DNA from: an uncultured delta proteobacterium | GTDB lineage: Bacteria > Myxococcota_A > Polyangia > Polyangiales > Polyangiaceae | Length of the DNA: 64,000 nucleotides | Reading direction: 5' to 3' | NCBI GenBank assembly: GCA_903906315.1 | Contig: CAIVJW010000048.1 | Span: 1-64,000 of the forward strand | Part shown: in pieces, positions 1 through 64,000 of the stretch | Numbering within the stretch: position 1 is the first letter of the stretch | How the letters are laid out: each line of letters begins with the position of its first letter | The notes under the pieces: model-generated | Seen by the model: only the letters and a program-made list of their open reading frames with translations | The model's database searches: none | What the model was told of the DNA's origin: nothing | Position numbers and translations under genes: made by a program

Positions 1-1
1 A

Positions 2-2914
2 CCCGCCTCGCACGGCACTCCCGTCGACCTCGAGGCGCTGATGCTCGCGATCGTGGCCGAGAAGACGGGCTACCCGGCCGACATGCTCGCGATGCCGATG
101 GAGCTCGAGGCCGACCTCGGCATCGACTCGATCAAGCGCGTCGAGATCCTCTCGACCATGCGCGAGCGCGCCCCGGGCCTGCCCGAGGTGGTCGCCTCCG
201 AGATGGCCGCCCTGCGCACCCTCGGCCAGATCGTCGACTACCTCCGCGCCAAGTCCGGCGCCCCCGCCGCGCCCGCCGCTCCCGCGCCGGTCGCCTCGGC
301 CCCGGCTTCGGCCGTCGACGCGGCCCCGGTCGCCGCCGGCGCGCCCGCCGACCTCGAGGGCCTGATGCTCACGATCGTCGCCGAGAAGACGGGCTACCCG
401 GCCGACATGCTCGGCCTGGGCATGGAGCTCGAGGCCGACCTCGGCATCGACTCGATCAAGCGCGTCGAGATCCTCTCGGCGATGCGCGAGCGCGCCCCGG
501 GCCTGCCCGAGGTGGTCGCCTCCGAGATGGCCGCCCTGCGCACCCTCGGCCAGATCGTCGACTACATGCGCGGCCGCGCCAGTGGCGGCGCCCCGCGCGC
601 GTCCTCGGCCGCCGAGCCGACGGTCGCCGCGGAGCCTCCAGCCTCCGGGGTAAAGCGCTTCGTCGTCGAGGAGGAGCCTGCCCCAGCGTGCGGCCTCGCG
701 GTCGCGGGCCTCGCGGGCGCGAGGCGGCTCGTCGTGACGGAGGAGGGCAGCGGCGTCGCCGAGGCGGTCGTCGCCGCGCTCGGCGCGCGCGGCGTGTCGG
801 CCTCGGTCGTCGCCAGCGTGCCCGCGGACGCCGACGCGGTCGTGTTCCTCGGCGGCCTGCGCGAGGTCGCGACCATCGACGCGGCCGTCGCCGTGAACCG
901 CGAGGCGTTCGCCGCGGCCAAGGCCATCGCGGCGCGCTTCGCGGCCGAGGGCGGCCTCTTCGTCACCGTGCAGGACACCGGCGGCGACTTCGGCCTCGCG
1001 GGCAGCGCCCGCGCGTGGCTCGCGGGCGTCTCGGCGCTCGCGCGCACGGCGGCGATCGAGTGGCCGAAGGCGTCGATCAAGGCGATCGACCTCGAGCGCG
1101 CCGGCCGCGATTCGGAGGCGATTGCGGCCGCGATCGCAGGCGAGCTCCTCGGCGGCGGCCCGACCCGCGAGGTCGGCCTGCACGCCGACGGGCGCCGCAC
1201 CACGCTCGCCTCGGTGGAGCGCGAGGTCCTGCGCGCGGCCGAGGTCGTCGACGCGTCGAGCGTCGTCGTCGTCTCGGGCGGCGCGCGCGGCGTGACGGCC
1301 GCGTCGGTCATCGAGCTCGCCCGCCGCACGCGCGCGCGCATCGTCCTGCTCGGCCGGTCGAAGATCGAGCCCGAGCCCGCCTCCGCGCGGGGCCTCGCGG
1401 ACGACGCGAGCCTCAAGCGCGCGCTGCTCGACGAGGCCCGAAGGGAAGGCCGCCCCGTCGCGCCCGCCGCCCTCGGCGCCGCCGTCGCGCGCATCCTCGC
1501 CAACCGCGAGATCGAGGCCACCCTGGCCGCGATCCGCGCCGCCGGATCGGACGTGCGCTACGTCGCGGCCGACGTGCAGGACGGCGCGGCCATCGGCGCC
1601 GCGCTCGACGAGGCGCGCGCCGCGTGGGGCCCGGTGACGGGCGTCGTGCACGGCGCCGGCGTCCTCGCCGACAAGCTCATCGCCGAGAAGACGGCCGACC
1701 AGTTCGACCGCGTCTTCGACACCAAGGTCGCGGGCCTGCGCGCGCTGCTCGAGGCGACCGCGAAGGACCCGCTGCGCTTCGTGGCGATCTTCTCGTCCAT
1801 CGCCGCGCGCACCGGCAACCTCGGCCAGAGCGACTACGCGATGGCCAACGAGGTGCTGAACAAGGTCGCCGCCTCGCTGCGCCGCGCGAGCCGCGGCGCG
1901 CTCGTCGCGAAGGCGATCGGCTGGGGCCCGTGGGAGGGCGGCATGGTCACGCCGTCGCTCAAGGCCCGCTTCGACGCCCTCGGCGTCGTGCTCATCCCCA
2001 TCGCCGAGGGCGCGCGCCGCTTCGTGGACGAGATCGCGGGATCGCCCGGCGAGATCGAGACCCTCGTCGGCGGCGCCGTGGGCGAGGGCCCGCTCGGCGC
2101 CGGCGCGGGCAGCGGCCAGCGATCCGAGGTCACCGTCGGAGGCGCCTCGCACCCCTACCTCGACGACCACCGCGTCGCCGGCAAGGCCGTGGTCCCCGTC
2201 GCGATGGCCATCGAGTGGATGGCGCGCGGCGCGCGGGCGTTCCGGCCCGAGGCGCGCGCGGTCGCCCTCAAGGATCTGCGCGTGCTGCGCGGCATCAAGC
2301 TCGACCACTTCGAGAACGGCGGCGACCGCCTCGCCGTCACCTGCACGCCCAAGGGCGACGACCTCGCCCTCGAGCTCTGCGGGTCCGGCGGCGCGCTCCA
2401 CTACAGCGCGACCTTCGAGGCCCACGCCCCGCCGTCCACGCCGCCCGATCCGCCGGCCGCCGCCTCGCTGCGCGCCTGGCCGCACGGGCCGATCTACGAC
2501 GGCCACCTGCTCTTCCACGGGCCGCGCTTCCAGGTGATCCGGTCGGTCGACGGCGTCTCGCGCGAGGGCCTCGTCGCGAGCCTCGACGGCGCGCGCGCCC
2601 GCGGCTGGGCGGAGGGCGCGTGGGTCACCGACCCGGCCGCGGTCGACGGCGCGCTGCAGCTCGCGCTGCTCTGGGCCCGCGACGTGCTCGGCGGCGCGAC
2701 GCTGCCGATGTCCGTGGCCGGCTTCGAGAGCTTCCACGACGGGCTCGCCGACGGCCCCACGCGCGCGATCCTGCGCGGCCGCGAGGTGCACGCCTCGCGC
2801 GCCGTCTGCGACGTCGTGCTCGAGGACGCGGCCGGCCGGCCCACCGCGATCCTCCGCGGAATCGAGACGATCCTTCGCCCCGGCGAGCCCTCCGTCCCGA
2901 GCGCGGCCTCGTGA
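2..2914 (+). CDS. pfa2: PUFA synthase Pfa2/PfaA-like, C-terminal part (ACP-ACP-KR-DH), 5' truncated by window
   Basis: The frame is open from base 2 and gives 970 residues of a larger protein whose start lies outside the window. Two acyl carrier domains come first, with the phosphopantetheine serine in the motif LGIDSIKRVE at residues 43 and 151. An Ala/Pro linker follows, then a ketoreductase: glycine-rich SGGARGVT near residue 423, and the SDR catalytic Ser and Tyr612 in the stretch GNLGQSDYAM. The last ~260 residues look like a PKS-type double-hotdog dehydratase (HPYLDDHRVAGK near 717, and a later FHGPRFQ segment). In myxobacterial pfa clusters this protein also carries an N-terminal KS and malonyl transferase, presumably upstream. 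It makes polyunsaturated fatty acids iteratively with Pfa3. The TGA overlaps the GTG of the next gene. Confidence 0.93.
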   Translation, partial: PASHGTPVDLEALMLAIVAEKTGYPADMLAMPMELEADLGIDSIKRVEILSTMRERAPGLPEVVASEMAALRTLGQIVDYLRAKSGAPAAPAAPAPVASAPASAVDAAPVAAGAPADLEGLMLTIVAEKTGYPADMLGLGMELEADLGIDSIKRVEILSAMRERAPGLPEVVASEMAALRTLGQIVDYMRGRASGGAPRASSAAEPTVAAEPPASGVKRFVVEEEPAPACGLAVAGLAGARRLVVTEEGSGVAEAVVAALGARGVSASVVASVPADADAVVFLGGLREVATIDAAVAVNREAFAAAKAIAARFAAEGGLFVTVQDTGGDFGLAGSARAWLAGVSALARTAAIEWPKASIKAIDLERAGRDSEAIAAAIAGELLGGGPTREVGLHADGRRTTLASVEREVLRAAEVVDASSVVVVSGGARGVTAASVIELARRTRARIVLLGRSKIEPEPASARGLADDASLKRALLDEARREGRPVAPAALGAAVARILANREIEATLAAIRAAGSDVRYVAADVQDGAAIGAALDEARAAWGPVTGVVHGAGVLADKLIAEKTADQFDRVFDTKVAGLRALLEATAKDPLRFVAIFSSIAARTGNLGQSDYAMANEVLNKVAASLRRASRGALVAKAIGWGPWEGGMVTPSLKARFDALGVVLIPIAEGARRFVDEIAGSPGEIETLVGGAVGEGPLGAGAGSGQRSEVTVGGASHPYLDDHRVAGKAVVPVAMAIEWMARGARAFRPEARAVALKDLRVLRGIKLDHFENGGDRLAVTCTPKGDDLALELCGSGGALHYSATFEAHAPPSTPPDPPAAASLRAWPHGPIYDGHLLFHGPRFQVIRSVDGVSREGLVASLDGARARGWAEGAWVTDPAAVDGALQLALLWARDVLGGATLPMSVAGFESFHDGLADGPTRAILRGREVHASRAVCDVVLEDAAGRPTAILRGIETILRPGEPSVPSAAS
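41..574 (+). repeat. Tandem near-identical ACP coding repeat (324-bp unit)
   Basis: The two ACP coding segments are direct repeats offset by exactly 324 bp (108 codons). Bases 158-241 and 482-565 look identical, and most of the rest of the unit matches, including synonymous positions. This points to recent duplication or gene conversion within the ACP array. More copies may lie upstream, outside the window. Confidence 0.85.
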
Positions 2915-5900
2915 CCTTCGAGCCGATCGCGATCGTCGGGCAGGGCGCCGTCCTGCCCGGCGCGCTCTCGCCCGAGGCGCTGCGCGAGCTCGCCTTCGCC
3001 GGCCGCAGCGCCGTGCGCGGCGCGCCCGCCGGCCGCTTCCGCCTGCCCGACCAGCACGCCCTCGGCGCGCCCGACCACGCGGACGACCGCACCTGGTCGG
3101 ACGCGGGCGGCTACGTCGAGGGGTTCGACCGCGTCTTCGATCCGGGCGGCTTCCGGATCGACACCGACACGATCGGCGCGCTCGATCCCTCGTTCCGCTG
3201 GCTGCTGCACGCCGGGCGGCAGGCGCTCGCCCCGATCGGCCTCGCGGGCGCGTCGCCGCGCGCCGGGCTCGTGATCGGCAACCTGTCCTTCCCGACCGGC
3301 GCGATGGCGCGCCACGCCGAGAGCGTGTGGCTCGACGCGCAGGGCGAGGGGCTGCTCGGCGGGCGCGCGCGCGAGCTCGCCGGCGTCGACCGACCGGACC
3401 CGCGCTGCCGCTTCATGTCGGGCCTGCCCGCGCACCTCGCCGCGACCGCGCTCGGGCTCGGCGCGGGCGGCTTCGCGCTCGACGCGGCGTGCGCGTCGTC
3501 GCTCTACGCGATCAAGATCGCCTGCGATCGCCTGCACGACCGCACCGCCGACCTGATGGTCGCAGGCGCCGTCAACGGAGCGGACGCGCTCTTCCTGCAC
3601 GTGGGCTTCTGCGCGCTCGGCGCGATGAGCCGCACCGGGCAGAGCCGCCCGTTCCACCGCGAGGCCGACGGCCTCGTGCCCGCCGAGGGCGCCGCGCTCG
3701 TCGCGCTGATGCGCCTCGCGGACGCGCGCGCCGCGGGCCACCGCGTGCTCGGCGTCGTCCGCGGCGTGGGCCTGTCGAACGACGGCCGAGGCCGAGGGCT
3801 GCTCGCGCCCTCCGAGGAGGGGCAGATCCGCGCGATCCGGCTCGCGTACGCGATGAGCGGCCTCACGCCCCGCGACGTGTCGCTCGTCGAGTGCCACGCG
3901 ACCGGCACGCCCGTCGGCGACGGCACCGAGATCCGATCGATGCGCGCGATCTACGAGGGCGCGCGCGACGTGCCGATCGGGTCGCTCAAGTCGAACCTCG
4001 GCCACCTCATCACGGCCGCCGGCGTCGCGGGCCTGATCAAGGTGATCGGCGCGTTCGACGCGAGGGAGCGGCCGCCGACGCTGCACGCGGACGCGCCCAT
4101 CGACGCGCTCGCCGGGTCGCCGTTCCGCCTGATCGCGCAGCGCGAGCCCTGGCCCTCGGACGGGCCGCGCGTCGCCGCGGTGAGCGCGTTCGGCTTCGGC
4201 GGCAACAACGCCCACCTGATCGTCAGCGAGGACGACGGCCGCGCGCCCGCCTCGGCCGCGCGCGCCGCGGCCCCGAAGAGGGCGCCGATCGCGATCGTGG
4301 CCGTCGGCGCCCGCGCCTTCGGCACCACCGGCGCCGCCGAGGCCGCGCGCGCGCTGCTCTCGGGCGATCGGATCGCCGGCCGCCGTGCCGCGGTCGAGGT
4401 CGCGCTCACGGGCCTGCGCTTCCCGCCGCGCGACCTCGAGGCCGCGCTCGCGCAGCAGTCGCTCGTGCTCGAGGCCGCGCGCGAGGCCGCCGCGGGCCTC
4501 TCGCTCCCGCGCGAGCGCACCGGCGTCTTCATCGGCCTCGGCGCCGACCCCGAGGTCGCGCGCTACGGCATGCGCTGGCGCCTCGCCGCGTGGGCCGACG
4601 CGTGGGCCGCCAAGACCGGCTTCGCCCCGCCCGAGGGCTGGGTCGCGCGCGCTCGCGACGCCGTGGTCCCGAGGCTCGAGGCCGCGGGCGTCCTCGGCAC
4701 GATGCCGAACGTCCCCGCCAACCGCCTCTCGAGCCAGCTCGACCTCGGCGGGCCGGGCTACGTGATCTGCGCCGAGCAGGCCTCGGGCGTGGTCGCGATC
4801 GAGGTCGCCGCGCGCGCGCTGCGCGAGGGTGAGATCGACGCCGCCCTCGTGGGCGCGACCGACGCGTCCGACGAGCCCGTGCACCGCGCGGCCCTCGCGG
4901 CCCTCGGCCTCGACACCGGCGCGGGCGACGCCGCGATCGTGATCGCCCTCGAGCGCCTCGACGACGCGCGCGCGGCCGGTCACCGCGTGATCGCGGTGCT
5001 AGGCGACGACCCGGCCGAGGGCGCGCTCCTCGTCGGCGACGAGGGCGGCGCGGTCGATCCGATCCGCGGCGCCAGCCCGCACGCCGCCGCCGGCCTGGTG
5101 CACGCGGCCGCCGCCGCGCTCGCCATCGGCCACGCCGCGCGGCCTTCCGAGGGGCGCGGCCCCATCCCGTGGCTCGGCCCCCGCGCCGCCGAGACCCGCA
5201 CGCGCGTGCTCGGCGGCGGCGTCGCGTCGGTGCGCCTGCGCGCCGGCGACGCCCCGGCCCCGCTGCGCCTCGAAGCGCCGCCGCGCCTGTTCGTCTACTC
5301 GGGCGCCTCGCGCGCCGCCGTGATCGCCGCGCTCGACGCCGGGCGCGAGGGCGGCCCCGGGCCCGCGCGCCTCGTGATCGTCGCCGCGACCGAGGACGAG
5401 CGCGCCTCGCGCGCCGCCGCAGCCCGCCGCCACCTCGAGAAGGGCGGCCCCGCCACCGAGGGCATCGCCTTCCGCGACGCGCCCCTCGTGGGCGAGGTCG
5501 CCCTCTGCTTTCCCGGCGCCGCCGCCGCCTACCAGGGCATGGGCCGCGAGCTCGCGCTCGCCTTCCCGCGCCAGGTCGAGAGCCTCGCCGCGCGCTTCTC
5601 CTCGATCGACGGCGCGACCCGCTGGAGCTTCGGCCCGCCCGGCGACCCGCCCCACCCGCTCGACCAGCTCTGGTCGTGCGCGTTCCTCTGCCAGCTGCAC
5701 CGCGAGATCTCGCGCGACGTGATCGGCCTGCGCCCGAGCGCGACCATCGGCTACTCGTCCGGCGAGTCGAACGCGCAGTTCGCGATGGGCGCCTGGCGCG
5801 ACGTCGACGCGATGGTGCGCGCGTCCTGGGAGAGCTCGATCTTCCTGCGCGATCTCGTCGGCGATCACGCCTCCGCCAAGACCGCGTGGCGCGCCCTCGG

Positions 5901-8900
5901 CCACGAGTCGACCGGCACCTGGCGAGCGTGGAGCGTCGCCGCGCCGATCGAGGCCGTGCGCGAGGCGCTCGCCGGCGAGCCGCTCGCGCACCTCACCATC
6001 ATCAACACGCCCGACGACTGCGTCGTCGGCGGCGAGGAGTCGGCCTGCGCCCGCGTCGTCGAGAAGCTCGGCCGCGTGCACTCGCAGCCGCTCGGCTACG
6101 ACATGGAGGCGCACTGCCCCGAGATCGAGCCGATCCGCGCCGCCTGGTACGACCTTCACCACCGCGCGACCTTCGACGTCCCGGGCGTGCGCTTCTACTC
6201 CGCGGGCGCCCCCGCCGCGTACGCCGCGTCCTCCGACGCGACGGCCGCCGCGATCACGGCGCAGGCCGTGGACACCCTCGACTACCCGCGCGTCATCGAG
6301 CGCGCGTGGGCCGACGGCGTCCGCGTCTTCGTCGAGCACGGCCCCCGCGGCCTGTGCGCGGGGTGGATCCGGCGCATCCTCGGCGACCGCGATCACCTCG
6401 CCGTCTCGCTCGACGTCGCCGGCAAGAGCGGCGTCCGCCAGCTCGCCAACGCCACCGCCGCGCTCGTCGCCGCCGGCGTCCCCGTCGACCTCGACGCCCT
6501 CCACCGCGCGCTCGGCGCGGACGATCCGCCCGCCACGAAGGCCGGCCCGACGCTCACCCTGCCCGCGCACCCGCCCCCCGTGAACCTACCGACGATCCAA
6601 GCCGCCCCGCAGACCATGGCGCCCGCCCCGAAGCTCACGCCGGTCATCGACCCCGGCATGGGCGCCCGGGCCCTCCCGCCACGACGCCCGACCGCGCCGG
6701 CCTCGGATCCTTCCGCCGCGTCGGCGGCCGGGGTCGATCGCCCGCAGGTCCCCGCCGTCCGAGGCGAGGATCCGATCGCCCAGCCCGCGGAGACCTTCGT
6801 GACGCAGACGCCTTCGGCGACGGGCGAGATCCTCGCGCGCGCGATGGATCACCAGGCGCGCCTCGGCGCGGTCCACCGCGGCTTCCTCGAGGCGCAGGCG
6901 GCCACCCACCAGCGCTTCCTCGCGATGCAGCAGGGCATGCTCGCGTCGCTCACGGCCACGTACGCGGCTTCGCTGTCGGCGCCGGCCGATCGGGCAGCGA
7001 GTCCCACCCCGGCTGCCCGATCGGACGATGGGCAGGCGGCGCAGACCGCGGCACGAACGTCGACGGGAGGGCCCACGACGGCAGGGCCCGCCGGAGGCCC
7101 ATCCCGGCCTGCCGACCCCGCTCGTCGCGAGCCCCGCGCCCCGACCCTCGCCCCGGGCGCGCTCCCCGGCCCGAAGCTCGATCGTGCGCAGCTCGAGGTC
7201 CTCGCCTCCGGCGCGATCTCGTCGGTCCTCGGCGCCGAGTTCGCCGATCAGGACGGCTACGCGCGCCAGGTGCGCATGCCCATGCCGCCGCTCCTCCTCG
7301 CCGATCGCGTGACGGGCATCGAGGGCGCGCCGCACTCGATGAAGACCGGCACCATCTGGACCGAGACCGACGTCCGCGAGGACAGCTGGTACCTGCACGA
7401 GGGCCGGATGCCCGCCGGCGTGATGATCGAGAGCGGCCAGGCCGATCTCCTGCTCATCTCGTGGCTCGGCGCCGACCGGCTGAACCGCGGCGATCGCGTC
7501 TACCGCCTCCTCGGCTGCGAGCTCACCTACCACGGCGAGCTGCCCAAGCCCGGCGAGACGCTCGTCTACGACATCCACGTCGACGGCCACGCGAAGCAGG
7601 GCGACATCCGCCTCTTCTTCTTCCACTACGACTGCCGCGTGAACGGCGAGCTGCGCCTCACGGTGCGCGGCGGTCAGGCCGGCTTCTTCACCGACCAGGA
7701 GCTGCTCGAATCGGGCGGCATCCTCTGGGACGCGGCGACCGGCGACCACAAGGCGACGGGCCCGCTCGACCCGCCGCAGATCGCCTGCACGAAGCGGCGC
7801 TTCGGCGAGGCCGAGGTCCGCGCGTTCTCCGAAGGCCGCGTCGTCGACTGCTTCGGCCCCGGCTACGAGCGCGCGCACACGCACGTCCGCACGCCGCGCA
7901 TCTCGGGCGACCGCATGCTCTTCCTGCGCGAGGTCGTGGACTGCGACCCGAAGGGCGGCCCGTGGGGCCGAGGCTACCTGCGCGCCGAGACGCCCATCAC
8001 GCCGGAGGACTGGACGTTCGACGGCCACTTCAAGAACGACCCGTGCATGCCGGGCACCCTCATGTTCGAGGGCTGCCTGCAGGCGATGGCGTTCTACCTC
8101 GCCGCGATGGGCTTCACCGTCGACCGCGACGGCTGGCGCTTCGAGCCCGTCACCGGCGACACGATCCCGATGCGCTGCCGCGGGCAGGTCATCCCGACCT
8201 CGAAGCGCCTCACGTACGAGGTGTTCATCGACGAGGTCGTCGCCGGCCCCGTGCCGATGGCGTACGCCGATCTGCTCTGCACGGTCGACGGGCTCAAGGC
8301 CTTCCACGCGCGCCGCGTCGGCCTGCGCCTCGTGCCCGGCTGGCCGCTCGACGAGTGGCAACGCCTGCCGGTCGTGTCGGGATCGGACCCGGCGCACGCC
8401 GCGCTCGACCTGCCGAGGCTCGGCGGGCTCCGCGGCTCCACCGAGCCCAAGCCCGTCGCCGTCGTGGACGGCTTCCCGTTCGACTACCGATCGATGATCG
8501 CCTGCGCGTGGGGCCGCCCGTCGGCCGCGTTCGGGCCGATGTACAAGCCGTTCGACTCCACGCGCAGCGTCGCGCGCCTGCCCGGGCCGCCGTACCACTT
8601 CATCTCGCGCGTCACCCGCGCCGACGCGCCGATCGGCGTGCTCAAGGCCGGCGGCGTCATCGAGACCGAGTACGACCTCCCCGAGGGCGCCTGGTACTTC
8701 GACGTCAACGGCCACCGGACGATGCCCTTCGCGGTGCTGCTCGAGGCCGCCCTGCAGCCCTGCGGCTGGCTCGCGAGCTACGTCGGCAGCGCGCTCACGA
8801 CCGACGCGGATCTCCTCTTCAGGAACCTCGACGGCAAAGGCACGCAGCACGCCGAGATCCTCCCCGGCGCGGGCACGCTGCGCACGACCGTGAAGATCAC

Positions 8901-11757
8901 CGACGTCTCGCGGTCGGCGGGCATGATCATCGAGTCGTTCGACGTGAAGTGCCACGTCGGCGCGACGCTCGTCTACTCGATGACCACGGTCTTCGGCTTC
9001 TTCCCGCGCGAGGCCTTCGTCAACCAGGTCGGCCTGCCGGTGACGCCCGAAGACCGCGCGCGCCTCGCCGCGCCCTCGGCCTTCGGCGTGGACCTCGAGG
9101 CGCGGCCGGCGAAGTACTTCGGCACGAGCCTGCGCCTCGCCGACCCGATGCTCTGCATGATCGACCGCGTGACGGCCTACGAGCCGGAGGGCGGCAAGAA
9201 GGGCCTCGGCTACGCGCGCGCCGAGAAGGACGTCGACCCGGCGGAGTGGTTCTTCAAGGCCCACTTCTTCCAGGACCCGGTGCAGCCCGGATCGCTCGGC
9301 GTCGAGGCGCTGCTGCAACTGTTGCAGCTCGCGATGATCGAGCGCGGGCTGGGCGACGGGATCGAGGGCGCGCGCTTCGAGCCGATCGCGATCGAGAAGC
9401 AGGCGATCTGGAAGTACCGCGGCCAGGTCGTCCCGAGGAACGAGCGCATCACGACCGAGATCGACGTGATCGAGATCGGCCACGACGACCGCGGCCCGTT
9501 CGCGGTCGCCGAGGGATCGCTCTGGGTCGACGGCAAGCGCATCTACCACATGGCTCGCCTCGCGATGCGCATCGCGACCGGCGGCAGCCCGCCCGACCCG
9601 CAGCGCGATCGCAAGGGATCGGGCTCTGCGCCGACGACGCCGCGCGACGCCGAGGAGACGCTCGACCCCGCGCGCGACGCGTGGCTCGGCGATCACCGGC
9701 CGACGTGGACGTTGCCGGCGCTGCCGATGATGTCGATGGTCGACCGCCTCGCTGGCGCCGCCGCGCGCGGCTCTTCGCAGAAGGTCGTCGAGCTGCGCGA
9801 CGTCGAGGTGAAGCGGTGGCTGCCCTTCCCCGGCGGCGCGGTTCGGCTGCGCACCGAGGTCGACGCGTCCGCCGACGGCCCGCGCGTCACGCTGTCCGCG
9901 TTCCGCGAGGCGCGCGATCCGGCGCTGTCGCGCTTCGAGCCCGTCGCCTCCGGCCGCGTCGTGCTCGCCGACGCCTACCCGCCCGCGCCCGCCGCGCGCG
10001 CGCCGATCGCGGACTCCGCGCCGGCCGAGGATCCGTACGCGTCGGGCGGCCTGTTCCACGGGCCGAGCTTCCACATGCTGCGATCGTGGCGCGTCGGCGC
10101 CGGGGGGTCCTCGGCGACGATCGACTGCGCGCTCCGCGGCGTGCCGAAGGGCGCGCTGCACCAAGGCCTGCTCGACGCGCTCACGCACGCCATTCCCCAC
10201 GACGAGCTCGCGCGCTTCTCGCCGGAGATCCCGGGCGACGTCGTCGGCTACCCGTACCGCATCCCGTCGCTGCGCCTCTTCGGCGAGCTGCCGACCTCCG
10301 GCGAGGCGCGCCTCGAGACGCGCTTCGCGGGCTTCGACGGCGACGCTCGCTTCCCGAAGCTCGCGATCGAGCTGTCGGTCGGCGGCGTCGTCCGCGCCGA
10401 TCTCACCCTCGTCGAGATCCTCCTGCCGAAGGGGCCGATCGGCCGCGCGAGCCGCGCCGATCGCCGGGCGTTCCTGCGCGACCGGCGCCACGTCGAGGGC
10501 GTGCGCCTCTCGCGCGCCGACGGCGACGCGACGGTCGCGGGCCCCGACGACGTGCGACCGAGCGACTGGCTGCCCGGCAACGTCGCGACGATCTACGGCG
10601 CATCGGGCGCCGACCTCGTCGCCGAGGTCGCCGTGCGCGATCACGTCGCGCGCCTCGAGCGCGCTCACCCGAGCGACGTGCGTCCGAGCGACGACCTCGC
10701 GAGCGCGACGATCGCGTCGCGTCCGCTCCGCCGCCACGCGCTCTCGGTGACGCGCGACGGATCCTCGGTGCGCGTCGCGAGCGCCGCCCCCGCCGCGATC
10801 GACCTCACCCCCGTCGAGGCCTACTGGCGCGGCGCCTTCGCGCGCGGTGCGTGGCCCGTCGAGGACCTCTACTACGGCATGATCGAGCGCTTCGTCGGCG
10901 ACGTCGTGATCGCCGATCCGGCCGCGCACGAGGCGATCCGCGGCCGATCGTGCCTGTACCTCGCGAACCACCAGACCGGCGTCGAGTCGCTGATCTTCTC
11001 CGTGATCGCGTCCGGCCTCTCCGGCGTGTCGACGGTCACGCTCGCCAAGGCCGAGCACCGCGGCACGTGGGTCGGCGACCTCATCCGCCGCAGCTTCTCG
11101 TACCCCGGCATCGTCGACCCGAACCTCATCACGTACTTCGACCGCGAGGACCGCGAGTCCTTGATGCGCATCATCGGCGAGCTCGGCCAGGAGATGCGGA
11201 CGCGCGGCAAGAGCGTGATGGTCCACGTCGAGGGCACGCGCGCCCTCTCGTGCCGCCCGCCGGTCCTCAAGCTGAGCTCCGCGTTCCTCGACATGGCGAT
11301 CGCGGTGAACGCGCCGATCGTGCCGGTGCGCTTCCTCGGCGGCCTGCCCGTCGACGACCTCGCGGTGCGCACCGAGTTCCCGGTGGGCCCGGGCCGGCAG
11401 GACGTCTGGCTCGGCAAGCCGATCCTGCCCGCCGAGCTCGTGGGGCTGCCGCTGAAGGAGCGCAAGCTCGCGGTCGTCGACGCGATCAACGCGCTCGGCG
11501 TCCGCAACGAGGACGAGCGCCCGAGCGCGCCCGACCTCGCGTTCGGCGATCGGGCCGAGGCGTGGCGCGTGAAGACGGGCACGACGGCCGAGCGGGCGAT
11601 GCTCCTGGCGACGCTCGACGCGATGCCGCGGTGGCGCGCCGACGACACGCGGCGGCTCGTCGAGGCGGCCCGACGCGGCGAGGTCGTGGGCGGCGACGGG
11701 CCGTCCGGCGCGTGGCTCGAGGGCTTCGCGGCCTGGCTCATCGGGCGCGACGGCTGA
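2911..11757 (+). CDS. pfa3: PUFA synthase Pfa3/PfaC-like (KS-CLF-AT-DH-DH-DH'-AGPAT)
   Basis: A 2948-residue megasynthase, started at GTG 2911 because it overlaps the pfa2 stop as GTGA and begins directly with the ketosynthase fold. KS: Cys194 in DAACASS, His329 in ECHATGT, His365 in NLGHLI. The chain-length-factor domain has Gln623 (ICAEQASG) in place of the KS cysteine, as in type II PKS CLFs. The acyltransferase has Ser949 in IGYSSGES, a variant of GHSxG. A Pro/Ala linker with a Gln-rich helix follows (about 1220-1440). Two FabA-like double hotdogs come next with His1706 (GHFKNDPCMPG) and His2118 (AHFFQDPVQPG). A further PKS-DH-like region contains FHGPSFHML near residue 2380. The C-terminal PlsC-type acyltransferase has NH at 2686-2687 and EGTR at 2774, and could move the finished acyl chain to lysophosphatidate. 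The enoyl reductase partner Pfa1 is not in the window. Confidence 0.95.
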   Translation: MTFEPIAIVGQGAVLPGALSPEALRELAFAGRSAVRGAPAGRFRLPDQHALGAPDHADDRTWSDAGGYVEGFDRVFDPGGFRIDTDTIGALDPSFRWLLHAGRQALAPIGLAGASPRAGLVIGNLSFPTGAMARHAESVWLDAQGEGLLGGRARELAGVDRPDPRCRFMSGLPAHLAATALGLGAGGFALDAACASSLYAIKIACDRLHDRTADLMVAGAVNGADALFLHVGFCALGAMSRTGQSRPFHREADGLVPAEGAALVALMRLADARAAGHRVLGVVRGVGLSNDGRGRGLLAPSEEGQIRAIRLAYAMSGLTPRDVSLVECHATGTPVGDGTEIRSMRAIYEGARDVPIGSLKSNLGHLITAAGVAGLIKVIGAFDARERPPTLHADAPIDALAGSPFRLIAQREPWPSDGPRVAAVSAFGFGGNNAHLIVSEDDGRAPASAARAAAPKRAPIAIVAVGARAFGTTGAAEAARALLSGDRIAGRRAAVEVALTGLRFPPRDLEAALAQQSLVLEAAREAAAGLSLPRERTGVFIGLGADPEVARYGMRWRLAAWADAWAAKTGFAPPEGWVARARDAVVPRLEAAGVLGTMPNVPANRLSSQLDLGGPGYVICAEQASGVVAIEVAARALREGEIDAALVGATDASDEPVHRAALAALGLDTGAGDAAIVIALERLDDARAAGHRVIAVLGDDPAEGALLVGDEGGAVDPIRGASPHAAAGLVHAAAAALAIGHAARPSEGRGPIPWLGPRAAETRTRVLGGGVASVRLRAGDAPAPLRLEAPPRLFVYSGASRAAVIAALDAGREGGPGPARLVIVAATEDERASRAAAARRHLEKGGPATEGIAFRDAPLVGEVALCFPGAAAAYQGMGRELALAFPRQVESLAARFSSIDGATRWSFGPPGDPPHPLDQLWSCAFLCQLHREISRDVIGLRPSATIGYSSGESNAQFAMGAWRDVDAMVRASWESSIFLRDLVGDHASAKTAWRALGHESTGTWRAWSVAAPIEAVREALAGEPLAHLTIINTPDDCVVGGEESACARVVEKLGRVHSQPLGYDMEAHCPEIEPIRAAWYDLHHRATFDVPGVRFYSAGAPAAYAASSDATAAAITAQAVDTLDYPRVIERAWADGVRVFVEHGPRGLCAGWIRRILGDRDHLAVSLDVAGKSGVRQLANATAALVAAGVPVDLDALHRALGADDPPATKAGPTLTLPAHPPPVNLPTIQAAPQTMAPAPKLTPVIDPGMGARALPPRRPTAPASDPSAASAAGVDRPQVPAVRGEDPIAQPAETFVTQTPSATGEILARAMDHQARLGAVHRGFLEAQAATHQRFLAMQQGMLASLTATYAASLSAPADRAASPTPAARSDDGQAAQTAARTSTGGPTTAGPAGGPSRPADPARREPRAPTLAPGALPGPKLDRAQLEVLASGAISSVLGAEFADQDGYARQVRMPMPPLLLADRVTGIEGAPHSMKTGTIWTETDVREDSWYLHEGRMPAGVMIESGQADLLLISWLGADRLNRGDRVYRLLGCELTYHGELPKPGETLVYDIHVDGHAKQGDIRLFFFHYDCRVNGELRLTVRGGQAGFFTDQELLESGGILWDAATGDHKATGPLDPPQIACTKRRFGEAEVRAFSEGRVVDCFGPGYERAHTHVRTPRISGDRMLFLREVVDCDPKGGPWGRGYLRAETPITPEDWTFDGHFKNDPCMPGTLMFEGCLQAMAFYLAAMGFTVDRDGWRFEPVTGDTIPMRCRGQVIPTSKRLTYEVFIDEVVAGPVPMAYADLLCTVDGLKAFHARRVGLRLVPGWPLDEWQRLPVVSGSDPAHAALDLPRLGGLRGSTEPKPVAVVDGFPFDYRSMIACAWGRPSAAFGPMYKPFDSTRSVARLPGPPYHFISRVTRADAPIGVLKAGGVIETEYDLPEGAWYFDVNGHRTMPFAVLLEAALQPCGWLASYVGSALTTDADLLFRNLDGKGTQHAEILPGAGTLRTTVKITDVSRSAGMIIESFDVKCHVGATLVYSMTTVFGFFPREAFVNQVGLPVTPEDRARLAAPSAFGVDLEARPAKYFGTSLRLADPMLCMIDRVTAYEPEGGKKGLGYARAEKDVDPAEWFFKAHFFQDPVQPGSLGVEALLQLLQLAMIERGLGDGIEGARFEPIAIEKQAIWKYRGQVVPRNERITTEIDVIEIGHDDRGPFAVAEGSLWVDGKRIYHMARLAMRIATGGSPPDPQRDRKGSGSAPTTPRDAEETLDPARDAWLGDHRPTWTLPALPMMSMVDRLAGAAARGSSQKVVELRDVEVKRWLPFPGGAVRLRTEVDASADGPRVTLSAFREARDPALSRFEPVASGRVVLADAYPPAPAARAPIADSAPAEDPYASGGLFHGPSFHMLRSWRVGAGGSSATIDCALRGVPKGALHQGLLDALTHAIPHDELARFSPEIPGDVVGYPYRIPSLRLFGELPTSGEARLETRFAGFDGDARFPKLAIELSVGGVVRADLTLVEILLPKGPIGRASRADRRAFLRDRRHVEGVRLSRADGDATVAGPDDVRPSDWLPGNVATIYGASGADLVAEVAVRDHVARLERAHPSDVRPSDDLASATIASRPLRRHALSVTRDGSSVRVASAAPAAIDLTPVEAYWRGAFARGAWPVEDLYYGMIERFVGDVVIADPAAHEAIRGRSCLYLANHQTGVESLIFSVIASGLSGVSTVTLAKAEHRGTWVGDLIRRSFSYPGIVDPNLITYFDREDRESLMRIIGELGQEMRTRGKSVMVHVEGTRALSCRPPVLKLSSAFLDMAIAVNAPIVPVRFLGGLPVDDLAVRTEFPVGPGRQDVWLGKPILPAELVGLPLKERKLAVVDAINALGVRNEDERPSAPDLAFGDRAEAWRVKTGTTAERAMLLATLDAMPRWRADDTRRLVEAARRGEVVGGDGPSGAWLEGFAAWLIGRDG

Positions 11758-11784
11758 GTCGCAGGGCGGCCGCGCTGTCCACGG

Positions 11785-11895
11785 TCAAGCGGCCGGCCGC
11801 GGGCGCTTGTCGCCGACCTTGCGCGCGGGCACGCCGCCCCAGATCTCGCCGGCTCGCCGCACCGCGTCGCCGCCCCGGACGGGCGCACCGACGCA
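11785..11895 (-). pseudogene. Remnant: C-terminal end of a hexapeptide-repeat (LpxA-like) acyltransferase
   Basis: Read on the minus strand, the last ~35 codons before a TGA at 11785-11787 encode a tail containing GEIWGGVPARKVGDK. That is the typical C-terminal turn of trimeric left-handed beta-helix acetyltransferases (WcaF/gamma-carbonic-anhydrase-like: E-I-W-x-G-x-P-A-R). Upstream in the same frame only a partly matching coil (VGAPVRGGDAV) is visible and then nothing of the family, so most of the gene is gone. It sits between the pfa3 end and gdhA. A chance match is possible but unlikely for so specific a motif. Confidence 0.6.
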
Positions 11896-12247
11896 AGAAC
11901 TTCGACGCCTCCCCCTTCTCTTGAACCGAGGGGCGGACCTACAGTCGAGTCCGGCCTGTGGAGACTCCCGTGGACGACCCGACCCTGCGATCCGGCACGC
12001 GCTCCGCGCGCACGCCGAGGCTCGGGGTCGAGGCGCCCTCGGAGGGCCTTCGCCGGAACGTTCGCCGCTTCGGCCCGACCGGGGCCCGCGACGACGTGAC
12101 CGTGCCTCTTGCGCGCGCCGACGCATGGAGGCACGACGGGCCTGGCCGGGGGGCGGTGATGACGAGAACGGGGCTCGGACGTCCGGGACCTCGAACCAAC
12201 CCTGGACTGCCCCATCGGGGCCCGCCCGGGAACAAGGAGCGCTCCGT
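11896..12247. other. Intergenic region upstream of gdhA, no gene recognised
   Basis: About 350 bp of GC-rich sequence between the acyltransferase remnant and gdhA. Open frames here have no recognisable protein features. It should contain the gdhA promoter, but I could not identify a convincing -35/-10 pair. The gdhA ribosome binding site AAGGAG is at about 12233-12238. Confidence 0.4.
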
Positions 12248-13585
12248 ATGAGCAAGGCCGTGGAAACCTTCATGGCGGATCTGATCGCCAAGAACCCCTC
12301 CGAACCGCAATTCCATCAGGCGGTGCACGAGGTGGTCGAGTCGGTCATGCCGATCGTCGAGACGACCCCTGCCTTCCGGCAGGCCAAGATCCTCGAGCGG
12401 ATCACCGAGCCCGAGCGGGTGCTGATGTTTCGCGTGCCCTGGGTGGACGACAAGGGTCAGGTCCAGGTCAACCGGGGCTTTCGGGTTCAGCTGAACAGCG
12501 CGCTCGGGCCGTACAAGGGCGGCCTGCGCTTCCACTCCACCGTCACGCTCGGCGTGCTGAAGTTCCTGGGCTTCGAGCAGACGTTCAAGAACGCGCTCAC
12601 CGGCCTGCCGATGGGCGGTGGCAAGGGCGGCAGCGACTTCGACGCGCGCGGCAAGAGCGACATGGAGGTCATGCGCTTCTGCCAGTCGTTCATGATGGAG
12701 CTCTTCCGCCACATCGGCCCGGACACCGACGTGCCCGCGGGCGACCTCGGCGTGGGAGGCCGCGAGATCGGCTACCTGTTCGGGATGTACAAGAAGCTCC
12801 GCAACGAGTTCACCGGCGTCCTCACGGGCAAGGGGCTCGACTGGGGCGGGTCGCTCATCCGGACCGAGGCCACGGGCTACGGCGCGACGTACTTCGCGCA
12901 GGAGATGCTCGCGGTGCGCGGCGACAGCCTGAAGGGCAAGACGGTCATCGTCTCGGGCGCCGGCAACGTCGCGCTCCACACGGTCGAGAAGGTCAACGAG
13001 CTGGGCGGCAAGGTCGTCTCGATCTGCGACTACGACGGCGCCGTGCACGACCCCGACGGCATCGACGCCGACAAGCTCGCGTACACGAAGGAGCTCGTGT
13101 TCAACAAGCGCGGCAGCCTCAAGCAGTACGCCGAGAAGTACAAGACGGCGTTCCTCGAGCGGGCGCAGCCGTGGACGATCCCCTGCGACGTCGCCTTCCC
13201 GTGCGCCGCCGAGAACACGCTGAACGGCGACCAGGCCAAGCTGCTGATCAAGAACGGCTGCTTCTGCGTCGTCGAGGGCGCGAACATGCCGACGACGCCC
13301 GAGGGCGTGACGGCCTTCCTCGAGGCCAAGGTCCTCTTCGCGCCCGGCAAGGCCGCGAACGCGGGCGGCGTCGCGACGTCGGGCCTCGAGATGGCGCAGA
13401 ACGCGATGCACCTCTCATGGGGCCGCGAAGAGGTCGATCAGCGCCTGCACGGCATCATGAAGTCCATCCACAAGACGTGCGTCGAGTACGGCAAGGAAGG
13501 AAACTTTGTGAACTATGTCGACGGCGCCAACCGCGCCGGCTTCATCAAGGTCGCCAACGCGATGATCGCGCAGGGCATCGTTTAG
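12248..13585 (+). CDS. gdhA: NADP-type glutamate dehydrogenase (hexameric)
   Basis: A 445-residue protein, the usual size of the small hexameric glutamate dehydrogenases, which reductively aminate 2-oxoglutarate with ammonium to glutamate in the cytosol. The start at ATG 12248 follows AAGGAG by about nine bases; the frame upstream of it is not family-like. The substrate-site motif MGGGKGGSDFD has catalytic Lys126. The Glu-rich helix after it (SDMEVMRFCQSFM) and PAGDLGVGGREIG are characteristic of GdhA. A Rossmann dinucleotide fold follows with SGAGNVALH near residue 236. The ending AGGVATSGLEMAQN is also conserved in the family. NADP preference is inferred from overall resemblance to E. coli GdhA. 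It stands alone, with a terminator about 215 bp downstream. Confidence 0.95.
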   Translation: MSKAVETFMADLIAKNPSEPQFHQAVHEVVESVMPIVETTPAFRQAKILERITEPERVLMFRVPWVDDKGQVQVNRGFRVQLNSALGPYKGGLRFHSTVTLGVLKFLGFEQTFKNALTGLPMGGGKGGSDFDARGKSDMEVMRFCQSFMMELFRHIGPDTDVPAGDLGVGGREIGYLFGMYKKLRNEFTGVLTGKGLDWGGSLIRTEATGYGATYFAQEMLAVRGDSLKGKTVIVSGAGNVALHTVEKVNELGGKVVSICDYDGAVHDPDGIDADKLAYTKELVFNKRGSLKQYAEKYKTAFLERAQPWTIPCDVAFPCAAENTLNGDQAKLLIKNGCFCVVEGANMPTTPEGVTAFLEAKVLFAPGKAANAGGVATSGLEMAQNAMHLSWGREEVDQRLHGIMKSIHKTCVEYGKEGNFVNYVDGANRAGFIKVANAMIAQGIV

Positions 13586-13798
13586 GGCCCGCGCAGAACC
13601 AGAGAAGCGATCACCTGGAGACGCAGAGGCAGGAAGTCCGACGAGACCTCCCTGTCTCCTAGCCTTCATGTTTCACTAGTTCCTCCGCCGGCTCTTGGTC
13701 GACTCGTCGCGATGGGGTGGTGAAGGATGGGGCCGTGGGTGGCCCCAAACCTCGCCTCCCTGCGGTGGGCGCGACGAGACGGCGACGACGCTGCGCTG

Positions 13799-13842
13799 GC
13801 GAAGGCCTCCGCCGGACGACCGGTGGGGGCCTTTCGCTTTTT
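13799..13842 (+). terminator. Rho-independent terminator
   Basis: The left arm GCGAAGGCC (13799-13807) pairs with GGCCTTTCGC (13828-13837), with one bulged T. Five T residues follow immediately at 13838-13842. A GC-rich stem plus T-run is notable in this genome, where T-runs are rare. It lies downstream of gdhA and about 110 bp before the next gene, so it probably separates the two transcripts. Confidence 0.7.
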
Positions 13843-13952
13843 GTCGTTCCGCGGCGCTCCTCGAACCGCACCGCGACCGCGAGGGAGCGGGCGCGATCGC
13901 GGCCGCTCGCGCTACCCTGGCGACCTCCCATCCGCAGCCTGCGAGGCTTTGC

Positions 13953-16900
13953 ATGTCGACCGACCAGCCCTCCGAGCTCCCGCCCGAGCGCGTGAGCGAC
14001 CGCCCGCCCGTCGCCGAGCGCGCGCCCGTGTCCCCGACCGAGGCCCCGTGGGACCTCCACGACCTGATGCCGAACCGCGTGCGCGAGGTGCTGCTCGTCA
14101 GCTCGCACTACGACGCGTTCATCCTCGAGGAGGACGGCCGCCTCTCGGACCGGATCTTCACCGAGTACTCGGAGCTGAACCTGTCGAACGCGCCGCGCAT
14201 CACGCACGTCTCGTCGGGCGCGGGCGCCATGCGCGCGCTCGAGGAGCGGCACTTCGACCTCGTGCTCACGATGGTCCGCATCCCGGACACCGACGTGAGC
14301 GCGTTCGCACGCCGCGTGAAGGCGCGCTTCCCTCGCCTGCCCGTCATCCTGCTCGTGCTGACGGAGGCCGATCTCGGCCAGTTCCCCGGGGGATTCGACC
14401 CGCAGGCGATCGACCACGTCTTCTGGTGGACCGGCGACGCGTCGATCATGCTGGCGATCATCAAGCTGGTCGAGGACCGGCTCAACGTCTCGCACGACCT
14501 CGAGACGGGCGTCCGCGCGATCATCGTGGTCGAGGACTCGGTCCGCTACTACTCGTCCTTCCTCAGCCTGCTCTACGTCGAGCTGATGAAGCAGTCGGAG
14601 TCGCTCGTCGCCGAGGGGCTGAACGACCTGCACCGCCTGATGCGCATGCGCGCGCGACCGAAGGTGCTGCTCGCACGCACCTACGAGGAGGCGATCGCGC
14701 AGTTCGATCGGTACCGCAGCTCGGTCATCGCGATCATCAGCGACGTCCGCTTCCCGCACCGCGGGCAGGAGGACGAGGAGGCCGGCTACGCGCTCGTGAA
14801 GGAGATCCGGGCGCAGGAGCCCGATCTCGCCGTGCTGCTGCAGTCCGCCGAGAAGAACGCCGCAGCGAAGGCGACCGAGCTCGGCACGGCGTACGCCGAC
14901 AAGACGTCGGCCGACCTCCTGCGCGAGATCCGCAAATTCGTGAACGAGGCGCTCGGCTTCGGCGACTTCGTGTTCCGCATGCCGGACCGCACCTCGGTCG
15001 GCCGCGCGCGCCACACGTTCGAGCTCGAGCAGCTCTTGCGCACCGTGCCGGCGGCGTCCATCGAGTACCACGCGAGCCGCAACCACTTCTCGCACTGGCT
15101 CACCGCGCGCTGCATGTTCGCGATCGCCAAGAAGGTCCGCGCCTGGAAGGTGGACGACTTCGGCGGCCCGGAGGCCATCCGCACGTTCCTGATCCAGGCG
15201 CTCGAAGAGGCGCGGCGCGTGCAGCAAGAGGGCGTGATCACCGACTACACGTCGACGCGTCCGGGGCCGGTCGTGCAGTTCGTCCGCGTCGGCAACGGGT
15301 CGATCGGCGGCAAGGCGCGCGGCCTCGGGTTCGTCAGCTCGCTCATCGCGCGCCATCACCTCGCCGACCGCTTCCCCGGCCTCGCGATCCGCATCCCGCA
15401 GAGCGTCGTCGTGGCGACGGCCGAGTACGACCGCTTCTTCGAGGAGAACCAGATCCTCGCCGGCGGGCGCGACAAGCTCAGCTACGACACGATCTTCGAA
15501 CGGTGCATGGCGGCGCGCCTCGCCGACGACCTCCGGCAGAAGCTCCGCCGCGCGGTCGCGTCCTTCGTCGGCCCGCTCGCGGTGCGGTCGTCGAGCCTGC
15601 TCGAGGACTCGCAGTTGCAGCCGTTCGCGGGGATCTACGCGACGTTCATGCTGCCGAACAACCACCCGGATCCCGAGGAGCGCTTCGGGCAGATCTGCCG
15701 GGCGGTGAAGGCCGTCTTCGCGTCGACCCACTCGGAGGAGGCGCGATCGTACATCGCGCGCACGCCGTACTCGATCGAGGAGGAGAAGATGGCCGTGCTG
15801 ATCCAGCAGGTCGTCGGCCAGCCGCACGGGCACCGCTACTACCCGCACATCGGCGGCGTCGCGGTCTCGTACAACTACTACCCGATCGGTCACCAGCGCG
15901 CGGAGGACGGGCTCGCGATGGTCGCGCTCGGGCTCGGGCAGATGATCGTGCAGGGCGGGATGGGCGTGCAGTTCTCACCGCACGACCCGGCGGTGCTTCC
16001 GCAGTTCGGCTCCGCGCAGGACTACCTGCGCCACACGCAGCGACAGTTCGCCGCGCTCGACCTCGCACAGACCGACGTCGACTGGGGGTCGAAGGAGGGC
16101 GCGACGGCGATGTTCGACCTGTCGGACGCCGAGGCCGACGGCACGCTCGCGCTCGTTGGGAGCGTGTACTCGTCCGACGACGACGCGCTCCGCGACGACC
16201 TCCGGCTCGCCGGGCCGCGGCTCGTGACCTTCCACAACATCCTCAAGTGGGACGCGCTGCCGCTCGCGCCCGCGCTCGCCGAGGTGCTCTCGCTCGTGCG
16301 CGAGGGCATGGGCTGCGCGGTCGAGGTTGAGTTCGCCGTCGACGCGGGCGACTGGGGCAAGCCCGCACCGCGAGGCCGCGCGCGCCGCGAGCCCACGCTC
16401 TACGTGCTGCAAGTGCGCCCTCAGGCGACGCCGATCCTCGATGGGCTCGTCGACGTCGACGGCTACGGGCCGGACCAGATCCTGTGCGCGACGAAGCGAT
16501 CGCTCGGCCACGGGATCATCGACGGGATCCGCGACATCGTCTTCGTGAAGCGGACGAACCTGCAGGCCTTCGAGACGCCCGCGGTCGCCGATCAGGTCGG
16601 GACGCTGAACGCGAAGCTCGTCGAGGCGAAGCGGCCGTACATCCTCGTCGGGCCGGGCCGCTGGGGGTCGAGCGACCCGCGGCTCGGGATCCCGGTGAAG
16701 TGGTCGCAGATCGCGGGCGCGAAGGTCATCGTCGAGACCGCCTTCGAGGACCGCGTCGTCGAGCCCTCGCAGGGCGCGCACTTCTTCCACAACGTGACCT
16801 CGTTCCGCATCGGCTACCTGACGATCCCGTCGGCGGAGCGGGCCACGGACGGCGAGCGCGTGGTCGACGACGCGTGGCTCGCCGCGCAGCGCGTGGACAG

Positions 16901-17015
16901 CGAGACGGCCGAGGTGCGGCACGTGGTGCTCGACGAGCCGCTGCGCGTCCTGCTCGACGGGCGGCGCAGCCGCGGCGGGATCGTGAAGCCGGGGGCGCGA
17001 TCGAACGGGGGGTGA
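13953..17015 (+). CDS. Receiver-domain / PEP-synthase (PPDK N-terminal) fusion protein
   Basis: A 1020-residue protein from ATG 13953, the first start after the terminator that gives a plausible N-terminus. Residues ~40-185 resemble a receiver domain without the phosphoacceptor aspartate. Residues ~190-350 form a second receiver with VVEDS, an Asp in IISDVRFP and Lys in YADKTS, so it may be phosphorylated. The second half resembles the nucleotide-binding N-terminal domain of pyruvate phosphate dikinase/PEP synthase: GSIGGKARGLGF, VRSSSLLEDSQ, and VGPGRWGSSDPRLG near the end. I see no clear swivelling phosphohistidine domain or PEP/pyruvate-binding C-terminal domain, so it probably does not act as a complete PEP synthase. 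It may be a phosphotransfer or ATP-grasp-type enzyme under receiver control. It converges on the metalloprotease gene, 40 bp away. Confidence 0.8.
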   Translation: MSTDQPSELPPERVSDRPPVAERAPVSPTEAPWDLHDLMPNRVREVLLVSSHYDAFILEEDGRLSDRIFTEYSELNLSNAPRITHVSSGAGAMRALEERHFDLVLTMVRIPDTDVSAFARRVKARFPRLPVILLVLTEADLGQFPGGFDPQAIDHVFWWTGDASIMLAIIKLVEDRLNVSHDLETGVRAIIVVEDSVRYYSSFLSLLYVELMKQSESLVAEGLNDLHRLMRMRARPKVLLARTYEEAIAQFDRYRSSVIAIISDVRFPHRGQEDEEAGYALVKEIRAQEPDLAVLLQSAEKNAAAKATELGTAYADKTSADLLREIRKFVNEALGFGDFVFRMPDRTSVGRARHTFELEQLLRTVPAASIEYHASRNHFSHWLTARCMFAIAKKVRAWKVDDFGGPEAIRTFLIQALEEARRVQQEGVITDYTSTRPGPVVQFVRVGNGSIGGKARGLGFVSSLIARHHLADRFPGLAIRIPQSVVVATAEYDRFFEENQILAGGRDKLSYDTIFERCMAARLADDLRQKLRRAVASFVGPLAVRSSSLLEDSQLQPFAGIYATFMLPNNHPDPEERFGQICRAVKAVFASTHSEEARSYIARTPYSIEEEKMAVLIQQVVGQPHGHRYYPHIGGVAVSYNYYPIGHQRAEDGLAMVALGLGQMIVQGGMGVQFSPHDPAVLPQFGSAQDYLRHTQRQFAALDLAQTDVDWGSKEGATAMFDLSDAEADGTLALVGSVYSSDDDALRDDLRLAGPRLVTFHNILKWDALPLAPALAEVLSLVREGMGCAVEVEFAVDAGDWGKPAPRGRARREPTLYVLQVRPQATPILDGLVDVDGYGPDQILCATKRSLGHGIIDGIRDIVFVKRTNLQAFETPAVADQVGTLNAKLVEAKRPYILVGPGRWGSSDPRLGIPVKWSQIAGAKVIVETAFEDRVVEPSQGAHFFHNVTSFRIGYLTIPSAERATDGERVVDDAWLAAQRVDSETAEVRHVVLDEPLRVLLDGRRSRGGIVKPGARSNGG

Positions 17016-17055
17016 ACGCCGGGGATCGCGCCCCGCCGAGCGCGGCTCCCGCGGC

Positions 17056-20000
17056 CTACGCGCGCCGACGACGCCGCGCGCAGGCGGCCGCCACGCCGAT
17101 CGCCGCCAGCCACAGCGCGGGCGCGCCGGCGTGCGACGAGGCCTGACGACAGCCGCAGCCGCCGACGCTGCGATCGAGGGGGACGACGTCCGCGTCCTTC
17201 GCGGCGGCCGGCGCGCTCCCGGTCGGCGCCGGCGTGGGCGGACTGACGGTGCAGCCCTTCTCGCAGCCGTCGCCGGCGACGCCGTTGCCGTCGTCGCACG
17301 CCTCGCCCGTGTCCTTCGCGCCGTCGCCGCAGCGCGCGGCCACGCAGCTCGTGCGGCAAGCGTCGGGGGCCGTGTCGCTGTTCTTCGGACCGTCGTCGCA
17401 CGCCTCGCCCGGGTCGACGGTGCCGTCGCCGCAGGCCGGGACGCGCGGCGCGTTCCACGCGACCACGCAGAAATCGTCCACGTTCCAGCCGCCGAGCTGC
17501 AGGCCCCCGTCGCTCGTGAGCTCGAGCTCGACCTCGACCTTGCCGTCCGCGACGACCGAGGAGAGGTCGACGTCGTGGAAGCGCCACTCCGCGTCGCGGT
17601 GGTGCGTGCGGCTCGAGTCGCCCAGGTCCGAGTTCAGGTTCGTCCACAGGGCCGTGCCATTGCCGTAGATCGTGGCCTGATCGAAGTTGCCGTCCTCGAC
17701 GGTCAGCCAGCGCCGGTACTGCAGCCGCACGTGGGTGTAGCCCTTCGTGTCGACCACCGGACTGCGCACGTAGCGCGACGAGTCGGGGTTGTAGATGCCG
17801 TCGTTCGACCCCGCGGCCAGGTCATTGCCAATCAGCTTCTTGCCGGAGTACGCCGCGGTCGGGTCGCCGCTGCCGTGAGCCTTGCCGAGCGGGCCCCACT
17901 GCCAATCGTCGTCCGACTTCGGCCCGGATCGCACCCCGTGGCTCCAGCCGTTGGCGAACGGGTTGTACTCGAAGTCGTTGCAATAGAGCGGGACGACCTC
18001 GCCGACGAAGAGCTCGTACCAAGGGTCGGCCGCGTTCTCGGGGAAGGTGCGCGTCGAGCCGTCGCCGAGGAGCAGCGCGACCTGGTATTCGACCACCTGC
18101 CCGGCGGCCTGCGCGGGGATCACGCCGGATAGCGTGCCGTCGTCGGCGCGCGTCATCGGAAGCGTGCCCATCGTGCCCGGAGCCTCGCGCAGGCGCCACG
18201 CGAGCTGGCTCGTCGCGACGACCTCCCCGGGGCAGGCCGCGAAAAGGCCTTTCGGCGTCAGCGACACGACGTAGCCGTCGGCCGACGGCGGCTCGACCGA
18301 GAGCGTGGGGGAGACGACCTCGATCGACCGAAGGCCGTGCGCCCCGAACGCCGCGTCGATCTCGCAGACGTTGGGCGTGCCGTTGGCGAGGTCGCCGTCG
18401 TCGTCGTCCGCCACGAGCAGCGCGGGGTACATCGTGGGGATGTCGACGGCGCGACGAATGCCCTCGTACCAGAGGCGATCCGCCGTCGACACGCCGGCCT
18501 CCTGGCCGAGCTTCGCGATGAGCGCCTTGCGCAGGTCCCAGAGCGCGCCGGAGATGATCTGGCCCGTGGTGTGCGACTCGCCGACGTCGTCGGGCCAGCG
18601 GTACTCGAAGCCTGCCGGGTCGATCTCGCGGAGCGGCTCGTCGTTGCCGAACATGCCGCGCCCCATGCCGGAGTCGCCGACCATCGTCGAGGCGAGGTAG
18701 TCGGCGATGCCCTCGCTGAGGCCCTCTTCGAAGCCGCCGACACCGGGGATGATCGAGTTCGCGTGCACGGAGTGGCCGAGCTCGTGGACCACCACGTCGG
18801 CGAGGCGGCCCGTGTTCTCGCAGCCGCCCTTGGCGCGGAAGAAGTTCGTCGTGTTGCCGTCGGAGAAGGCGTTGCAGGCGTCGTCGATGTTGACGTTCAC
18901 GCCGGCCTGCGCGCCGAGCCACGCGAGCGTCGGGGCGATGTTCTGGACGTAGCGCTTGCCGCGGAGCGTGTGCACGTACGCGGCGAGCTGCGCGTCGCCG
19001 AACTCGTCGTCGGCCGCGCTCCACGTCGCGGATCCGTCGGGCGCGAGCGACACGGTCGTCGTCGCGTTCGCGCCGCCCGAGTTCTGGACGCGCACGAGCG
19101 GGCCCTCGACGGAGAGCGAGACGTCGGCCGCGGCGTCGCCCGCCCAGGTGACGGCGCCGGCGTCGGAGGAGGCGACGGGCGACCCGGCGATCGAGAAGGT
19201 GGCGTTGGCGGCCGGATAGCTCTCGCGCACGCTGCCCGGGTGGCGCACCGGGGCGTCGAAGAGGACGCTGCCCTGGGCGAAGCGGAGGAGCTGCCGGCGC
19301 GCGACCGGCGCGCCCGTCGCGGCGTCGAGGTAGACGGCGAAGCGACCGATCGGGCGCTCGGCGTCGACGGTGACGCTCACGACGACGCGATCCTCGATCA
19401 CCGACGCGCGGCCCACGATCGGCAGCACGATCGGGCCCTCGACCGCGCCGGCGCGCGCGACGGCGGCGCCGAGGTCGCGCACCCAGCGCTGGGCGGCGGT
19501 GCGCGCGGACGAGGCGGACACGCGCGTCCGCGGGCGCGCGAGAGACGGGCGGGGCACGGCGGTCGAGAGCACCAGCACGAGGCGGTCGCCCTCGAAGACG
19601 AAGCCGACCGCGGCGTCGACGACGGGCAGGCCGGAGACCGACTGGGCGAAGGCCACGGTGCGCAGGCGGCCGTCGAGATCGTCGGCAAGGAGCCGAAAAT
19701 CGCCCGGATCCGCGCCGGGGGCGAGGACCTCGAGGTGCCGGGCGAGGAGGTCCTGCGCGAAGGCCTCGGCGACTTGCGGGGACGCGGCCGCTCCGGGCGC
19801 GTCGATCCCCGGGCCGTGGAGCGTCGCGATCGCGCCGGTGGCGCCGTCCCAGCGGGCCTCCCAGCCCGTGCCGATCTCGACCTCGAGGCGAGCGAACGCG
19901 GCGCGCGCCTCGGCGGGCGGGGCGACCTCGAGGACGCGCGCGGCGCGGGCGGGCAGGCCGGACGCGACCTCGATCGACGGCACCGGCTGGCGCGTCGGCT

Positions 20001-20121
20001 GCGCCTGGCCCTGCGACGACGGCGTCGCGGCGGCGGCGGGCGCGATCGACGCGGCGGCCCCCAGGACGGCGACGGCGGTGAAGGCACGGACGACGCTTCG
20101 CATTCTCACGACCGACCTCAT
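17056..20121 (-). CDS. Secreted zinc metalloprotease with disulfide repeats and MYXO-CTERM anchor
   Basis: A 1021-residue protein with the start set at ATG 20121, preceded by GAGG; this gives a short basic N-terminus and a hydrophobic signal peptide ending near an AAAA stretch at ~residue 40. An alternative ATG lies 18 bp downstream. Residues ~100-300 look like an FTP-type propeptide. The zinc site is HELGHSVH with His446, Glu447 and His450, and a third-ligand candidate in EGLSEGIADYL about 30 residues later, a gluzincin (M4/M36-like) layout. A carbohydrate/P-domain-like segment follows. Two CGDG...GEACDDG repeats are DUF4215/Myxo disulfide repeats. The tail GGCGCRQ, a hydrophobic helix and RRRRRA form a MYXO-CTERM sorting signal, implying surface display. 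Its job is probably extracellular protein degradation, as in predatory or saprophytic myxobacteria. Confidence 0.88.
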   Translation of the reverse strand: MRSVVRMRSVVRAFTAVAVLGAAASIAPAAAATPSSQGQAQPTRQPVPSIEVASGLPARAARVLEVAPPAEARAAFARLEVEIGTGWEARWDGATGAIATLHGPGIDAPGAAASPQVAEAFAQDLLARHLEVLAPGADPGDFRLLADDLDGRLRTVAFAQSVSGLPVVDAAVGFVFEGDRLVLVLSTAVPRPSLARPRTRVSASSARTAAQRWVRDLGAAVARAGAVEGPIVLPIVGRASVIEDRVVVSVTVDAERPIGRFAVYLDAATGAPVARRQLLRFAQGSVLFDAPVRHPGSVRESYPAANATFSIAGSPVASSDAGAVTWAGDAAADVSLSVEGPLVRVQNSGGANATTTVSLAPDGSATWSAADDEFGDAQLAAYVHTLRGKRYVQNIAPTLAWLGAQAGVNVNIDDACNAFSDGNTTNFFRAKGGCENTGRLADVVVHELGHSVHANSIIPGVGGFEEGLSEGIADYLASTMVGDSGMGRGMFGNDEPLREIDPAGFEYRWPDDVGESHTTGQIISGALWDLRKALIAKLGQEAGVSTADRLWYEGIRRAVDIPTMYPALLVADDDDGDLANGTPNVCEIDAAFGAHGLRSIEVVSPTLSVEPPSADGYVVSLTPKGLFAACPGEVVATSQLAWRLREAPGTMGTLPMTRADDGTLSGVIPAQAAGQVVEYQVALLLGDGSTRTFPENAADPWYELFVGEVVPLYCNDFEYNPFANGWSHGVRSGPKSDDDWQWGPLGKAHGSGDPTAAYSGKKLIGNDLAAGSNDGIYNPDSSRYVRSPVVDTKGYTHVRLQYRRWLTVEDGNFDQATIYGNGTALWTNLNSDLGDSSRTHHRDAEWRFHDVDLSSVVADGKVEVELELTSDGGLQLGGWNVDDFCVVAWNAPRVPACGDGTVDPGEACDDGPKNSDTAPDACRTSCVAARCGDGAKDTGEACDDGNGVAGDGCEKGCTVSPPTPAPTGSAPAAAKDADVVPLDRSVGGCGCRQASSHAGAPALWLAAIGVAAACARRRRRA

Positions 20122-20423
20122 GATGACCTCGCCCTGCCAATGCCCGCGCCGCCCCCCGACGGCCGCAGCACCGCCCGACGTATTGGCCGATCGGCGGCGA
20201 ACCTTCACGGGAAAAGGACGACCGCGCGAGGTCGGCCGCGCGGTGGGGCAAGACGCGACGGCGCGGCGCCTCGCGCGCAGGTCGATCCTCCCGTCCCAGG
20301 CAGCCTCGCGACGGGCCGCCCGTGCGCTCGCGCCTCAGCGAGCTACCGCCGCGGCGACGACCTCGTCGGCCGAAGCCGCGCTCGCCGCGCGGGCGACCCA
20401 GCGGCCCAGGAAATGCCCCGCGA
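20122..20423. other. Intergenic region, both flanking genes on the minus strand
   Basis: About 300 bp between the end of the REC/kinase operon and the metalloprotease start. It should hold the protease promoter on the minus strand. I found no convincing sigma-70 motif, no T-tailed hairpin and no small gene with family features. Confidence 0.4.
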
Positions 20424-22235
20424 TCAGCCCGAGGCGAGCGCGAGGATCGCGGCCTCGAGGTCGCGCGCCGTCGCGAAGCGCCCGTCCGGATTCTTCGCGA
20501 GGCAGCGGGCGAGCAGCGCGTCGAGGCGGGGCAGCCCGATCGGCGGCAGGTCCTCCACGAGCACCGCGTGCAGCGTCTCGACGGCGGACGACTTCGCGAA
20601 CGCGCGCCGCCCGCTGACGAGCTCGTAGAGGATCGCGCCGACGGCGAAGAGGTCCGCGCGCGCGTCGACGCTCTCGCCGCGCGCCTGCTCGGGCGCGAAG
20701 TAGCCGACGGTGCCGAGTAGCATGCCCGCCGCCGTCGCGGTCGGCTCGCGCCTCCCGAAGAGGGGCGCGGTCAGCTTCACCATGCCGAAATCGAGGATCT
20801 TCAGCGCGCCCGCGGTCGTGACGAAGAGGTTCTCCGGCTTCAGGTCGCGGTGGACGATGCCCTTGTCGTGCGCGACGACCAGGCCACGCACGAGCTCGAG
20901 GGAGAGCCCGAACGCCTCCGCCTCGGTCATCGGCCCCTCCTCGACGCGCCGGCGCAGCGTGCTGCCGTCGAGCAGCTCGAGCGCCAGGTACTGCTCGCCG
21001 TCGTCGGTCCGGCCGAAGTCGAAGACGCGCACGATGCTCGGGTGGTCGAGCGCGGCGAGCGCGCGCGCCTCCTGCCCGAACCGCCGCCAGCCGTCCGGGT
21101 CGCGCAGCGAGGACGCAGTCAGCACCTTGAGCGCGACCTCGCGCAGGAGCCGGCGATCGAGCGCGCGGTACACCGTCCCCATGCCGCCGCTGCCGATGAC
21201 CGAAAGGATCTCGTAGGGCCCGAGCGTCTTGCCCGGCGGGTGCGATCCGGCGGCGGGGGGTGGCGCGCTGCCGAGGCCGACGGCGGTGTCGAACAGCACG
21301 GGCGCCTCGTCGTCGCCTCGGCGCGCCCGGTTGCGGCCCTCGCGGCGGGCGAGGTGGAGCCCGCGGTCGGCCATGCTGACGAGCTCGTCGGGCGTCACGG
21401 ACGCCCGGTCCTCGACGCGATCGCTCCCGAAGTAGCCCGCGCTCGCGGTCACCGACACGCGCGCGCGCCCCTGCACGAGCTCGAGCTCGGCGACGCGCGC
21501 GACCAGGCGCTCGGCGACCTCTCGCGCCGCGGCCGTGCCGGCGTCGCGCGAGATCACGCCGAACGACTCGCCGCCGTAGCGACAGGCGACGTCGCGAGGC
21601 CCGGCCTCGGCCGCGACCACGTCGGCGACGCGGCGCAGGACGAGGTCCGCGAACGGGTGTCCGTAGGCCTCGGTGAGGGCCTTGAGCTGGTCGATCTCGA
21701 GCAGCGTGAGCGCCACGCCGCGGCCCGTCCGCGACGCGGCCGCGTCCTCCTCGAGGCGTGCGTCGAAATACGTGCGGTTCCACAGGCCCGTGATCGGGTC
21801 GAGCTGCGCGCGCGTCGCGAGGAGGTCGAAGAAGCGCTTCGTCCGCAGCGCGGATCGGACGCGCGCGCGGAGCTCGATGCCGTCGAAGGGCTTGACGACG
21901 TAGTCGATGGCGCCCGCGTCGAAGGCCATGACCTTGGTCGCCACGTCGACCGTGCCGGTGATGAAGATTATCGGGATCGAGGCGAGGCGAGGCTCGGAGA
22001 GCAGGCTCCGGCAGACGTCGAGGCCCGACCGGCCCGCGAGATCGAGGTCGAGCAGCACGAGATCGGGGCGCGTCGCGCGCGCGACCGCCATGCCCGAGTC
22101 GGCGTCGAAGGCGTGCAGCACGTGAACACCCTCCGGCCGCAGGCGGACCTCGACGAGGTCGTGGATGTCCTCCGCGTCGTCGATGACAAGGACCTTCTGC
22201 GGCCCCTCGCCCGGGCCGATCGTCGCGGAGGTCAC
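20424..22235 (-). CDS. REC - degenerate GGDEF - Ser/Thr protein kinase fusion
   Basis: A 603-residue protein starting at GTG 22235, which overlaps the kinase stop upstream as GTGA and has GAGGG five bases before it. The receiver domain (15-130) has DD at 19-20, phosphoacceptor Asp63 in LLDLDLAG, and Lys115 in VVKPF. A GGDEF-type domain (about 140-300) has Asp182 in EIDQLKALTEAYGH but GGESF at 221-225 instead of GGEEF, so cyclase activity is uncertain. A complete eukaryotic-type kinase follows: SGGMGTVY loop, Lys370, HRDLKPEN at 462-469, DFG at 482-484. It ends just after the kinase fold, with no membrane segment. Last gene of a four-gene coupled operon, it is the likely acceptor of the phosphoryl group from the hybrid kinase next to it, passing the signal into Ser/Thr phosphorylation. 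Confidence 0.9.
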   Translation of the reverse strand: MTSATIGPGEGPQKVLVIDDAEDIHDLVEVRLRPEGVHVLHAFDADSGMAVARATRPDLVLLDLDLAGRSGLDVCRSLLSEPRLASIPIIFITGTVDVATKVMAFDAGAIDYVVKPFDGIELRARVRSALRTKRFFDLLATRAQLDPITGLWNRTYFDARLEEDAAASRTGRGVALTLLEIDQLKALTEAYGHPFADLVLRRVADVVAAEAGPRDVACRYGGESFGVISRDAGTAAAREVAERLVARVAELELVQGRARVSVTASAGYFGSDRVEDRASVTPDELVSMADRGLHLARREGRNRARRGDDEAPVLFDTAVGLGSAPPPAAGSHPPGKTLGPYEILSVIGSGGMGTVYRALDRRLLREVALKVLTASSLRDPDGWRRFGQEARALAALDHPSIVRVFDFGRTDDGEQYLALELLDGSTLRRRVEEGPMTEAEAFGLSLELVRGLVVAHDKGIVHRDLKPENLFVTTAGALKILDFGMVKLTAPLFGRREPTATAAGMLLGTVGYFAPEQARGESVDARADLFAVGAILYELVSGRRAFAKSSAVETLHAVLVEDLPPIGLPRLDALLARCLAKNPDGRFATARDLEAAILALASG

Positions 22236-24106
22236 GAGGCCCTCGAGCGCGCGCGCCCGCAGAGCGCCGCGAGCGCGTCGAGCGCGGCCGCGACGTCGTC
22301 GGAGCCGCCCGCGTCGACGACCGCCCGCTCGATCGCGGCGGCGGCCTCCGTTATCGCGGGGAAGCCGTAGCCTCCCGCGCCGCCCTTGAGCTGGTGGGCG
22401 AGCCGCTGCAGGTTCGCGCGACCCGCGTCGCCCGCGGCGTGCTCGAAGCGCAGCGCGGTGACGCGGCTCGGCAGGCTCGCGACGAAGCGGTCCACGATCT
22501 CGACCATGTCGGGGTCCTCGCCGAACGCGCTGACGATCGCCTCGCCATCGGCCGCGGGGGCGACCTCGGGCGCGGCCGGCTTCCGGGCGGCGACGAAGCG
22601 GCGGAGCGTCTCGAAGAGCTCCGTGCGGTCGATCGGCTTGCGCACGTACTCGTCGCAGCCGGCCGCGAGGCAGCGCTCGCGCTCGCCCCCCATCGCGTGC
22701 GCCGTCAGCGCGACGATCGCCCCCGCGTAGCCCGAAGCGCGCAGCTTGCGGGTCGCGTCGTAGCCGTCGAGCACGGGCATCTGCATGTCCATCAGCACGA
22801 GGTCGAAGGGGCGCCCGGCACGGAGCGCTTCGAGCGCGTGATCGACCGCGACCGCGCCGTTCTCGGCCACGGTGACGTCGAGCCCGTACTTGCGGAGCAG
22901 CGTCGTGATGAGGATCTGGTTGTCCGGCCCGTCCTCCGCGAGCAGGACCGCCCCGCAGAGCCGCGCGGCGGGCGAAGGCGCCATCGCGGCCACGCGCCTC
23001 GCCTCGGAGAGGCCGCTGACCATCTGGGCGCCCGCGGCGGTCACGGGCACCGAAATGGTGAAGGTGCTCCCGAGGCCCGGCTGGCTCGTGGCGCCGATCT
23101 CGCCGCCGAGCGCCGTGACGAGGCCGCGCGAGATCGCGAGGCCGAGCCCGGAGCCGCCATACCGGCGGGTCATCGAGAGATCGGCCTGCTCGAAGGGCTG
23201 AAAGAGCTTGCTCAGCTGGTCGGCGCGGAGGCCGATGCCGGTGTCGACCACGTCGACCCGGAGGCGAGCCGCGGCCGGGTCGTACGCAACGCGCACGCGC
23301 ACGCCGCCCGATTGGGTGAACTTGATGGCGTTGCCGATGACGTTCAAGAGCACCTGGCGGAGGCGCGTCGGATCCGTGCGGACCGAGAGGGGGATGGGCG
23401 TCGCGAGCTCGATGTCGAACGCGAGGCCGTGGTCGATCGCGCGGGCGCGCAGGAGCGAGTCGAGGTCCGACAGCAGCGTGACCGGCGAGCACTCGATGAT
23501 CTCGAGCTTGAGCTTGCCGGCTTCGATCTTCGACAGATCGAGGATGTCGTTTATCACCGAGAGCAGGTGCTCGCCGTTGCGCCGCACGATCATCGCGTAG
23601 TTGAGCCGATCGCTCTCGCCGAGCGAGGGGGCGGCCAGCATGTCGGCGAAGCCGAGCAGCGCCGTCAGCGGCGTCCGGATCTCGTGGCTCATCTGCGCGA
23701 GGAAGCGGCTCTTCGCGACCGTCGCCGCCTCGGCCGCGCTCTTGGCCTCGACCAGGCGCTTCTGCGCCTCGTCGAGCTCCTCGGTGAGCATGTTCAGCGA
23801 GAGCGCGAGCGCGTCGAGCGGGCCGCTCCCGCGCACGGGCGCGCGCCGCGTGAAGTCGAGCGCGGCCACCGCGAAGATGGCCTCGAGCACCTCGCCGAGG
23901 TGCGCGGCCTCGTCGTCGCGCTGGTGGCGTTCGTCGACGACCGCGTGGTCGACGGCCTCGACCGCGGAGGCCAGCCGTTCGGCGGCCTCGCGCACCTTCG
24001 CCGTCGCGAGCCCGCCGCCCTCCGCGCCCCGCAGGAGCGCCTCGACGTGGGCCTTGAGCTCGTCGACCCGCGCCTCGAGCGCCCGGAGCGTTCCGTCGTC
24101 GGACAT
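22232..24106 (-). CDS. Hybrid sensor histidine kinase (HisKA-HATPase-REC-HPt)
   Basis: A 624-residue cytoplasmic kinase without membrane segments. The first ~130 residues are coiled coil with a HAMP-like part and no recognised sensor domain. H-box MSHEIRTPL has His141. N-box NVIGNAIKF, the G1 box DTGIGL and G2 box GGSGLGLAIS show an intact ATPase domain. A receiver (VLLAEDGPDNQ, LVLMDMQMPVLDG, VRKPI) and a C-terminal HPt domain with HQLKGGAGGYGF follow, as in BarA/ArcB-type phosphorelays. The start ATG directly abuts the stop of the STAS-like gene upstream. Its 3' end overlaps the next gene by GTGA. The lack of its own sensor suggests that the two upstream STAS-like proteins or another partner feed it. 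Confidence 0.93.
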   Translation of the reverse strand: MSDDGTLRALEARVDELKAHVEALLRGAEGGGLATAKVREAAERLASAVEAVDHAVVDERHQRDDEAAHLGEVLEAIFAVAALDFTRRAPVRGSGPLDALALSLNMLTEELDEAQKRLVEAKSAAEAATVAKSRFLAQMSHEIRTPLTALLGFADMLAAPSLGESDRLNYAMIVRRNGEHLLSVINDILDLSKIEAGKLKLEIIECSPVTLLSDLDSLLRARAIDHGLAFDIELATPIPLSVRTDPTRLRQVLLNVIGNAIKFTQSGGVRVRVAYDPAAARLRVDVVDTGIGLRADQLSKLFQPFEQADLSMTRRYGGSGLGLAISRGLVTALGGEIGATSQPGLGSTFTISVPVTAAGAQMVSGLSEARRVAAMAPSPAARLCGAVLLAEDGPDNQILITTLLRKYGLDVTVAENGAVAVDHALEALRAGRPFDLVLMDMQMPVLDGYDATRKLRASGYAGAIVALTAHAMGGERERCLAAGCDEYVRKPIDRTELFETLRRFVAARKPAAPEVAPAADGEAIVSAFGEDPDMVEIVDRFVASLPSRVTALRFEHAAGDAGRANLQRLAHQLKGGAGGYGFPAITEAAAAIERAVVDAGGSDDVAAALDALAALCGRARSRAS

Positions 24107-24511
24107 TCAGGGCAGCTTGCCGAAGGACCGGACCCAGGCCTCGGCCTCGGCCTCGACCGTGAAGAGGCGCGTCGGCATCGGGGGCTTGTTCAGGCCGATG
24201 AAGAAGTTGCCGACCGCGCGGCCGAGCGGCGACTTGACGAGGATCGCGACCGCGAAGAACAGGTCCGCGTGCTCCGGCGCCCCGTAGTAGGCGCGCGCCT
24301 CGCGCGACATCGATCGGAGCGCGCTGATGTCGACGATCAGCGCCCGCTGCTTGCCCCCGGACAGCGCGCGGTGCGCCCGAATGCCGTCCTTCGCGTCCTC
24401 GAGGCCGTAGTCCGCGCCGGCCTTCGCGACCCCGCGGATGATGCCCTCCTCGTCGAGCCAGTAGCTCGAGACGCGCTGCTCGTGGACCGGACCGACCGGC
24501 GCGCCGCTCAC
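24107..24511 (-). CDS. STAS/SpoIIAA-like small protein, second paralog
   Basis: A 134-residue protein started at GTG 24511, which overlaps the upstream stop as GTGA. It is clearly related to its neighbour: both contain a Y/F-W-L-[ED]-[ED]-G opening, an A-[LV]-I-V-D-I-S strand, S-[RM]-E-A-R-[AN]-[AY]-Y, R-A-[IV]-G-N-F, a K-P-P segment and a C-terminal R-L-F. This looks like the SpoIIAA/STAS-like family of short proteins often found beside histidine kinases (DUF7793-type); the family assignment is from memory. No enzymatic motif is seen. A role as a switch or scaffold for the adjacent kinase is inferred from coupling, since its stop abuts the kinase ATG. Confidence 0.75.
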   Translation of the reverse strand: MSGAPVGPVHEQRVSSYWLDEEGIIRGVAKAGADYGLEDAKDGIRAHRALSGGKQRALIVDISALRSMSREARAYYGAPEHADLFFAVAILVKSPLGRAVGNFFIGLNKPPMPTRLFTVEAEAEAWVRSFGKLP

Positions 24512-24900
24512 GACGGCCGCCCGAGGCCGCGGGTCCACGCGAGCGCGTCGTCGACGTTGTCGAACAGCCGCAGGGGGAACGGCGGCTTCGACACGTTGAT
24601 CACGAAGTTGCCGATCGCGCGGGCGATCATCGACGACGCGACGACGAGCCCGGCCGAGGCGAAGACGTCCTCTGCGCCAGGCCCGGAGTAAGCGTTGCGC
24701 GCTTCGCGGCTCAGGCCCTTCGCGGCGGAGATGTCGATCACGGCCGGGTGCGGGTGACCGGCCGCGAGCTGGCGGAAGATGCGCATGCTGTCCTCGGCCT
24801 GATCGCGCGACTGCACGGCGTCGGCCGGTTTGACCATGCACCGGAGCATCCCATCCTCCAGCCAGAACACGCCTACGTCGTTCTCGATGCTTTGATTCAT
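24508..24900 (-). CDS. STAS/SpoIIAA-like small protein, first paralog
   Basis: A 130-residue protein starting at ATG 24900 (residues begin MNQSIENDVGVFWLEDG). It has the same pattern as its downstream paralog: strand PAVIDISAAKG, GLSREARNAYSG, ARAIGNFVINVSKPPFPLRLF. First gene of the signalling operon that continues through the second paralog, the hybrid kinase and the REC/kinase fusion, each pair coupled by overlap or abutment. Function is not known; partner switching by analogy with SpoIIAA is possible but unsupported by any visible phosphorylated serine motif. Confidence 0.75.
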   Translation of the reverse strand: MNQSIENDVGVFWLEDGMLRCMVKPADAVQSRDQAEDSMRIFRQLAAGHPHPAVIDISAAKGLSREARNAYSGPGAEDVFASAGLVVASSMIARAIGNFVINVSKPPFPLRLFDNVDDALAWTRGLGRPS

Positions 24901-25265
24901 CCGCGTCGGGCCGAGTCTATCGACACGCGCACGTCGGGCACAACGCGCCCCGGCGGCCGCCCTCCAGCGCAACGGACCAAAGGGAGCAGCGGGCGTGCAT
25001 TTATTGTCGAGATTCTCGTTGTCGCCGTGGTGCCACGATCTCGCCGTCGGACACGCCTCCGACCCGCGCGCGCGCTCGCGGCGGCGTCGAGGTGGCGCCT
25101 CAGAACCGGCCGGCGAGGCCCGCCTGACTCCCCGTGGAATACGGGATGACCACGAGGGCGGCCGACTTGTTGAAGGGCGGCCGGATGGCCACGCCGAGCA
25201 CGGTCATGAGCAGGCCCGCGTTCTGGAGCACGCCGCGAGCACGGGCGCCGCACCGGCCCAGACCG
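24901..25265. other. Intergenic region; possible short minus-strand reading frame at 25100-25208
   Basis: About 365 bp separate the RND pump end from the STAS-like operon start. The operon promoter should lie at the low-coordinate end; on the minus strand TTGTGC and GATAGA, 16 bp apart, sit about 20-50 bp before the ATG, a weak sigma-70 candidate. A 35-codon frame (ATG at 25208 down to TGA at 25100, ending GLAGRF) has strong GC3 bias but no recognisable family; it may be a gene remnant. I see no terminator. Confidence 0.25.
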
Positions 25266-28200
25266 TCAGCCCGGCGGATCCTCCTCCGGCAGCCCCACGA
25301 TCTCCGCGAGCGGAACGCCCGAGCGCTGCGACCGCTTGAGCTGCGCGAACCGCCAGTACGTGTAGACCACGGGGATGATCTCGAGCGTGAGGAACGCGCT
25401 CGTCAGGAGGCCGCCGACCATCGGCGCGGCGATGCGCTTCATCACGTCGGCGCCGCTGCCCGTGGCCCAGAGCAGCGGGATGAGGCCGATCAGCATGGTC
25501 GAGACGGTCATCAGCTTGGGACGCACGCGCTGCACCGTGCCCTCCATGTGCGCCCAGATGATGTCGTTCAGGTCGCGGATCTTCCCGGCGCGCAGCCGGC
25601 GATAGAACGCCTGGTCGATGTAGACGATCATCACGATGCCGGTCTGCGCGGCGAGCCCGACGAGCGCGATCACGCCGACCCACACGGCGGTCGAGAGGCG
25701 GTAATCGAGCGCGTAGAGCAGCCACACGGTGCCGACGAGCGCGAACGGGATCGACAGCAGCACGATGAGCACCTCGGTCAGGTGCTTGAACTGGAGCCAC
25801 AGCAAGACGACGATGATCGTCAGCGCCACGGGCACGAGGATCTTCATCCGCTCGCGCATCTGCTCGAGCAGCTCGTACTGCCCCGTCCACTTCAGGTACA
25901 TGCCGGCGTCGAGCTTCAGCGACCCGCCGTCGAGCGCGTGCTTCACGACCGCCTTCGCGTCGTTCACGTAGCCGCCGAGGTCGCGCGACGGCTCGACGTC
26001 GACGTACACGTAACCGACGAGCAGGCCAGCCTCGTCGCGGATCATCGGCGGGCCCTCGACGACCTCGACCTTCGCCAGCTCGCGCAGCGGCACGTGGCGC
26101 GCGGGGCCCGAGGACGCGATCGCGGCCGCGCTCGGCCCGATCGGCGCCGTGGGGCCGCCCATGCCGGTGACGTCGCCTGCCCCGATCGATCGCAGCGGGA
26201 TGAGCACCTCGCGGAGGCGCTGCACGCTCGATCGGAAGTCCTCCTTGTAGCGGAGGTTGACCGAGTAGCGCGCGCGCCCCTCGACGGTGGTCGTGATCGG
26301 CTCGCCGCCGATCGCGCTCTCGATGACCATCTGGAGGTCGTCGACCTGAAGTCCGTAGCGCTGGAGCGCCGCGCGATCGGGCACCACGTCGACGTACGAC
26401 CCGCCGAGGGATCGCTCGTAGAGGACGCTGCGCGTGCCGGGGATCTCGGCGAGCAGCGACTCGAGGCGCGCGCCCGCGCGCTCGATCGCCTCGAGCTGGT
26501 GACCGAAGACCTTGATGCCCACGGGCGTGCGCACGCCGGTGGTGAGCATGTCGACGCGCGCGCGGATCGGCATGGTCCACGCGTTGGTCCAGCCCGGCAG
26601 GCGCATCACCGTGTTGAGCTTCGCGACGAGCTCGTCCCAGGTCTCGCGGCGCTGCTCGGGCCACACGACGCCGAGCGCCTTGCCGAGCCACGGGGGCACG
26701 TGGCCGGTGTGCCACCGTTCGACGCGGATCATCGGCCACGTATCGGGCGGGCGGAGCTGGATCACCGTCTCGATCATCGAGAGCGGCGCCGGGTCGGTCG
26801 CCGTCTCGGCGCGGCCGACCTTGCCGAGCACGGTCTTCACCTCGGGGAAGCTCTTGATGATCGCGTCCTGCTTCTGGAGCTGCCGCTTCGCCTCCTCGAT
26901 GGCGAGGTTCGGCAGCGTCGTCGGCATGTAGAGCAGGTCGCCCTCGTTCAGCGGCGGCATGAACTCGCTGCCGAGCCTCATCGCGAGCGGGATCGCGGAG
27001 ATCACCGCGAAGACCCCGATGAGAATCGTCGTGACGGGCCTCCGCAGCGCGACGTAGACGAAGGGCTTGTAGACCGCGATGATCGCCCTCGAGATCGGGT
27101 GGTTCGCCTCCGCGCGGATCTCGCCCGTGATGAGCAGGTCACGCAGCGCGGGCGCGAGCGTCACCGAGAGGATCGCGGCCGAGAGCATCACGAAGGTCTT
27201 GGTGTACGCGAGCGGGCGGAAGAGGCGCCCCGCCTGCCCGGTGAGCCCGAAGACCGGGATGAACGACACCGCGATGATGATCAGCGAGAAGAAGATCGCC
27301 GGCGTCACCTCCTTCGCGGCGGCGCCGAGCAGGCGCGCGCGCGGCGCGCGAGAGGTTCTTCGGCGCGTGCTCGAGCTTCTTGTGGCACGCCTCGACCATC
27401 ACGATCTCGGCGTCGACGGTGGCGCCGATCGCGATCGCGATGCCGCCGAGGCTCATGATCGTGGACGGCACCCCGATGAGGTACATCGGCACGAACGAGA
27501 GCAGCACCGCGAGCGGGAGGCTGACGATGGGCAAGAGCGCGCTGCGCAGGTGCATCAGGAACAGGAGGATGACGAGGCTGACGACGATCATCTCCTCGAC
27601 GAGCGCGTGGCGCAGCGTCGCGATCGCCCGATCGATGAGGCCGGCGCGGTCGTAGGTCGGGATGATCTCGACGCCCTCGGGCAGCGCGTGGCGCAGCTCG
27701 TCTATCTTCGCCTCGACGCGCGTGATCAGCGCGCGCGCGTTCTCGCCGTAGCGCATCACGACGATCGCGCCGACGGACTCGCCGAGACCGTCGAAGTCGG
27801 CGGCGCCGCGGCGCACCTCGGGGCCGAAGCGCACCGATCCGACGTCGCGCACGCGCACGCTCGCGCCGCTCGCCTCGGCGCGGATCGCGACCTCGCCGAG
27901 CTCGCCGAGGCTGGACAGGTAGCCGCGCCCGCGCACGTAGTACTCGCGGCTGCCGAGCTCGAGCACGCGGCCGCCGACCTCGGAGTTCGACCGCTTCACC
28001 GCGCGACCGACGTCCTCGACCGTCACGCCGTACGCGCGCAATCGCTCCGGATCGAGGGTGATCTGGTACTGGCGCTGGTAGCCGCCGACGGGCGCGACCT
28101 CCGCCACCCCGGGCACGCTCGCGAGCGCGTAGCGGAGCGTGTAGTCCTGGATGGATCGCAGCTCGACGAGGTCGTGCTTGCCGGTCCTGTCGACGAGCGC

Positions 28201-28626
28201 GTACTCGTAGACCCAGCCGATGCCGGTCGCGTCGGGGCCGAGCGTCGGGGTGACGCCCTCGGGAAGGCGCCCCGCGAGCGAGCTCATGTACTCGAGCACG
28301 CGCGATCGCGCCCAGTACACGTCGGTGCCCTCCTCGAAGAGCACGTACACGAACGACATGCCGAACATCGAGTAGCCGCGCACCGCCGTCACCTTCGGCG
28401 CGGCGAGCAGCGAGCTCGCGATCGGGTACGTGACCTGGTCCTCGATGATCGTCGGCGATCGGCCCTTCCACTCGGTGAAGACGATGACCTGCGGGTCGCT
28501 GAGATCCGGGATCGCGTCGAGCGGGATCTGGCGCAGCGCGGCCGTCGCGCCGAACGCGGCGACGAGGAAGGCGAAGATGACGAACCAGCGGTTCTTCGCG
28601 CAGAGATCGATGAGGCGGCCGATCAT
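25266..28626 (-). pseudogene. cusA: CusA/CzcA-type heavy-metal RND efflux pump, frameshifted
   Basis: Two adjacent frames together make a complete heavy-metal RND transporter of about 1120 residues. The first, from ATG 28626, covers TM1 (WFVIFAFLVA), the IPDLSDPQVIV segment typical of CusA/CzcA, periplasmic porter domains and TM2-4 up to GATVDAEIVMVEACHKKLE. The frame is then lost in the loop after TM4, within the alternating GC run at 27332-27350. The downstream frame continues exactly where the family does (AAAKEVTPAIFFSLIIIAVSF) to the TGA at 25266. Moving to it requires a +1 shift, that is one base extra or a CG dinucleotide missing. This may be a true inactivating slippage or an assembly error. 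The pump normally drives Cu(I)/Ag(I) or Zn/Co/Cd out across both membranes with CusB and the outer membrane channel encoded upstream. Confidence 0.88.
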
Positions 28627-28635
28627 GGGGCGGCC

Positions 28636-30195
28636 TCAGCGTCCGCCGGCGAGCGACGCGCCGAGGCGGCTCTCGGCGTCGATGAGGAACGTCGCGCCGG
28701 AGACCACGCGCTGGCCGGCCATCACGCCGCCCTTCACCACGAAGCGCTCGCCGACCTGCTCGCCCAGCAGCACGGGCGTGGGCACGTAGCGATCGCCGTC
28801 GACGACGAAGACGTACTGCGATCGGCCGGTGTCGACGACCGCGTCGAGCGGCACGGTCACGACGTCGGTGGAGGCGCCCCGCAGCTCGATCGTGCCGTAC
28901 TGGCCGGGGCGCAGCGCCAGATCGTCATTTTTCACCTGGAACCGGACGCGCGTCGTGTGCGTCGCGAGGTCGTGCTCGGGGTAGACGAGGTCGACCTTCA
29001 TCTCGAAGCGCGAGCCCTCGAGCGACGGCGTGTGGAAGACGCCCACGTCGCCGATGCGGATGCCGGCGACCTGCGAGGGGTACACGCTCGCGACGACGTA
29101 CACGTGCGCGAGGTCGGCGATCTCGTAGAGCGCCAGCTCGGGCGTGACGAACGATCCGAGCACGACGCTCTTCTTCACGACGTAGCCCGAGATCGGTGAG
29201 ACGAGGCCGATCGTGCGCGCAGGCGCGCCGCCGGCGGCGATGCGGTCGATGGTCGGGCCGCCGACGCCGAGCAGCTCGAGGCGCTTTCTGGCCTGATCGA
29301 TCGGCGGCTTGCCGGCGCCGGGCGTGGACTTGCTCCAGCCGCTCATCGTGAGCAGCTCCTGCTCGGCCTGGAAGACCTCGGGGCTGTAGATGGCCGCGAG
29401 CACCTCGCCCGCCTTCACCTTCACGCCGGTCTGGTTGACGCGCACCTGCTCGAGGAAGCCGGGCGCGCGCGTGTGCACCTCGGCGCGGCCCGTCTCGGGG
29501 GCCTCGACCATCGCGACGACGCGGAGCGCCTCGCCGGCGGGCGATCGCAAGACCAGCGCCGTGCGGACGCCGATCGCCTGCACGCGGTCGAGCGAGAGCG
29601 TGACGGGCGCGACGTCGGTCGGAGCGGCCATCGCGCCGTGCGCGAGGCTGGCGGCCGTCACGAGGTCCATCTTGCACTTGGGGCAGCTGCCGGGCGTGGA
29701 GCTCTTCACGTCGGGGTCCATCGGGCACGTCCACAGCTCGGGCGCGCCTGCGTCGGGCGCCACCGCAGGCCCCGCGTGCGGGTGATCGTGTGCGTGGGCG
29801 GCCGGCAGGGAGGTCGCGGCGGGCGACGACGCGGACGCGGACGTCGACGGCGCGGCGCCCTGCGACCCCGCGAGCTGATCGGCCGGGATCGCCTCGAGGC
29901 TCATGTGGCAGATCGGGCAATCGCCGGGCTGATCCGAGACGATCTGCGGGTGCATCGGGCACCGGTATCGGGCCCTCGACGCGGCCCCCGCTGGCGTCTG
30001 CCCGAGGAGCGGCGCCGCGTAGCTGTACACGGAGAGCGCCGCGGCGAGCACCATCGCAGCGAGGAGCCCCCAGCGCACGAGGGCCATCGATCGAACCCCG
30101 CGCGGCGGCGCCTCGTCGCCCTCCTCGAAGCGATCGGTCTCGGGAGCCTCGATCTCGGCGCGATCGGCGTCGTTCGGGTCGTTCGGATCACTCAT
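28636..30195 (-). CDS. cusB: CusB-type periplasmic adaptor with two heavy-metal-binding domains
   Basis: A 519-residue membrane-fusion protein. The start at ATG 30195 overlaps the end of the channel gene by eight bases; the open frame upstream is not protein-like. A single N-terminal membrane anchor spans about residues 37-60. Two heavy-metal-binding (HMBD-type) knuckles follow: YRCPMHP with Cys79, His82, Cys93, Cys96 and His97, and WTCPMDP with Cys157, Cys171 and Cys174. A His-rich linker AHAHDHPH lies between them. The rest is the adaptor: barrel-sandwich hybrid, a hairpin around residues 290-330, and a beta-barrel domain. Nine bases separate it from the RND pump start. Two tandem knuckles suggest metal capture in the periplasm; copper or silver is most likely, but the ion cannot be fixed from sequence. 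Confidence 0.92.
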   Translation of the reverse strand: MSDPNDPNDADRAEIEAPETDRFEEGDEAPPRGVRSMALVRWGLLAAMVLAAALSVYSYAAPLLGQTPAGAASRARYRCPMHPQIVSDQPGDCPICHMSLEAIPADQLAGSQGAAPSTSASASSPAATSLPAAHAHDHPHAGPAVAPDAGAPELWTCPMDPDVKSSTPGSCPKCKMDLVTAASLAHGAMAAPTDVAPVTLSLDRVQAIGVRTALVLRSPAGEALRVVAMVEAPETGRAEVHTRAPGFLEQVRVNQTGVKVKAGEVLAAIYSPEVFQAEQELLTMSGWSKSTPGAGKPPIDQARKRLELLGVGGPTIDRIAAGGAPARTIGLVSPISGYVVKKSVVLGSFVTPELALYEIADLAHVYVVASVYPSQVAGIRIGDVGVFHTPSLEGSRFEMKVDLVYPEHDLATHTTRVRFQVKNDDLALRPGQYGTIELRGASTDVVTVPLDAVVDTGRSQYVFVVDGDRYVPTPVLLGEQVGERFVVKGGVMAGQRVVSGATFLIDAESRLGASLAGGR

Positions 30196-31648
30196 GGCGG
30201 TCGGGCTCCGTGGCTTCGGGCAGAGGCTTGCGGGCGACGCGCTCTCCGGTCGCACCGTCGAGATCGGCGAGCGCGCGGCCGTGCTCCGCGCGCGCCTCGA
30301 CGAGGTCGAGGTCGACCGCGAGCGACGATCGCAGCGCGTCGAGGAACGAGAGGAGGTCGGTGCCGCGCGTGGCGTAGCCGGCCTGCGTGGCCTCGAGCGC
30401 GCGCCGGGCGGCGGGCCGCACCACGTCGCGGAGGAGCGCGAAGCGGCGCTCGGCCGATCGCGCCTCGGCGAGCGCGCGCGTCACCTCGCTGCGCACCCGC
30501 AGGCGCGCGGCGTCGGCCCCGGCGGCCTCGGAGTGGACGCGCTCCTCGGCGCTCTTGCGGCGGCCGCTCGCGGCGCCCCACACCCACGGCAGCGACATGC
30601 CGAAGGACGCGCCCCACGCGGCCCCCATGGTCTCCGTCGGGACGAAGCCGCTCACGCCGACGAGGAACTTCGGGATCGTCGCCTCGCGGCCCGCAGCCTC
30701 GGCCGACGCGGCGGCGGACCGGCGCATCAGCTCGGCGGCCTGCACCTCCGGGCTCCCGATCGCGGCGCGGTCGGCGAGCTCGTCGGCCTCGGGCCCCATG
30801 ATCTCGACCGGGGTCTCGCGCGGCGGTCCGAGCGGCGCGTCCGCGACGCGGCCGAGCAAGGCGTTCAGCCGCGCGCGCGCCTCCTCGCCGCGCCCCGCCT
30901 CGCGCTCGATCTCGACGGCCATGCGCGATCGCTCGAGGTCGGCCTTGGTCACGTCGGCGAGCGGCGCGCCCGTCGCGTAGCGCGCGCGCGTCGCATCGCC
31001 CAGCTGCTCGGCGATCGCGATCGCCTCGAGCTGCACCGCCCCGCGCGCGACCGCGGCGGCATAGTCGACGAAGGCGCGGTCGACCTCGCGCACGATCACG
31101 CGCGCCTCGGCGACCACCAGCGCCGCTGCCGCGCGCGCCTCGAGCGCCATCGCCTCGGCCGAGAGCGCGAGCGATCCGGCCGGCGGCAGCTCCTGGCGGA
31201 GCGTGATCATCGTCATGCCCGCCTGATCGAAGCGGTACGCGCGCGCGATCGGGATCTGCCAGATCTCGGCCATGAGCTCCGGGGCCGGGAGGCTCCCCTC
31301 GGCACGGGCGCGCTCGGCGAGGGCGCGCACGCGGTGAGCCGCCGCGACGAGCGCCGGGTGCCGCGCGAGCACCGCCGCGGTCACGGCCGCGCGATCGATC
31401 GGGCCCGCGAGCTCCGCGTCGCTCGGCGCGCGCGCCGCGGCGTTCGCCCCGCCCTGCCCTGCCTTTGCTGCGTCGACCGCGCCCGACCCAGGCCGCGCCC
31501 TCGGGTCGAGCGAGTGAGCGGCGACCTCTGGCACCGCCTCCGCCTCGCGCAGCGCGGCCCTCGCGCCGACCGAGAGGCAGCCGATCGAGCCCGCCGCCAC
31601 GACCCCGAGCGCGGCGATCGCCGGCCGGTACCAACTTTCTCGAACCAC
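30188..31648 (-). CDS. cusC: TolC/CusC-type outer membrane efflux channel
   Basis: A 486-residue outer membrane factor. GTG 31648 is chosen because GGAGG lies seven bases upstream and the protein then begins with a short basic region and hydrophobic signal (AIAALGVVAAGSIGC), with a possible lipidated Cys24. Two OEP-type alpha-helical repeats are visible, in about residues 95-290 and 300-480, Ala/Arg/Glu rich as in TolC tunnels, with the strand-like segment FGMSLPWVWG between. It forms the exit duct for the CusBA complex encoded by the next two genes, and its 3' end overlaps cusB by eight bases, so expression is coupled. Confidence 0.88.
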   Translation of the reverse strand: MVRESWYRPAIAALGVVAAGSIGCLSVGARAALREAEAVPEVAAHSLDPRARPGSGAVDAAKAGQGGANAAARAPSDAELAGPIDRAAVTAAVLARHPALVAAAHRVRALAERARAEGSLPAPELMAEIWQIPIARAYRFDQAGMTMITLRQELPPAGSLALSAEAMALEARAAAALVVAEARVIVREVDRAFVDYAAAVARGAVQLEAIAIAEQLGDATRARYATGAPLADVTKADLERSRMAVEIEREAGRGEEARARLNALLGRVADAPLGPPRETPVEIMGPEADELADRAAIGSPEVQAAELMRRSAAASAEAAGREATIPKFLVGVSGFVPTETMGAAWGASFGMSLPWVWGAASGRRKSAEERVHSEAAGADAARLRVRSEVTRALAEARSAERRFALLRDVVRPAARRALEATQAGYATRGTDLLSFLDALRSSLAVDLDLVEARAEHGRALADLDGATGERVARKPLPEATEPDRHE

Positions 31649-31793
31649 TTCGCAACCTCCGCGTCGATCGCCGTGCGGCTCGATCGGAGGGCGCACGAGC
31701 GCGCCGTCGTCGAGCCGCGTCAGGCGCGGAGGAGGGCGTGATCGCGCCCGCGCTCCGCGCTCGCTGCCTCGTTCGAGGCAGCGGCGACGCGGA

Positions 31794-32267
31794 TCAGCAG
31801 CGGAATACGGAGAGCGAGATGCAGCGCCGAGCGCCCGATCCGGGCCCCGCGCGGATCGGATCGCCGCGCCGCGCGACGGGGATCGCCGCGCCACGCCACG
31901 CGAGCGCGTACGCGACCGCGATCACCGGCGCGACCGGGGTGACCGTCAGCACGGCCGGAGGCAGCTCGAGCGACGCGGCTGCTCCGCGGGCCGTCGGCAA
32001 ATCGCCAACCGCGTGCGTGTCGCAGCACTCGCCCTTCACCCGCGGCGCAGTCGGGTCGTTCGTCGTGTCGGACGGGTCCTCGTGCGTCGCCATGCAGCAG
32101 GTCTCGACGACCGCGTCCATGGGCACGCAAAACAGGTAGCTCCGCCCCGAGACGACGGCGGCGACGGCGATCATGATCGCGAGCGCACCCGTGAGCGCCC
32201 GGCGCAGCACGTCGCGCGCCCGCGTCGCCCGCTCTCGATCCCTGCTCCGCGACCGCACGACGCGCAT
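31794..32267 (-). CDS. Small cysteine-rich membrane-anchored protein heading the metal efflux operon
   Basis: A 157-residue protein from ATG 32267. A basic N-terminus (residues 1-23) precedes one membrane segment (24-41). Then comes a soluble part with Cys47, Cys57-Cys58 followed by MATH, and Cys81-Cys82 followed by DTH, then a second hydrophobic stretch (about 103-125). The CC-x2-H pairs look suited to soft-metal binding. I do not recognise a family. It lies 145 bp upstream of the channel gene in the same direction, so a role in sensing or presenting the exported metal is plausible. Its last ~30 residues are Arg-rich and unconvincing, so the true end may be slightly degenerate. Confidence 0.6.
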   Translation of the reverse strand: MRVVRSRSRDRERATRARDVLRRALTGALAIMIAVAAVVSGRSYLFCVPMDAVVETCCMATHEDPSDTTNDPTAPRVKGECCDTHAVGDLPTARGAAASLELPPAVLTVTPVAPVIAVAYALAWRGAAIPVARRGDPIRAGPGSGARRCISLSVFRC

Positions 32268-32419
32268 TCTTCCACCATGGCGCCGACGTTGTCGAGGCGA
32301 CACGCGACGGTTCCGTCCCGCGCGGTCCGAGCTATCCTCGAGCTTCGGATCTGTTCTCCGGAATCGGTCCGGCCTCCCTCGGCTCCCACGGACGACGGCC
32401 CTCACGGCCCAGGAACGCC

Positions 32420-32791
32420 ATGCCCGTGTTCGATCGCATCCGCGCCTGGGCCCCGTTCGGCGCCGTCCCCGAGATCCACGCCGACGAGCTCCTCGCCGCG
32501 CTCGACCTCCCGGTGCCGCCCGTGCTCGTCGACGTCCGCACGCGGGTCGAGTGGGAGCAGAGCCACATCGCGGGGTCGATCAGCGTGCCGATCCTCCGGT
32601 TCGACGAGCGGCTCGACGGCCTCGGCCTCGACCCCCTGAGGCCCGTGGTGGTGCTGTGCCTGTCGGCGCACAGGAGCATCCCGGCCGTGCGAATCCTGCG
32701 ATCCCGCGACTTTCACGGCGCCGCGCAGCTCGAGGGCGGGATGCTCGCGTGGTGGGCGCGCCGATACCCGACCGTGCGGGCGGGCGCGTGA
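32420..32791 (+). CDS. Rhodanese-domain protein
   Basis: A 123-residue single rhodanese domain without signal peptide. The substrate loop is CLSAHRS with active-site Cys80; the strand VLVDVRTRVEWEQSHIAGS is the conserved CH2A-type motif. Such proteins carry persulfide sulfur or bind oxyanions. Divergently transcribed from the metal efflux operon, with a 150-bp shared upstream region. It overlaps the following gene by GTGA, so the two are co-translated. Confidence 0.9.
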   Translation: MPVFDRIRAWAPFGAVPEIHADELLAALDLPVPPVLVDVRTRVEWEQSHIAGSISVPILRFDERLDGLGLDPLRPVVVLCLSAHRSIPAVRILRSRDFHGAAQLEGGMLAWWARRYPTVRAGA

Positions 32792-33438
32792 ACGATCCTG
32801 GCCCCTGCCCCACCCGTGGCGCTCCGCGCGTCGACGACGCACCGGACGCGGGCGCTGCGGCGCCGACCCCGCGCTCCACAGCCCGGTGGGCTCTGCTCGC
32901 CGGGCGACGCGGCCGCGGGCGGATCGGCCAGCTCGAGGCGGCGATCGCCGGGCTCCGCGGGCGGGGGATCCGCGTCGGCGGCGTCGTGCAGCGCGCCCTC
33001 GACGACGATCGCGGCGAGCACACGGGCTACGTCGCGGTGGAGCTCGCGGGCGGGCGCGAGGTCGTGCTCGCGCGCCCGTCGACCTCGAGGGACGCGATCG
33101 CGCCGGCGGGGGTCGAGCTCATCTGCTCGTACACGTTCGACTCGGCGGCGTTCGACGCCGCGCGCGCCTGGGTGGAGCGCGACGCGGGCACGTGCGACGT
33201 CGTCGTGATCGACGAGGTGAGCAAGCTCGAGGTCGGGCGCGGCGGCCACCACGCCGCGGTCGAGATCGCCCTCGCGGGACGCGCCTTGACGCTCCTCAGC
33301 GTGCGATCGGAGCAGCTCTTCGCCGTGATGGATCGCTACGGGCTCGACGAGCCGGTAGCCTCGCTCGAGGCCGGTGATCCGGGCGAGGTCTTTCGCCTCG
33401 TCGACGCGATCTCGGCGGCGACCGCCGCGCGACGCTAG
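32788..33438 (+). CDS. NTPase-like protein resembling THEP1/DUF2478, degenerate P-loop
   Basis: A 216-residue protein starting at GTG 32788, overlapping the rhodanese stop as GTGA. The layout matches the THEP1/DUF2478 nucleoside-triphosphatase group: an N-terminal loop, then RGIRVGGVVQ, a central GYVAVELAGG, a Walker B-like strand VVVIDEVSKLEVG, and a C-terminal strand LTLLSVRSEQL. The P-loop reads GRRGRGRIG where GxxGxGKT/S is expected, so the essential lysine seems missing and NTP hydrolysis is doubtful. Residues 1-40 look like an unstructured linker. Its stop overlaps that of the convergent PEGA gene (CTAG). Function unknown; its coupling to a rhodanese may hint at sulfur or metal-cofactor metabolism. 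Confidence 0.65.
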   Translation: MNDPGPCPTRGAPRVDDAPDAGAAAPTPRSTARWALLAGRRGRGRIGQLEAAIAGLRGRGIRVGGVVQRALDDDRGEHTGYVAVELAGGREVVLARPSTSRDAIAPAGVELICSYTFDSAAFDAARAWVERDAGTCDVVVIDEVSKLEVGRGGHHAAVEIALAGRALTLLSVRSEQLFAVMDRYGLDEPVASLEAGDPGEVFRLVDAISAATAARR

Positions 33439-34418
33439 AACCGCCCGACCAGCACCACGCCCCCGGGCGAAACGCCGACCGACGCCGCGCGCGGCTTCGG
33501 AGGCGCCCCTCCCGGCCCCACCGCGAACAGCACGGCCGTCGCGATCGCCCCCGCGATCGTCACGCCGCCGAGGACGTCGGTCGCGAGCGCGAGCGTGCGG
33601 GTCCTGTCTTGCGCCGCCTTGAGGTCCGGCGGGCTGCCCGGGTAGGTCGCGAGCGCGTCGCGCAGGTCGCCGCGCGCCGAGAGCGCGAGCCCACCGAGGA
33701 CGCCGGTCGCCACCCCGGCGGCGGCCGTGATGGAGAGCGTCACCCAGGGCGCGAGGCCGCGTCGCCGCTCGGCGGGCGCGGCCGGCTCGGTCGAGGTCGG
33801 CGCGTCGGCGCGCGTCGGCGCCGCGGCGGCCTCCTCGATCGGCGCGAGCTCGAGCGCGACCGACGCCGCCTGCATGCCCGCCACGTCGAGCGCGCGCTGG
33901 GCGGCGCGGAAGCCTCCGTGCGTGGCGGAAAACTTGTGCCGGCCGACGTTGACCACGACCGGCGCGGCGAGGGGCGAGACCCCGAGGCGGACGTCGTCGA
34001 GCAGGATCTCGGCGCCCTCGACGTTGGTCGTCACGGAGATCGTGCCGACCTTGTTCTTGAGCTGGTCGACCCAGGCTTGGACGTCCTTGCGGCGCGCGGC
34101 GGGGACCTCCTTGCCGCCCTCGCGCAGGTACTGCTCGAACGCCGACAGCGCGCCGGCGTAGTCCTTCAGCTCGCGCGAGGTCTGCCCGAGGTTGTAGAGC
34201 ACCCGGTAGTTCGGCGACAGCTCGTGGGCGCGCCGGAACTCGACCTGCGCCGCGGTGAAATCGCCGTCCTTGTAGAACGCGACGCCGCTGCGAAAGCGCT
34301 CGCTCGCCTCGTCGGCCGAGGGAGGGTCCTTCGGGTCGGCGCGCGCGGAGGCGCCGGTCGTCAGCGCGGACGCGATCACGACCAGGGCGGTGAGCGCGCG
34401 GGCGGCCTGGAATCTCAC
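33435..34418 (-). CDS. Secreted TPR/PEGA-domain protein with C-terminal membrane segments
   Basis: A 327-residue protein from GTG 34418, overlapping the kinase stop as GTGA. A signal peptide covers about residues 1-27 (ALTALVVIASALTTGASARA). TPR-like helices (about 36-115; SGVAFYKDGDFTAAQVEFRRA) are followed by a PEGA-type beta domain (about 125-190; GAEILLDDVRLGVSPL). After a Pro/Ala linker there are two hydrophobic segments (about 225-245 and 283-303). This arrangement is common in myxobacteria next to Ser/Thr kinases. It probably acts in the envelope, but no catalytic motif is present. Confidence 0.8.
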   Translation of the reverse strand: MRFQAARALTALVVIASALTTGASARADPKDPPSADEASERFRSGVAFYKDGDFTAAQVEFRRAHELSPNYRVLYNLGQTSRELKDYAGALSAFEQYLREGGKEVPAARRKDVQAWVDQLKNKVGTISVTTNVEGAEILLDDVRLGVSPLAAPVVVNVGRHKFSATHGGFRAAQRALDVAGMQAASVALELAPIEEAAAAPTRADAPTSTEPAAPAERRRGLAPWVTLSITAAAGVATGVLGGLALSARGDLRDALATYPGSPPDLKAAQDRTRTLALATDVLGGVTIAGAIATAVLFAVGPGGAPPKPRAASVGVSPGGVVLVGRF

Positions 34419-36124
34419 GGCTTGTACGGGTCCTTCTCGTCGATCGGGCTCGCGGACTTGGCCGGCTTGGCGCCGGGACGCTTCGATCCTTCACCGGTGG
34501 CGGCGGGCAGCGCGCCGCCCGCGGGCCAGGGGCCGCCGAGCACCGGCGCCGCCGCGGACGGGGCCGTCGACGCCTCCGCGCCAGCGTCCTCGAGCGCGAG
34601 GAGCGAGATGGCGACCACGATGGCCTTCTCGTAGCTCACCATCCGAGTCTCGGACTTGAGGCCGGGCCCCTCGACGTCGACGCGGTGCATGGACCCGTCG
34701 CGCGGCACCTGCGCCACGAACGGGTTGTCCGCGAGCGGCACGCCGTCGAGGCGCGCGATCGCGCCCGCGGGCCCGAACGAGATCGACAGGCCCACGCGGT
34801 CGGCCGCGACCGACGCGTCCGGCGCCTGCGCCGCGGAAACGGGCTTCGCCGGCGCCTGGAGCTTCAGCGACAGCAGCACGAAGATGCCGATGACCGACGC
34901 GATGGCCATGAACGCGAGCCCGGCGAGGACGCCGCGGCCCGTCGCGGGGCCGGGCGCCGCGCGCGGGCCGACGTCGGCCGCGAGCACGGTCGAATGCGAT
35001 CCGGAGGCGCTCGCCCCGCCACCGCCGTGCAGCACCGGCAGCGCGTCGGAGCTCGAGACCCGCCGGGTGGCCTCGCTGCGATCGACGCGGCCCGCCGTGC
35101 CGTCGAACGCCCCGGGCGGCGCGCTGAGGACGGGCACGGGCAAGGAGGTCGACGTCTCGCGCAGCAAGCGCCGCATCTGCTCGTCGATGACGCGCCGGAT
35201 GTGCTCGCGCTCGTCGGCGAACTCGCGCGTGAGGAGCTCGGCGACGTCGCGGTTGCCGAGGCGGCGGGTCGTGCGATCCAGGTACTGCTCGAGCGCCTCG
35301 CGGAACTCGTCCGCGCTCGCGAAGCGGTCGTCGCGGAGATGCGCCATCGCGCGATCGCAGATGGCGGCCAGCTCCGGGTCGGCGTCCGGCTTCACGTCGC
35401 GGATGCGCGGCTCCTGGCCCGACAGGCGGCGGCCGAGGATCGCCGTCTGGCCGTCGTTGGCGGCGAGCCGCTGCCCCGCCATCGCCTCCCAGAGCATGAC
35501 GCCGACCGCGAAGACGTCGGTGCGCGCGTCCACGCTGTCGCCGCCGGCCTGCTCGGGCGCCATGTACGCGAGCTTGCCCTTGAACATGCCGCTCTGGGTG
35601 CTGCTCGACGCGCCGGTCGCCTTGGCGATGCCGAAGTCGACGAGCTTGACCTGCCCGTCGTACGTGACGAACACGTTCTGGGGGCTCACGTCGCGGTGCA
35701 CCACGCCGAGGGGCGTGCCGTCGAAGTCGCGCAGCGTGTGGGCGTACTGCAAGCCCGCGAGCACGTCCGCGAGGATGCGCACGTGCAGCCCGAGCGGCAT
35801 GCGGCCGCGCCCCAGCTTGCGCAGGACGACGTGCAGCGGCTGCCCGTCGAGGTAGTCCATCGCGAGGAAGTGGCGCGCGCCGTCGACGCCGACCTCGTAG
35901 GTCTGGACCACGTTCGGGTGGTTGAGGCGCGCCGCGATGCGCGCCTCGTTCATGAACATCGCGAGGAAGTCCTCGTCGTGCTCGAGGTCGCCCTTGAGCA
36001 GCTTGATGACGAGCAGCTTGTGGAACCCGCCGGGCCCGGGGACGCACGACAGGAACACCGACGCCATGCCGCCCTCTCCGAGCTTGGCGATGACGTGATA
36101 TTTCCCGACGCGATCAGCCTGCAT
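34415..36124 (-). CDS. Membrane-anchored eukaryotic-type Ser/Thr protein kinase
   Basis: A 569-residue receptor-like kinase. The catalytic domain (8-290) has GEGGMASVF, Lys41, HRDVSPQN at 143-150 and DFG at 163-165, and an APE-like AYMAPEQ. A Ser/Pro/Ala-rich linker follows, then one membrane segment (about residues 408-430, AFMAIASVIGIFVLLSLKL). The outer C-terminal ~120 residues include a PEGA-like piece (IARLDGVPLADNPFV). It lies two bases after the lipoprotein gene and overlaps the TPR/PEGA gene, so the three form an operon and could work as one envelope signalling unit. Confidence 0.92.
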   Translation of the reverse strand: MQADRVGKYHVIAKLGEGGMASVFLSCVPGPGGFHKLLVIKLLKGDLEHDEDFLAMFMNEARIAARLNHPNVVQTYEVGVDGARHFLAMDYLDGQPLHVVLRKLGRGRMPLGLHVRILADVLAGLQYAHTLRDFDGTPLGVVHRDVSPQNVFVTYDGQVKLVDFGIAKATGASSSTQSGMFKGKLAYMAPEQAGGDSVDARTDVFAVGVMLWEAMAGQRLAANDGQTAILGRRLSGQEPRIRDVKPDADPELAAICDRAMAHLRDDRFASADEFREALEQYLDRTTRRLGNRDVAELLTREFADEREHIRRVIDEQMRRLLRETSTSLPVPVLSAPPGAFDGTAGRVDRSEATRRVSSSDALPVLHGGGGASASGSHSTVLAADVGPRAAPGPATGRGVLAGLAFMAIASVIGIFVLLSLKLQAPAKPVSAAQAPDASVAADRVGLSISFGPAGAIARLDGVPLADNPFVAQVPRDGSMHRVDVEGPGLKSETRMVSYEKAIVVAISLLALEDAGAEASTAPSAAAPVLGGPWPAGGALPAATGEGSKRPGAKPAKSASPIDEKDPYKP

Positions 36125-36126
36125 GG

Positions 36127-36990
36127 TCAGTGCGGCGTGGGGCCGATGAGGACGAACGAGATCGTGTTGGGGAGGACCTGGAAGCTCGACTCGCCGATGA
36201 AGGCGTCACCCTTCGCGACGTAGGCGCGCGCGACGACCGACTTGGCCACCAGGTTGAAGAAGCCGCCGAACCCGTCGCTGTCGGTCGCCGTCGTCCCGGG
36301 CGGCGTCATGGGAGCCTGGTTGACGAGGTAAAATTCGGAGCTCTTCGCGTCGGCGTTCGGCGAACGGAAGCGCACGCCGCCGACGGTCTCGCCGCCGCAA
36401 TCGACCGAAGCCAGGATGGCCGTCCCCCGGGTGGGATCGACCTCCAGCCCGGCGAGCGTCGCGAGGATCGCGTAGTCCGACGGTCGCAGCAGGCGGATGT
36501 CCTTGAACCGCGGGTCCGCCATGAGCGGGCGGCCGACGTACACGCGCGTGTCGACGACCGCCGGGTCGGTGACCCGCACGAAGCCGTCGAAGCCCTGCAC
36601 GACCTTGAGCTTCACGGCGCCGGTCTTCGTGGGCGAGATTCCCTTCGGATAGTCCGGATTATTCCCCGTACAGGTGACATCGAGCTTGTCGCAGACGTCG
36701 ATGACCGCCGTGGTGACCGGGGACTTGTCGAACGCCAGGATGAGCTGGATGTCGAGCGCGACCTTCTGGGTCTTGTCGGGAGCGGGCTTGATGACATGGC
36801 CGAGGCAGCCCCAGACCGCATCGACCACCGTCGGCGCCACGCAGACGCTGTCGACGCAGGTCGCGTCGGCGAAGCCGCGGGCGGCACAATCGGACGCGGA
36901 CTCGCACTGAGCCTCGCCCGGCGCCAGCAAGGCCGTGCAGCCCTGGGCACCGAGCAAGAGCGGCAAGCTCGCCAACGCGAGGCGGTTCAC
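36127..36990 (-). CDS. Predicted lipoprotein of unknown function
   Basis: A 287-residue protein started at GTG 36990. The N-terminus is hydrophobic (LALASLPLLLGAQGC) with a lipobox-like end at Cys18, followed by a small Cys-rich section with six cysteines by residue 62, as is common in myxobacterial surface lipoproteins. The remainder is a beta-rich domain without recognised motifs. It is two bases ahead of a membrane Ser/Thr kinase, so it may be that kinase's envelope partner. I do not recognise the family. No good ribosome binding site is seen before the GTG. Confidence 0.7.
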   Translation of the reverse strand: MNRLALASLPLLLGAQGCTALLAPGEAQCESASDCAARGFADATCVDSVCVAPTVVDAVWGCLGHVIKPAPDKTQKVALDIQLILAFDKSPVTTAVIDVCDKLDVTCTGNNPDYPKGISPTKTGAVKLKVVQGFDGFVRVTDPAVVDTRVYVGRPLMADPRFKDIRLLRPSDYAILATLAGLEVDPTRGTAILASVDCGGETVGGVRFRSPNADAKSSEFYLVNQAPMTPPGTTATDSDGFGGFFNLVAKSVVARAYVAKGDAFIGESSFQVLPNTISFVLIGPTPH

Positions 36991-37130
36991 CCGGGTAGGG
37001 TACCCGCGGGCGCCCCTCGAATCAAAGCGAAGCCTGCCCGGAGGTCGCCGGTACCTCCCGGCGCGGTGGCCCGGCCCACCCCTCCCCTCGCGGTCGCGCG
37101 CCCCGCGTCGACCTCGCCTACGCTGCGGCC

Positions 37131-38297
37131 ATGGTCCCGCGAGCGCTCGCCATCGCGACCTTGACGGCGCTCGGGGGCTGCGCGAGCCCGCGTGGAGACG
37201 GCGCCGCGAGCGCGGCCACGGCGGCGACGGCAGGCGACGCCGGACCGTCCGGCGTCACGACGGTCCGCGTCCACTACCCCGCCGGCGCCCACGCGATCGC
37301 GCTCCGCGGGTCGCGCGATCCGCTCGAGTGGGGCCATGGCGTCCCGATGGCCCGCGGCGATCAGGACGTGTTCACGCTCGTGATCGAGGGCCTCGCCAAG
37401 CCGATCGAGCTCAAGCCGCTGCTCGACGACGCGACCTGGTCGCTCGGGCCGAACTACCGGGCGTCGCCCGGCGACACGCTCGACCTCTACCCTCGCTTCT
37501 CGCGCGTGGCGGGCGAGGTGCGCGTCCACGACGGCTTCGCCTCCGCGATCCTGGGCAACGCCCGGTCGATCCGCGTCTACGTCCCGCCGACGTACCTCGA
37601 GAACACGATCGCGAGCTTCCCGGTCGTCTACATGCACGACGGGCAGAACCTCTTCGACCCCTCGGTCGCGTACTCGGGCGTGACGTGGCGCGTGGCGGAG
37701 ACGATGGACGCCGCGGCGAAGGACGCGAGCATCGCCGAGGCGATCGTCGTCGGGGTCGACAACACCGGCGATCGCGTCGCGGAATACACGCCGACGGCCG
37801 ATGCGACGTGGGGCGAAGGCGGCAAGGGCGAAGCGTACGTGCGGATGATCGTCGAGGAGCTCAAGCCGAGGATCGACGCCGAGTACCGGACGCGCCCCGG
37901 CAGCGGCGACACCGCGATCGTGGGGTCGTCGCTCGGCGGGCTCGTGTCGGCGTGGGCCGGCGTCACCCGCCCCGAGGTCTTCGGCCTCGTGGGCGCGCTC
38001 TCACCAACGACCTGGTGGGACGGTCGCATGATCCTCGGCGTCGTCGCGTCCATCCCGTCGCGACCGACGCGCGCGCGCCGCGTGTACGTCGACAGCGGCG
38101 ACGCCGGCGCGCTGCCCGGCGAGCCGCCGAACGACGGCGTGACCGACACCGAGGCGCTCGCCGACGCATACCGGGCGGCGGGCTACGTCGACGCGGTCAC
38201 GCTCCGCTACCTGGTGCAGCACGGCGCGACGCACGATGAGGCGCACTGGGCCGAGCGCCTGCCCGGCGCGCTCTCCTTCCTGCTCGGCCCGCGCTGA
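37131..38297 (+). CDS. Putative esterase lipoprotein (esterase D / enterochelin-esterase-like alpha/beta hydrolase)
   Basis: A 388-residue protein. The N-terminus is a lipoprotein signal with LTALGGC, giving a lipidated Cys17. Residues ~45-110 resemble a CBM48-like beta domain (VHYPAGAHAIALRGS), then comes the hydrolase fold: VVYMHDGQNLF, nucleophile Ser267 in VGSSLGG, acid candidate in VYVDSGD and His in GATHDEAHWAERL. This is the standard layout of the Fes/esterase D group (PF00756). It probably hydrolyses an ester outside the cytoplasmic membrane; the substrate cannot be inferred. Divergent from the lipoprotein/kinase operon with 140 bp between. Confidence 0.88.
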   Translation: MVPRALAIATLTALGGCASPRGDGAASAATAATAGDAGPSGVTTVRVHYPAGAHAIALRGSRDPLEWGHGVPMARGDQDVFTLVIEGLAKPIELKPLLDDATWSLGPNYRASPGDTLDLYPRFSRVAGEVRVHDGFASAILGNARSIRVYVPPTYLENTIASFPVVYMHDGQNLFDPSVAYSGVTWRVAETMDAAAKDASIAEAIVVGVDNTGDRVAEYTPTADATWGEGGKGEAYVRMIVEELKPRIDAEYRTRPGSGDTAIVGSSLGGLVSAWAGVTRPEVFGLVGALSPTTWWDGRMILGVVASIPSRPTRARRVYVDSGDAGALPGEPPNDGVTDTEALADAYRAAGYVDAVTLRYLVQHGATHDEAHWAERLPGALSFLLGPR

Positions 38298-38445
38298 GAC
38301 GGGGGTCCGCAGCGCGCCGCTTCCTCGAAGGGCTTCGAGGCCGCAGCTCGGCGCCTGCGGGCGCACCGGACATCGCGGCCGGGACCACGCGCGGCCGGCG
38401 AACCCTTCCGCGCGCGGCCGGCTCTTCAGCCGGGTGGAGGCGAGG

Positions 38446-38838
38446 ATGAAGACGGCAACGACGACGACGACCGAGGTGCGCGCGGACAACTTCGAGGCGC
38501 TCCTGAAGCGCGAGGGCATCGTGTTCATCGACTGGTGGGCGCCGTGGTGCGGCCCCTGCCGGAGGTTCGGGCCGATCTTCGAGGCGGCGGCCCAGAAGCA
38601 CCCGGACATCACCTGGGGCAAGGTGAACACCGACGCCGAGCAGGATCTCGCGGGCGAGTTCGCGATCCGGTCCATCCCCACGCTCATGGCCTTCCGCGAC
38701 GGGGTGCTGGTTTTCGAGCAGCCCGGGATGCTGCCCGCGGCCGCGCTGGAGCAGCTGGTGAAGGCGATCCGCGATCTCGACATGACCGAGGTCCGGCGCT
38801 CGATCGCCGCGGCGCAGGCGACGCGCGCGGCGAGCTGA
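38446..38838 (+). CDS. trxA: Thioredoxin
   Basis: A 130-residue thioredoxin, slightly longer than the usual ~108. ATG 38446 is preferred to an upstream ATG because GGAGGCGAGG lies directly before it and the extra residues upstream are not thioredoxin-like. The active site WAPWCGPC has Cys35 and Cys38; the cis-proline is in SIPTLMAF. The ~15-residue C-terminal extension is Arg/Ala rich. Cytosolic disulfide reductant. It stands alone between an esterase and a small membrane protein. Confidence 0.92.
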   Translation: MKTATTTTTEVRADNFEALLKREGIVFIDWWAPWCGPCRRFGPIFEAAAQKHPDITWGKVNTDAEQDLAGEFAIRSIPTLMAFRDGVLVFEQPGMLPAAALEQLVKAIRDLDMTEVRRSIAAAQATRAAS

Positions 38839-38977
38839 TTCGCCGCCCCGCGGGCGGCCGCGCCCAACCCGGCTGCGCCGCGCGACGTCGCGCCTCGCGC
38901 GGTCGCCGGCGGCGATCCCATCGAGCCCATCGAGCGCGCCGATTGACGCGGCTGCCGCCCCGGGGCCCTCTCCGCCC

Positions 38978-39268
38978 GTGGACGCCATCGAGCTCGTCGC
39001 CATCGTCGCCATCCTCCTCGTGCTCGCGATGGGGGCGCTCGCGCTCGCGTTCGTGCTCCGCCGCGCCGCCGGCGCGCTGGCGAGCGCGAAAGGTCACCAG
39101 GCCGACGCAGCCAGCCGCGTCGACCGCGCGCTGCAGCTCCAGGAGGAGGCCATCCTCCTCGCGCGGGAATCGGTCGCGGCGCAGCGCGAGACCAATCGCC
39201 TCCTCGCCGAGCTGCTCCTCGCGAGCGCGGACGCACGAGCCACGAAGCCCCGCGAACCCGCGTCCTGA
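38978..39268 (+). CDS. Small single-span membrane protein with coiled coil
   Basis: A 96-residue protein from GTG 38978. Residues 2-27 form one hydrophobic helix (IELVAIVAILLVLAMGALAL). Residues ~45-85 are an amphipathic, Glu/Arg/Ala-rich likely coiled coil. I see no recognisable family. Strong GC3 bias and a coherent membrane-plus-helix design support it as a real gene. The start codon is not backed by a clear ribosome binding site. Confidence 0.6.
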   Translation: MDAIELVAIVAILLVLAMGALALAFVLRRAAGALASAKGHQADAASRVDRALQLQEEAILLARESVAAQRETNRLLAELLLASADARATKPREPAS

Positions 39269-39388
39269 GCGCTCCTCGGCGCGCGATCTCCTCCGTGCTC
39301 GTACGCGCGGACCGCGAGGCCAATCGGCGTCGCCGTCGGCGGATTCCACGTCCGCCGACCTCGGCCGGCTGCGACGGCGATCGCCCGT

Positions 39389-40315
39389 TCAGCGCGGCAG
39401 AACGCCGCCGAGCGCCTTCGCGAACGTCGCCGCGGGCATCGTCGCCCGCCCCACGAGCTCGGCGCCCACCGACCCCAGCGTGACGGCGGCGAGCGCTCCG
39501 GCCAGATCCGGCGGCACCTTGCCAGCCTTCTTCGTCGATGCCAGCAGCTGCTTCGCCTTCGCGACGGCGGCCGACGCGGCCTTCGCGCTGTCGAGGACGA
39601 GGTGCACCTCGGTCGCGAGGTTGCCCGCCTTCGCGTCGGCCGACGCATACGCGCGCACCAACGTGGCGCCGAGCTCCGGCAGAGGCCCGCTCTTCGCGAC
39701 CAGGGCCCAGAACGCCGAGTCCGTCGTCGACCCCGCGAGCAGCGGCGCCATCGCCTTGTCACCCGCGAGGCCGCCCGAGGTCATGGCCGTCAGCAGGGCC
39801 TTGTCGCCCGGGGAGTCCGCGATGGCCAGGACGTCCATGGCGAGCCACCGCACGTAGACGTTCGTCGGCGCGATGCCGGCGAAGACCGTCAAATCGCCCT
39901 TCGCGGTGAGCGTCACCGTCTTGCCGCTCCCCTGAGCGAGCTTGCGGAAGCACGCGTCGACGTCGCCGCGCGTGGTCCCCTTGAAGGCCACGATCACGAC
40001 CCCCTTCGCGTGGGCATCCATCCCCGCGACGGCCGAGTCGATCTGGTTGATTGGATCGATGGCGCAGACGCCGCGGACGGACTTCGCGTCGTGCGCGCCG
40101 AGGCCGGCCTTGGCCAGCAGCTGCGGCAGCAGGATCTCCGGCAGCTTGCTCGCGCGCAGCTCGCCGACGTCGAAGCCCGCCACGGCGAGGAGGCCCGCCG
40201 GCAGCGCCGCCTTGGCGACGGCCAGGGCTCGGGACTCTGCGCCCGCCGTCGTCGACAGGGTCGCGCCGAGCGCGAACGCGGCGCAGGCCGTCGTGATGCG
40301 TACGAGCTGTCTCAT
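39389..40315 (-). CDS. Secreted protein of unknown function
   Basis: A 308-residue protein. ATG 40315 is selected because the residues that follow (MRQLVRITTACAAFALGATL) form a typical signal peptide ending around residue 25, while the extra residues available upstream are Arg-rich. The mature part is alpha/beta with many Ala, Lys and Gly and two cysteines (VRGVCAID, DACFRKL). It shows internal similarity of hydrophobic strands but no recognised domain. It may belong to a myxobacterial-specific family of periplasmic proteins. It is followed, 140 bp away, by the end of no co-directional gene; it appears to be monocistronic. Confidence 0.7.
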   Translation of the reverse strand: MRQLVRITTACAAFALGATLSTTAGAESRALAVAKAALPAGLLAVAGFDVGELRASKLPEILLPQLLAKAGLGAHDAKSVRGVCAIDPINQIDSAVAGMDAHAKGVVIVAFKGTTRGDVDACFRKLAQGSGKTVTLTAKGDLTVFAGIAPTNVYVRWLAMDVLAIADSPGDKALLTAMTSGGLAGDKAMAPLLAGSTTDSAFWALVAKSGPLPELGATLVRAYASADAKAGNLATEVHLVLDSAKAASAAVAKAKQLLASTKKAGKVPPDLAGALAAVTLGSVGAELVGRATMPAATFAKALGGVLPR

Positions 40316-40456
40316 CGTCGAGGCCTTTCGCGCGTGGCAGGGTCGGGCGCCGTGGGGTCGGCGGACGATGCTACCCCGGCCGGCGCCGGATCTCCCCACT
40401 TCGTCGTCGAACGCCCGTCGAGATCGCGCGGGCGGCGCGCCCCGGGCCCGGTCGGA

Positions 40457-43174
40457 TCACACCGAGTCGCGGCGCTTGAGCATCACCATCACCGTCACGA
40501 TGGCGGCCAGCGTCATGCCGGAGAGCACGAGCAGCGAAACGGCCGGCGTCGGATACGTCGAGAATCCGAGCCCGCCAGCCCCTTCGGTGGTGTTGCGCAG
40601 CTCCTCCACCGCGCAGTCGAAGCGACCACCGACGATGCCTTTGCCGGTCGCCACGCACGCCTTGATCCGCCACGACGCCGCGAGCTCCACGCGCTCGGCG
40701 GCCAGGAGCCCCTCGAACGACCACCGCGAGGGGACGACGGCCATGACGTACTCGAGCCACGGCTTGTTCGTCATCGGCACCATGCGGCCACCGAGCACCA
40801 CCTGCGGGATGAGCGCGATCGGGGTGAGCGCCATCGCCGCCTCCGAGGAGACGACCACCGACGACAGCAACAGGCCGATCGAGGCCGCGCACATCGCGGT
40901 CAGCACCATGAACGCGAGCATCACGAAGTACGCCCGCGCGGTCGACTCCCCGAGCCCGAGCGTCGTGAACACGATCGTGAGCAGCACCGTGCACTGCACC
41001 AGACACAGCAGCGAGAGCAGGGTGAACTTGCTCATCACGTAGTTGAATATCGACAGGTTCACCATCCGCTCGCGCCGGTAGATCGCCTGCTCGGCCACGA
41101 TCTCGCGGGCGGCGTTGCTGGTGCCGAACCACAGCGAGGCGATCGCCAGAAAGAAGATCGCCCCGCCGAAGTCGGCCACGCGGGTGAATCTCGACAGGTC
41201 CCCCACGCAGGCGGGCGCGATCTGGGCGCCCTTCTTGAGGAGCGTGCTCTCGACGCCCTGGAGGAAGTTCTGGCACCAGAGGTTCGGCATCTTCGCCGGG
41301 TTCGAGAACACCAGCGCGAGCAGCGCTCCGATGATGGGCGCCTGCGCGAGCAGAATGGCGGTGCCGGCTCGGTCGCGTCGCTTCACGATCGCGTACCGCT
41401 GGAGGAGCAGCCAGAACTGGCGCAGCAGCGGCACCTTCGCGCGCGTGGGGGCGCGGTTCTCCGTCGGCGCGCCGGGCTGCCGCGCGCCCGAGTACATCTT
41501 CTTGTAGGTCGCGTTTTCGGGGCGGTAGTACTCGTCGCGCCACTGCTTGGCGGACGCGAGCCGCGCGCCCGCCTTGTCCGGGAACTGGCCGCTCGCCGCG
41601 GCCTCCTCCTCGCGCTTCTTGAGGAGGTCGAACATGTCCCGCGGGTTGTCGATGCCGCCGCCCTTGTGGGCGACGTACCGGCCGAAGAACTCGTAGCTCT
41701 CCTTGCCCGTAGGCCCGTAGTACACCGGCACCCCACCGAAGCCCATGATCAGGGCCAGGTTGAACTTCTCGTACTCCTCGCGCGCCGGCTGGTGGATGGT
41801 GACGATGATTGTCTTGCCGTACTTCTTCGCGAGGCCGGAGAGCAGATCGATGAGCGCCACGGTGTCGTCGGCCGCGAGCCCGCTCGTCGGCTCGTCGAGG
41901 AACATCAGCGCCGGATCGGTGACGAGCTCGAGGGCGATGTTCACGCGCTTGCGCTGGCCGCCCGACAGCACCTTGCGCTCCGGCCGGCCGATCTCGAGGT
42001 TCTTCACCTGCTCGAGGCCGAGGTCCTTGATCACGGCCTCGACGCGCCGGTCGATCTCCGCGTCGCTGTAGTCGGGCGGGAGGCGGAACTGGGCCGAGTA
42101 CTTGATCGCCTCGAACACCGTGAGCTCCGGGTGGACGATGTCGTCCTGAGGCACGTAGCCGATGCTCCCTCGCAGCGCGTCGTAGATGGCGTAGAGGTTC
42201 TCACCGTTGACGCGCACCTCGCCCGAGCTCGGGCGCAAATAGCCATTGAGCACGGTGAGGAGCGTCGTCTTGCCCGCCCCCGAAGGGCCCATCAGCGCGA
42301 TGAGGTCGCCCGGGTTCGCCTTGAACGTGACGTGGTCGAGGAGGACCTTCTTCGCGGCCTTGTTCTCGCGGTCCTGGACGGCGAGGAAGAGATCCAGCGC
42401 CTCGATCTCCATGAGATTGCCCGACCAGTCGGCGCGGTCCGAGTCGACCCACGCGCGCACGGTGGACCCCTCGAGGCCCAGGAAGACCGCGTAGGGCCCG
42501 ATGAAGACCTTGTCGCCGGGCGTGATCTTGACGGGCACGTTCGGGGCGATGCGCATCCCGCCGATGTGCGTCCCGTTGGTGCTGCCGAGGTCGGTCACGG
42601 CGAGCATGCCGTCGGGCGTCGGCGCGACGGTGGCGTGCCGACTCGACACCTGCGGATACGGCATCACGATGTCCGCCTCCGGCTGACGGCCAATCGTGGC
42701 CTGCCGCCCGGCGCCGCCGAGCGCCTTCTCGCCGAGCATCGTGCGCACGCGGCCCGCGGCGGCTGGCGGGGAGACGAGCTCGGGAGCCTCCTGCAGCGAG
42801 GGCACGGCCATCGTCCGCGCGACGCGCCTCGAGGGAGCGCGAGAGTCCGGCAAGCTCGACGCGACCGGCGACACGCCGCCGGCGAGGCTCGGCGCGGCGC
42901 CGGCGGCCGACGAGTAGCCCGCAGCGGCCGAGGGCGGCACGACCGCCGAGGGCGACGCGGCGAGCGCATGCGCGGGCAGGCCCGCCGCCCGCGCCGCGAC
43001 GATCGCTTGCAGAAACGGAGGCACCTCGGTCACGGGCACCCACAGCTGCGTCCCGACCGCGCAGACCGCGCTGTCGGGGCCGATCTGAGCGAGCGAGATC
43101 CCTTGAATCATCGCCTGGGACGTGAAGGGACCGGTTGCGCCGCCGGAGCCGGCCCTCAGATACCACTCGCTCAT
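40457..43174 (-). CDS. ABCG-type transporter with N-terminal GYF_2 and FHA domains
   Basis: A 905-residue protein; ATG 43174 begins a GYF_2-like domain (EWYLRAGSGGATGPFTSQAM, about 1-55). After a linker, an FHA domain (about 165-240) has IGRQPEADIV, SSRHA and STNGTHIGG, so it should bind phosphothreonine peptides. The ATPase then shows Walker A GPSGAGKTT, the signature LSGGQRKRVN, Walker B ALMFLDEPT and an H-loop IVTIHQPA, in ABCG style. The C-terminal third has about six membrane segments, making it a half-transporter. The FHA domain suggests control by Ser/Thr kinases, which are abundant here. Substrate unknown. An upstream region of 200 bp is shared with a divergent small membrane protein. 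Confidence 0.92.
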   Translation of the reverse strand: MSEWYLRAGSGGATGPFTSQAMIQGISLAQIGPDSAVCAVGTQLWVPVTEVPPFLQAIVAARAAGLPAHALAASPSAVVPPSAAAGYSSAAGAAPSLAGGVSPVASSLPDSRAPSRRVARTMAVPSLQEAPELVSPPAAAGRVRTMLGEKALGGAGRQATIGRQPEADIVMPYPQVSSRHATVAPTPDGMLAVTDLGSTNGTHIGGMRIAPNVPVKITPGDKVFIGPYAVFLGLEGSTVRAWVDSDRADWSGNLMEIEALDLFLAVQDRENKAAKKVLLDHVTFKANPGDLIALMGPSGAGKTTLLTVLNGYLRPSSGEVRVNGENLYAIYDALRGSIGYVPQDDIVHPELTVFEAIKYSAQFRLPPDYSDAEIDRRVEAVIKDLGLEQVKNLEIGRPERKVLSGGQRKRVNIALELVTDPALMFLDEPTSGLAADDTVALIDLLSGLAKKYGKTIIVTIHQPAREEYEKFNLALIMGFGGVPVYYGPTGKESYEFFGRYVAHKGGGIDNPRDMFDLLKKREEEAAASGQFPDKAGARLASAKQWRDEYYRPENATYKKMYSGARQPGAPTENRAPTRAKVPLLRQFWLLLQRYAIVKRRDRAGTAILLAQAPIIGALLALVFSNPAKMPNLWCQNFLQGVESTLLKKGAQIAPACVGDLSRFTRVADFGGAIFFLAIASLWFGTSNAAREIVAEQAIYRRERMVNLSIFNYVMSKFTLLSLLCLVQCTVLLTIVFTTLGLGESTARAYFVMLAFMVLTAMCAASIGLLLSSVVVSSEAAMALTPIALIPQVVLGGRMVPMTNKPWLEYVMAVVPSRWSFEGLLAAERVELAASWRIKACVATGKGIVGGRFDCAVEELRNTTEGAGGLGFSTYPTPAVSLLVLSGMTLAAIVTVMVMLKRRDSV

Positions 43175-43377
43175 GGTCCCGGAGGCTACAGCAGATGCGG
43201 ACGCGCCGTCGGCTGCGTGGCGCCACGGCGAGGAGCTTCGCGTGTGGAGTCCGTCACGGCGTGCGGCGAGGCCGAAGAGAGCGCGCCGGACCCGGCGGAA
43301 TGTTGCGTCCACACGGCCATTGCGTCGCCCACGACCGCGGCCGGGAACAAGCCGCGTCCGGCGGCGTCTGCGCCGCA

Positions 43378-43731
43378 ATGCGTGACGAACTCTGCGACGG
43401 GCCGGCAGACGACACCCCCTGGATCGCCGACGCCGCCTGCGTGGATCCCCTCGAGGTGCCCGATCGCGAGCCGCTCGAGTGCGCAGACGCGCGCCGGGCG
43501 CTGATCTGGGGCGTGGTCGGCGTCGTGTGCCTCGGCTTCGTGATCGGCCCGGTCGCGCTCGCGATCGGACATCGCGCGCGCCTCGCGATCGCCGACCGGC
43601 CGGAGCTCCGCGGAGCCGGCGCCGCCCGCGCGGCGATCGCCCTCGGGAAGATCGGCTTCGCCCTCCACTTGACGCTCGCGGCGACGGTGATCCCGTGGCT
43701 GCTCTTCATGCTGCCGCTCCTCGGCGGCTGA
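43378..43731 (+). CDS. Small two-span membrane protein
   Basis: A 117-residue protein from ATG 43378. The N-terminal ~40 residues are acidic and contain three cysteines. Two membrane segments are visible (ALIWGVVGVVCLGFVIGPVALAIG and LHLTLAATVIPWLLFMLPLL) with a basic/Ala loop between, resembling DUF4190-like small proteins. Divergent from the FHA-ABC transporter gene. Function unknown. Confidence 0.65.
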   Translation: MRDELCDGPADDTPWIADAACVDPLEVPDREPLECADARRALIWGVVGVVCLGFVIGPVALAIGHRARLAIADRPELRGAGAARAAIALGKIGFALHLTLAATVIPWLLFMLPLLGG

Positions 43732-43880
43732 CGCGACCGCGGCGCTCCGCCGAGATCCGGACCCGAGGGTCAGCGAATCGCCGTCGCCAAGACGACCATG
43801 CGCTCGTCGGTCGCCTGGAGGCCGCAGACCGAGCCCGCACCGCGAGCCTGGCCTCGGAGCCTCTCCATCGGCGCCGACAC

Positions 43881-43908
43881 TTGGGCGCCGCATGTGCGCG
43901 CGCATACT
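43881..43908 (+). promoter_or_regulatory. Candidate sigma-70 promoter before the PilB-like gene
   Basis: TTGGGC (43881-43886) and CATACT (43903-43908) are separated by 16 bp and lie just upstream of the ATG at 43929. An AT-richer patch in this GC-rich context supports it, but both hexamers are imperfect and it would give a very short leader. Confidence 0.3.
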
Positions 43909-43928
43909 GTGCTAGCGTACGCGCCGCC

Positions 43929-45005
43929 ATGCTGCCTGGAAGGAAGTTCGAGAAGGGCTCCGCGACCGCCACCCTTGGGCTCGTCGACGGGAAGACCAAA
44001 GGAGGGCGCATGGCGGGCTTCTCTCCGCAGTCCGCCGACCTCGTCATCGACGTCGGGGGGCTCGGCCAGGCGACGGTCCACGTGATCTTTCCCGCCGAGA
44101 ACGTGGCCTATGTCGGCTTTCACCGACAGCCAGGCGTCCCGGTCGCGCGGCGCTCCGGCAGGCACGAGCTGAAGGTCCACGTCGCCGGTGGGCGGCAGTT
44201 CGCGGTCGAGGTCTATCCGGAGGCGCCGAGGGATGCACTCGGCTTCTACGGCGTGGCGCTGGAGAGCGACAGTCCCTATTCCGAGGTCTTCTTCTACGCC
44301 CACGGCGTCAATGCGCGGGAGCGCGCCGAGCCGCTCGGGGAGATGCTCCTGTCGAGGGGAGCCGTCACCCCCGGAGCGCTGTCGAGCGGGATCGACGCCC
44401 AGGTCGCGAGCCGTTCGGCGCCGATCGGGCAGATCCTCGTCGAGCAGCACGCCGTCTCTGCCGAGGCGGTAGAGGAGGCCGCCCACCTGCAGAAGCGCAA
44501 GAACCTGCGCCTCGGCGAGGTGCTCGTCGAAGCCGGGCTGGCGAGCACGGCCGACATCGACAAGGCGCTGGCCGAGCAGAAGAAGCGAGCCGGGAAGAAG
44601 CTCGGCGAGGTGCTCGTCGACCTCGGCGTCATCACGGAGGTGGACCTGTCGCTGACGCTGGCCGAGAAGCTCGGCATCCCGTTCGCCAACCTCGACGAGT
44701 ACCCGATCGATCCCGAGGCGGCCGGGGCCGTGCCGCGCGAGCTCATCGAGAAGTACCGCGTCCTGCCGCTGCGCGGAGACGGCCGCACCTTCACGATCGC
44801 GATCGGCGACCCGCTCGCGACCGAGGTGATCGACGTGCTCATGGACGACGAGCTCAAGCGGCTGGTGCAGCACAAGGCGCCCGTCGACGAGATCCGTCGG
44901 AGGGCGATGGCTGGCGGCATGACGACGCTCCTCCAGGACGGCGTCGAGAAGGCCCTCGCGGGCCGGACCGAGCTGCGTCAGGTGCTGTCGGTCTGCTCGA
45001 AGTGA
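43929..45005 (+). CDS. PilB/GspE-like protein lacking the ATPase core
   Basis: A 358-residue protein. Residues ~30-125 form a beta-rich N-terminal domain, possibly PilZ-like. Four helical repeats follow around residues 136, 166, 195 and 225, each of the form [LI]-G-[EQ]-[MI V]-L-[LV]; the last opens into a MshEN/GspE_N-type domain (EKLGIPFANLDEYPI ... RVLPLRGDGRTFTIAIGDP). At about residue 297 it jumps directly to what is normally the extreme C-terminus of PilB/GspE: MDDELKRL, DEIRRRA, GGMTTLLQDGVEKALAG. Walker A, Asp box and Walker B regions (roughly 300 residues) are absent, with the frame kept. MshEN domains of this group can bind c-di-GMP, so it might act as a regulator rather than a motor. 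It converges on the diguanylate cyclase gene. Confidence 0.82.
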   Translation: MLPGRKFEKGSATATLGLVDGKTKGGRMAGFSPQSADLVIDVGGLGQATVHVIFPAENVAYVGFHRQPGVPVARRSGRHELKVHVAGGRQFAVEVYPEAPRDALGFYGVALESDSPYSEVFFYAHGVNARERAEPLGEMLLSRGAVTPGALSSGIDAQVASRSAPIGQILVEQHAVSAEAVEEAAHLQKRKNLRLGEVLVEAGLASTADIDKALAEQKKRAGKKLGEVLVDLGVITEVDLSLTLAEKLGIPFANLDEYPIDPEAAGAVPRELIEKYRVLPLRGDGRTFTIAIGDPLATEVIDVLMDDELKRLVQHKAPVDEIRRRAMAGGMTTLLQDGVEKALAGRTELRQVLSVCSK

Positions 45006-45068
45006 CGCGCCCCGCCGCGTCCGCCGCGCCGGAGCGTCGGCGCTCGCGTCGAGGGCTTCCCCCGGCTA

Positions 45069-46505
45069 TCAGGCCTCGGCGGCCACCGCCTCGCTCGCGC
45101 TGACGCACGAGGCCGGCTCTCCCTCGGCCCAGACGCGGTTGCGCCCCGACGTCTTCGCCCGGTACATCGCCCGGTCCGCCCGATCGACGAACGAGTCCAG
45201 CACCTCGCGGCACTGGAGCGTCGCGACACCGAGGGAGGCCGAGATCGGGATGGGCTCGCCCGCTTCGTCCTCGATGTGCTCGACGGCGATGGCCGCTCGG
45301 AGGCGCTCGGCGATCTCCTTCGCCTGAGCCGCGCAGGTCTGCGGCAGCAGCAGGACGAACTCCTCCCCTCCCCAGCGCGCGCAGAGATCCGCCGGCCGCA
45401 GGCTGCCCTGGACGAGCCTGCCGACCGCGTGGAGCACGCGATCTCCCGAGGCGTGGCCGCGCTGGTCATTGACCTGCTTGAAATGGTCGAGGTCGAACAG
45501 CACGAGAGACAGCGGCATCACGCAGTGGTCCGCCCGCGCGACCTCGCGCGTCGCCCCCTCGATGAACGCCCGACGGTTGAACATGCCGGTCAGCGCGTCG
45601 ACCGTCGCCTGTCGCCTCGACTCCTCGACGAGCGTCGACATGCGGACGGCGCCGCCGAGCTCGCGCGCGAAGACCTCGAGTAGCGAGGCGATCTCCTTCT
45701 CGGTCCCGGTGACCGGCGCGATGGCCACCGTCCCCACGCGCGTCTCGCCGAAGGAGATCGCCCGCACGAGCGGGGGCGGACCGTCGGTGCCGCCGACGGC
45801 GTCGTCGTCCTCGATGGAGATCGGCGCGAGCGCAGCCGCGGAAGGGCCGAGATCGAGGGCGGCCCGCGCCTCTCGTTCGGCGACCTCGCGCCCGCCCGGG
45901 CTCGCGTGGAGGCCGAAGCGCAGCGGCGAGAGGGTCTGGACCGTCAGCCATCGGTACGTCGCCACCTCGGACGCGAACTGCGCGAACCGGTCGAACAGGC
46001 GCTCGAACGACTCGCACACGGCGAGGTTGCGCACCTCGGCCGCGATGACCGAGTCGAAGAGCGCCGCGTCGAGGTGGGCCGCGATGCGGTCCCGGACGTC
46101 GCTGCCGTCGTCGGGGAGCACGGTGAAGAACTCGGCGTCGCCGCGGCTCACGACGGCCCGCGCGAGCGCGCGCACCAGATCGCCCATGCGCCCTTTCACC
46201 ACGTAGGCGATCGCCCCGGCGCGCTCCGCCCAGAAGCGATGCCGCCTCCCCTCCGCGCCGCGCAGGACGACGGGGACGTCCGACGTCGCGGGCTCGGCGC
46301 TGAGCAACCGACAGAGCTGCACGCCGGAAATGCTCGGCATCCAGAGGTCGGCGACGACCGCGGCGGGCGGATCCGTCAGGGCGAGGCGCGCCCCCTCCGC
46401 ACCATCGCTCGCCACCGTGACCTCGAACCCTTGCATGCCAAGCCGTGAGGCGAGAGCCTCGCGACCGATTGCGTCGGGATCAACCAGGAGGATTCGCCGG
46501 CCCAC
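45069..46505 (-). CDS. Response regulator diguanylate cyclase (REC - GAF-like - GGEEF)
   Basis: A 478-residue protein from GTG 46505. The receiver (1-125) has Asp10 and phosphoacceptor Asp53 in VVADLWMP; the conserved lysine is in VVKGR. A middle section (about 130-300) looks GAF-like. The GGDEF domain has LTGMFNRRAF, LFDLDHFKQVND, the active loop RWGGEEF with GGEEF at 379-383, and an inhibitory-site RPAD at 370-373, five residues ahead, so it should make c-di-GMP and be feedback-inhibited. It lies 31 bp after the hydrogenase maturation protease in the same direction, so it is probably the last gene of the hydrogenase/Che operon and a natural output of its phosphorelay. Confidence 0.93.
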   Translation of the reverse strand: MGRRILLVDPDAIGREALASRLGMQGFEVTVASDGAEGARLALTDPPAAVVADLWMPSISGVQLCRLLSAEPATSDVPVVLRGAEGRRHRFWAERAGAIAYVVKGRMGDLVRALARAVVSRGDAEFFTVLPDDGSDVRDRIAAHLDAALFDSVIAAEVRNLAVCESFERLFDRFAQFASEVATYRWLTVQTLSPLRFGLHASPGGREVAEREARAALDLGPSAAALAPISIEDDDAVGGTDGPPPLVRAISFGETRVGTVAIAPVTGTEKEIASLLEVFARELGGAVRMSTLVEESRRQATVDALTGMFNRRAFIEGATREVARADHCVMPLSLVLFDLDHFKQVNDQRGHASGDRVLHAVGRLVQGSLRPADLCARWGGEEFVLLLPQTCAAQAKEIAERLRAAIAVEHIEDEAGEPIPISASLGVATLQCREVLDSFVDRADRAMYRAKTSGRNRVWAEGEPASCVSASEAVAAEA

Positions 46506-46536
46506 GACGGTACCATCGGCGATCGATTCGAGGACT

Positions 46537-47016
46537 TTAGCCGAGAGTGTTCGATGGGGCCCCGAGCTCGGCGCGCAGCAGGATCACCGTCGCGTCCACC
46601 GCCGCCTGGAGCGCGGGCGAGAGTGACATCGAGAAGGTGCCGCTCGGCCGCTCGATTTCCGCCCCGAGCACCTCGATCGCGGGCATCGGTCGCCCGTCGA
46701 ACAGGATCGGCAGGACGTGGAAGAGGTGGCTCAAGTCCATGGCGTGCGCCGAGAACGTCTCGACCGGCGGCGCCAGCTCGTCGAGCCGCAGGCGATGCAG
46801 GCGCCCCGGCGAGCCCCGAAGCTCCAGGGCGTCGACCACCACGGCACGGTCGCAGTCGTCGAACGCCGCGAGCGCGCCGAGGCCGAGCGTGCTGCCGTCG
46901 AAGATACGCACGTGGGCAGGCCAGAGGTGCGCGAGGAGCCGCCGGTGGACGTGCACGCCGAAGCCGTCGTCCCCCTGGACGAGGCTCCCGAAGCAGACGA
47001 CGTGGACGACTAGCAC
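46537..47016 (-). CDS. hupD: [NiFe]-hydrogenase maturation protease
   Basis: A 159-residue endopeptidase of the HyaD/HybD/HycI family, which removes the C-terminal peptide of the large subunit after nickel insertion. GTG 47016 is chosen since it overlaps the large-subunit stop by seven bases and puts the nickel-sensing motif VCFGSLVQGDDGFG at the N-terminus, as the family requires; the acidic pair DD is the expected nickel ligand region. The central DDCDRAVVVDALEL carries the second conserved acidic site, and FSAHAMDLSHL the conserved histidine. Its presence fits the 13-residue C-terminal extension on the large subunit. Confidence 0.9.
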   Translation of the reverse strand: MLVVHVVCFGSLVQGDDGFGVHVHRRLLAHLWPAHVRIFDGSTLGLGALAAFDDCDRAVVVDALELRGSPGRLHRLRLDELAPPVETFSAHAMDLSHLFHVLPILFDGRPMPAIEVLGAEIERPSGTFSMSLSPALQAAVDATVILLRAELGAPSNTLG

Positions 47017-48542
47017 GCGCCGAAGCGCGCGCGCTGTCCGGTGCGGACGAAGTGGACCGTGCACACCAGGCAGGCGTCGTGCGACCGGATGACGTGCCCG
47101 AGCTCGACCGGGTCGCTCTCGTCGGGAATGGGCGTGCCGATCAACGATTGCTCCCAGTGCCCGCGCACGCCGGCGGAGTCCCGAGGAGAAGCGTTCCAGC
47201 CCGTCGGCGAGATGACCTGATAGCGGGCGATCTTCCCCTCGCGGAGCTGCAGCCAGTGCCCCAGCGCGCCGCGCGCCGCGTGGACGAGGCCCGCACCGTC
47301 GCCTTCGTCGACGTCCCGGGGAGCGAGGTAGAAGGGGTCTGCGAGATCGCGCTCGAGGTCGAGGAGGGTGCGCCGGAGCAGCGACAGCGACAGCGCCGGG
47401 CGGTGGAGGCGCGCGAGCTGGCGCGTGAAGACGTCGACCCCCTCGGCGCGATAGAGCGACTCGATCAGTGGATCTCCCGCCATGAAGAGCTCCGGAAAGC
47501 AGCCGACCTCGACGACGTTGTCACGGTAGCGCGGCGCCTTCGCCCACGAGTACTTGTCGCCCTCCGGCTCGTAGCTCGGCACCGTCTCCCCCTTCCACGG
47601 GTGGGCCGGAGCGTGGTCTCGATACCACGAGTGCTTCACGTGCTCCGAGACGTCGGCCTGGGAGAACGGCTCGATGCGCGACGTGGCGGCGTCGTGGAAG
47701 CCACCGGCGCGCAGGCAGTGCCGCTCCGTGAACGGCGGCTGCCAGCGCGCGGGGTCGAAATACGCCCCGTAGCTGAGCATGCTGCCGCTGCCGCGACCGA
47801 GGCGCTGCAGGCCGACGTCGCGCGCCACGCGGACGAAGAGCCCGAGCGCGCCGTCGCGGTGCTCGGGCCGCTCGTCGATCCAGCGGTCGAGATCCTCGAG
47901 CGACCGAACCTCGAGCCAGCGATCGATCGAACAGCCGAGGACCGTGCGCTCGTACCACCGCGCGTAGCCGTCGAGGATCGAGAGCGCCTTGACCAGGCTG
48001 CGGCGGCTCTGCGCCCCGACCACGCCGCCGGGCACCATGTGCGAGGAGTGCGGCCACTGGCCGGCGAAGATCGCCACGACCTCGAGGAGCCTCTTCGTCT
48101 CGACGATCGTCTCGCGATAGACGCGCCCCGTGAACGGCGCGAAGGCCTCGTGGAGCTTGTCGCGCTCCGGATGGCCTGCGTAGCGAGGGCCGCACAGGTC
48201 GACCGTGAACATGAGGAACGCATGGCGCGCGTCCGACTGGATCTCCTCGGTCAGCAGGCAGGCGTTGCGCACCCGCGTGCCGTTCTGCGCGATCGCGCAC
48301 CCCATGGCGGTCTCCAGCGCGGTGACCGCCGCATACAGGTGCGCGGTGCCGCAGATCCCGCAGATCCGCGGGGTGATCACGAGCGCGTCCTTCTTGGCGC
48401 GGCCGAGCAGCAGCTGCTCGAAGCCGCGATACGTGGTCCCGACCGTCCAGGCGTCGGTGACGACGCCGTCCTCGATCTCCAGCTTGACGAGGAGATCCCC
48501 CTCCACGCGATTCAGTTCGACCGAAAGGGTCCGCTTGGCCAT
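47010..48542 (-). CDS. hupL: [NiFe]-hydrogenase large subunit, group 2-like
   Basis: A 510-residue catalytic subunit that carries the NiFe centre for H2 splitting. ATG 48542 has GAGG upstream and starts at the conserved LNRVEGDL. N-terminal ligands are in RICGICGTAH (Cys61, Cys64, His68). C-terminal ligands are in DACLVCTVH (Cys491, Cys494, His497), followed by 13 residues that the protease would cleave after His497. The usual DPC is DAC here. The N-terminus resembles cytosolic group 2 enzymes (cyanobacterial HupL, mycobacterial Huc) rather than membrane-bound group 1. Encoded between the small subunit (22 bp upstream) and hupD (overlap). Its operon with a kinase suggests H2 sensing or a signalling-linked uptake role. 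Confidence 0.93.
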   Translation of the reverse strand: MAKRTLSVELNRVEGDLLVKLEIEDGVVTDAWTVGTTYRGFEQLLLGRAKKDALVITPRICGICGTAHLYAAVTALETAMGCAIAQNGTRVRNACLLTEEIQSDARHAFLMFTVDLCGPRYAGHPERDKLHEAFAPFTGRVYRETIVETKRLLEVVAIFAGQWPHSSHMVPGGVVGAQSRRSLVKALSILDGYARWYERTVLGCSIDRWLEVRSLEDLDRWIDERPEHRDGALGLFVRVARDVGLQRLGRGSGSMLSYGAYFDPARWQPPFTERHCLRAGGFHDAATSRIEPFSQADVSEHVKHSWYRDHAPAHPWKGETVPSYEPEGDKYSWAKAPRYRDNVVEVGCFPELFMAGDPLIESLYRAEGVDVFTRQLARLHRPALSLSLLRRTLLDLERDLADPFYLAPRDVDEGDGAGLVHAARGALGHWLQLREGKIARYQVISPTGWNASPRDSAGVRGHWEQSLIGTPIPDESDPVELGHVIRSHDACLVCTVHFVRTGQRARFGAC

Positions 48543-48564
48543 CTTGCTCTCGTCCTCGACCCGC

Positions 48565-49509
48565 TCAGAGCTTGGATTTGCGCTCGAGGAGCCGCGCCGG
48601 CGCCGCGGACCGAGCGAGGCCCTTGTAGGCCATGTACGAGGCCCGATTGACCCCCAGCGGCAGGACCACCGGCACCTCACCGATCTTGTTGGTCTTGAAC
48701 AGGTCGTGCGCTCTGGGGAAAGCCGGGGACGTGCACGCGAAGCAGGGCACCCCGACGCGCGGCTTGCTGCTCTGGTTGTTCCACAAGATGCTGTTGCAGG
48801 TCGCCATCGTCGTCGGGCCTTCGCACCCGAGATTGAAGAACAGGCAACCGGGTGCTCCGAAGTCGCGCTCCTCGACGTCGAACTCGTGGTACTCATTTCG
48901 CGTGCAGCCCTGGTGCACCAGCGTCGAGTAGAACTCGGTCGGTCGGTGAAGGTGATCGAGCTCGAGGCGCATGCCGGAAAGAGCCCACAGCAGCGTCTGC
49001 ACCATGGTGTTCGGGTGCGCGGGGCAGCCGGCCAGGTTGATCACCGGGAGCCCAGCACGGGACCGGAACTCCCGCTCGAGGAGCCCGCCGTCCGGCTCGT
49101 CGCGGAGGAACTGCAGGCCGACGGCGTCGGTGGGGTTCGGCCCCGAGGCCGGGATGCCCCCGAACGCCGCGCAGGTGCCCATCGCGAGGACGAACTGCGC
49201 CTTGGCGGCGAGGCCGGCGACGAGGTCCTTCTTGGGCCGTCCTCCGAAGGAGTCGAACATCCCCGTCCCGTCCGGCCCGAGCAGGATCGACCCCTCGACG
49301 CACAGCACGGTGAGATCGATCTCGTCGGCCAGGATTCGGTCGATCGTCCGGCCGAGGTCGGCCGCCGACGTCGGCGAGAGCGACGGGTGCCACAGGAGCT
49401 CGACGCCGTGGCCCTCGAGGAGCTCCAGCAGGTCGGGTGACTCCGCGCAGAGCAGCGACATGGAGTCTCCGCTGCACGCGGCCGTTTGCATCCACAGCAG
49501 GGTCGGCAC
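48565..49509 (-). CDS. hupS: [NiFe]-hydrogenase small subunit, group 2-like
   Basis: A 314-residue electron-transfer subunit. GTG 49509 has GAGGAG upstream. There is no Tat signal, so it is cytosolic as in group 2. The N-terminal proximal-cluster motif reads ACSGDSMSLL: Cys12 is present but the usual second cysteine is Asp15, as also happens in cyanobacterial HupS (ACSGNT). Other iron-sulfur ligands are in MGTCAAFGG, LAGCPAHPN, LVHQGCTRN, NLGCEGPT, MATCNSIL and VPCFACTSPAF, enough for three clusters. There is no C-terminal membrane helix. It directly follows the Rieske-like sensor kinase gene (39 bp), so electrons from H2 could reach that kinase. Confidence 0.93.
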   Translation of the reverse strand: MPTLLWMQTAACSGDSMSLLCAESPDLLELLEGHGVELLWHPSLSPTSAADLGRTIDRILADEIDLTVLCVEGSILLGPDGTGMFDSFGGRPKKDLVAGLAAKAQFVLAMGTCAAFGGIPASGPNPTDAVGLQFLRDEPDGGLLEREFRSRAGLPVINLAGCPAHPNTMVQTLLWALSGMRLELDHLHRPTEFYSTLVHQGCTRNEYHEFDVEERDFGAPGCLFFNLGCEGPTTMATCNSILWNNQSSKPRVGVPCFACTSPAFPRAHDLFKTNKIGEVPVVLPLGVNRASYMAYKGLARSAAPARLLERKSKL

Positions 49510-49548
49510 GCTCGTTCTCCTCGCTCGCTCGTGAAGTCAGGCGCGGCG

Positions 49549-52500
49549 CTAGTCGTGATAGGCGCGCAGCGTGATGGTCATTTCGGTGCCACGACCGACC
49601 TCGGTGTGGATGTCGAGGCGAGCACCGATCTTCGCCAGGTTGGTCGCCACGACGTCCATCCCGATCCCGCGCCCGGAGATGTCGGAGACCACGGCGGCCG
49701 TCGACAGGTGAGGCAGCAGGACGAGCCGCACGGTCTCCTCGCGGGAGAGCGCGGCGACCTCCTCCGCGGTGCGCAGGCCGAGCTCGACCACGCGCCGCCC
49801 CACCTGGTCGGGGTCGATGCCTCGACCGTCGTCGTGGATCTGCACGGTCGTGACGCCGTCGTCGCACGCGCAGTCCAGGCCGATGATCCCGATCTCGCTC
49901 TTGCCGGCGGTGACCCGCACGCCGGGAGGCTCGATGCCGTGGTCGAGCGCGTTGCGCAGCATGTGGACCAGCGCTTCCTGCAGGACGTAGATCTCGTCGC
50001 GCGGCACGGCGATGCTGCTATCGCCGGAGATGCGGAGCTCGACGCGCTTGCCGAGCCTCGTCGCGACGTCTTGCACGGTGTCGTGGTACTTGAACAGCGC
50101 AGGCAGCAGCGGCGCGTCGAGCAGCCTGTCGAGCCGCTGCTGCACGAGCAGGAGCGCGTCGTCGGTGCGTTGCTCCCGGTACGATCCGAGCGTCCGTTTG
50201 AGCGTGTTGATGTTGTAGGCCATCACCTCCACCGTCTGGACGCGGTCGCAGAGCAGCTGGAAGTTGCCCGCGAGCAGCTCGCGGACCGAGGTCACGAGCC
50301 GGCCGACCGCCACCTTCTTGAGGTACTGACACTCGGGGGCGTCGTCCGCCCGGAAGAGCTCTCCGCCGTCGCCGAGCTGTCCGAACACGGCGTTCACTTC
50401 CGCGGGCGAGGTCCTGGCCCAGAGCTCGGAGAGCACGTCGCCGAGGTCCGCGACGTCGTGCGACGAGAGGAACATCCGCGCCGTCACGACCGCGCTCTCG
50501 TGGCCGAAGAGCCGCCCTATCGCGCGGAGGGTCGCGGTGGGCTCGGTGCCCGCGCGACGCTGCGCGCCGAGGAACGACACGAAGCAGCCGGCGCGCGCCT
50601 TGTTGCCGTCGAGGCTGCGCATCGCCCCCCCGCGGTCGCGATCGCCACGCCCGACCGCGGCGAGGATGTCCTTGCGCTCGCCGGCGCGGAGCACCGCGAA
50701 CGACTCCAGCACCGACACGAAGCCGAGGTGCCTCCACGCCTCGCGCAGCAGGGCGGCGTCCCCGGGGCCTTGCGCGTGCCCGAAGCGCGCGCCCCCGAGC
50801 CCGCTGAGGAGCGTCGCCACGTACTCCTCGCCGAGCGCGCTGGCCGACGAAATGGCGTTCTCGACGGCGCGATCGATCGCGAGTCGGTCCGCCCCCGCGT
50901 TCGCGGCCGTGATCGCGAAGAGCCCGAGGAACAGCGACACCCAGCCCGTGGCCGAGAGTGAGCAAGGGGACGTCGAGGAGACGTACGTCCGGGCGGCCAC
51001 CTCGACCAGCGCGAGGTGGTGCCGACGGAATGCCGCGATCGGACATTCCAGGTCTCCGCGGTCGGGCTCGAGCGAGCCGAGGGACGCCTCGACCTCACGA
51101 AGGGCCGTGTCGAGGGCCTGATTCGCAACTCCCCCTGCGGCGTCGCGCACCACGTCGAGCGCCGCGCGCAGCTCGGTCGCGGGCACGCACGCGCGGAGGC
51201 GCCGCGCGTGCTCGGGATCGAGGTCGGTCGGCGGCGTGCCGAGCGATCGGCCGAACCAGGCGCCGACCTTCGCGTCGAGCGCCGACATGCCCCCGTGCAG
51301 CCGGGCCAGGGTGCGGACCTCGAAGTCGTTGGGGATCCGGAGGATCTTCGACGCGAGCGAGCCATATTCCCCGACGACGCGCTGGATGTCGGCGATGCGC
51401 TCGGCGAGAGGCGCCCGCGAGGCGGCCGGATCGCCGTCCATGAGCGTCTTCGCCTCGTTCTCGGCCTCGTGGGTGGTCGTGCCGATGAGGCGCAGCCCGA
51501 GCGCGCGCGAGTTGCCCTTCAGCGTGTGCAGGTTGCGCATCACCACGACGGCCCGAGCGCCCTCGAGCGGGCCGCGGGCGAGCAGGGCGCGCGCGTCGGT
51601 CAGCAGCGTGCAGGCGCTCGCGAGGAAGACCCGCAGGTCCTCCGGTCGGTTGCGCACCAGCTCCTCGACGACCTGGATACGCCGCTGATTCGCCGCCTTC
51701 TCCTCCTCCATCTGCCGCTCCAGGAGCTCGATTCGCGTGACGTCGTCGACGACGATCATCATGCGGTCCATCAAGCCGGCCGCGTCGCGAAGCGGGCAGT
51801 AGCCGACCTTGAGGATGGCGACCTGCTCGCCGTCGGCGTCCACCGACGTGCGTCGGCAGAGGACCCGCGTCGGCAGGAGGTCGACCATGAGGTCCCACTG
51901 GAACTCCTCGGCGTCGAAGGTGGTCAGGAAGGCCATGTTGAGCAGCGAGAACGCCTCGCTCTCGCGCTCGACGTCCTTGAAGAGCACGTCGAAGACGCTC
52001 TGGCCGGCGATCTCCCGACCGAACACGGTGGCGGAGAAGCGCGACACCGGCTCGATGATCTCGCCGCTGGCCACCACGACGAAGACCGCCTGGCGCATGT
52101 TGTCGAGGAGGCCGGCGACCTTGTCGTACGCCACGCCGAGCGCGAGCTGGGCGGACTTGATCTCGCGGATGTCGGTGCCGACGACGACGAGCCCTTCCCT
52201 CTTGCCGGCGGCCCCGTAGAGCACGGACGTGCGCAGCAGGTGCGCCGCGATCTCGCCCGCCTTCGTTCGCAGCGACACGTCGAACTCGCCGTGCGGCTTC
52301 GCGGCGAGCGCGGAGTAGGCGCAGGTGCGCCCGGTGGCGAGGAGTGCGGCGAGATCCTCGGCGGCGAACAAGGCGTCGATCGGGTGACCGAGGACCTCCG
52401 CCGCCGAGTAGCCGAGGAGATCGTAGAGGCGCTGGTTTGCCTGCTTCACCCGACCCGACGTGTCGAGCACCACGAGGACCTCGGTCATCGTGTTCGTGAC

Positions 52501-53124
52501 GCGACCCACGAAGTCGCTCACCTCGGCGATCTGCGAGTTCGTCCGCTCGAGCAGCCGCCGCTTCTCGTCGACCTCGGCCACCATGGCGTCCATCTGCCGC
52601 AGCGTCTCGAGCGTCTGGTGCTCGCGGAGACGAGCGGCCTCGGTCAGGGCCCGGACCTCCTGCACGAGCGCCGTCGTCCGCTCCTCGGCCGGGTGCGCCC
52701 TGACCGAGAGGGCGAAGTCGGGCGCGAGCGGCTCGCGCTTCTCGGCGTCCCACAGCAGGTAGAGCGCTTCGCCGTCGGCCTCGACGAGGAACACCTTGAG
52801 GGCTCCGCCGCGGAGATCGTACTCGGTGCGGTGGAGCGGGCACTCGAGCACGTACGGACCGACGAAAACCGCCTCGGCGAGGCTGTCGTGCTCCTGCGGG
52901 CAGAACGCCGGAATGGCGATCACCTCGCCACCCTGCCGGAGCACCACGAGGGATCGCCCGCGCAGCGATCCGGGGAACCTGGCCTTGCCCGTCCAGCGTC
53001 GATCGCCCCGGACCTCGACCGGCCGGAGCTCCTCGATCGCGAGGCGCACCGGTCCGCCGCCGCGCGGGCCGCCTTCGGTAGCGGCACCGCCGAGCGTTCG
53101 CGCCGCTGCGGAGTCCGGGTTCAT
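49549..53124 (-). CDS. CheA-like histidine kinase with N-terminal Rieske-like and PAS domains
   Basis: A 1191-residue protein from ATG 53124. Residues ~25-135 look like a Rieske [2Fe-2S] fold: FCPQEHD (Cys75, His79; spacing C-x3-H rather than the classical C-x-H) and ECPLHRTEYDLRGG (Cys95, His98). A coiled coil (150-205) leads to two PAS domains (about 208-325 and 340-470), the first with the conserved LLGYSAAEVLGHP. An HPt-like segment contains NLHTLKGNSRALG with His533 as likely phosphate acceptor. A long helical middle (about 570-1000) is not recognised. The C-terminus is a CheA-type ATPase: MLRNALDHGIE, DDGRGID, GRGIGMDVV. There is no CheW-like domain. Located between cheX and hupS, it could sense hydrogenase-derived electrons through the iron-sulfur domain; that is inference. 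Confidence 0.85.
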   Translation of the reverse strand: MNPDSAAARTLGGAATEGGPRGGGPVRLAIEELRPVEVRGDRRWTGKARFPGSLRGRSLVVLRQGGEVIAIPAFCPQEHDSLAEAVFVGPYVLECPLHRTEYDLRGGALKVFLVEADGEALYLLWDAEKREPLAPDFALSVRAHPAEERTTALVQEVRALTEAARLREHQTLETLRQMDAMVAEVDEKRRLLERTNSQIAEVSDFVGRVTNTMTEVLVVLDTSGRVKQANQRLYDLLGYSAAEVLGHPIDALFAAEDLAALLATGRTCAYSALAAKPHGEFDVSLRTKAGEIAAHLLRTSVLYGAAGKREGLVVVGTDIREIKSAQLALGVAYDKVAGLLDNMRQAVFVVVASGEIIEPVSRFSATVFGREIAGQSVFDVLFKDVERESEAFSLLNMAFLTTFDAEEFQWDLMVDLLPTRVLCRRTSVDADGEQVAILKVGYCPLRDAAGLMDRMMIVVDDVTRIELLERQMEEEKAANQRRIQVVEELVRNRPEDLRVFLASACTLLTDARALLARGPLEGARAVVVMRNLHTLKGNSRALGLRLIGTTTHEAENEAKTLMDGDPAASRAPLAERIADIQRVVGEYGSLASKILRIPNDFEVRTLARLHGGMSALDAKVGAWFGRSLGTPPTDLDPEHARRLRACVPATELRAALDVVRDAAGGVANQALDTALREVEASLGSLEPDRGDLECPIAAFRRHHLALVEVAARTYVSSTSPCSLSATGWVSLFLGLFAITAANAGADRLAIDRAVENAISSASALGEEYVATLLSGLGGARFGHAQGPGDAALLREAWRHLGFVSVLESFAVLRAGERKDILAAVGRGDRDRGGAMRSLDGNKARAGCFVSFLGAQRRAGTEPTATLRAIGRLFGHESAVVTARMFLSSHDVADLGDVLSELWARTSPAEVNAVFGQLGDGGELFRADDAPECQYLKKVAVGRLVTSVRELLAGNFQLLCDRVQTVEVMAYNINTLKRTLGSYREQRTDDALLLVQQRLDRLLDAPLLPALFKYHDTVQDVATRLGKRVELRISGDSSIAVPRDEIYVLQEALVHMLRNALDHGIEPPGVRVTAGKSEIGIIGLDCACDDGVTTVQIHDDGRGIDPDQVGRRVVELGLRTAEEVAALSREETVRLVLLPHLSTAAVVSDISGRGIGMDVVATNLAKIGARLDIHTEVGRGTEMTITLRAYHD

Positions 53125-53134
53125 CTGAAGTACT

Positions 53135-53680
53135 CTAGAACAAAAGACACTCGCCCTGTTCAGCGGCGTCGTTCGACTCCGTCGATTCGAGTGGCGAGAG
53201 CTCGACCTCGGGCTCCGCCGTTGCGTCGAAATGGAGATCGAAGGTCGACTCCGCCGCACGGAACCGCAGGCGCGCAAACCCTTCGCGTGGGTCGACCCGA
53301 CCCCGCAGCTCGGTCCCCTGCATCGTCATGGGCGTGCACAGCTGAAGCACGATCCCGTGTCGAAGCAGGCGATTCTTGAGCTGACCCAGGATCTGGTTCG
53401 AGATCTCGCCCGCCCAATCGTGGAACGCCGCGAGCGGGTCGCCCGTGATCTTCCCGCGCATCGGGTGCGTTTGCTCGAGCAGCAGCTGCGGCAGCACGAG
53501 CGCGAGCGAGCCCGATAGCTTCGCACCGGAGAAGCCGATGAAGGCGATGACACCGGAGGCTGGAGGTTCGTTGGACGCGAGGGATCCCTCGCAGCGAGCC
53601 ACGACCCCACAATGGCTGAAGAACTCGGCGCAACAGGCCTCGAGCTCCCCGTGGACGACGCCCCAGCTCTCAGGTTTCAA
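53135..53680 (-). CDS. cheX: CheX-type CheY-phosphate phosphatase
   Basis: A 181-residue protein of the CheC/CheX/FliY fold. The phosphatase helix carries EISN in DWAGEISNQILGQLKNRL, giving Glu92 and Asn95, the E-x2-N pair that dephosphorylates CheY. The single such helix indicates CheX rather than CheC. The start is TTG 53680, because GGAGGG lies seven bases upstream and homology begins immediately; no ATG or GTG fits. It follows cheY by 49 bp and precedes the sensor kinase by 10 bp, so it probably sets the lifetime of the phosphorelay signal. Confidence 0.85.
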   Translation of the reverse strand: MKPESWGVVHGELEACCAEFFSHCGVVARCEGSLASNEPPASGVIAFIGFSGAKLSGSLALVLPQLLLEQTHPMRGKITGDPLAAFHDWAGEISNQILGQLKNRLLRHGIVLQLCTPMTMQGTELRGRVDPREGFARLRFRAAESTFDLHFDATAEPEVELSPLESTESNDAAEQGECLLF

Positions 53681-53693
53681 TGGGATTCCCTCC
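53678..53693 (-). promoter_or_regulatory. Ribosome binding site and TTG start of cheX
   Basis: On the minus strand GGAGGG is followed by seven bases and TTG. The strong Shine-Dalgarno sequence supports the unusual start codon, since the in-frame codons further upstream are not family-like. Confidence 0.65.
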
Positions 53694-53729
53694 GCCGGTC
53701 CGCCCCGACGTCCATGGAGATCGAGGCCG

Positions 53730-54098
53730 TCACGCCCCGGCGATCTTCCGGACTGCACCGATTAGCATGTCGGGCTTGAACGGCTTGACCATCCAGCCCT
53801 TGGCGCCGAGCGCCTTCGCCTTCGTGATGAGATCCACGGATCCCTCGGTCGTGAGCATGACGACGGGCGGCAGGGCGCGCCCGTTGCCCTTGAGCTTCTC
53901 GAGCATCTCGAGGCCGCTCATTCGAGGCATGTTCACGTCGCAAATCACCATGGCCACGTCGAGGTTGGCGTCGAGCTTGCGGATCCCGTCCTCGCCGTCG
54001 ACAGCCTCGATCACCGTGTACCCGGCCGGGCCGAGCGAGAAGGCGACCTGCGATCGAATGGTGCTGGAGTCGTCGACGACGAGAATCTTCTTGGCCAC
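53730..54098 (-). CDS. cheY: CheY-like single-domain response regulator
   Basis: A 122-residue receiver from GTG 54098, with GGAG six bases upstream. Asp9/Asp10, phosphoacceptor Asp54 in ICDVNMP, the Thr in MLTTEG and Lys105 in VKPFKP are all present. It has no output domain, so it must act on another protein. As first gene of the che/hydrogenase operon it is the expected phosphate acceptor for the CheA-like kinase two genes on, with CheX as phosphatase. The 228 bp to the divergent lipoprotein gene should contain the operon promoter. Confidence 0.92.
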   Translation of the reverse strand: MAKKILVVDDSSTIRSQVAFSLGPAGYTVIEAVDGEDGIRKLDANLDVAMVICDVNMPRMSGLEMLEKLKGNGRALPPVVMLTTEGSVDLITKAKALGAKGWMVKPFKPDMLIGAVRKIAGA

Positions 54099-54326
54099 GG
54101 GTGCTCCTCGCCCCTGTCGAAGCTCCGGCGACGGGCGGCTCCCGCGACGGCTATGGGACGGGGTCCATGGATCGGCCCCATCGGAGAATGCTTTAGGATC
54201 GCAGTCGGCGAATGTCGCGAGGCGCCCCCGCTCCGCTCGGCCCGCCGGCGCGCCGGGATTGCGCCCGCGTACGTGCCGAGATACCCGCTCACCTCGCGGG
54301 CGGAGCGCTCGCAGAGGAGCCTCTTC

Positions 54327-56351
54327 ATGAATCGCTCGCACTACCGCCTCTTCGCCCTCGCGGTGCTCGTCGCCGGCTGCGGCAGCGAGCCAGAGGGGCT
54401 CCCGGCCTCCTCCCCCTCCACGACCGGTGGTGCGCCCGCGCCGGTCGCGCGCTTCGCCGTGCCGGCAGACCTGGCGTCGCTCGATGGTTCGGGCTGGCTC
54501 GACCACCCGTGGCCGAGCGACCTCCGACGCGAGGCGGACGGCCGGGTTCGTCTCGCCGGCTTCCCGAAGGCGGACCTCCCCGGCGCCGTCTCCGCCTGGG
54601 TGAGCCAGGTTCGCGACGAGCTATCGGACTTTTCGCCCGTCGCAGCCGGGTTCCTCGCGTTCGAGGGAGCGATCGACCCCGGCCAGCTGCCGGACGCGGC
54701 GGCGTCGCTCGAGGCGTCGTCCGTTTTGCAGCTCGTCGACGTCGACGAACGCAGCCCCGACGTCGGCAAGCGCGTCCCCCTTCAGTGGGCGTGGCGCGAG
54801 CCCGTGGGCTACTACTTCGTCGCACCGAACACGCTCGCGTTCGCGCCGGCCCTCGGCGCGTCGATGAGGCGATCGGAGCGCTACGCCGTCGTCGTGACCC
54901 GCGAGCTCACCGGACCGGGCGGCGCCGCGGCGCCGAATGCCGATCTCGCCGAGCTGCTGGCCGGTCGTGGGCCGCTCGCGGCGAGCTGGTCCCCCGCGAT
55001 CGACGCGCTCGAGAAGGCCGGCGTCGCGCGCGCGCGCATCGCGCACCTCTCCGTGTTCACGGTCGGCGACCCGGTCGCCGAGACCGTGAAGCTCGCCGCG
55101 CACGCCCGCAAGCAGCCGCTCCCCAAGGTCGAGACCCTCACGCTCGCGAGCCTCGGAGAGGGCGGCTTCGACGAGTACACCGGGTTTTACCTGGGCGCTC
55201 CGGACTACCAGGTCGGCACCCCCCCGTACTCCTCCGAAGGCGGGCAGATCGCCCTGGACGACGCCGGGGATCCGATCGTTCAGCGCACGCTCCGACAGCG
55301 CTTCAAGCTGCTGGTGCCGAGCGCCGCGAAGTGCCCGCCCCCCGCGGACGGATACCCGATCATGCTCTATGCCCATGGCACCGGGGGTGACTGGACGACC
55401 CTGATCACGGCGGGCACCGGCGCAGCGCTGGCGGCCAGCTGCATCGCCTCCATGTCCGTCGACCAGCTCTTCCACGGCGTGCGCCCCGGCGCGCCGCCGG
55501 AGGACGACCCGAACGCCGAGGCGAAGGCCGGGGTCGCCTTCTTCAACGTGTCGAACGCCAACGCCCTCCGCAACAACAACACGCAGGCGGCTATCGACGA
55601 GGTCATGCGCGCGCGGCTCGTGCAGAGCGGCGGCCTCACGATCGACGCTGCCGCCTCGGCGAGCGGCGCGGCGATCGCGTTCGACCCGAAGCGGATCGGC
55701 TTCTACGGGCACTCGCAGGGCACCTTCAACGGCGCCGTGTTCCTCGCGCTCGACGAGAACCTCGCGCGCGGCGCCGTCCTCTCCGGCTCGTGCTCCTCGT
55801 TCGCCCACTGGACGATGCTCCGCGTGAACATCCAGCCGTCGGTGCCCCACCTGCTCGAGATCGTCCTCGGCGTCCCGGCTGATTTCCACGACGAGCTCGG
55901 TCCCCTGCACCCGGCCATGGCGCTGTTCCAGACGATCGCCGACCCGTCCGATCCCATCCACTACTACCCGCTGATCACGCGCGCGCCGCTCGAGGGCCAC
56001 GCGCCGAAGAGCGTGCTGATGACCGAGGGCATCGCGCCCGACGGCTCCGGCGACAACTACGTCCCGCCGCCGATCATCGAGGGCAACGCGATCGCCGGGG
56101 GCTTCCCGCTCATCGCCCCGGTGGTGCGCGACATCCCGCTCCTCACCCAGGTGTCGGGCATCCGCGTCGCGACGCCTCCGTTCGCCGGCAACCTCGCCGG
56201 CGGACAGGCGACCGGCGGCCTCGCGCAGTTCGTGCCCTCGGGCGGCGTCGACGGGCACTACGTCGCGCGGCAGGGCAAGGCCCTCGCGATGACGATGACG
56301 TACGCGGAGTCGCTCCTGTCGACGAGCGTGCCGACGATTCCGGCGCCCTGA
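54327..56351 (+). CDS. Lipoprotein alpha/beta hydrolase
   Basis: A 674-residue protein. ATG 54327 has GAGGAG eight bases upstream and begins a lipoprotein signal (LFALAVLVAGC, Cys18). The hydrolase part shows YPIMLYAHGTGGDW (oxyanion HG), nucleophile Ser463 in GHSQG and a late His in GVDGHYVA. Residues ~60-330 form a large N-terminal region typical of myxobacterial/Bdellovibrio surface hydrolases. The substrate is unknown. It is divergent from the cheY operon and lies 100 bp before the ArsM-like gene; the gap makes co-transcription with that cluster possible but not certain. Confidence 0.85.
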   Translation: MNRSHYRLFALAVLVAGCGSEPEGLPASSPSTTGGAPAPVARFAVPADLASLDGSGWLDHPWPSDLRREADGRVRLAGFPKADLPGAVSAWVSQVRDELSDFSPVAAGFLAFEGAIDPGQLPDAAASLEASSVLQLVDVDERSPDVGKRVPLQWAWREPVGYYFVAPNTLAFAPALGASMRRSERYAVVVTRELTGPGGAAAPNADLAELLAGRGPLAASWSPAIDALEKAGVARARIAHLSVFTVGDPVAETVKLAAHARKQPLPKVETLTLASLGEGGFDEYTGFYLGAPDYQVGTPPYSSEGGQIALDDAGDPIVQRTLRQRFKLLVPSAAKCPPPADGYPIMLYAHGTGGDWTTLITAGTGAALAASCIASMSVDQLFHGVRPGAPPEDDPNAEAKAGVAFFNVSNANALRNNNTQAAIDEVMRARLVQSGGLTIDAAASASGAAIAFDPKRIGFYGHSQGTFNGAVFLALDENLARGAVLSGSCSSFAHWTMLRVNIQPSVPHLLEIVLGVPADFHDELGPLHPAMALFQTIADPSDPIHYYPLITRAPLEGHAPKSVLMTEGIAPDGSGDNYVPPPIIEGNAIAGGFPLIAPVVRDIPLLTQVSGIRVATPPFAGNLAGGQATGGLAQFVPSGGVDGHYVARQGKALAMTMTYAESLLSTSVPTIPAP

Positions 56352-56451
56352 TCGGACGGCGCGCCGCGCGGTGGACGAGGCGGCGCGGGAAATCCGCGAA
56401 CCCTTCGCCGAGCCCCTGGCTCCCACCCTCGAGCACCAAGGAGGGTCGGCG

Positions 56452-57093
56452 ATGAGCGAAGCGATCGAGACGAGATACGGCGGCCTGGCCGAGTCGAGCT
56501 GCTGCCTCTCCTGCGGCACCGCCGCTCAGTCTTGCGCGCCGAAACCCGGGCAGGTTTGCCTGGATCTCGGCAGTGGGCGCGGGACGGACGTGCTGCGCCT
56601 CGCGGAGGCGGTGGGCCCGACGGGGCACGCCTACGGCGTCGACCTCGCCGACGGCATGCTCGAGAAGGCGCGGCGCACCGCGGAGAAGCTCGGCGTCACG
56701 AACGCGACCTTCTTCCGGTCGACCTTCGACCGCCTCGCGCTGCCGGGCGAGTCGGTCGACTGGGTGGTGTCGAACTGCGCCCTGAACCACGCCGACGACA
56801 AGCCGGCGGTGTGGCGCGAGATCGCGCGCGTCCTGCGCACGGGCGGCGCGTTCGTCGTCAGCGACATCTACGCCGCCGAGCCGATCCCCGAGGATCTCGC
56901 CCGCGACCCGGAGGCGGTGGCGGAGTGCTGGGCCGGCGCCGTGACGCGCGCCGAGTACCTCGCCCAGATCGCGGCCGCGGGGCTCGTGGACGTCCGCGTC
57001 CTCGAAGAGAGCACTCCGTACGAGAAGGGCAAAGCGGTCGTCGCGAGCTTCACCCTCACGGGCACGAAGCGAGCGTCCGGCCGCTGCTGCTGA
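56452..57093 (+). CDS. ArsM-like SAM-dependent methyltransferase
   Basis: A 213-residue protein from ATG 56452, with AAGGAGG seven bases upstream. The SAM-binding motif CLDLGSGRGTDVLRLAE and GVDLADGML match arsenite methyltransferases. Cys109 (VSNCALN) and Cys159 (AECWAGA) are 50 residues apart, the spacing of the two arsenic-binding cysteines (174 and 224) in the well-studied algal ArsM. An N-terminal SSCCLSCG and the last residues RCC add further thiols. It is shorter than typical ArsM (270-400 residues), lacking the C-terminal domain. Arsenite or a thiol-bound arsenical is therefore the likely substrate. First gene of the radical SAM cluster; 32 bp precede the peptide gene. Confidence 0.85.
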   Translation: MSEAIETRYGGLAESSCCLSCGTAAQSCAPKPGQVCLDLGSGRGTDVLRLAEAVGPTGHAYGVDLADGMLEKARRTAEKLGVTNATFFRSTFDRLALPGESVDWVVSNCALNHADDKPAVWREIARVLRTGGAFVVSDIYAAEPIPEDLARDPEAVAECWAGAVTRAEYLAQIAAAGLVDVRVLEESTPYEKGKAVVASFTLTGTKRASGRCC

Positions 57094-57125
57094 TCGCACG
57101 GCACTGCATGTCACGGAGGTATCGA

Positions 57126-57257
57126 ATGAAGTCGTTGATCAAGGGAAATGCGAGCGCTCCTGCGGCCCCCGAGCCGCAGGGCGCGACGGCCGTCGAGGCG
57201 ACGGTGGCGCAGTGCTGCGCCAAGGTCTCCAGGACGGTCGCGGGCTGCCACGACTGA
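57126..57257 (+). CDS. Candidate RiPP precursor peptide (43 residues, CC...C)
   Basis: ATG 57126 has GGAGG six bases upstream, a strong signal for so small a gene. The peptide has a short basic start (MKSLIKG), an Ala/Pro-rich middle resembling a leader, and a C-terminal part with Cys30-Cys31 and Cys41 before the ending CHD. It sits between the ArsM-like methyltransferase and the radical SAM/SPASM enzyme, the classical position for a peptide substrate. No known precursor family is recognised. The cysteines could be sites of thioether formation or of arsenic binding; both are inference. Confidence 0.7.
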   Translation: MKSLIKGNASAPAAPEPQGATAVEATVAQCCAKVSRTVAGCHD

Positions 57258-57344
57258 GCAGCGCCTCGGAGGGCCGCGCGGTCCCGGTGTGCAGTACCGC
57301 CGGAGCCGCGCGGCCGTTCGTCGCGCGTCGAGGGGACGGCTTCG

Positions 57345-58658
57345 ATGGAACTGTCGCGCCACAACATCCTGACCCGCGTCCACGACGCCGACGCCTACCT
57401 GCTCGCCAACCTGCTCAGCCGCCAGGCCGACGTCCTGCCGCTCGAGGACGGCCAGCGCCTCGAGCGCGGAGAGCTCGTCCACGAAGCCGACCTCGTCGCC
57501 AAGGGCTACCTCGTCGAGCCCGACGAGGAGCGCAGTCGCTTCCGGAAGGCGTACCTCGGTTTTCTCGCGTCGCGCGAGTCCGACGAGGTTCAGCTCTTCT
57601 ACGTCCCGACGTACGCGTGCAATTTCGGCTGCTCGTACTGCTACCAGGACGAGTACGCGCCGCCCCCCGTCGAGGCGCAGGACGCCGTCCTCGAGGCGTT
57701 CTTCGCGTACGTCGAGGCGACGTTCACCGGGCGCCGCAAGTACGTCACGCTGTTCGGGGGCGAGCCGCTGCTCCCGAGCCCGTCGTCGCGCCACGTCGTC
57801 ACGCGCCTCGTGACCGAGACGGCGCGCCGCGGCCTCGATCTCGCGGTCGTGACCAATGGCTACCACCTCACCGAGTACGTCCCGCTGCTCGCGGGGGGGC
57901 GCATCCGCGAGGTCCAGGTCACGCTCGACGGCACCGAGCGCGTGCATGATGGCCGCCGCTACCTCAAGGGCGGCGCCTCGACCTTCCGTCAGGTCGTCGC
58001 CGGCGTGGACGCCTGCCTCGCCGCCGGTCTGCCCGTGAACCTGCGCACCGTGCTCGACCGCGACAACGTGGAGGCATTCGCGGACCTCGCCCAGTTTGCC
58101 ATTGCGCGCGGCTGGACGGACAGCCCGCTCTTCAAGACGCAGATTGGCAGAAACTACGAGCTTCACCATTGCCAGAGCGAGCGGCAGAAGCTCTACACGC
58201 GGCTCTCGCTCTACGAGGACCTCTACCGGATCGCGAAGGCGAGCCCGGAGCTCCTGCGCTTCCACGAGCCCGCGTTCTCCGTGGCGCGCTTCCTCTTCGA
58301 GCGCGGCGCGCTGCCGGACCCGCTCTTCGACGCGTGCCCGGCCTGCAAGACGGAGTGGGCCTTCGACTACACGGGCCGCATCTACCCGTGCACGGCCAAC
58401 GTCGGCAAGCAGGGCGAGGCCGTCGGGACGTTCTACCCGCAGCGCCGGCTCGACGCGGCGCTGACCGAGCCGTGGGAGGACCGCGACGTGATCGCCATCG
58501 ACACGTGCAAGAGCTGCGCAGTGCAGCTCGCCTGCGGCGGCGGCTGCGGCGCGGTCGCGAAGAACCGCGACGGGACCGTGACGGCCCCCGACTGCCGCCC
58601 GATCAAGGAGCTGCTGTCGCTCGGCGCCGCCCTCTACGGCGGTGACGCCGTCGCCTGA
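57345..58658 (+). CDS. Radical SAM/SPASM peptide-modifying enzyme
   Basis: A 437-residue protein from ATG 57345, preceded by GAGGGG. The N-terminal ~85 residues resemble the PqqD-like/RRE-type wing of peptide maturases. The radical SAM cluster motif is ACNFGCSYC (Cys92, Cys96, Cys99), followed by LFGGEPLL. The C-terminal SPASM region has ACPACKTEW, IYPCTANVG, CKSC and ACGGGCGAV, enough for two auxiliary [4Fe-4S] clusters. Relatives install thioether, C-C or epimerised residues in ribosomal peptides or act as anaerobic sulfatase maturases; with the small Cys peptide next door, the first is favoured. The 87-bp gap to the peptide gene is modest. Confidence 0.92.
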   Translation: MELSRHNILTRVHDADAYLLANLLSRQADVLPLEDGQRLERGELVHEADLVAKGYLVEPDEERSRFRKAYLGFLASRESDEVQLFYVPTYACNFGCSYCYQDEYAPPPVEAQDAVLEAFFAYVEATFTGRRKYVTLFGGEPLLPSPSSRHVVTRLVTETARRGLDLAVVTNGYHLTEYVPLLAGGRIREVQVTLDGTERVHDGRRYLKGGASTFRQVVAGVDACLAAGLPVNLRTVLDRDNVEAFADLAQFAIARGWTDSPLFKTQIGRNYELHHCQSERQKLYTRLSLYEDLYRIAKASPELLRFHEPAFSVARFLFERGALPDPLFDACPACKTEWAFDYTGRIYPCTANVGKQGEAVGTFYPQRRLDAALTEPWEDRDVIAIDTCKSCAVQLACGGGCGAVAKNRDGTVTAPDCRPIKELLSLGAALYGGDAVA

Positions 58659-58766
58659 CGCGCGCACCCCGAACCGCTTCCGACGCGCCAGGCTCTACCG
58701 TTGCGAGCAAGCGCTGCCCGCAGTGAGCCGCGCCTCCGCACCCGTGCACGCCGACGAGGTAGATCG

Positions 58767-60059
58767 ATGTCCGCCAAGGTCCGTGAGATCGACGCCGAGA
58801 GCTTCCAGGTCGAGGTGCTGGCCCAGGAGGGGCCCGTCGTCGTCGACTTCTACTCGACCGAGTGCGCTCCCTGCGAGGCGCTCGCCCCCAAGTACGAGGC
58901 GCTCGCCGAGCTCTACGGTGCCGACGTGAAGTTCGTGAAGATCTTCCGCCAGCAGAGCCGCGAGCTCTCCGAGCTCTTGGCCGTGCGCACCTCGCCTACG
59001 GTCCTGTTCTTCCGCAACGGCCAGGAGGTGAGCACCCGGCAGAGCGGAGGCATCCGCCGGTCGGCCCTCGTCGCCTCGCTCGACACGCTGGTCTCGCCCG
59101 ATCGCGCGGCGGAGATCCACGCCGCCGTCCGCCCGGTCGAGACGCGGTGCGACGTCCTCATCCTCGGCGCCGGCCCCGCCGGCATCACGGCGGGCATCTA
59201 CTCCGCGCAAGCGAAGCTCGACACGATCATGGTCGACATCGCCCTCGGCGGCGGCAACCTGACCGTCACGCACCAGGTGTCGAATTTCCCCGGCTTCCCC
59301 AAGCCGCAGCAAGGCTTCATGCTCGCGCACTACCTGCTCGAGCACGCCAAGGAGGCGGGCGTGAAGGGGCGCTTCGCGGCCGAGATCACCCGCGTCGATC
59401 TCGCCGCACACGAGGTCGTCCTCGACGGCGTCGAGACGATCCACGCGAAGAGGATCATCATCGCGACGGGCTCGTCTCCCCGCACAATCGGGGTCTCCGG
59501 CGAGGTCGAGTACAAGGGCAAGGGAGTGTCGTACTGCGCGACCTGCGACGCCAAGTACTACGAGAACCAGCACGTCATCGTCATCGGTGGCGGCAACTCG
59601 GCCATCGAAGAGGCCCTCTTCATCGCGCGCTTCGCCTCGAAGATCACCGTCGTGCACCAGTTCGCCGAGCTCCAGGCCAACAAGCAGGCGCAGAGCCTCG
59701 CCTTCGCGAACCCGAGGATCGAGTTCCTCTTCCGCCACGAGCCGCGCGAGTTCGTCGCGTCCGACGGGCGCGCCATCGACGCCGTCGTGGTCGAGGACCT
59801 CGAGACGCACGAGCGCAAGACCCTGCCCTGCGGCGGCGTGTTCGTCTTCGCCGGCATGCGCCCGAACCTCGAGCTCTTCGAGGGCGCCTTCGAGCTCGAC
59901 CGCTTCGGCTACGTCAAGGTCGACGAGGAGATGCACACGAACCTCCCGGGCGTGTTCGCGGCCGGCGACATCGTGAGCAAGCGCTACCGCCAGATGACCA
60001 CCGCGGTCGCCGACGGCACCATCGCGTCGATCGCGCTGGCCCGTGAGCTCGCCGCATGA
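58767..60059 (+). CDS. Thioredoxin - thioredoxin reductase fusion
   Basis: A 430-residue protein from ATG 58767. Residues 1-110 are a thioredoxin fold with the variant site ECAPCEAL (Cys33, Cys36; CAPC). Residues 125-430 are a low-molecular-weight thioredoxin reductase: FAD motif GAGPAGITAG, redox pair CATC (Cys257, Cys260), NADPH motif GGGNSAIEEA, and the C-terminal FAGMRPN and GVFAAGDI. Thioredoxin precedes reductase, the reverse of the Mycobacterium leprae fusion. It would supply electrons to thiols, which arsenite methylation needs. The transporter gene overlaps it by ATGA. Confidence 0.93.
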   Translation: MSAKVREIDAESFQVEVLAQEGPVVVDFYSTECAPCEALAPKYEALAELYGADVKFVKIFRQQSRELSELLAVRTSPTVLFFRNGQEVSTRQSGGIRRSALVASLDTLVSPDRAAEIHAAVRPVETRCDVLILGAGPAGITAGIYSAQAKLDTIMVDIALGGGNLTVTHQVSNFPGFPKPQQGFMLAHYLLEHAKEAGVKGRFAAEITRVDLAAHEVVLDGVETIHAKRIIIATGSSPRTIGVSGEVEYKGKGVSYCATCDAKYYENQHVIVIGGGNSAIEEALFIARFASKITVVHQFAELQANKQAQSLAFANPRIEFLFRHEPREFVASDGRAIDAVVVEDLETHERKTLPCGGVFVFAGMRPNLELFEGAFELDRFGYVKVDEEMHTNLPGVFAAGDIVSKRYRQMTTAVADGTIASIALARELAA

Positions 60060-61858
60060 CCGACGACCCGGAGCGGCGCTGGCTTCGCGAGGTCCACCGG
60101 CCCGACGACCCGCAGCTCACGCCGCGCGCCGTCCTGACCGGCATGGCCGTGGGCGGCGTCCTCTGCCTGTCGAACGTCTACGTCGTCCTGAAGACGGGCT
60201 GGAGCCTCGGCGTCACGCTGACATCCTCCATCCTCGCGTTCGCGATCTTTCGCGCGCTCGGGTCGATTGGCGTCGTACGGCGCGACTTCTCCGCCCTCGA
60301 GAACGCCATGATGGCCTCGGTCGCCTCGGCCGCGGCCTTCATGACCGGCGGGGGCAACATGGCCGCGCTGCCCGCCCTCCTCGTGCTCACCGGCGCGCGG
60401 CCCGGCGGGCTGCCGATGTTCCTCTGGTTCGCCGCCATCGCCGCGTTCGGCGTGGTCGCCGCGATCCCGTTCAAGCGGCAGCTGATCAACCTCGAGGCGC
60501 TTCCCTTCCCTTCGTCGGTCGCCGCCGCCGAGACGATCCGCTCGATGCACGCCGGACGATCCGGTGGGGGCCGCGCGAGGAGGCTGCTCGGCGCCGCCCT
60601 CGTCGCGGGCCTCGTCACGTTCCTGCGCGACTCCCGCGCTCACTGGCTGCCAATGCACCTCCCGGGCCGGGTCGCGCTGCCCTTCTCGATCGGCGGACAC
60701 CCCGCCGCCGCCTGGTCGCTCGCCTTCGACGGGAGCCTCGTGCTGGTCGGTGGCGGCGCGCTGATGGGCCTGAGGACGGCGTGGTCGATGCTGATCGGGG
60801 CCGCGCTGACGTACGGCGTGATCGCGCCGGCCATGGTCGCGCGCGGCGTCATCCCCTCGGTCGACTACAAGGCCATCGTCCAGCTCACGCTGTGGCCCGG
60901 CGCCGCGCTGATGGTCTCCTCCGGACTCCTGTCCTTCGCCTTCCAATGGCGGACGGTCGCCCGCTCGCTCGGCGGACTCGTGTCCGCCTTCCGCCCCCGT
61001 GCGATCGCGGAGCCCGACGACCCGATGCACGCGGTGGAGGCGCCCGCGTGGTGGTTCCCGGCGGGGGTCGCGCTGATCGCGCCCCTCGTCGTCACGCTGA
61101 TGCACACGCTGTTCGACATCCCTGTCTGGGCCGGAGTGGTCGCCATTCCGCTCGCGATCCTGATGGCCGTGGTCGCCGCGCGCGTCACCGGCGAGACCGA
61201 CATCACGCCGACCAAGGCCATCGGTCCGGTGACCCAGCTCGTCTACGGCGGGATGCTACCGGGCGACGTCACCGCCAACGTGATGAGCGGGAACGTCACC
61301 GGAGGCGTCGGCCTGCACGCGGCGGACCTGCTCTCCGACATGAAGACGGGCTGGTTGCTCGGCGTGACGCCGAGAAAGCAGGTCGTCGCGCAGATGTTCG
61401 GCGTGCTGGTCGGCGCGGCCGTCGTGGTCCCGGCCTTCACGCTACTCGTGCCCAGCGCCGACGCCCTCGGCACGCCCGAGCTGCCCGCGCCGGCCGTGAT
61501 GGTGTGGGCCGGCGTCTCGAAGATGATGTCCGGCGGCCTCGCCGGCCTTCCGCACCCAGCGCGCGTCGCGACGCTGATCGGCGGCGTCCTCGGCGCGGTC
61601 CTGACGGTCCTCGAGCGCGCGGCCCCCCGCCACAAACACCTCATCCCGTCGCCTTCGGGCCTCGGCCTCGCGATGGTCATGCCGGGGTCGAACGCGCTGA
61701 CGATGTTCGTGGGCGCCGCCATTGCGGCCGGCGTGAAGCGGCGCCAGCCTGCGGCCCTGGGCGCCGTGCTCGTGCCGATCGCCTCGGGCATGATCGCGGG
61801 CGAGAGCCTGGTCGGCATCACGCTCGTCCTCTCCCGCGCCCTCGGGCTCGCGGCGTAA
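60056..61858 (+). CDS. OPT-family oligopeptide/metal-complex transporter
   Basis: A 600-residue membrane protein with about 14-16 hydrophobic segments. N-terminal region: TPRAVLTGMAVGGVLCLSNVYVV; conserved internal segments GGGNMAALPALL, LINLEALPFPSSVAAAETIR and ETDITPTKAIGPVTQLV, all characteristic of the OPT/YSL group. Such carriers move peptides or metal-chelate complexes by proton symport, and in bacteria mostly import. Here it is translationally coupled (ATGA) to the thioredoxin-reductase fusion, so it probably handles the product, precursor or metal ligand of the cluster. Confidence 0.9.
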   Translation: MTDDPERRWLREVHRPDDPQLTPRAVLTGMAVGGVLCLSNVYVVLKTGWSLGVTLTSSILAFAIFRALGSIGVVRRDFSALENAMMASVASAAAFMTGGGNMAALPALLVLTGARPGGLPMFLWFAAIAAFGVVAAIPFKRQLINLEALPFPSSVAAAETIRSMHAGRSGGGRARRLLGAALVAGLVTFLRDSRAHWLPMHLPGRVALPFSIGGHPAAAWSLAFDGSLVLVGGGALMGLRTAWSMLIGAALTYGVIAPAMVARGVIPSVDYKAIVQLTLWPGAALMVSSGLLSFAFQWRTVARSLGGLVSAFRPRAIAEPDDPMHAVEAPAWWFPAGVALIAPLVVTLMHTLFDIPVWAGVVAIPLAILMAVVAARVTGETDITPTKAIGPVTQLVYGGMLPGDVTANVMSGNVTGGVGLHAADLLSDMKTGWLLGVTPRKQVVAQMFGVLVGAAVVVPAFTLLVPSADALGTPELPAPAVMVWAGVSKMMSGGLAGLPHPARVATLIGGVLGAVLTVLERAAPRHKHLIPSPSGLGLAMVMPGSNALTMFVGAAIAAGVKRRQPAALGAVLVPIASGMIAGESLVGITLVLSRALGLAA

Positions 61859-61899
61859 CCGCGCGTCCGAGGGGGCCACTCCACCGAAAGGAACGAACC

Positions 61900-62064
61900 A
61901 TGCAGAAAGAGATCACGGTCGCCGAGTTCGCCGAGGAGCTGACTGCCCGCATCGACGGGTCGAAGGGCATCGACTGCTGCAAGGAGGAGCTGAAGAAGCT
62001 GGCCGCGCTGGCCAAGGAGCGCATGCCCGACGAGAAGATCACCGTGAACTGGAAGGACGCCTGA
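61900..62064 (+). CDS. Small 54-residue Cys-Cys protein
   Basis: ATG 61900 follows AAAGGA by eight bases. The predicted protein is acidic and largely helical, with a single Cys26-Cys27 pair in SKGIDCCKEE and an ending in WKDA. It lies 41 bp after the transporter in the same direction. No family is recognised. It might be a metalloid-binding carrier or a second substrate; its ending is unlike the 43-residue peptide and it lacks a leader-like Ala/Pro stretch. Confidence 0.65.
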   Translation: MQKEITVAEFAEELTARIDGSKGIDCCKEELKKLAALAKERMPDEKITVNWKDA

Positions 62065-62298
62065 CCCGCGTCGCGCCCCTCGAGGCGCGATGAGGAGCAC
62101 GCCCGGGGACGGCGCGCCGGACGTGGCGCGGGAGAACGCCCACACGCCCATCGCGTCGTCCTCGAGGCGACTCCACCGCGCGTGCGGCGGCCGAGTCCCC
62201 GATGCGCCGGACCGAGGAGCCCGCCCCGCCCCTCGTCGACCTCGTCGACGCGAGACGGGACGACCGCGAACGCCTCGACGGCGACCCTGCCCCGAGCA

Positions 62299-62317
62299 AG
62301 AGCCGAGCTCCGGCTCT
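62299..62317. terminator. Possible hairpin terminator between convergent operons
   Basis: AGAGCCG (62299-62305) pairs with CGGCTCT (62311-62317) around a five-base loop. It lies in the 305-bp gap between the end of the ArsM/radical SAM operon and the convergent rhodanese. No T-run follows on either strand, so Rho-independent function is uncertain. The rest of 62065-62369 holds no gene I can support. Confidence 0.35.
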
Positions 62318-62369
62318 CTCGGCTGTTCGAGACAGACCCCTCCCGCGCCCCTTCTCGGAGAGGGTCGGG

Positions 62370-62639
62370 CTAGCGCGGCATGTCTCCGAGTCCGCCCGCG
62401 TTCACGACGTCCGTGTAGCCGGCCTGAAGCAGCATGCGCGCGGCGGTCGCGCTGCGGCCACCGGACGCGCAATACACGACGACGGGCTTGTCCTTGGAGA
62501 TCTCGCCCATGCGGGCGCCCAGCGACTGCACAGGGATGTTCACCGCGCCGGGATAGGCGCCGTCCCGGAACTCGTCCGGGGTGCGCACGTCGACGATCTT
62601 CGCTCCAGCCTTGATTCGATCCATCACCGGGTCAGCCAC
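62370..62639 (-). CDS. Rhodanese-domain protein (small, GlpE-like)
   Basis: An 89-residue single rhodanese domain from GTG 62639, preceded by AAGGAG eight bases upstream; the open frame further upstream is unrelated. The active loop is YCASGGRS with Cys57, and the CH2A region is VDVRTPDEFRDGAYPGAVNIP. Likely a cytosolic sulfurtransferase or persulfide carrier. It converges on the ArsM/radical SAM operon; it could serve its sulfur chemistry but is not co-transcribed. Confidence 0.88.
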   Translation of the reverse strand: MADPVMDRIKAGAKIVDVRTPDEFRDGAYPGAVNIPVQSLGARMGEISKDKPVVVYCASGGRSATAARMLLQAGYTDVVNAGGLGDMPR

Positions 62640-63197
62640 GAGGTCTCTCCTTGCTTGTTGGTTGAATGAGCGCTGCCACGCCGACGGCGCGGCGCCATGA
62701 GCCGGGTATTGTGCGCGGACAGCGGTCCGCGGGCTTCGACGCGAGCCGCCCGGCGACGTCCACGACGCCGGCCGCCCGACGAGAAGGTAGCGCCCTCGCA
62801 CGTCCTCCTCGCCCCGAAATGCCCCGCCCGGAGTCGCCACCGTCGCGGTCGTCGTGTCCGCCACGCTACCTACAGAGCCAGCCGCGCGCGGTTGGGTTCG
62901 CGGGCACGCACCAGTCGGCGCCGCCGAGCTCCGTCGCGGGCGTACGAAGCGATCCCCTGGTGCTGTTCCGGAGCTCCTCGGCGGGGGACGACGCTCGTCG
63001 TCGCGGGCGTTCCGGACCCTCGCGAGGCGCTACCCGAGGCTCGCCCCGGCCCCGAGGACGCTTCGCGCAAGACTCGGCTTGCCCTCAGGCGACCCATCCC
63101 GCAGCATCGAGGCTGGGCGGGTGACCCCGCCGCGACCGGGAAGGGTTCCCAGGGTCACGGCAAAGGGCGCCCCCCCGTGGGGCCAAGGCGAGTGCAA
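62640..63197. other. Long divergent intergenic region with a nested inverted repeat
   Basis: About 560 bp separate the rhodanese and HDOD genes. No protein of recognisable type is encoded. At 63121-63158 an outer inverted repeat GTGACCC/GGGTCAC encloses an inner GGGAA/TTCCC, 40-80 bp before the HDOD start; it could be an operator or leader RNA structure. I find nothing else. Confidence 0.4.
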
Positions 63198-64000
63198 ATG
63201 GCGGTAGTTCGGCACAGCGACTCTTCGACGCACGCCTCGCCAGCCCACGGCCCTCGGGACCTGCTCGCGCCGCTCACGCTCGGCGAGCGATCGCTGCTCG
63301 ACCGCTTGCTCCTGAGGATGGAACGGCGCGGCGACTTCCCGGCCTTCGCGCGCAACGTCACGACCGTCAGCCGGAAGGCTGACTTCGCCAGCTCCTACTC
63401 GGCCTCGCAGCTGAGCGAGGAGATCCTCCGCGACTACGGGCTCACGGCGAAGCTGCTCCGAGTCGTGAACACTTCGTATCACGACCGCCTCGGCAGGCGC
63501 GTCACCAAGGTCTCGCGCGCGGTCGTCTTGCTCGGCTTCGACAAGGTGCGCTCGGTCGCGCTCGGCATCGCGCTCCACAAGCCCACCGGCGAGCTGAGCT
63601 CACCGCCCGAGGTTGCCGAAAACGCCATCGACGCGCTCGCTTGCGGCGAGATCGCGCGCCGCCTCGCGCGGTCGGTCGGCCTGAAGGACGCAGAGGAGGC
63701 GCACGTCTGCGCCATGTACCGCGACCTCGGCCGCCACCTCGTCGCGCACTACCTCCCGGACGACCACGCGAAGATCCAGGAGCTCGTCCGCCTCGAGGCC
63801 ATCGACCACGAGGTCGCCGCGGCGCGCGTGCTCGGCATCTCCACCCGGCGCATCGGCGTCGGCCTCGTGCGCACCTGGCGGCTGCCGGAGCGCCTCGCTC
63901 ACAGCATGGTTCCCGCCGACTCGACGACGCGCGCCGATCTCGACGACGACCGCCTGCGCCTCGTGTCGACGTTCTCGCACGAGCTCCACGAGCTGGTGGC
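63198..64000 (+). CDS. HDOD-domain signalling protein, 3' truncated by window
   Basis: The frame is open from ATG 63198 to the window end, giving 267 residues. An HDOD fold covers about residues 25-240: SLLDRLLLRMERRGDFP, LTAKLLRVVNTSYH and KVSRAVVLLGFDKVRS are typical, followed by helices carrying RRLARSVGL and AEEAHVCAMYRDLG. HDOD proteins are HD-GYP relatives without phosphodiesterase residues and act as scaffolds in bacterial signalling, including c-di-GMP networks. The 3' part, possibly with an additional output domain, is outside the window. Confidence 0.85.
   Translation, partial: MAVVRHSDSSTHASPAHGPRDLLAPLTLGERSLLDRLLLRMERRGDFPAFARNVTTVSRKADFASSYSASQLSEEILRDYGLTAKLLRVVNTSYHDRLGRRVTKVSRAVVLLGFDKVRSVALGIALHKPTGELSSPPEVAENAIDALACGEIARRLARSVGLKDAEEAHVCAMYRDLGRHLVAHYLPDDHAKIQELVRLEAIDHEVAAARVLGISTRRIGVGLVRTWRLPERLAHSMVPADSTTRADLDDDRLRLVSTFSHELHELV

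Follow-up and report, generated by a model that had tools for sequence, protein, structure and literature searches.

A myxobacterial [NiFe] hydrogenase gene set with a CheA-like kinase and a diguanylate cyclase: a probable H2-responsive signalling module related to group 2c

In the window (the whole stretch of 64,000 nucleotides analysed here), the genes for a [NiFe] hydrogenase lie among genes for a CheA-like kinase, CheX, CheY and a diguanylate cyclase, which raises the question of whether this hydrogenase serves signalling or respiration, and of what the adjoining kinase would respond to. The comparisons described below point to signalling.

Organization and host of the gene set

Seven minus-strand ORFs were identified at 45069-54098 from the ORF calls and the sequence, and domains were assigned to their products by Pfam matches above the curated cut-offs:

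53730..54098, minus strand: cheY, stand-alone response regulator (Response_reg, 83.6 bits; canonical VVDD, ICDVNMP, LTTEG and MVKPF)
53135..53680, minus strand: cheX, CheX-type phosphatase (Pfam CheX, 36 bits; ExxN motif, EISN at 92)
49549..53124, minus strand: kinase, 1191 aa (Rieske-like domain, helix, PAS, second PAS-like region, Hpt and CheA-type ATPase; Pfam and NCBIfam)
48565..49509, minus strand: hupS, small subunit, cytosolic form (Oxidored_q6, 87 bits; NiFe_hyd_SSU_C, 80 bits)
47010..48542, minus strand: hupL, large subunit, 510 aa (NiFeSe_Hases, 252 bits; RICGIC and CLVCTVH)
46537..47016, minus strand: hupD, hydrogenase maturation protease (Pfam HycI, 49 bits; TIGR00072, 103 bits)
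45069..46505, minus strand: REC-GGDEF diguanylate cyclase (Response_reg, 45 bits; GGDEF, 145 bits; GGEEF at 379, I-site RPAD at 370)

The genes are separated by 49 bp (cheY-cheX), 10 bp (cheX-kinase), 39 bp (kinase-hupS), 22 bp (hupS-hupL) and 31 bp (hupD-cyclase), and hupL and hupD overlap by 7 bp; the initial annotation, which had described seven minus-strand genes with gaps of 10-49 bp or an overlap, was thus confirmed by the ORFs, the sequence and the Pfam matches. The start codon of cheX is TTG, preceded by GGAGG. Since both flanking genes point the other way, a hydrolase-like gene upstream of cheY being divergent (54153..56351, plus strand) and the gene beyond the cyclase convergent (43479..45005, plus strand), the seven-gene set is bounded. 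A scan of the set for sigma-70 promoters and terminators gave no signal above shuffled sequences. The source genome (8.79 Mb, 455 contigs) belongs to the same family as the relative G413, which bears out the proposed myxobacterial host. HypD is present in it, and besides HupSL it encodes two [NiFe] enzymes, both Vhu/Mvh-like (group 3 type) and neither an uptake enzyme.

Lineage of the hydrogenase and its linkage to signalling proteins

HupL carries both [NiFe] motifs (RICGIC and CLVC), and CLVCTVH is followed by a 13-residue C-terminal tail, FVRTGQRARFGAC. The proximal motif of HupS is ACSGD, and the remaining FeS ligands are all intact. Because HupS begins at the hydrogenase domain and has no signal sequence, a cytosolic location is likely. 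A tree of 117 large subunits was obtained by a quick search, with flagged long branches lying elsewhere in the tree and no HydDB-labelled 2c sequence included; in it, the window HupL was placed in a 33-row clade (support 99) nested in an 85-row signalling-linked clade (94), and the three 2a sequences and the two HoxC (2b) sequences formed, respectively, a separate clade and a branch of their own (support 100 each). HupL therefore falls outside the respiratory 2a clade; a place inside that clade, among operons lacking the kinase, had been named beforehand as incompatible with the signalling proposal. The proximal position of the small subunit is Asp or Glu in at least 82 of 83 relatives (the eight commonest motifs all end in D or E), Cys in two HoxB (2b) and Asn in three 2a enzymes. 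The C-terminal peptide and the protease gene are retained in nearly all relatives.

The L2 motif of the window is SHDACLVCTVH, and that of the relatives is mostly HDPCLVCTVH or FDPCLVCTVH. For group 2c the consensus is SFDxCLVCTVH, and a Thiomargarita enzyme assigned to this group has SHDACLVCTVH (PMC4853749); the window motif is identical to the latter and one letter off the former, within the group 2c form. In HydDB, [NiFe] group 2c bears the label 'diguanylate cyclase-linked (putative)', with its role given as undetermined and perhaps that of H2 sensing through c-di-GMP, and group 2b is listed as histidine kinase-linked (PMC5037454). The roles of the two groups had been exchanged in the initial annotation, and neither of the two features by which it distinguished this gene set from group 2c can be kept: a cyclase is already part of the group 2c description (PMC5037454), and the C-terminal peptide and protease are common among the relatives. 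The diguanylate cyclase/phosphodiesterase gene expected of a group 2c set is represented in the window by the REC-GGDEF gene. From the L2 form and the HydDB description, group 2c is probably the closest filing. The tree, the L2 motif and the retained tail put HupSL in the signalling-linked lineage and outside both 2a (Huc) and 2b (HoxBC).

Group 2b regulatory hydrogenases are thought to sense H2, and HoxBC/HupUV, with HoxJ/HupT, resembles the window set in being a cytosolic group 2 hydrogenase adjoining a PAS kinase. However, HoxC terminates at the His of CTVH, whereas the window has a C-terminal peptide and hupD; HupL lies outside the HoxC branch, HoxB has a proximal Cys, and HoxJ is another type of kinase, lacking the helix described below. 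The best-matching solved structure for both HupL and HupS is Huc (group 2a), which differs in its proximal Asn, in having no helix-bearing partner and in its separate clade. A respiratory 2a origin of HupSL was considered and rejected on the tree, the proximal ligand and the Huc-like loci, which have no helix.

To survey the gene neighbourhoods of relatives, a HupL profile was run against the genomes of 84,980 species, and 80 named loci were obtained, spanning Pseudomonadota, Thermodesulfobacteriota, Nitrospirota, Planctomycetota, Acidobacteriota, Chloroflexota, Myxococcota and others. By an automatic rule, a kinase or cyclase directly follows hupS-hupL-(hupD) in 71 of them. The nine loci failing the rule comprise short contigs or contig ends, L085 (kinase split over two frames), L105 (missed by the rule) and L087, in whose genome hupD, the helix and GGDEF were found on other contigs; none is a clear exception to the linkage. 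The direct outputs were classified as 65 kinases and nine cyclases, mostly PAS-HisKA kinases with some GGDEF(-EAL) proteins. On an Ideonella dechloratans plasmid, the deposited annotation lists a small subunit, a large subunit, a protease and a bifunctional diguanylate cyclase/phosphodiesterase. Since the order hupS-hupL-(hupD)-signalling gene is repeated in about 90 loci, chance adjacency was rejected. Recurrence of the full seven-gene order had been put forward as a check: the hydrogenase-signalling part of it recurs, and the version with CheA, CheX and CheY was found in the window alone. The window kinase is the sole output of the CheA kind, with CheX and CheY, among the loci surveyed, and a search for CheX in the 80 relatives' loci and in further loci of the same taxonomic order gave none. 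By this output the window differs from group 2c as described in HydDB, with which it shares a signalling-linked group 2 enzyme, the L2 form and a cyclase in the set. Relatives from the same order carry hybrid HisKA kinases, and the relative from the same family (L113/G413) sits in the other HupL clade; the window's copy was therefore probably transferred from a proteobacterial lineage or is an old sister to it.

Two further features of the relatives were observed. At eight loci (L081, L083, L084, L088, L090, L092, L100 and L138) the hupD protease is apparently fused to the N-terminus of a hybrid kinase; Pfam HycI was found in one of the eight when examined, and also in eight of 72 output N-termini. 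A maturation protease acts once per enzyme, yet here it would stay attached to the output kinase. In two Desulfobacterota, a second, group 1-like HupL lies upstream of the 2c locus (L111:2826-4517 and L139:3242-4930, plus strand) and has an in-frame TGA exactly at the second Cys of its L1 motif (RSCGV*TYTH), which makes L1, not L2, the candidate site of a selenocysteine. Both genes carry the same hairpin sequence after the TGA, and its stability is no greater than that of shuffled sequences.

Domains of the output kinase

The following domains were located in the kinase:

52747..53049, minus strand: Rieske-like domain, residues 26-126 (Pfam Rieske, 24 bits; family profile against PDB)
52549..52683, minus strand: shared helix, residues 148-192 (common to 72 of 72 outputs)
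52138..52497, minus strand: PAS domain, residues 210-329 (Pfam PAS_4/PAS_9; fold matches to PAS)
51418..51633, minus strand: Hpt domain, residues 498-569 (Pfam Hpt, 31 bits; HTLKG, phospho-acceptor His533)
49558..49977, minus strand: CheA-type ATPase, residues 1050-1189 (HATPase_c, 45 bits; NCBIfam CheA models)

When the N-termini of 72 outputs, the window included, were aligned, one conserved stretch of about 44 residues was found before the PAS or kinase domains in every one, whatever the output type, with a consensus of about 'ENxLLRxEVRVAREAAEITAxLVVEQF' or 'LRxEVxALRxANxxLExQ' and with Glu156 (window numbering) invariant. In the AlphaFold model, residues 145-211 of the window kinase form a single helix of high confidence between a beta domain and a PAS domain. 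Two helix subtypes track the two HupL clades without exception (27/27 and 45/45). A profile of 44 positions (A3) gave about one strong match per genome in 20 genomes; the exceptions were the genomes of L087, with two GGDEF copies, and of L091 (Chloroflexota), with a second kinase. This second kinase, a hybrid one (L160:6129-8207, minus strand), has no hydrogenase in the 15 kb covered and is a possible trans partner. Among 284 Myxococcota genomes (25 candidates being scored in the larger ones), the helix matched exactly the four with a 2c-like HupL (E < 1e-140); the chance of the same four coinciding is 3.8e-9, and three of the four genomes lie outside the profile. In further loci of the window's order, the helix was present in seven of seven 2c-like loci (the HisKA part being in reach in six) and in neither of two Huc-like loci with proximal Asn; it was looked for and not found in the HoxJ kinases of group 2b. 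The simplest reading is that the helix is probably a docking element for HupSL. As far as Pfam, NCBIfam and a literature search lacking most subscription journals extend, it is unrecorded so far. Being near-unique per genome, the helix offers a means of finding output partners and of telling sensors from uptake enzymes, and the Asp/Glu proximal ligand provides a second diagnostic for such hydrogenases. The idea that the hydrogenase is used for signalling, as a dedicated module, is well supported by these neighbourhoods and the shared helix.

A Rieske-like domain was found in 12 outputs, either ahead of the helix or encoded by a small gene of its own, all within the 33-row HupL clade: in kinases of Rhodocyclaceae, Azonexaceae and Zoogloea, in GGDEF-EAL proteins of Neptuniibacter, at a SAR324 locus and in the window. 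This distribution on the HupL tree is accounted for by three to four changes. The fold search with the kinase N-terminal model was uninformative on this part, and a sequence profile of the family was used against PDB, which matched Rieske ferredoxins. These ferredoxins are electron carriers in oxygenases. In the window domain, C75, C95 and H98 are retained and H77 is replaced by Gln, with His79 two residues on; because CPQEH stands in place of CPH, the first His ligand of the CxH...CxxH pattern is missing. This ligand is kept in the other 11 of the 12 loci, and the Gln77 codon (CAG, 52894-52896) may reflect one miscalled base in the draft assembly. A search of the literature for a Rieske protein with a hydrogenase and a cyclase or regulatory kinase found no relevant system; a Rieske-like relay, perhaps the role of this domain, would be new in this survey. 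Two Huc-like 2a loci from the window's order encode, a few kb downstream of hupL, a separate protein (L184:9259-10353 and L185:6297-7361, plus strand) that matches the Rieske profile weakly, at 15 and 12 bits.

In the output part, the motifs HTLKG (533), RNALDHG (1057), DDGRG (1098) and GRGIG (1151) were identified, and the best matches of the ATPase are CheA. The description of the kinase as CheA-like is borne out by these matches, by the Hpt domain with HTLKG and by the NCBIfam CheA models. At E 0.001, neither CheW nor H-kinase_dim was detected in the window kinase, whereas CheA relatives show both. When full-length relatives were sought among 331 Myxococcota, the matches were essentially confined to the ATPase region; residues 481-1010 gave weak partial matches with no clear relatives, and structure prediction of the C-terminal 711 residues without an alignment gave a pLDDT of 40 and no usable model. 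The canonical CheY and the CheX with an ExxN motif would fit a CheA-type relay. The set thus resembles the CheA-CheY-CheX relay of chemotaxis in its Hpt domain with HTLKG, its CheA-type ATPase and the side-by-side CheY and CheX, but differs from it in the missing CheW and H-kinase_dim domains and in an input made up of Rieske-like domain, helix and PAS.

Proposed signal path and competing explanations

The gene set is likely to encode a signalling module of the group 2c type that responds to H2 in the cytosol. After maturation by HupD and the Hyp proteins of the genome, HupSL would react with H2 while docked on the kinase through helix 148-192. The PAS domain next to the helix would receive the H2-dependent redox or conformational state of HupSL, the Rieske-like domain perhaps relaying electrons, and this would govern autophosphorylation at His533 of the Hpt domain, carried out by the CheA-type ATPase. 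The phosphate would be transferred to CheY, which CheX would reset by dephosphorylation, and possibly also to the REC-GGEEF cyclase, altering c-di-GMP. In this proposal the hydrogenase lineage, the hydrogenase-output linkage, the helix, the domain make-up and the intact catalytic motifs are established by comparison of sequences; the H2 ligand, helix docking, electron flow, phosphotransfer, the sign of the response, the cellular target and the c-di-GMP output are what we infer. Counting against the module are Gln77, the Gly in the cyclase receiver (see below), residues 481-1010, which have no clear relatives, the lack of H-kinase_dim and the single case of CheA/CheX/CheY.

The general idea of hydrogenase-linked H2 sensing through c-di-GMP is already published as a prediction for group 2c, and no experiment on any member was found in the literature searched. 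As far as that literature goes, the near-universal linkage to signalling, kinases as the main output, the Asp/Glu diagnostic and the CheA/CheX/CheY version are new. The survey makes the group 2c prediction testable, as the helix marks the output proteins of these hydrogenases, and the chemotaxis-type output of the window would put CheY and c-di-GMP of a myxobacterium under the influence of a trace gas. A wider interpretation, to which we give slightly less than an even chance, is that hydrogenase subunits and docking helix, often Rieske-fed, make up a single interchangeable sensor cassette throughout the lineage, which has been combined with HisKA kinases, with GGDEF/EAL enzymes and, in the window alone so far, with CheA/CheX/CheY, with H2 electrons entering the output protein as the direct signal.

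A c-di-GMP enzyme had been claimed for the set and is indeed encoded: the cyclase gives 145 bits to GGDEF, and its active-site GGEEF, matching GG[DE]EF, and its I-site RPAD are intact. Its receiver, aligned by eye, is degenerate, with Gly at the CheY Thr87 switch position, which makes control of the cyclase by phosphorylation less certain. Together with the kinases and receivers, without a cyclase, in which most relatives end, this lends some weight to the explanation that the hydrogenase-kinase-CheY part works as proposed and the cyclase is a passenger, c-di-GMP being no output of H2. We regard that as the lesser possibility, however: the cyclase gene is co-directional with hupD and begins 31 bp after it, nine relatives have a GGDEF protein as their direct output, and REC-GGDEF proteins are also encoded near loci L091, L123 and L136.

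Rieske and PAS are redox-type input domains, and the fold search with the kinase N-terminal model was filled by PAS matches, including the FAD-PAS of NifL and the energy sensor Aer. The module might accordingly respond to O2 or to the redox state instead of H2, in which case the actual sensor would be the kinase's Rieske-like/PAS part and HupSL would set a baseline; this is unlikely, because most relatives have no Rieske domain whereas HupSL and the helix are invariably present, and because the [NiFe]-site motifs of HupL are conserved. That HupSL is an ordinary uptake hydrogenase for respiration, whose signalling genes merely regulate it or adjoin it by chance, is very improbable, for although Huc, an uptake enzyme, is the nearest relative with a solved structure and the intact active-site motifs and most FeS ligands would permit turnover, the set has no redox partner gene, signalling outputs occupy the same place across many phyla and bear a dedicated helix absent from Huc-like loci, and HupL stands apart from 2a in the tree.

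Two neighbours of the H2-responsive module proposed here were also observed. The protein encoded at 43479-45005 (plus strand), whose gene is convergent with the cyclase gene and ends at 45005, has an MshEN domain (46 bits). Domains of this type bind c-di-GMP in other proteins, and the protein is a possible candidate for a c-di-GMP effector. At 40457-43378 (minus strand), near the gene set, an FHA-GYF-ABC transporter fusion protein with an unusual mix of domains is encoded.

Follow-up and report, generated by a model that had tools for sequence, protein, structure and literature searches.

We analyzed a stretch of 64,000 nucleotides (the window) that starts contig CAIVJW010000048.1 of an uncultured delta proteobacterium of the family Polyangiaceae. 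On the minus strand of the window lies an operon in which the gene of a large sensor kinase adjoins the genes of a [NiFe] hydrogenase (Table 1). The N-terminal domain of the kinase belongs to the Rieske family. The fusion of this domain to a PAS/CheA-like kinase adjoining a [NiFe] hydrogenase is well supported.

Table 1. Genes of the operon and features of the kinase, ordered by position in the window.
Feature	Coordinates	Strand	Evidence or remark
REC-GGDEF response regulator (diguanylate cyclase)	45069..46505	-	PF00072 + PF00990; closes the operon
Hydrogenase maturation protease	46537..47064	-	PF01750, TIGR00072; adjoins the large subunit gene
[NiFe] hydrogenase large subunit, group 2c	47010..48530	-	PF00374, tree, motif comparison
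[NiFe] hydrogenase small subunit	48565..49509	-	PF01058 + PF14720
Whole kinase gene	49549..53124	-	1191 aa, ATG at 53124
Kinase domain order: Rieske, coil-PAS, second PAS-like region, Hpt (His533), CheA-like HATPase (1049-1188)
Coil-PAS module, residues 145-329 of the kinase, homologous to the HoxJ/HupT input module	52138..52692	-	tblastn
Rieske-family domain, residues about 52-122 of the kinase	52759..52971	-	PF00355 + custom profile
Loop 2, C95-P-L-H98, canonical C-x2-H	52831..52842	-	sequence + profile alignment
Loop 1, C75-P-Q77-E-H79, Gln77 at the canonical His position	52888..52902	-	alignments
CheX-like protein (chemotaxis phosphatase family)	53135..53758	-	PF13690, 36 bits vs cut-off 27
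CheY-like receiver, start approximate	53730..54098	-	PF00072, residues 141-252 of ORF 53730-54506

The original prediction had placed a PAS/CheA-like kinase behind the N-terminal domain, and all of its parts were matched by Pfam: PAS (about residues 210-321), Hpt (497-568; PF01627, 31 bits) and HATPase (PF02518, 45 bits), preceded by the Rieske match at residues 54-109. The HATPase part was also matched by the CheA models of NCBIfam. No HisKA domain was detected in the kinase by Pfam, and the transmitter consists of Hpt and the CheA-like HATPase instead. These two domains are common to the kinase and CheA. However, the window kinase has no Pfam CheW-like domain and adds PAS and Rieske inputs: none of the Pfam matches at E <= 1 was a C-terminal CheW-like domain, and the HATPase extends to residue 1188, three residues short of the C-terminus. 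The N-terminal region, of which residues 1-108 correspond to positions 52800-53124 of the minus strand, reads as coding sequence (third-position GC of 0.88 over residues 53-120).

This N-terminal domain is clearly homologous to Rieske proteins, as judged from sequence comparison. In the HMM search against Rieske families that had been proposed as a check of the original prediction, PF00355 scored 28.0 bits against the isolated domain and 24.0 bits within the whole protein (residues 54-109), both above the cut-off of 20.3, and in a search of the organism's own genome the domain scored 28.8 bits as Rieske. A profile built from 11 other Rieske domains gave 32.2 bits for the kinase domain and no more than 6.4 bits for shuffled copies (5000 copies searched, 3540 reported, 6.4 bits being the top score). 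A pattern scan had yielded four canonical Rieske oxygenase domains, which were used in this profile (three of them) and in an alignment. Among PDB entries, the domain was best matched by 3gce, the ferredoxin of carbazole dioxygenase (E 0.0024). We regard the homology as real because of the scores with PF00355, the custom profile and 3gce.

The residues on which the original prediction was based, namely C75-x3-H79, C95-x2-H98 and a YDLRGG tail, are all present within 52800-53124 of the minus strand, with YDLRGG at residues 102-107 after C95-P-L-H98. However, the claim that two residues have been added between the Cys and His of loop 1 was not borne out. C75 and the conserved L82 are as far apart as in the canonical CPHxxxxL, and therefore the loop contains no insertion (C75 and C95 are 20 apart). 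In alignments with 3gce, with the relatives L074 and L175 and with others, Gln77 occupies the usual position of the loop-1 histidine, and His79 follows two residues further on, where the aligned relatives carry G, E, N or D. Thus the C-x-H loop is absent from the kinase domain, which reads CPQEH with Gln at +2 and His at +4. This motif was kept in all 28 of the Rieske relatives from the same class that were extracted from the 29 loci found by a class-wide search; the 29th locus (L200) gave no motif. The Pro loop after the second motif is likewise missing when the alignment with L175 and other relatives is read. The domain therefore differs from the homologous oxygenase Rieske ferredoxins such as 3gce, which have C-x-H, in its C-x3-H loop and in the lack of the Pro loop. 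Residues 1-267 contain no cysteine other than Cys75 and Cys95. L175 itself (3971-4417 on a Methylobacterium plasmid) is a stand-alone Rieske protein followed by the genes of a response regulator and a hybrid sensor kinase.

In the archaeal Rieske ferredoxin ARF, a single His to Cys substitution abolished cluster assembly (PMC2946596). The substituted residue, His44, is apparently the loop-1 histidine, the position lost in the kinase. Because the loop-1 His is replaced in the kinase and the ARF substitution at apparently the same position blocked assembly, a standard Rieske cluster in the kinase domain is doubtful. As for the Rieske fold that had been predicted at the kinase N-terminus, the homology stands while the normal cluster does not, since Gln takes the place of the loop-1 His and there is no Pro loop. 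Judging from the residues retained, some metal centre is still probably held on Cys75, Cys95 and His98 together with His79 or Gln77.

The original prediction had referred to group 2a hydrogenases. By its L2 motif and its position in the tree, the hydrogenase of the operon is instead a group 2c enzyme, a putative H2-sensing hydrogenase. The large subunit carries the motifs RICGICGTAH (L1) and SHDACLVCTVH (L2), so that the Ni-Fe motifs are kept, and a short C-terminal extension follows L2. The published group 2c consensus, SFDxCLVCTVH, is given beside a Thiomargarita sequence, SHDACLVCTVH (PMC4853749); the L2 motif of the window departs from the consensus at one residue and matches that of the Thiomargarita 2c protein exactly. 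In an IQ-TREE analysis of 21 large subunits, the window protein paired with that of Ideonella dechloratans (support 100/99) within a clade of twelve (90/94) that stood apart from HoxC/HupV and from three further proteins (L045, L091 and L092), the group labels of the reference rows being partly inferred. The clade of these three was taken as group 2a because the L091 and L092 loci also encode a HucE-like NifU-Rieske protein. These HucE-like proteins (L099, 11259-12350; L100, 6297-7358) are found near the hydrogenases read as 2a in relatives of the window organism. HydDB describes group 2c as 'Diguanylate cyclase-linked (putative)', and the linkage expected of the group is present in the operon in the form of the REC-GGDEF gene. 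Two more [NiFe] large subunit genes are located on other contigs of the same genome (L083 on C44 and L084 on C244), and these are possible targets of H2 regulation.

Between the Rieske-derived domain and the transmitter, the kinase contains a coil-PAS module of the kind that forms the input part of HoxJ and HupT. A tblastn search of 72,556 plasmid records with residues 145-329 gave eight matches at E <= 0.01, and all of them were kinase genes. A regulatory hydrogenase was adjacent in seven of the eight, as read from the gene neighbourhood in four cases and from match coordinates in three; the eighth match, a second Cupriavidus necator H16 record with the same coordinates, was left outside this count. 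In C. necator pHG1, the small and large subunit genes of the regulatory hydrogenase (HoxBC operon) are followed by the matched kinase gene, which we take to be hoxJ. The matched gene is adjoined by HupU and large subunit genes on the A. oryzae and Acidovorax plasmids, and on the A. thermophilum plasmid a hydrogenase large subunit gene lies about 1 kb downstream of it. In three other Azospirillum records, the kinase match is no more than 2 kb from a HupU match by coordinates. Pairwise, the module is 27.6% identical to HoxJ over 163 aa (E 3e-13) and matches HupT of A. oryzae with E 6e-16. Most of the signal comes from the PAS part; the coil alone scored 25.0 bits, weakly above the best shuffle (23.1 bits). 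A homologous module (E 1e-15) also starts a GGDEF-EAL protein adjoining the hydrogenase in the Ideonella 2c operon. The direct connection of the Rieske-derived domain to this HoxJ/HupT-type input module strengthens the idea that the hydrogenase signal reaches the kinase at its N-terminal region.

The operon resembles the group 2b systems HoxBC-HoxJ of C. necator and HupUV-HupT, in which hydrogenase genes likewise adjoin a kinase with a homologous coil-PAS module. However, the window hydrogenase falls in the 2c clade and has a C-terminal extension and a protease gene. The kinase, unlike HoxJ and HupT, has an Hpt/CheA-like transmitter rather than one of the HisKA type, together with the added Rieske domain and a REC-GGDEF output. 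The nearest 2c system is that of the I. dechloratans plasmid NZ_CP088082.1, whose large subunit is the sister of the window protein (52% identical; small subunit 61%). The two share the protease gene, the coil-PAS module and a cyclic di-GMP output, but the Ideonella module is carried by the GGDEF-EAL protein and its operon has neither a Rieske domain nor an Hpt/CheA-like kinase. A Rieske-family domain is also linked to a group 2 hydrogenase in HucE, the NifU-Rieske protein of the group 2a hydrogenase Huc. HucE differs from the window domain in being a separate protein with a NifU-like domain, a C-x-H loop and no kinase.

The Rieske-kinase fusion had been thought to be new, and it still looks so: no second case was seen among the several hundred related genomes searched. 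With the whole kinase as query, 98 genomes of the family and 177 of the order contained no ortholog of the fusion and one relative (L007). This protein is 30% identical, covers residues 206-1187 only, adjoins a CheY-like gene and lacks the Rieske domain. No second fusion was found with the Rieske and PAS parts in 377 genomes of the phylum, or with the Rieske part alone in 377 phylum and 317 class genomes; these samples overlap and include some incomplete genomes, and the window genome is the one in which the fusion is known. The Rieske query also matched five long ORFs (L210-L214); a simple pattern test revealed no kinase motif in any of them, and two cannot be called clear Rieske domains. Viral contigs scanned with the Rieske queries contained no relatives, and the part of the literature covered yielded no Rieske-kinase fusion. 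Four kinases from Bdellovibrionota-type bacteria, picked up in a scan of genome contigs, had no hydrogenase or Rieske matches and were set aside.

The kinases that adjoin other 2c-like hydrogenases (L068, L071, L094, L096, L097 and L098) have HisKA-like, HATPase and receiver parts as read from sequence, and a pattern search found no Rieske motif in these six. Four further loci (L069, L070, L095 and L101), some on short contigs, were covered by BLAST and pattern search only. Other 2c loci thus seem to function with no Rieske domain, and this counts against our best explanation of the operon, as do the loss of the loop-1 His and the Pro loop, the lack of a fusion ortholog among the genomes searched and the weak score of the coil alone. 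That explanation, which we hold to be rather probable, is an H2-signaling operon built around the group 2c hydrogenase, with docking on the coil-PAS module, a CheA-like kinase, a cyclic di-GMP output and the Rieske-derived domain as an add-on. An H2-signaling role of the operon is likely.

By analogy with HoxBC-HoxJ, the hydrogenase would oxidize H2 slowly and dock on the coil-PAS module of the kinase. Its redox or binding state may alter the activity of the CheA-like HATPase, which would lead to phosphorylation of His533 in the Hpt domain. The phosphate would then pass to the REC-GGDEF protein, which is predicted to make cyclic di-GMP, and to the CheY-like protein, and the CheX-like protein may reset the signal. 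The Rieske-derived domain, placed directly before the docking module, would be a lineage-specific addition whose metal centre might tune the kinase or take electrons from the hydrogenase. The homologies, the gene order and the ligand changes were observed directly. On this basis we infer the rest of the scheme: that the hydrogenase docks and the kinase depends on H2, which proteins exchange phosphate, and that a metal is bound and electrons are transferred.

What the Rieske-derived domain contributes can be explained in several ways. It is possible, and we put this forward tentatively, that the Rieske fold was kept and the cluster lost, the domain serving for hydrogenase binding or dimerization while the signal travels as a conformational change by way of the coil-PAS module, in the manner suggested for HoxJ. 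The replacement of the loop-1 His by Gln and the missing Pro loop are consistent with such a loss, as are the block of cluster assembly by the ARF substitution at the presumed same position and the lack of a Rieske domain in the other 2c kinases examined. A nitrate-assimilation protein with substituted 2Fe-2S-binding Cys and His has also been mentioned (PMC3475470). However, Cys75, Cys95 and His98 are kept in a region whose first 267 residues have no other cysteines, and a second His stands two residues from the lost one. These same residues would allow a [2Fe-2S] cluster whose fourth ligand would be His79 or Gln77 and which would act as electron acceptor of the hydrogenase: three of four ligands are present, the extra His is near and the hydrogenase of the operon keeps its Ni-Fe motifs. 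We consider such a cluster rather doubtful, since the loop-1 His is at the position that apparently could not be replaced by Cys in ARF and the loop that covers the cluster is missing. It is similarly doubtful that the kinase is switched by an altered metal centre that accepts electrons from the 2c hydrogenase, in which case the kinase itself would register H2 oxidation directly, through its own redox state. A mononuclear Zn or Fe site of the zinc-ribbon or rubredoxin type on Cys75, His79, Cys95 and His98, structural or redox active, is unlikely: two Cys and two His do lie within two short motifs and the ARF variant H44I/K45C/H64C, with its loop-1 ligand shifted by one residue, formed Fe(Cys)4 in a Rieske scaffold (PMC2946596), but no relative with this Cys/His arrangement was found. 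The confidences given to these three states of the domain do not add up to certainty because other arrangements are possible.

Accounts differ, between electron-transfer and conformational models, of how a sensory hydrogenase reports H2 to its kinase. The current model of regulatory hydrogenases needs continuous H2 oxidation and electron transfer (PMC10073562), and a review proposes a conformational change and differential binding of HoxJ (PMC6978683). With its candidate metal domain fused to an input module that is linked to hydrogenases, the window kinase is a soluble system open to testing. If a metal centre is held, the domain could be the point at which hydrogen-derived electrons are turned into a signal for the cell; if the domain is free of cofactor, it would show that a Rieske scaffold can be put to new use in nature after losing its cluster. 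The comparison also indicates that one input module is connected to three outputs, namely the HoxJ/HupT kinases, the GGDEF-EAL protein and the CheA-like kinase.

Upstream of the operon, the plus strand of the window encodes a radical SAM/SPASM protein that resembles RiPP maturases (57345-58658), with an ArsM-like methyltransferase adjoining it (56371-57093). The same strand also carries, at 58701-60059, a thioredoxin fused to a thioredoxin-reductase-like protein, as read from the translation.

Follow-up and report, generated by a model that had tools for sequence, protein, structure and literature searches.

Gene content of the locus

The window, i.e., the whole stretch of 64,000 nucleotides analyzed here, comes from an uncultured delta proteobacterium of the Polyangiaceae. 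Its DNA is GC-rich. Between positions 56452 and 62064 lie six co-directional ORFs, all on the + strand and all found as the initial annotation had described them, followed by a further ORF that adjoins them on the opposite strand:

56452..57093, + strand: ArsM-type SAM methyltransferase, 213 aa, a short form with cysteines C17, C18, C21, C36, C109 and C159
57126..57257, + strand: peptide gene, 43 aa, MKSLIKG...VAQCCAKVSRTVAGCHD, with a conserved N-terminus (MKSLIKK-like) and a 16-residue C-terminal core
57262..57325, + strand: strong predicted RNA stem-loop in the gap between the peptide and radical SAM genes (z -4.3)
57345..58658, + strand: radical SAM/SPASM enzyme, 437 aa, PF04055, with the CxxxCxxC motif C92/C96/C99 and a seven-Cys SPASM domain
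58767..60059, + strand: thioredoxin-thioredoxin reductase (Trx-TrxR) fusion, 430 aa, with CAPC and CATC redox sites (Pfam)
60056..61858, + strand: OPT-family oligopeptide transporter (Pfam), accessory
61900..62064, + strand: 54-aa CC protein (CC54) with a conserved IDCC[KR][DE]E[IL]K motif, accessory
62370..62864, - strand: rhodanese-domain ORF (PF00581), adjoining the cassette on the opposite strand

Pfam assigns the radical SAM, the thioredoxin and pyridine-nucleotide-disulfide reductase, and the OPT domains to window proteins, and its assignments are as expected for all four large proteins of the cassette. The two reductase-system domains fall within one protein, bearing out its earlier description as a thiol-reducing fusion. 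Neither the peptide nor CC54 has a family match in Pfam or NCBIfam. The peptide gene, located between the methyltransferase and radical SAM genes, has a GGAGG upstream of it, so that the 43-residue Cys peptide with a ribosome binding site proposed from the raw sequence is indeed present.

A core cassette conserved across phyla

A contig scan with the radical SAM protein recovered 247 relatives, of which the loci of the best 80 were taken and, with the window, make up a set of 81. The best 80 of the 247 come from Myxococcota, Bacteroidota, Spirochaetota, Elusimicrobiota and one Ignavibacteria MAG, the cassette thus spanning at least four phyla of Bacteria. In most of them tblastn finds the same order of methyltransferase, peptide, radical SAM enzyme and Trx-TrxR fusion, confirming a conserved core cassette of an ArsM-like methyltransferase, a 43-aa peptide, a radical SAM/SPASM enzyme and a Trx-TrxR fusion. 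The pairwise distances of the three enzymes are correlated with each other (Mantel r 0.74–0.83, against <0.2 in permutations).

The co-occurrence of the peptide and the radical SAM enzyme is almost perfect in the 484 sampled genomes (188 Myxococcota and 296 Bacteroidota). Among the Myxococcota, scored with the peptide profile and with the radical SAM profile at E <1e-60, the peptide is found in 8 genomes and the enzyme in 9, with all 8 lying within the 9; in the ninth, the enzyme sits at a contig end, where the locus is truncated. Among the Bacteroidota, the peptide (E <1e-10) and a high-scoring radical SAM enzyme (>=666 bits) are found in the identical 5 genomes, while the enzymes of the next rank reach at most 214 bits and occur in genomes without the peptide. 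The corresponding Fisher p values, genome relatedness being ignored, are 3e-13 for Myxococcota and 5e-11 for Bacteroidota. The cassette is carried by 2–5% of the sampled genomes with a scattered distribution, and this rarity and scatter suggest spread by horizontal transfer. Its carriers include Marinilabiliaceae bacterium A049 (L080), whose record does not bear a MAG label. A search of plasmid records recovered no relative of the radical SAM enzyme at E 1e-40 and one of IMG/VR viral contigs no exact match to the peptide motif; thus, no mobile-element carrier was found. The conserved co-occurrence of the peptide, the SPASM enzyme and the ArsM-like gene, offered initially as something to look for, is therefore borne out by gene order and by the presence of the peptide in 78 of the 81 loci, and the evidence for the original observation is stronger by far than the initial annotation stated.

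The three-cysteine peptide and the stem-loop behind its gene

Of the three loci without an adjacent peptide, two (L045 and L057) belong to genomes that encode the peptide together with a methyltransferase elsewhere (in L045, some 10 kb upstream of the enzyme), and the third (L015) starts at a contig edge. The peptides are 27–43 aa long and nearly all 78 begin with an MKSL[IV]K-like start. Their 16-residue C-terminal core, AQCCAKxSxxxxGCHD, has 11 positions invariant in 78/78 peptide loci from several phyla. In the core codons, the differences per pair of loci amount to 1.6, 2.1 and 9.5 at positions 1, 2 and 3, respectively, a pattern that points to strong purifying selection on the peptide as a protein. 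Judged by these alignments, the core is conserved beyond chance.

The gap between the peptide and enzyme genes is distinguished by predicted RNA structure not only in the window: in 43 of 53 such gaps of the relatives z is <-2, as against 15 of 68 control gaps (6/28 between enzyme and TrxR, 9/40 between methyltransferase and peptide; p 6e-11). The stem-loop sequences themselves differ among relatives, and in several loci a T-rich stretch follows. RiPP operons often produce more peptide than enzyme. The stem-loop is a probable attenuator or stoichiometry element, and its simplest reading is that of partial termination, which would yield more peptide than enzyme.

A SPASM enzyme with a predicted peptide-maturase fold

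The radical SAM enzyme shows the PF04055 match and, in all 25 aligned members, an invariant set of ten cysteines: those of the CxxxCxxC motif (C92, C96, C99) and those of the SPASM pattern C331..C349, C388xxC391x5C397x3C401..C417 (C331, C349, C388, C391, C397, C401, C417). Its initial naming as a SPASM radical SAM enzyme is thus upheld. The AlphaFold model (pLDDT 90.6) is closest to CteB (5wgg), with Z 27.2 over 394 residues, 3.7 A and 16% identity. This match extends over model residues 4–435 and accordingly includes the N-terminal region, so that the modeled enzyme appears to bear an N-terminal leader-binding (RRE-like) region. No NCBIfam maturase model reaches its own cut-off on this protein, all being far below, and hence its reaction is not readable from any family name. 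Taken together, the conservation, the co-occurrence, the stem-loop and the CteB-like fold make a radical-SAM RiPP-type system well supported.

A methyltransferase with the ArsM triad and a private thiol-reducing system

The AF2 model of the methyltransferase (pLDDT 91) has ArsM structures as its best PDB matches, and the protein ends where the C-terminal part of ArsM starts. In a profile alignment, its C21, C109 and C159 correspond to C72, C174 and C224 of CmArsM, the As(III)-binding cysteines of that enzyme. This triad is invariant in 22/22 aligned members, substantiating the earlier description of an arsenite-methyltransferase-like enzyme with paired cysteines 50 residues apart, the pair in question being C109 and C159. 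Beyond the triad, C17 and C18 are present in most members and C36 in all, and canonical ArsM proteins from relatives lack equivalents of these three. In a tree, the methyltransferases form a clade apart from canonical ArsM with support 99/91; as the tree contains long branches (L154, L152), only the separateness of the clade is used here, and its sole outsider (L159) is another cassette with the peptide and the enzyme. The methyltransferase probably methylates a thiolate-bound species.

The redox sites of the Trx-TrxR fusion are likewise retained among its relatives, with CATC in 67/67 and C[PA]PC in 65/67.

Accessory genes and neighbors

OPT and CC54 had also been counted as parts of the pathway. 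Both are present in the window but are optional, being seen only in Myxococcota, and do not belong to the core. The OPT gene is often adjacent there, and CC54 lies beside the cassette in six Myxococcota genomes including the window, with a single copy in the host genome. The Myxococcota cassettes have mixed neighbors, whereas the Bacteroidota-type loci show sulfur- and thiol-related ones that are not seen in the former. A tally of 251 ORFs of Bacteroidota-type loci, with the 25 commonest families listed per set, finds thioredoxins, DUF1847, Crp-type regulators, DUF302 and rhodaneses to be recurrent, along with OsmC, YeeE/YedE-type sulfur transport and ferredoxin-like membrane proteins. Across the 64 non-myxobacterial loci, small thioredoxins stand beside the cassette in 30, DUF6132-like membrane proteins in 22, DUF1847 in 18 (inside the operon in 9) and DUF302 in 18 (directly 3' of Trx-TrxR in 13). 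DUF302 is named in papers on the genomes of sulfur oxidizers (PMC5037610, PMC5248467), a consistent observation that nevertheless proves nothing. A link of the rhodanese-domain ORF of the window to the cassette is possible but unproven.

Proposed mechanism and alternative readings

The reading that we favor, and hold to be reasonably likely, is that of a RiPP-type cassette whose thiol peptide is cross-linked by the radical SAM enzyme and has a role in the handling of sulfur/thiols or metalloids. The enzyme would bind the short N-terminus of the peptide through its own N-terminal region and would then install a radical-based cross-link in the invariant core, most likely a Cys thioether given that the closest fold to the model is CteB. 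With NADPH, the dedicated Trx-TrxR fusion would hold the peptide in the reduced state, and likewise the Cys-rich methyltransferase, whose conserved three-thiol site may methylate a thiolate-bound species, be it a peptide Cys or a sulfur or metalloid atom carried by the peptide. In Myxococcota, the OPT carrier may move the peptide product. The near constancy of the core between phyla makes it probable that the product acts in the manner of a cofactor, or as a carrier peptide, in the chemistry of thiols/sulfur or metalloids, and is not a variable antibiotic. Only tentatively, we put forward a more specific form of this reading: the radical SAM enzyme would mature a ribosomal peptide of cofactor-like character, and the ArsM-type methyltransferase would take as its substrate a sulfur or metalloid atom that this peptide holds through a thiol. 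The core cassette lacks any peptidase gene, and for this reason an excised peptide product is uncertain.

The initial annotation had gone further and suggested an arsenic-linked RiPP pathway. The RiPP part of that reading stands, as the cassette of peptide, SPASM enzyme, ArsM-like methyltransferase and Trx-TrxR fusion is real, conserved and co-inherited; the arsenic link is not reflected in gene context. On the arsenic-linked account, three thiolates of the peptide would hold As(III), the ArsM-type enzyme would methylate it and the peptide would carry or incorporate the methylated metalloid. The invariant triad, a fold closest to ArsM, the three cysteines of the peptide core and the presence of Trx/TrxR, known to act as reductant for ArsM enzymes, all speak for it. 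Against it stands the observation that no arsenic-resistance family is recurrent near the cassette among the 25 commonest neighbor families listed per set, a listing in which a family of one or two ORFs could go unnoticed, and that neither canonical ArsM (15 of 28 carriers and 12 of 28 non-carriers, p 0.59) nor ACR3 (19/28 vs 17/28, p 0.78) is enriched in carriers, ACR3 being absent from 9/28 of these and found on the cassette contig in none of the 28. In the host, a separate pair of ACR3 and canonical ArsM lies together on another contig (C380) than that of the cassette (C48). Linkage to ars genes (ACR3, ArsR, ArsC, canonical ArsM) is not seen among the recurrent neighbors listed. The methyltransferase also scores 176 bits against NF008823, the ArsM family model, under its cut-off of 263. 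An arsenic island thus has no support from neighbor families or from ArsM/ACR3 presence, and the cassette is probably not a standard arsenic-resistance operon. Because the As(III) triad is conserved in the methyltransferase, arsenic may yet play a part, but gene context and genome content give no indication of it; the arsenic-linked peptide as a whole we regard as unlikely.

Two further accounts dispense with a modified peptide. It might be an unmodified metal- or thiol-binding protein, such as a metallochaperone or redox carrier, with the radical SAM enzyme modifying something else: it is just 27–43 aa long and has no separate peptidase, its CC...CH residues could bind metal, and the accessory CC54 has a CC motif too. 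However, the peptide is almost always found with, and next to, a SPASM enzyme whose predicted fold, N-terminal region included, is that of a peptide maturase, and the non-ligand residues A, Q, K, S and G of the peptide are invariant; both points make this account rather improbable. On the other account, the short ORF and stem-loop form an attenuation leader through which the supply of Cys (or His) would govern transcription of the enzyme genes behind it; the CC and C/H codons of the ORF, the stem-loop that follows it and, in several loci, a T-rich tail are in keeping with this. Yet residues irrelevant to such sensing (A, Q, K, S, G, D and those of the MKSL start) stay the same from phylum to phylum, with the codons varying freely, and the ORF lies inside the operon, 3' of the methyltransferase gene. 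We consider such a leader extremely unlikely, and it was rejected on the amino-acid conservation of the peptide. The RiPP-type reading with a cross-linked thiol peptide is directly testable, as the core, the leader and the enzymes are short and well defined.

Comparison with known systems

In Pfam and NCBIfam (June 2026), the peptide family, the core motif and the enzyme combination were not found; likewise, in the literature searched on ArsM/radical SAM/RiPP combinations, organoarsenicals with ribosomal peptides, the peptide motif and DUF1847/DUF302/DUF6132 (a body that takes in few subscription papers or preprints) the system is undescribed. Radical SAM RiPPs as a kind are already known; the peptide family, its core motif and the enzyme set are new to the sources searched.

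In fold and in its As(III)-binding triad of cysteines, the methyltransferase agrees with ArsM (CmArsM 4FR0; NF008823), but it is accompanied by a peptide and a radical SAM enzyme and stands outside ars operons. The arsenosugar pathway (ArsM/ArsS) combines an ArsM-type enzyme with a radical SAM enzyme, and we know of no ribosomal peptide in either this pathway or that of arsinothricin. The arsinothricin pathway (arsQML) has the same combination (PMC8552651). While the cassette resembles both in this pairing, it includes a ribosomal peptide, and its methyltransferase scores 104 bits against a cut-off of 500 for NF040538 and 64 bits against 400 for NF038099, the ArsM models specific to these pathways.

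With regard to peptide maturases, CteB (PDB 5WGG/5WHY) is the thioether-forming maturase of SCIFF peptides. The enzyme of the window resembles this SCIFF/ranthipeptide maturase in its whole-length fold (N-terminal region, radical SAM core and seven-Cys SPASM) and in adjoining a small Cys-containing peptide gene; however, it is just 16% identical and reaches only 63.8 bits against the TIGR03974 cut-off of 425. SCIFF has six Cys in 45 residues, whereas the core described here has 3, and the cassette adds the methyltransferase and Trx-TrxR genes. Among other SPASM peptide maturases, TIGR04463, CefB (NF038107), the geopeptide TIGR04280 and PapB NF047865 give the radical SAM enzyme its highest scores with named relatives, but in no case does it come near the cut-off (e.g., 118 bits against 525), and their peptides are of other types.

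A parallel might also be drawn with PQQ and mycofactocin, which have a near-invariant core across phyla, one SPASM enzyme and strict pairing of the two, all of which are seen in this cassette, although no PQQ- or mycofactocin-type partner enzymes were recognized near it and the radical SAM enzyme scores 46 bits against the mycofactocin maturase cut-off of 265. To our knowledge, the near-invariant cross-phylum peptides served by their own radical SAM enzyme have up to now proved to be either redox cofactors, as with PQQ and mycofactocin, or cross-linked peptides of wide conservation. To these the cassette adds a conserved peptide whose accompanying enzymes, a methyltransferase of the ArsM type and a thioredoxin system of its own, form a set undescribed in the papers and family libraries searched. 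Elucidation of its product would yield new peptide chemistry and reveal a role of ArsM-type enzymes beyond arsenic detoxification; and, if the more specific, tentative reading is true, the product would be the first RiPP built around sulfur or metalloid methyl transfer.

Divergent forms and neighbors of the cassette, and other genes of the window

A divergent version of the cassette is seen in locus L119 (genome G044), where the genes for the methyltransferase, the Cys peptide and the thioredoxin-thioredoxin reductase (Trx-TrxR) fusion lie on one strand and the radical SAM gene on the opposite one; the radical SAM enzyme shows 42% identity, and the peptide, its leader altered to MKLLTRVRK, retains the core AQCCAKASRLVAGCHD. 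A second lineage within Myxococcota is represented by L120 and L121 (G064 and G030), with a longer peptide leader, MKPIT..., and with the gene of the 54-residue CC protein immediately downstream of the Trx-TrxR gene. A DUF1847 gene separates the radical SAM and Trx-TrxR genes in L022 and eight other loci, and its product is a candidate additional partner of the cassette.

L119, 1232-4898: divergent cassette
L022, 9327-9878: DUF1847 gene

Immediately upstream of the cassette in the window sits a lipase-like gene. The window also has a rhodanese-domain gene next to the cassette, and in other phyla, too, rhodaneses are recurrent in its vicinity.

688-11757 (+): very long ORF, 3689 codons, from GC-frame calling
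47010-48896 (-): PF00374 domain, as in the large subunit of nickel-dependent hydrogenases
54153-56351 (+): protein resembling lipases, with a weak match to VolA/Pla-1
62370-62864 (-): gene encoding a rhodanese domain, in convergent orientation to the cassette
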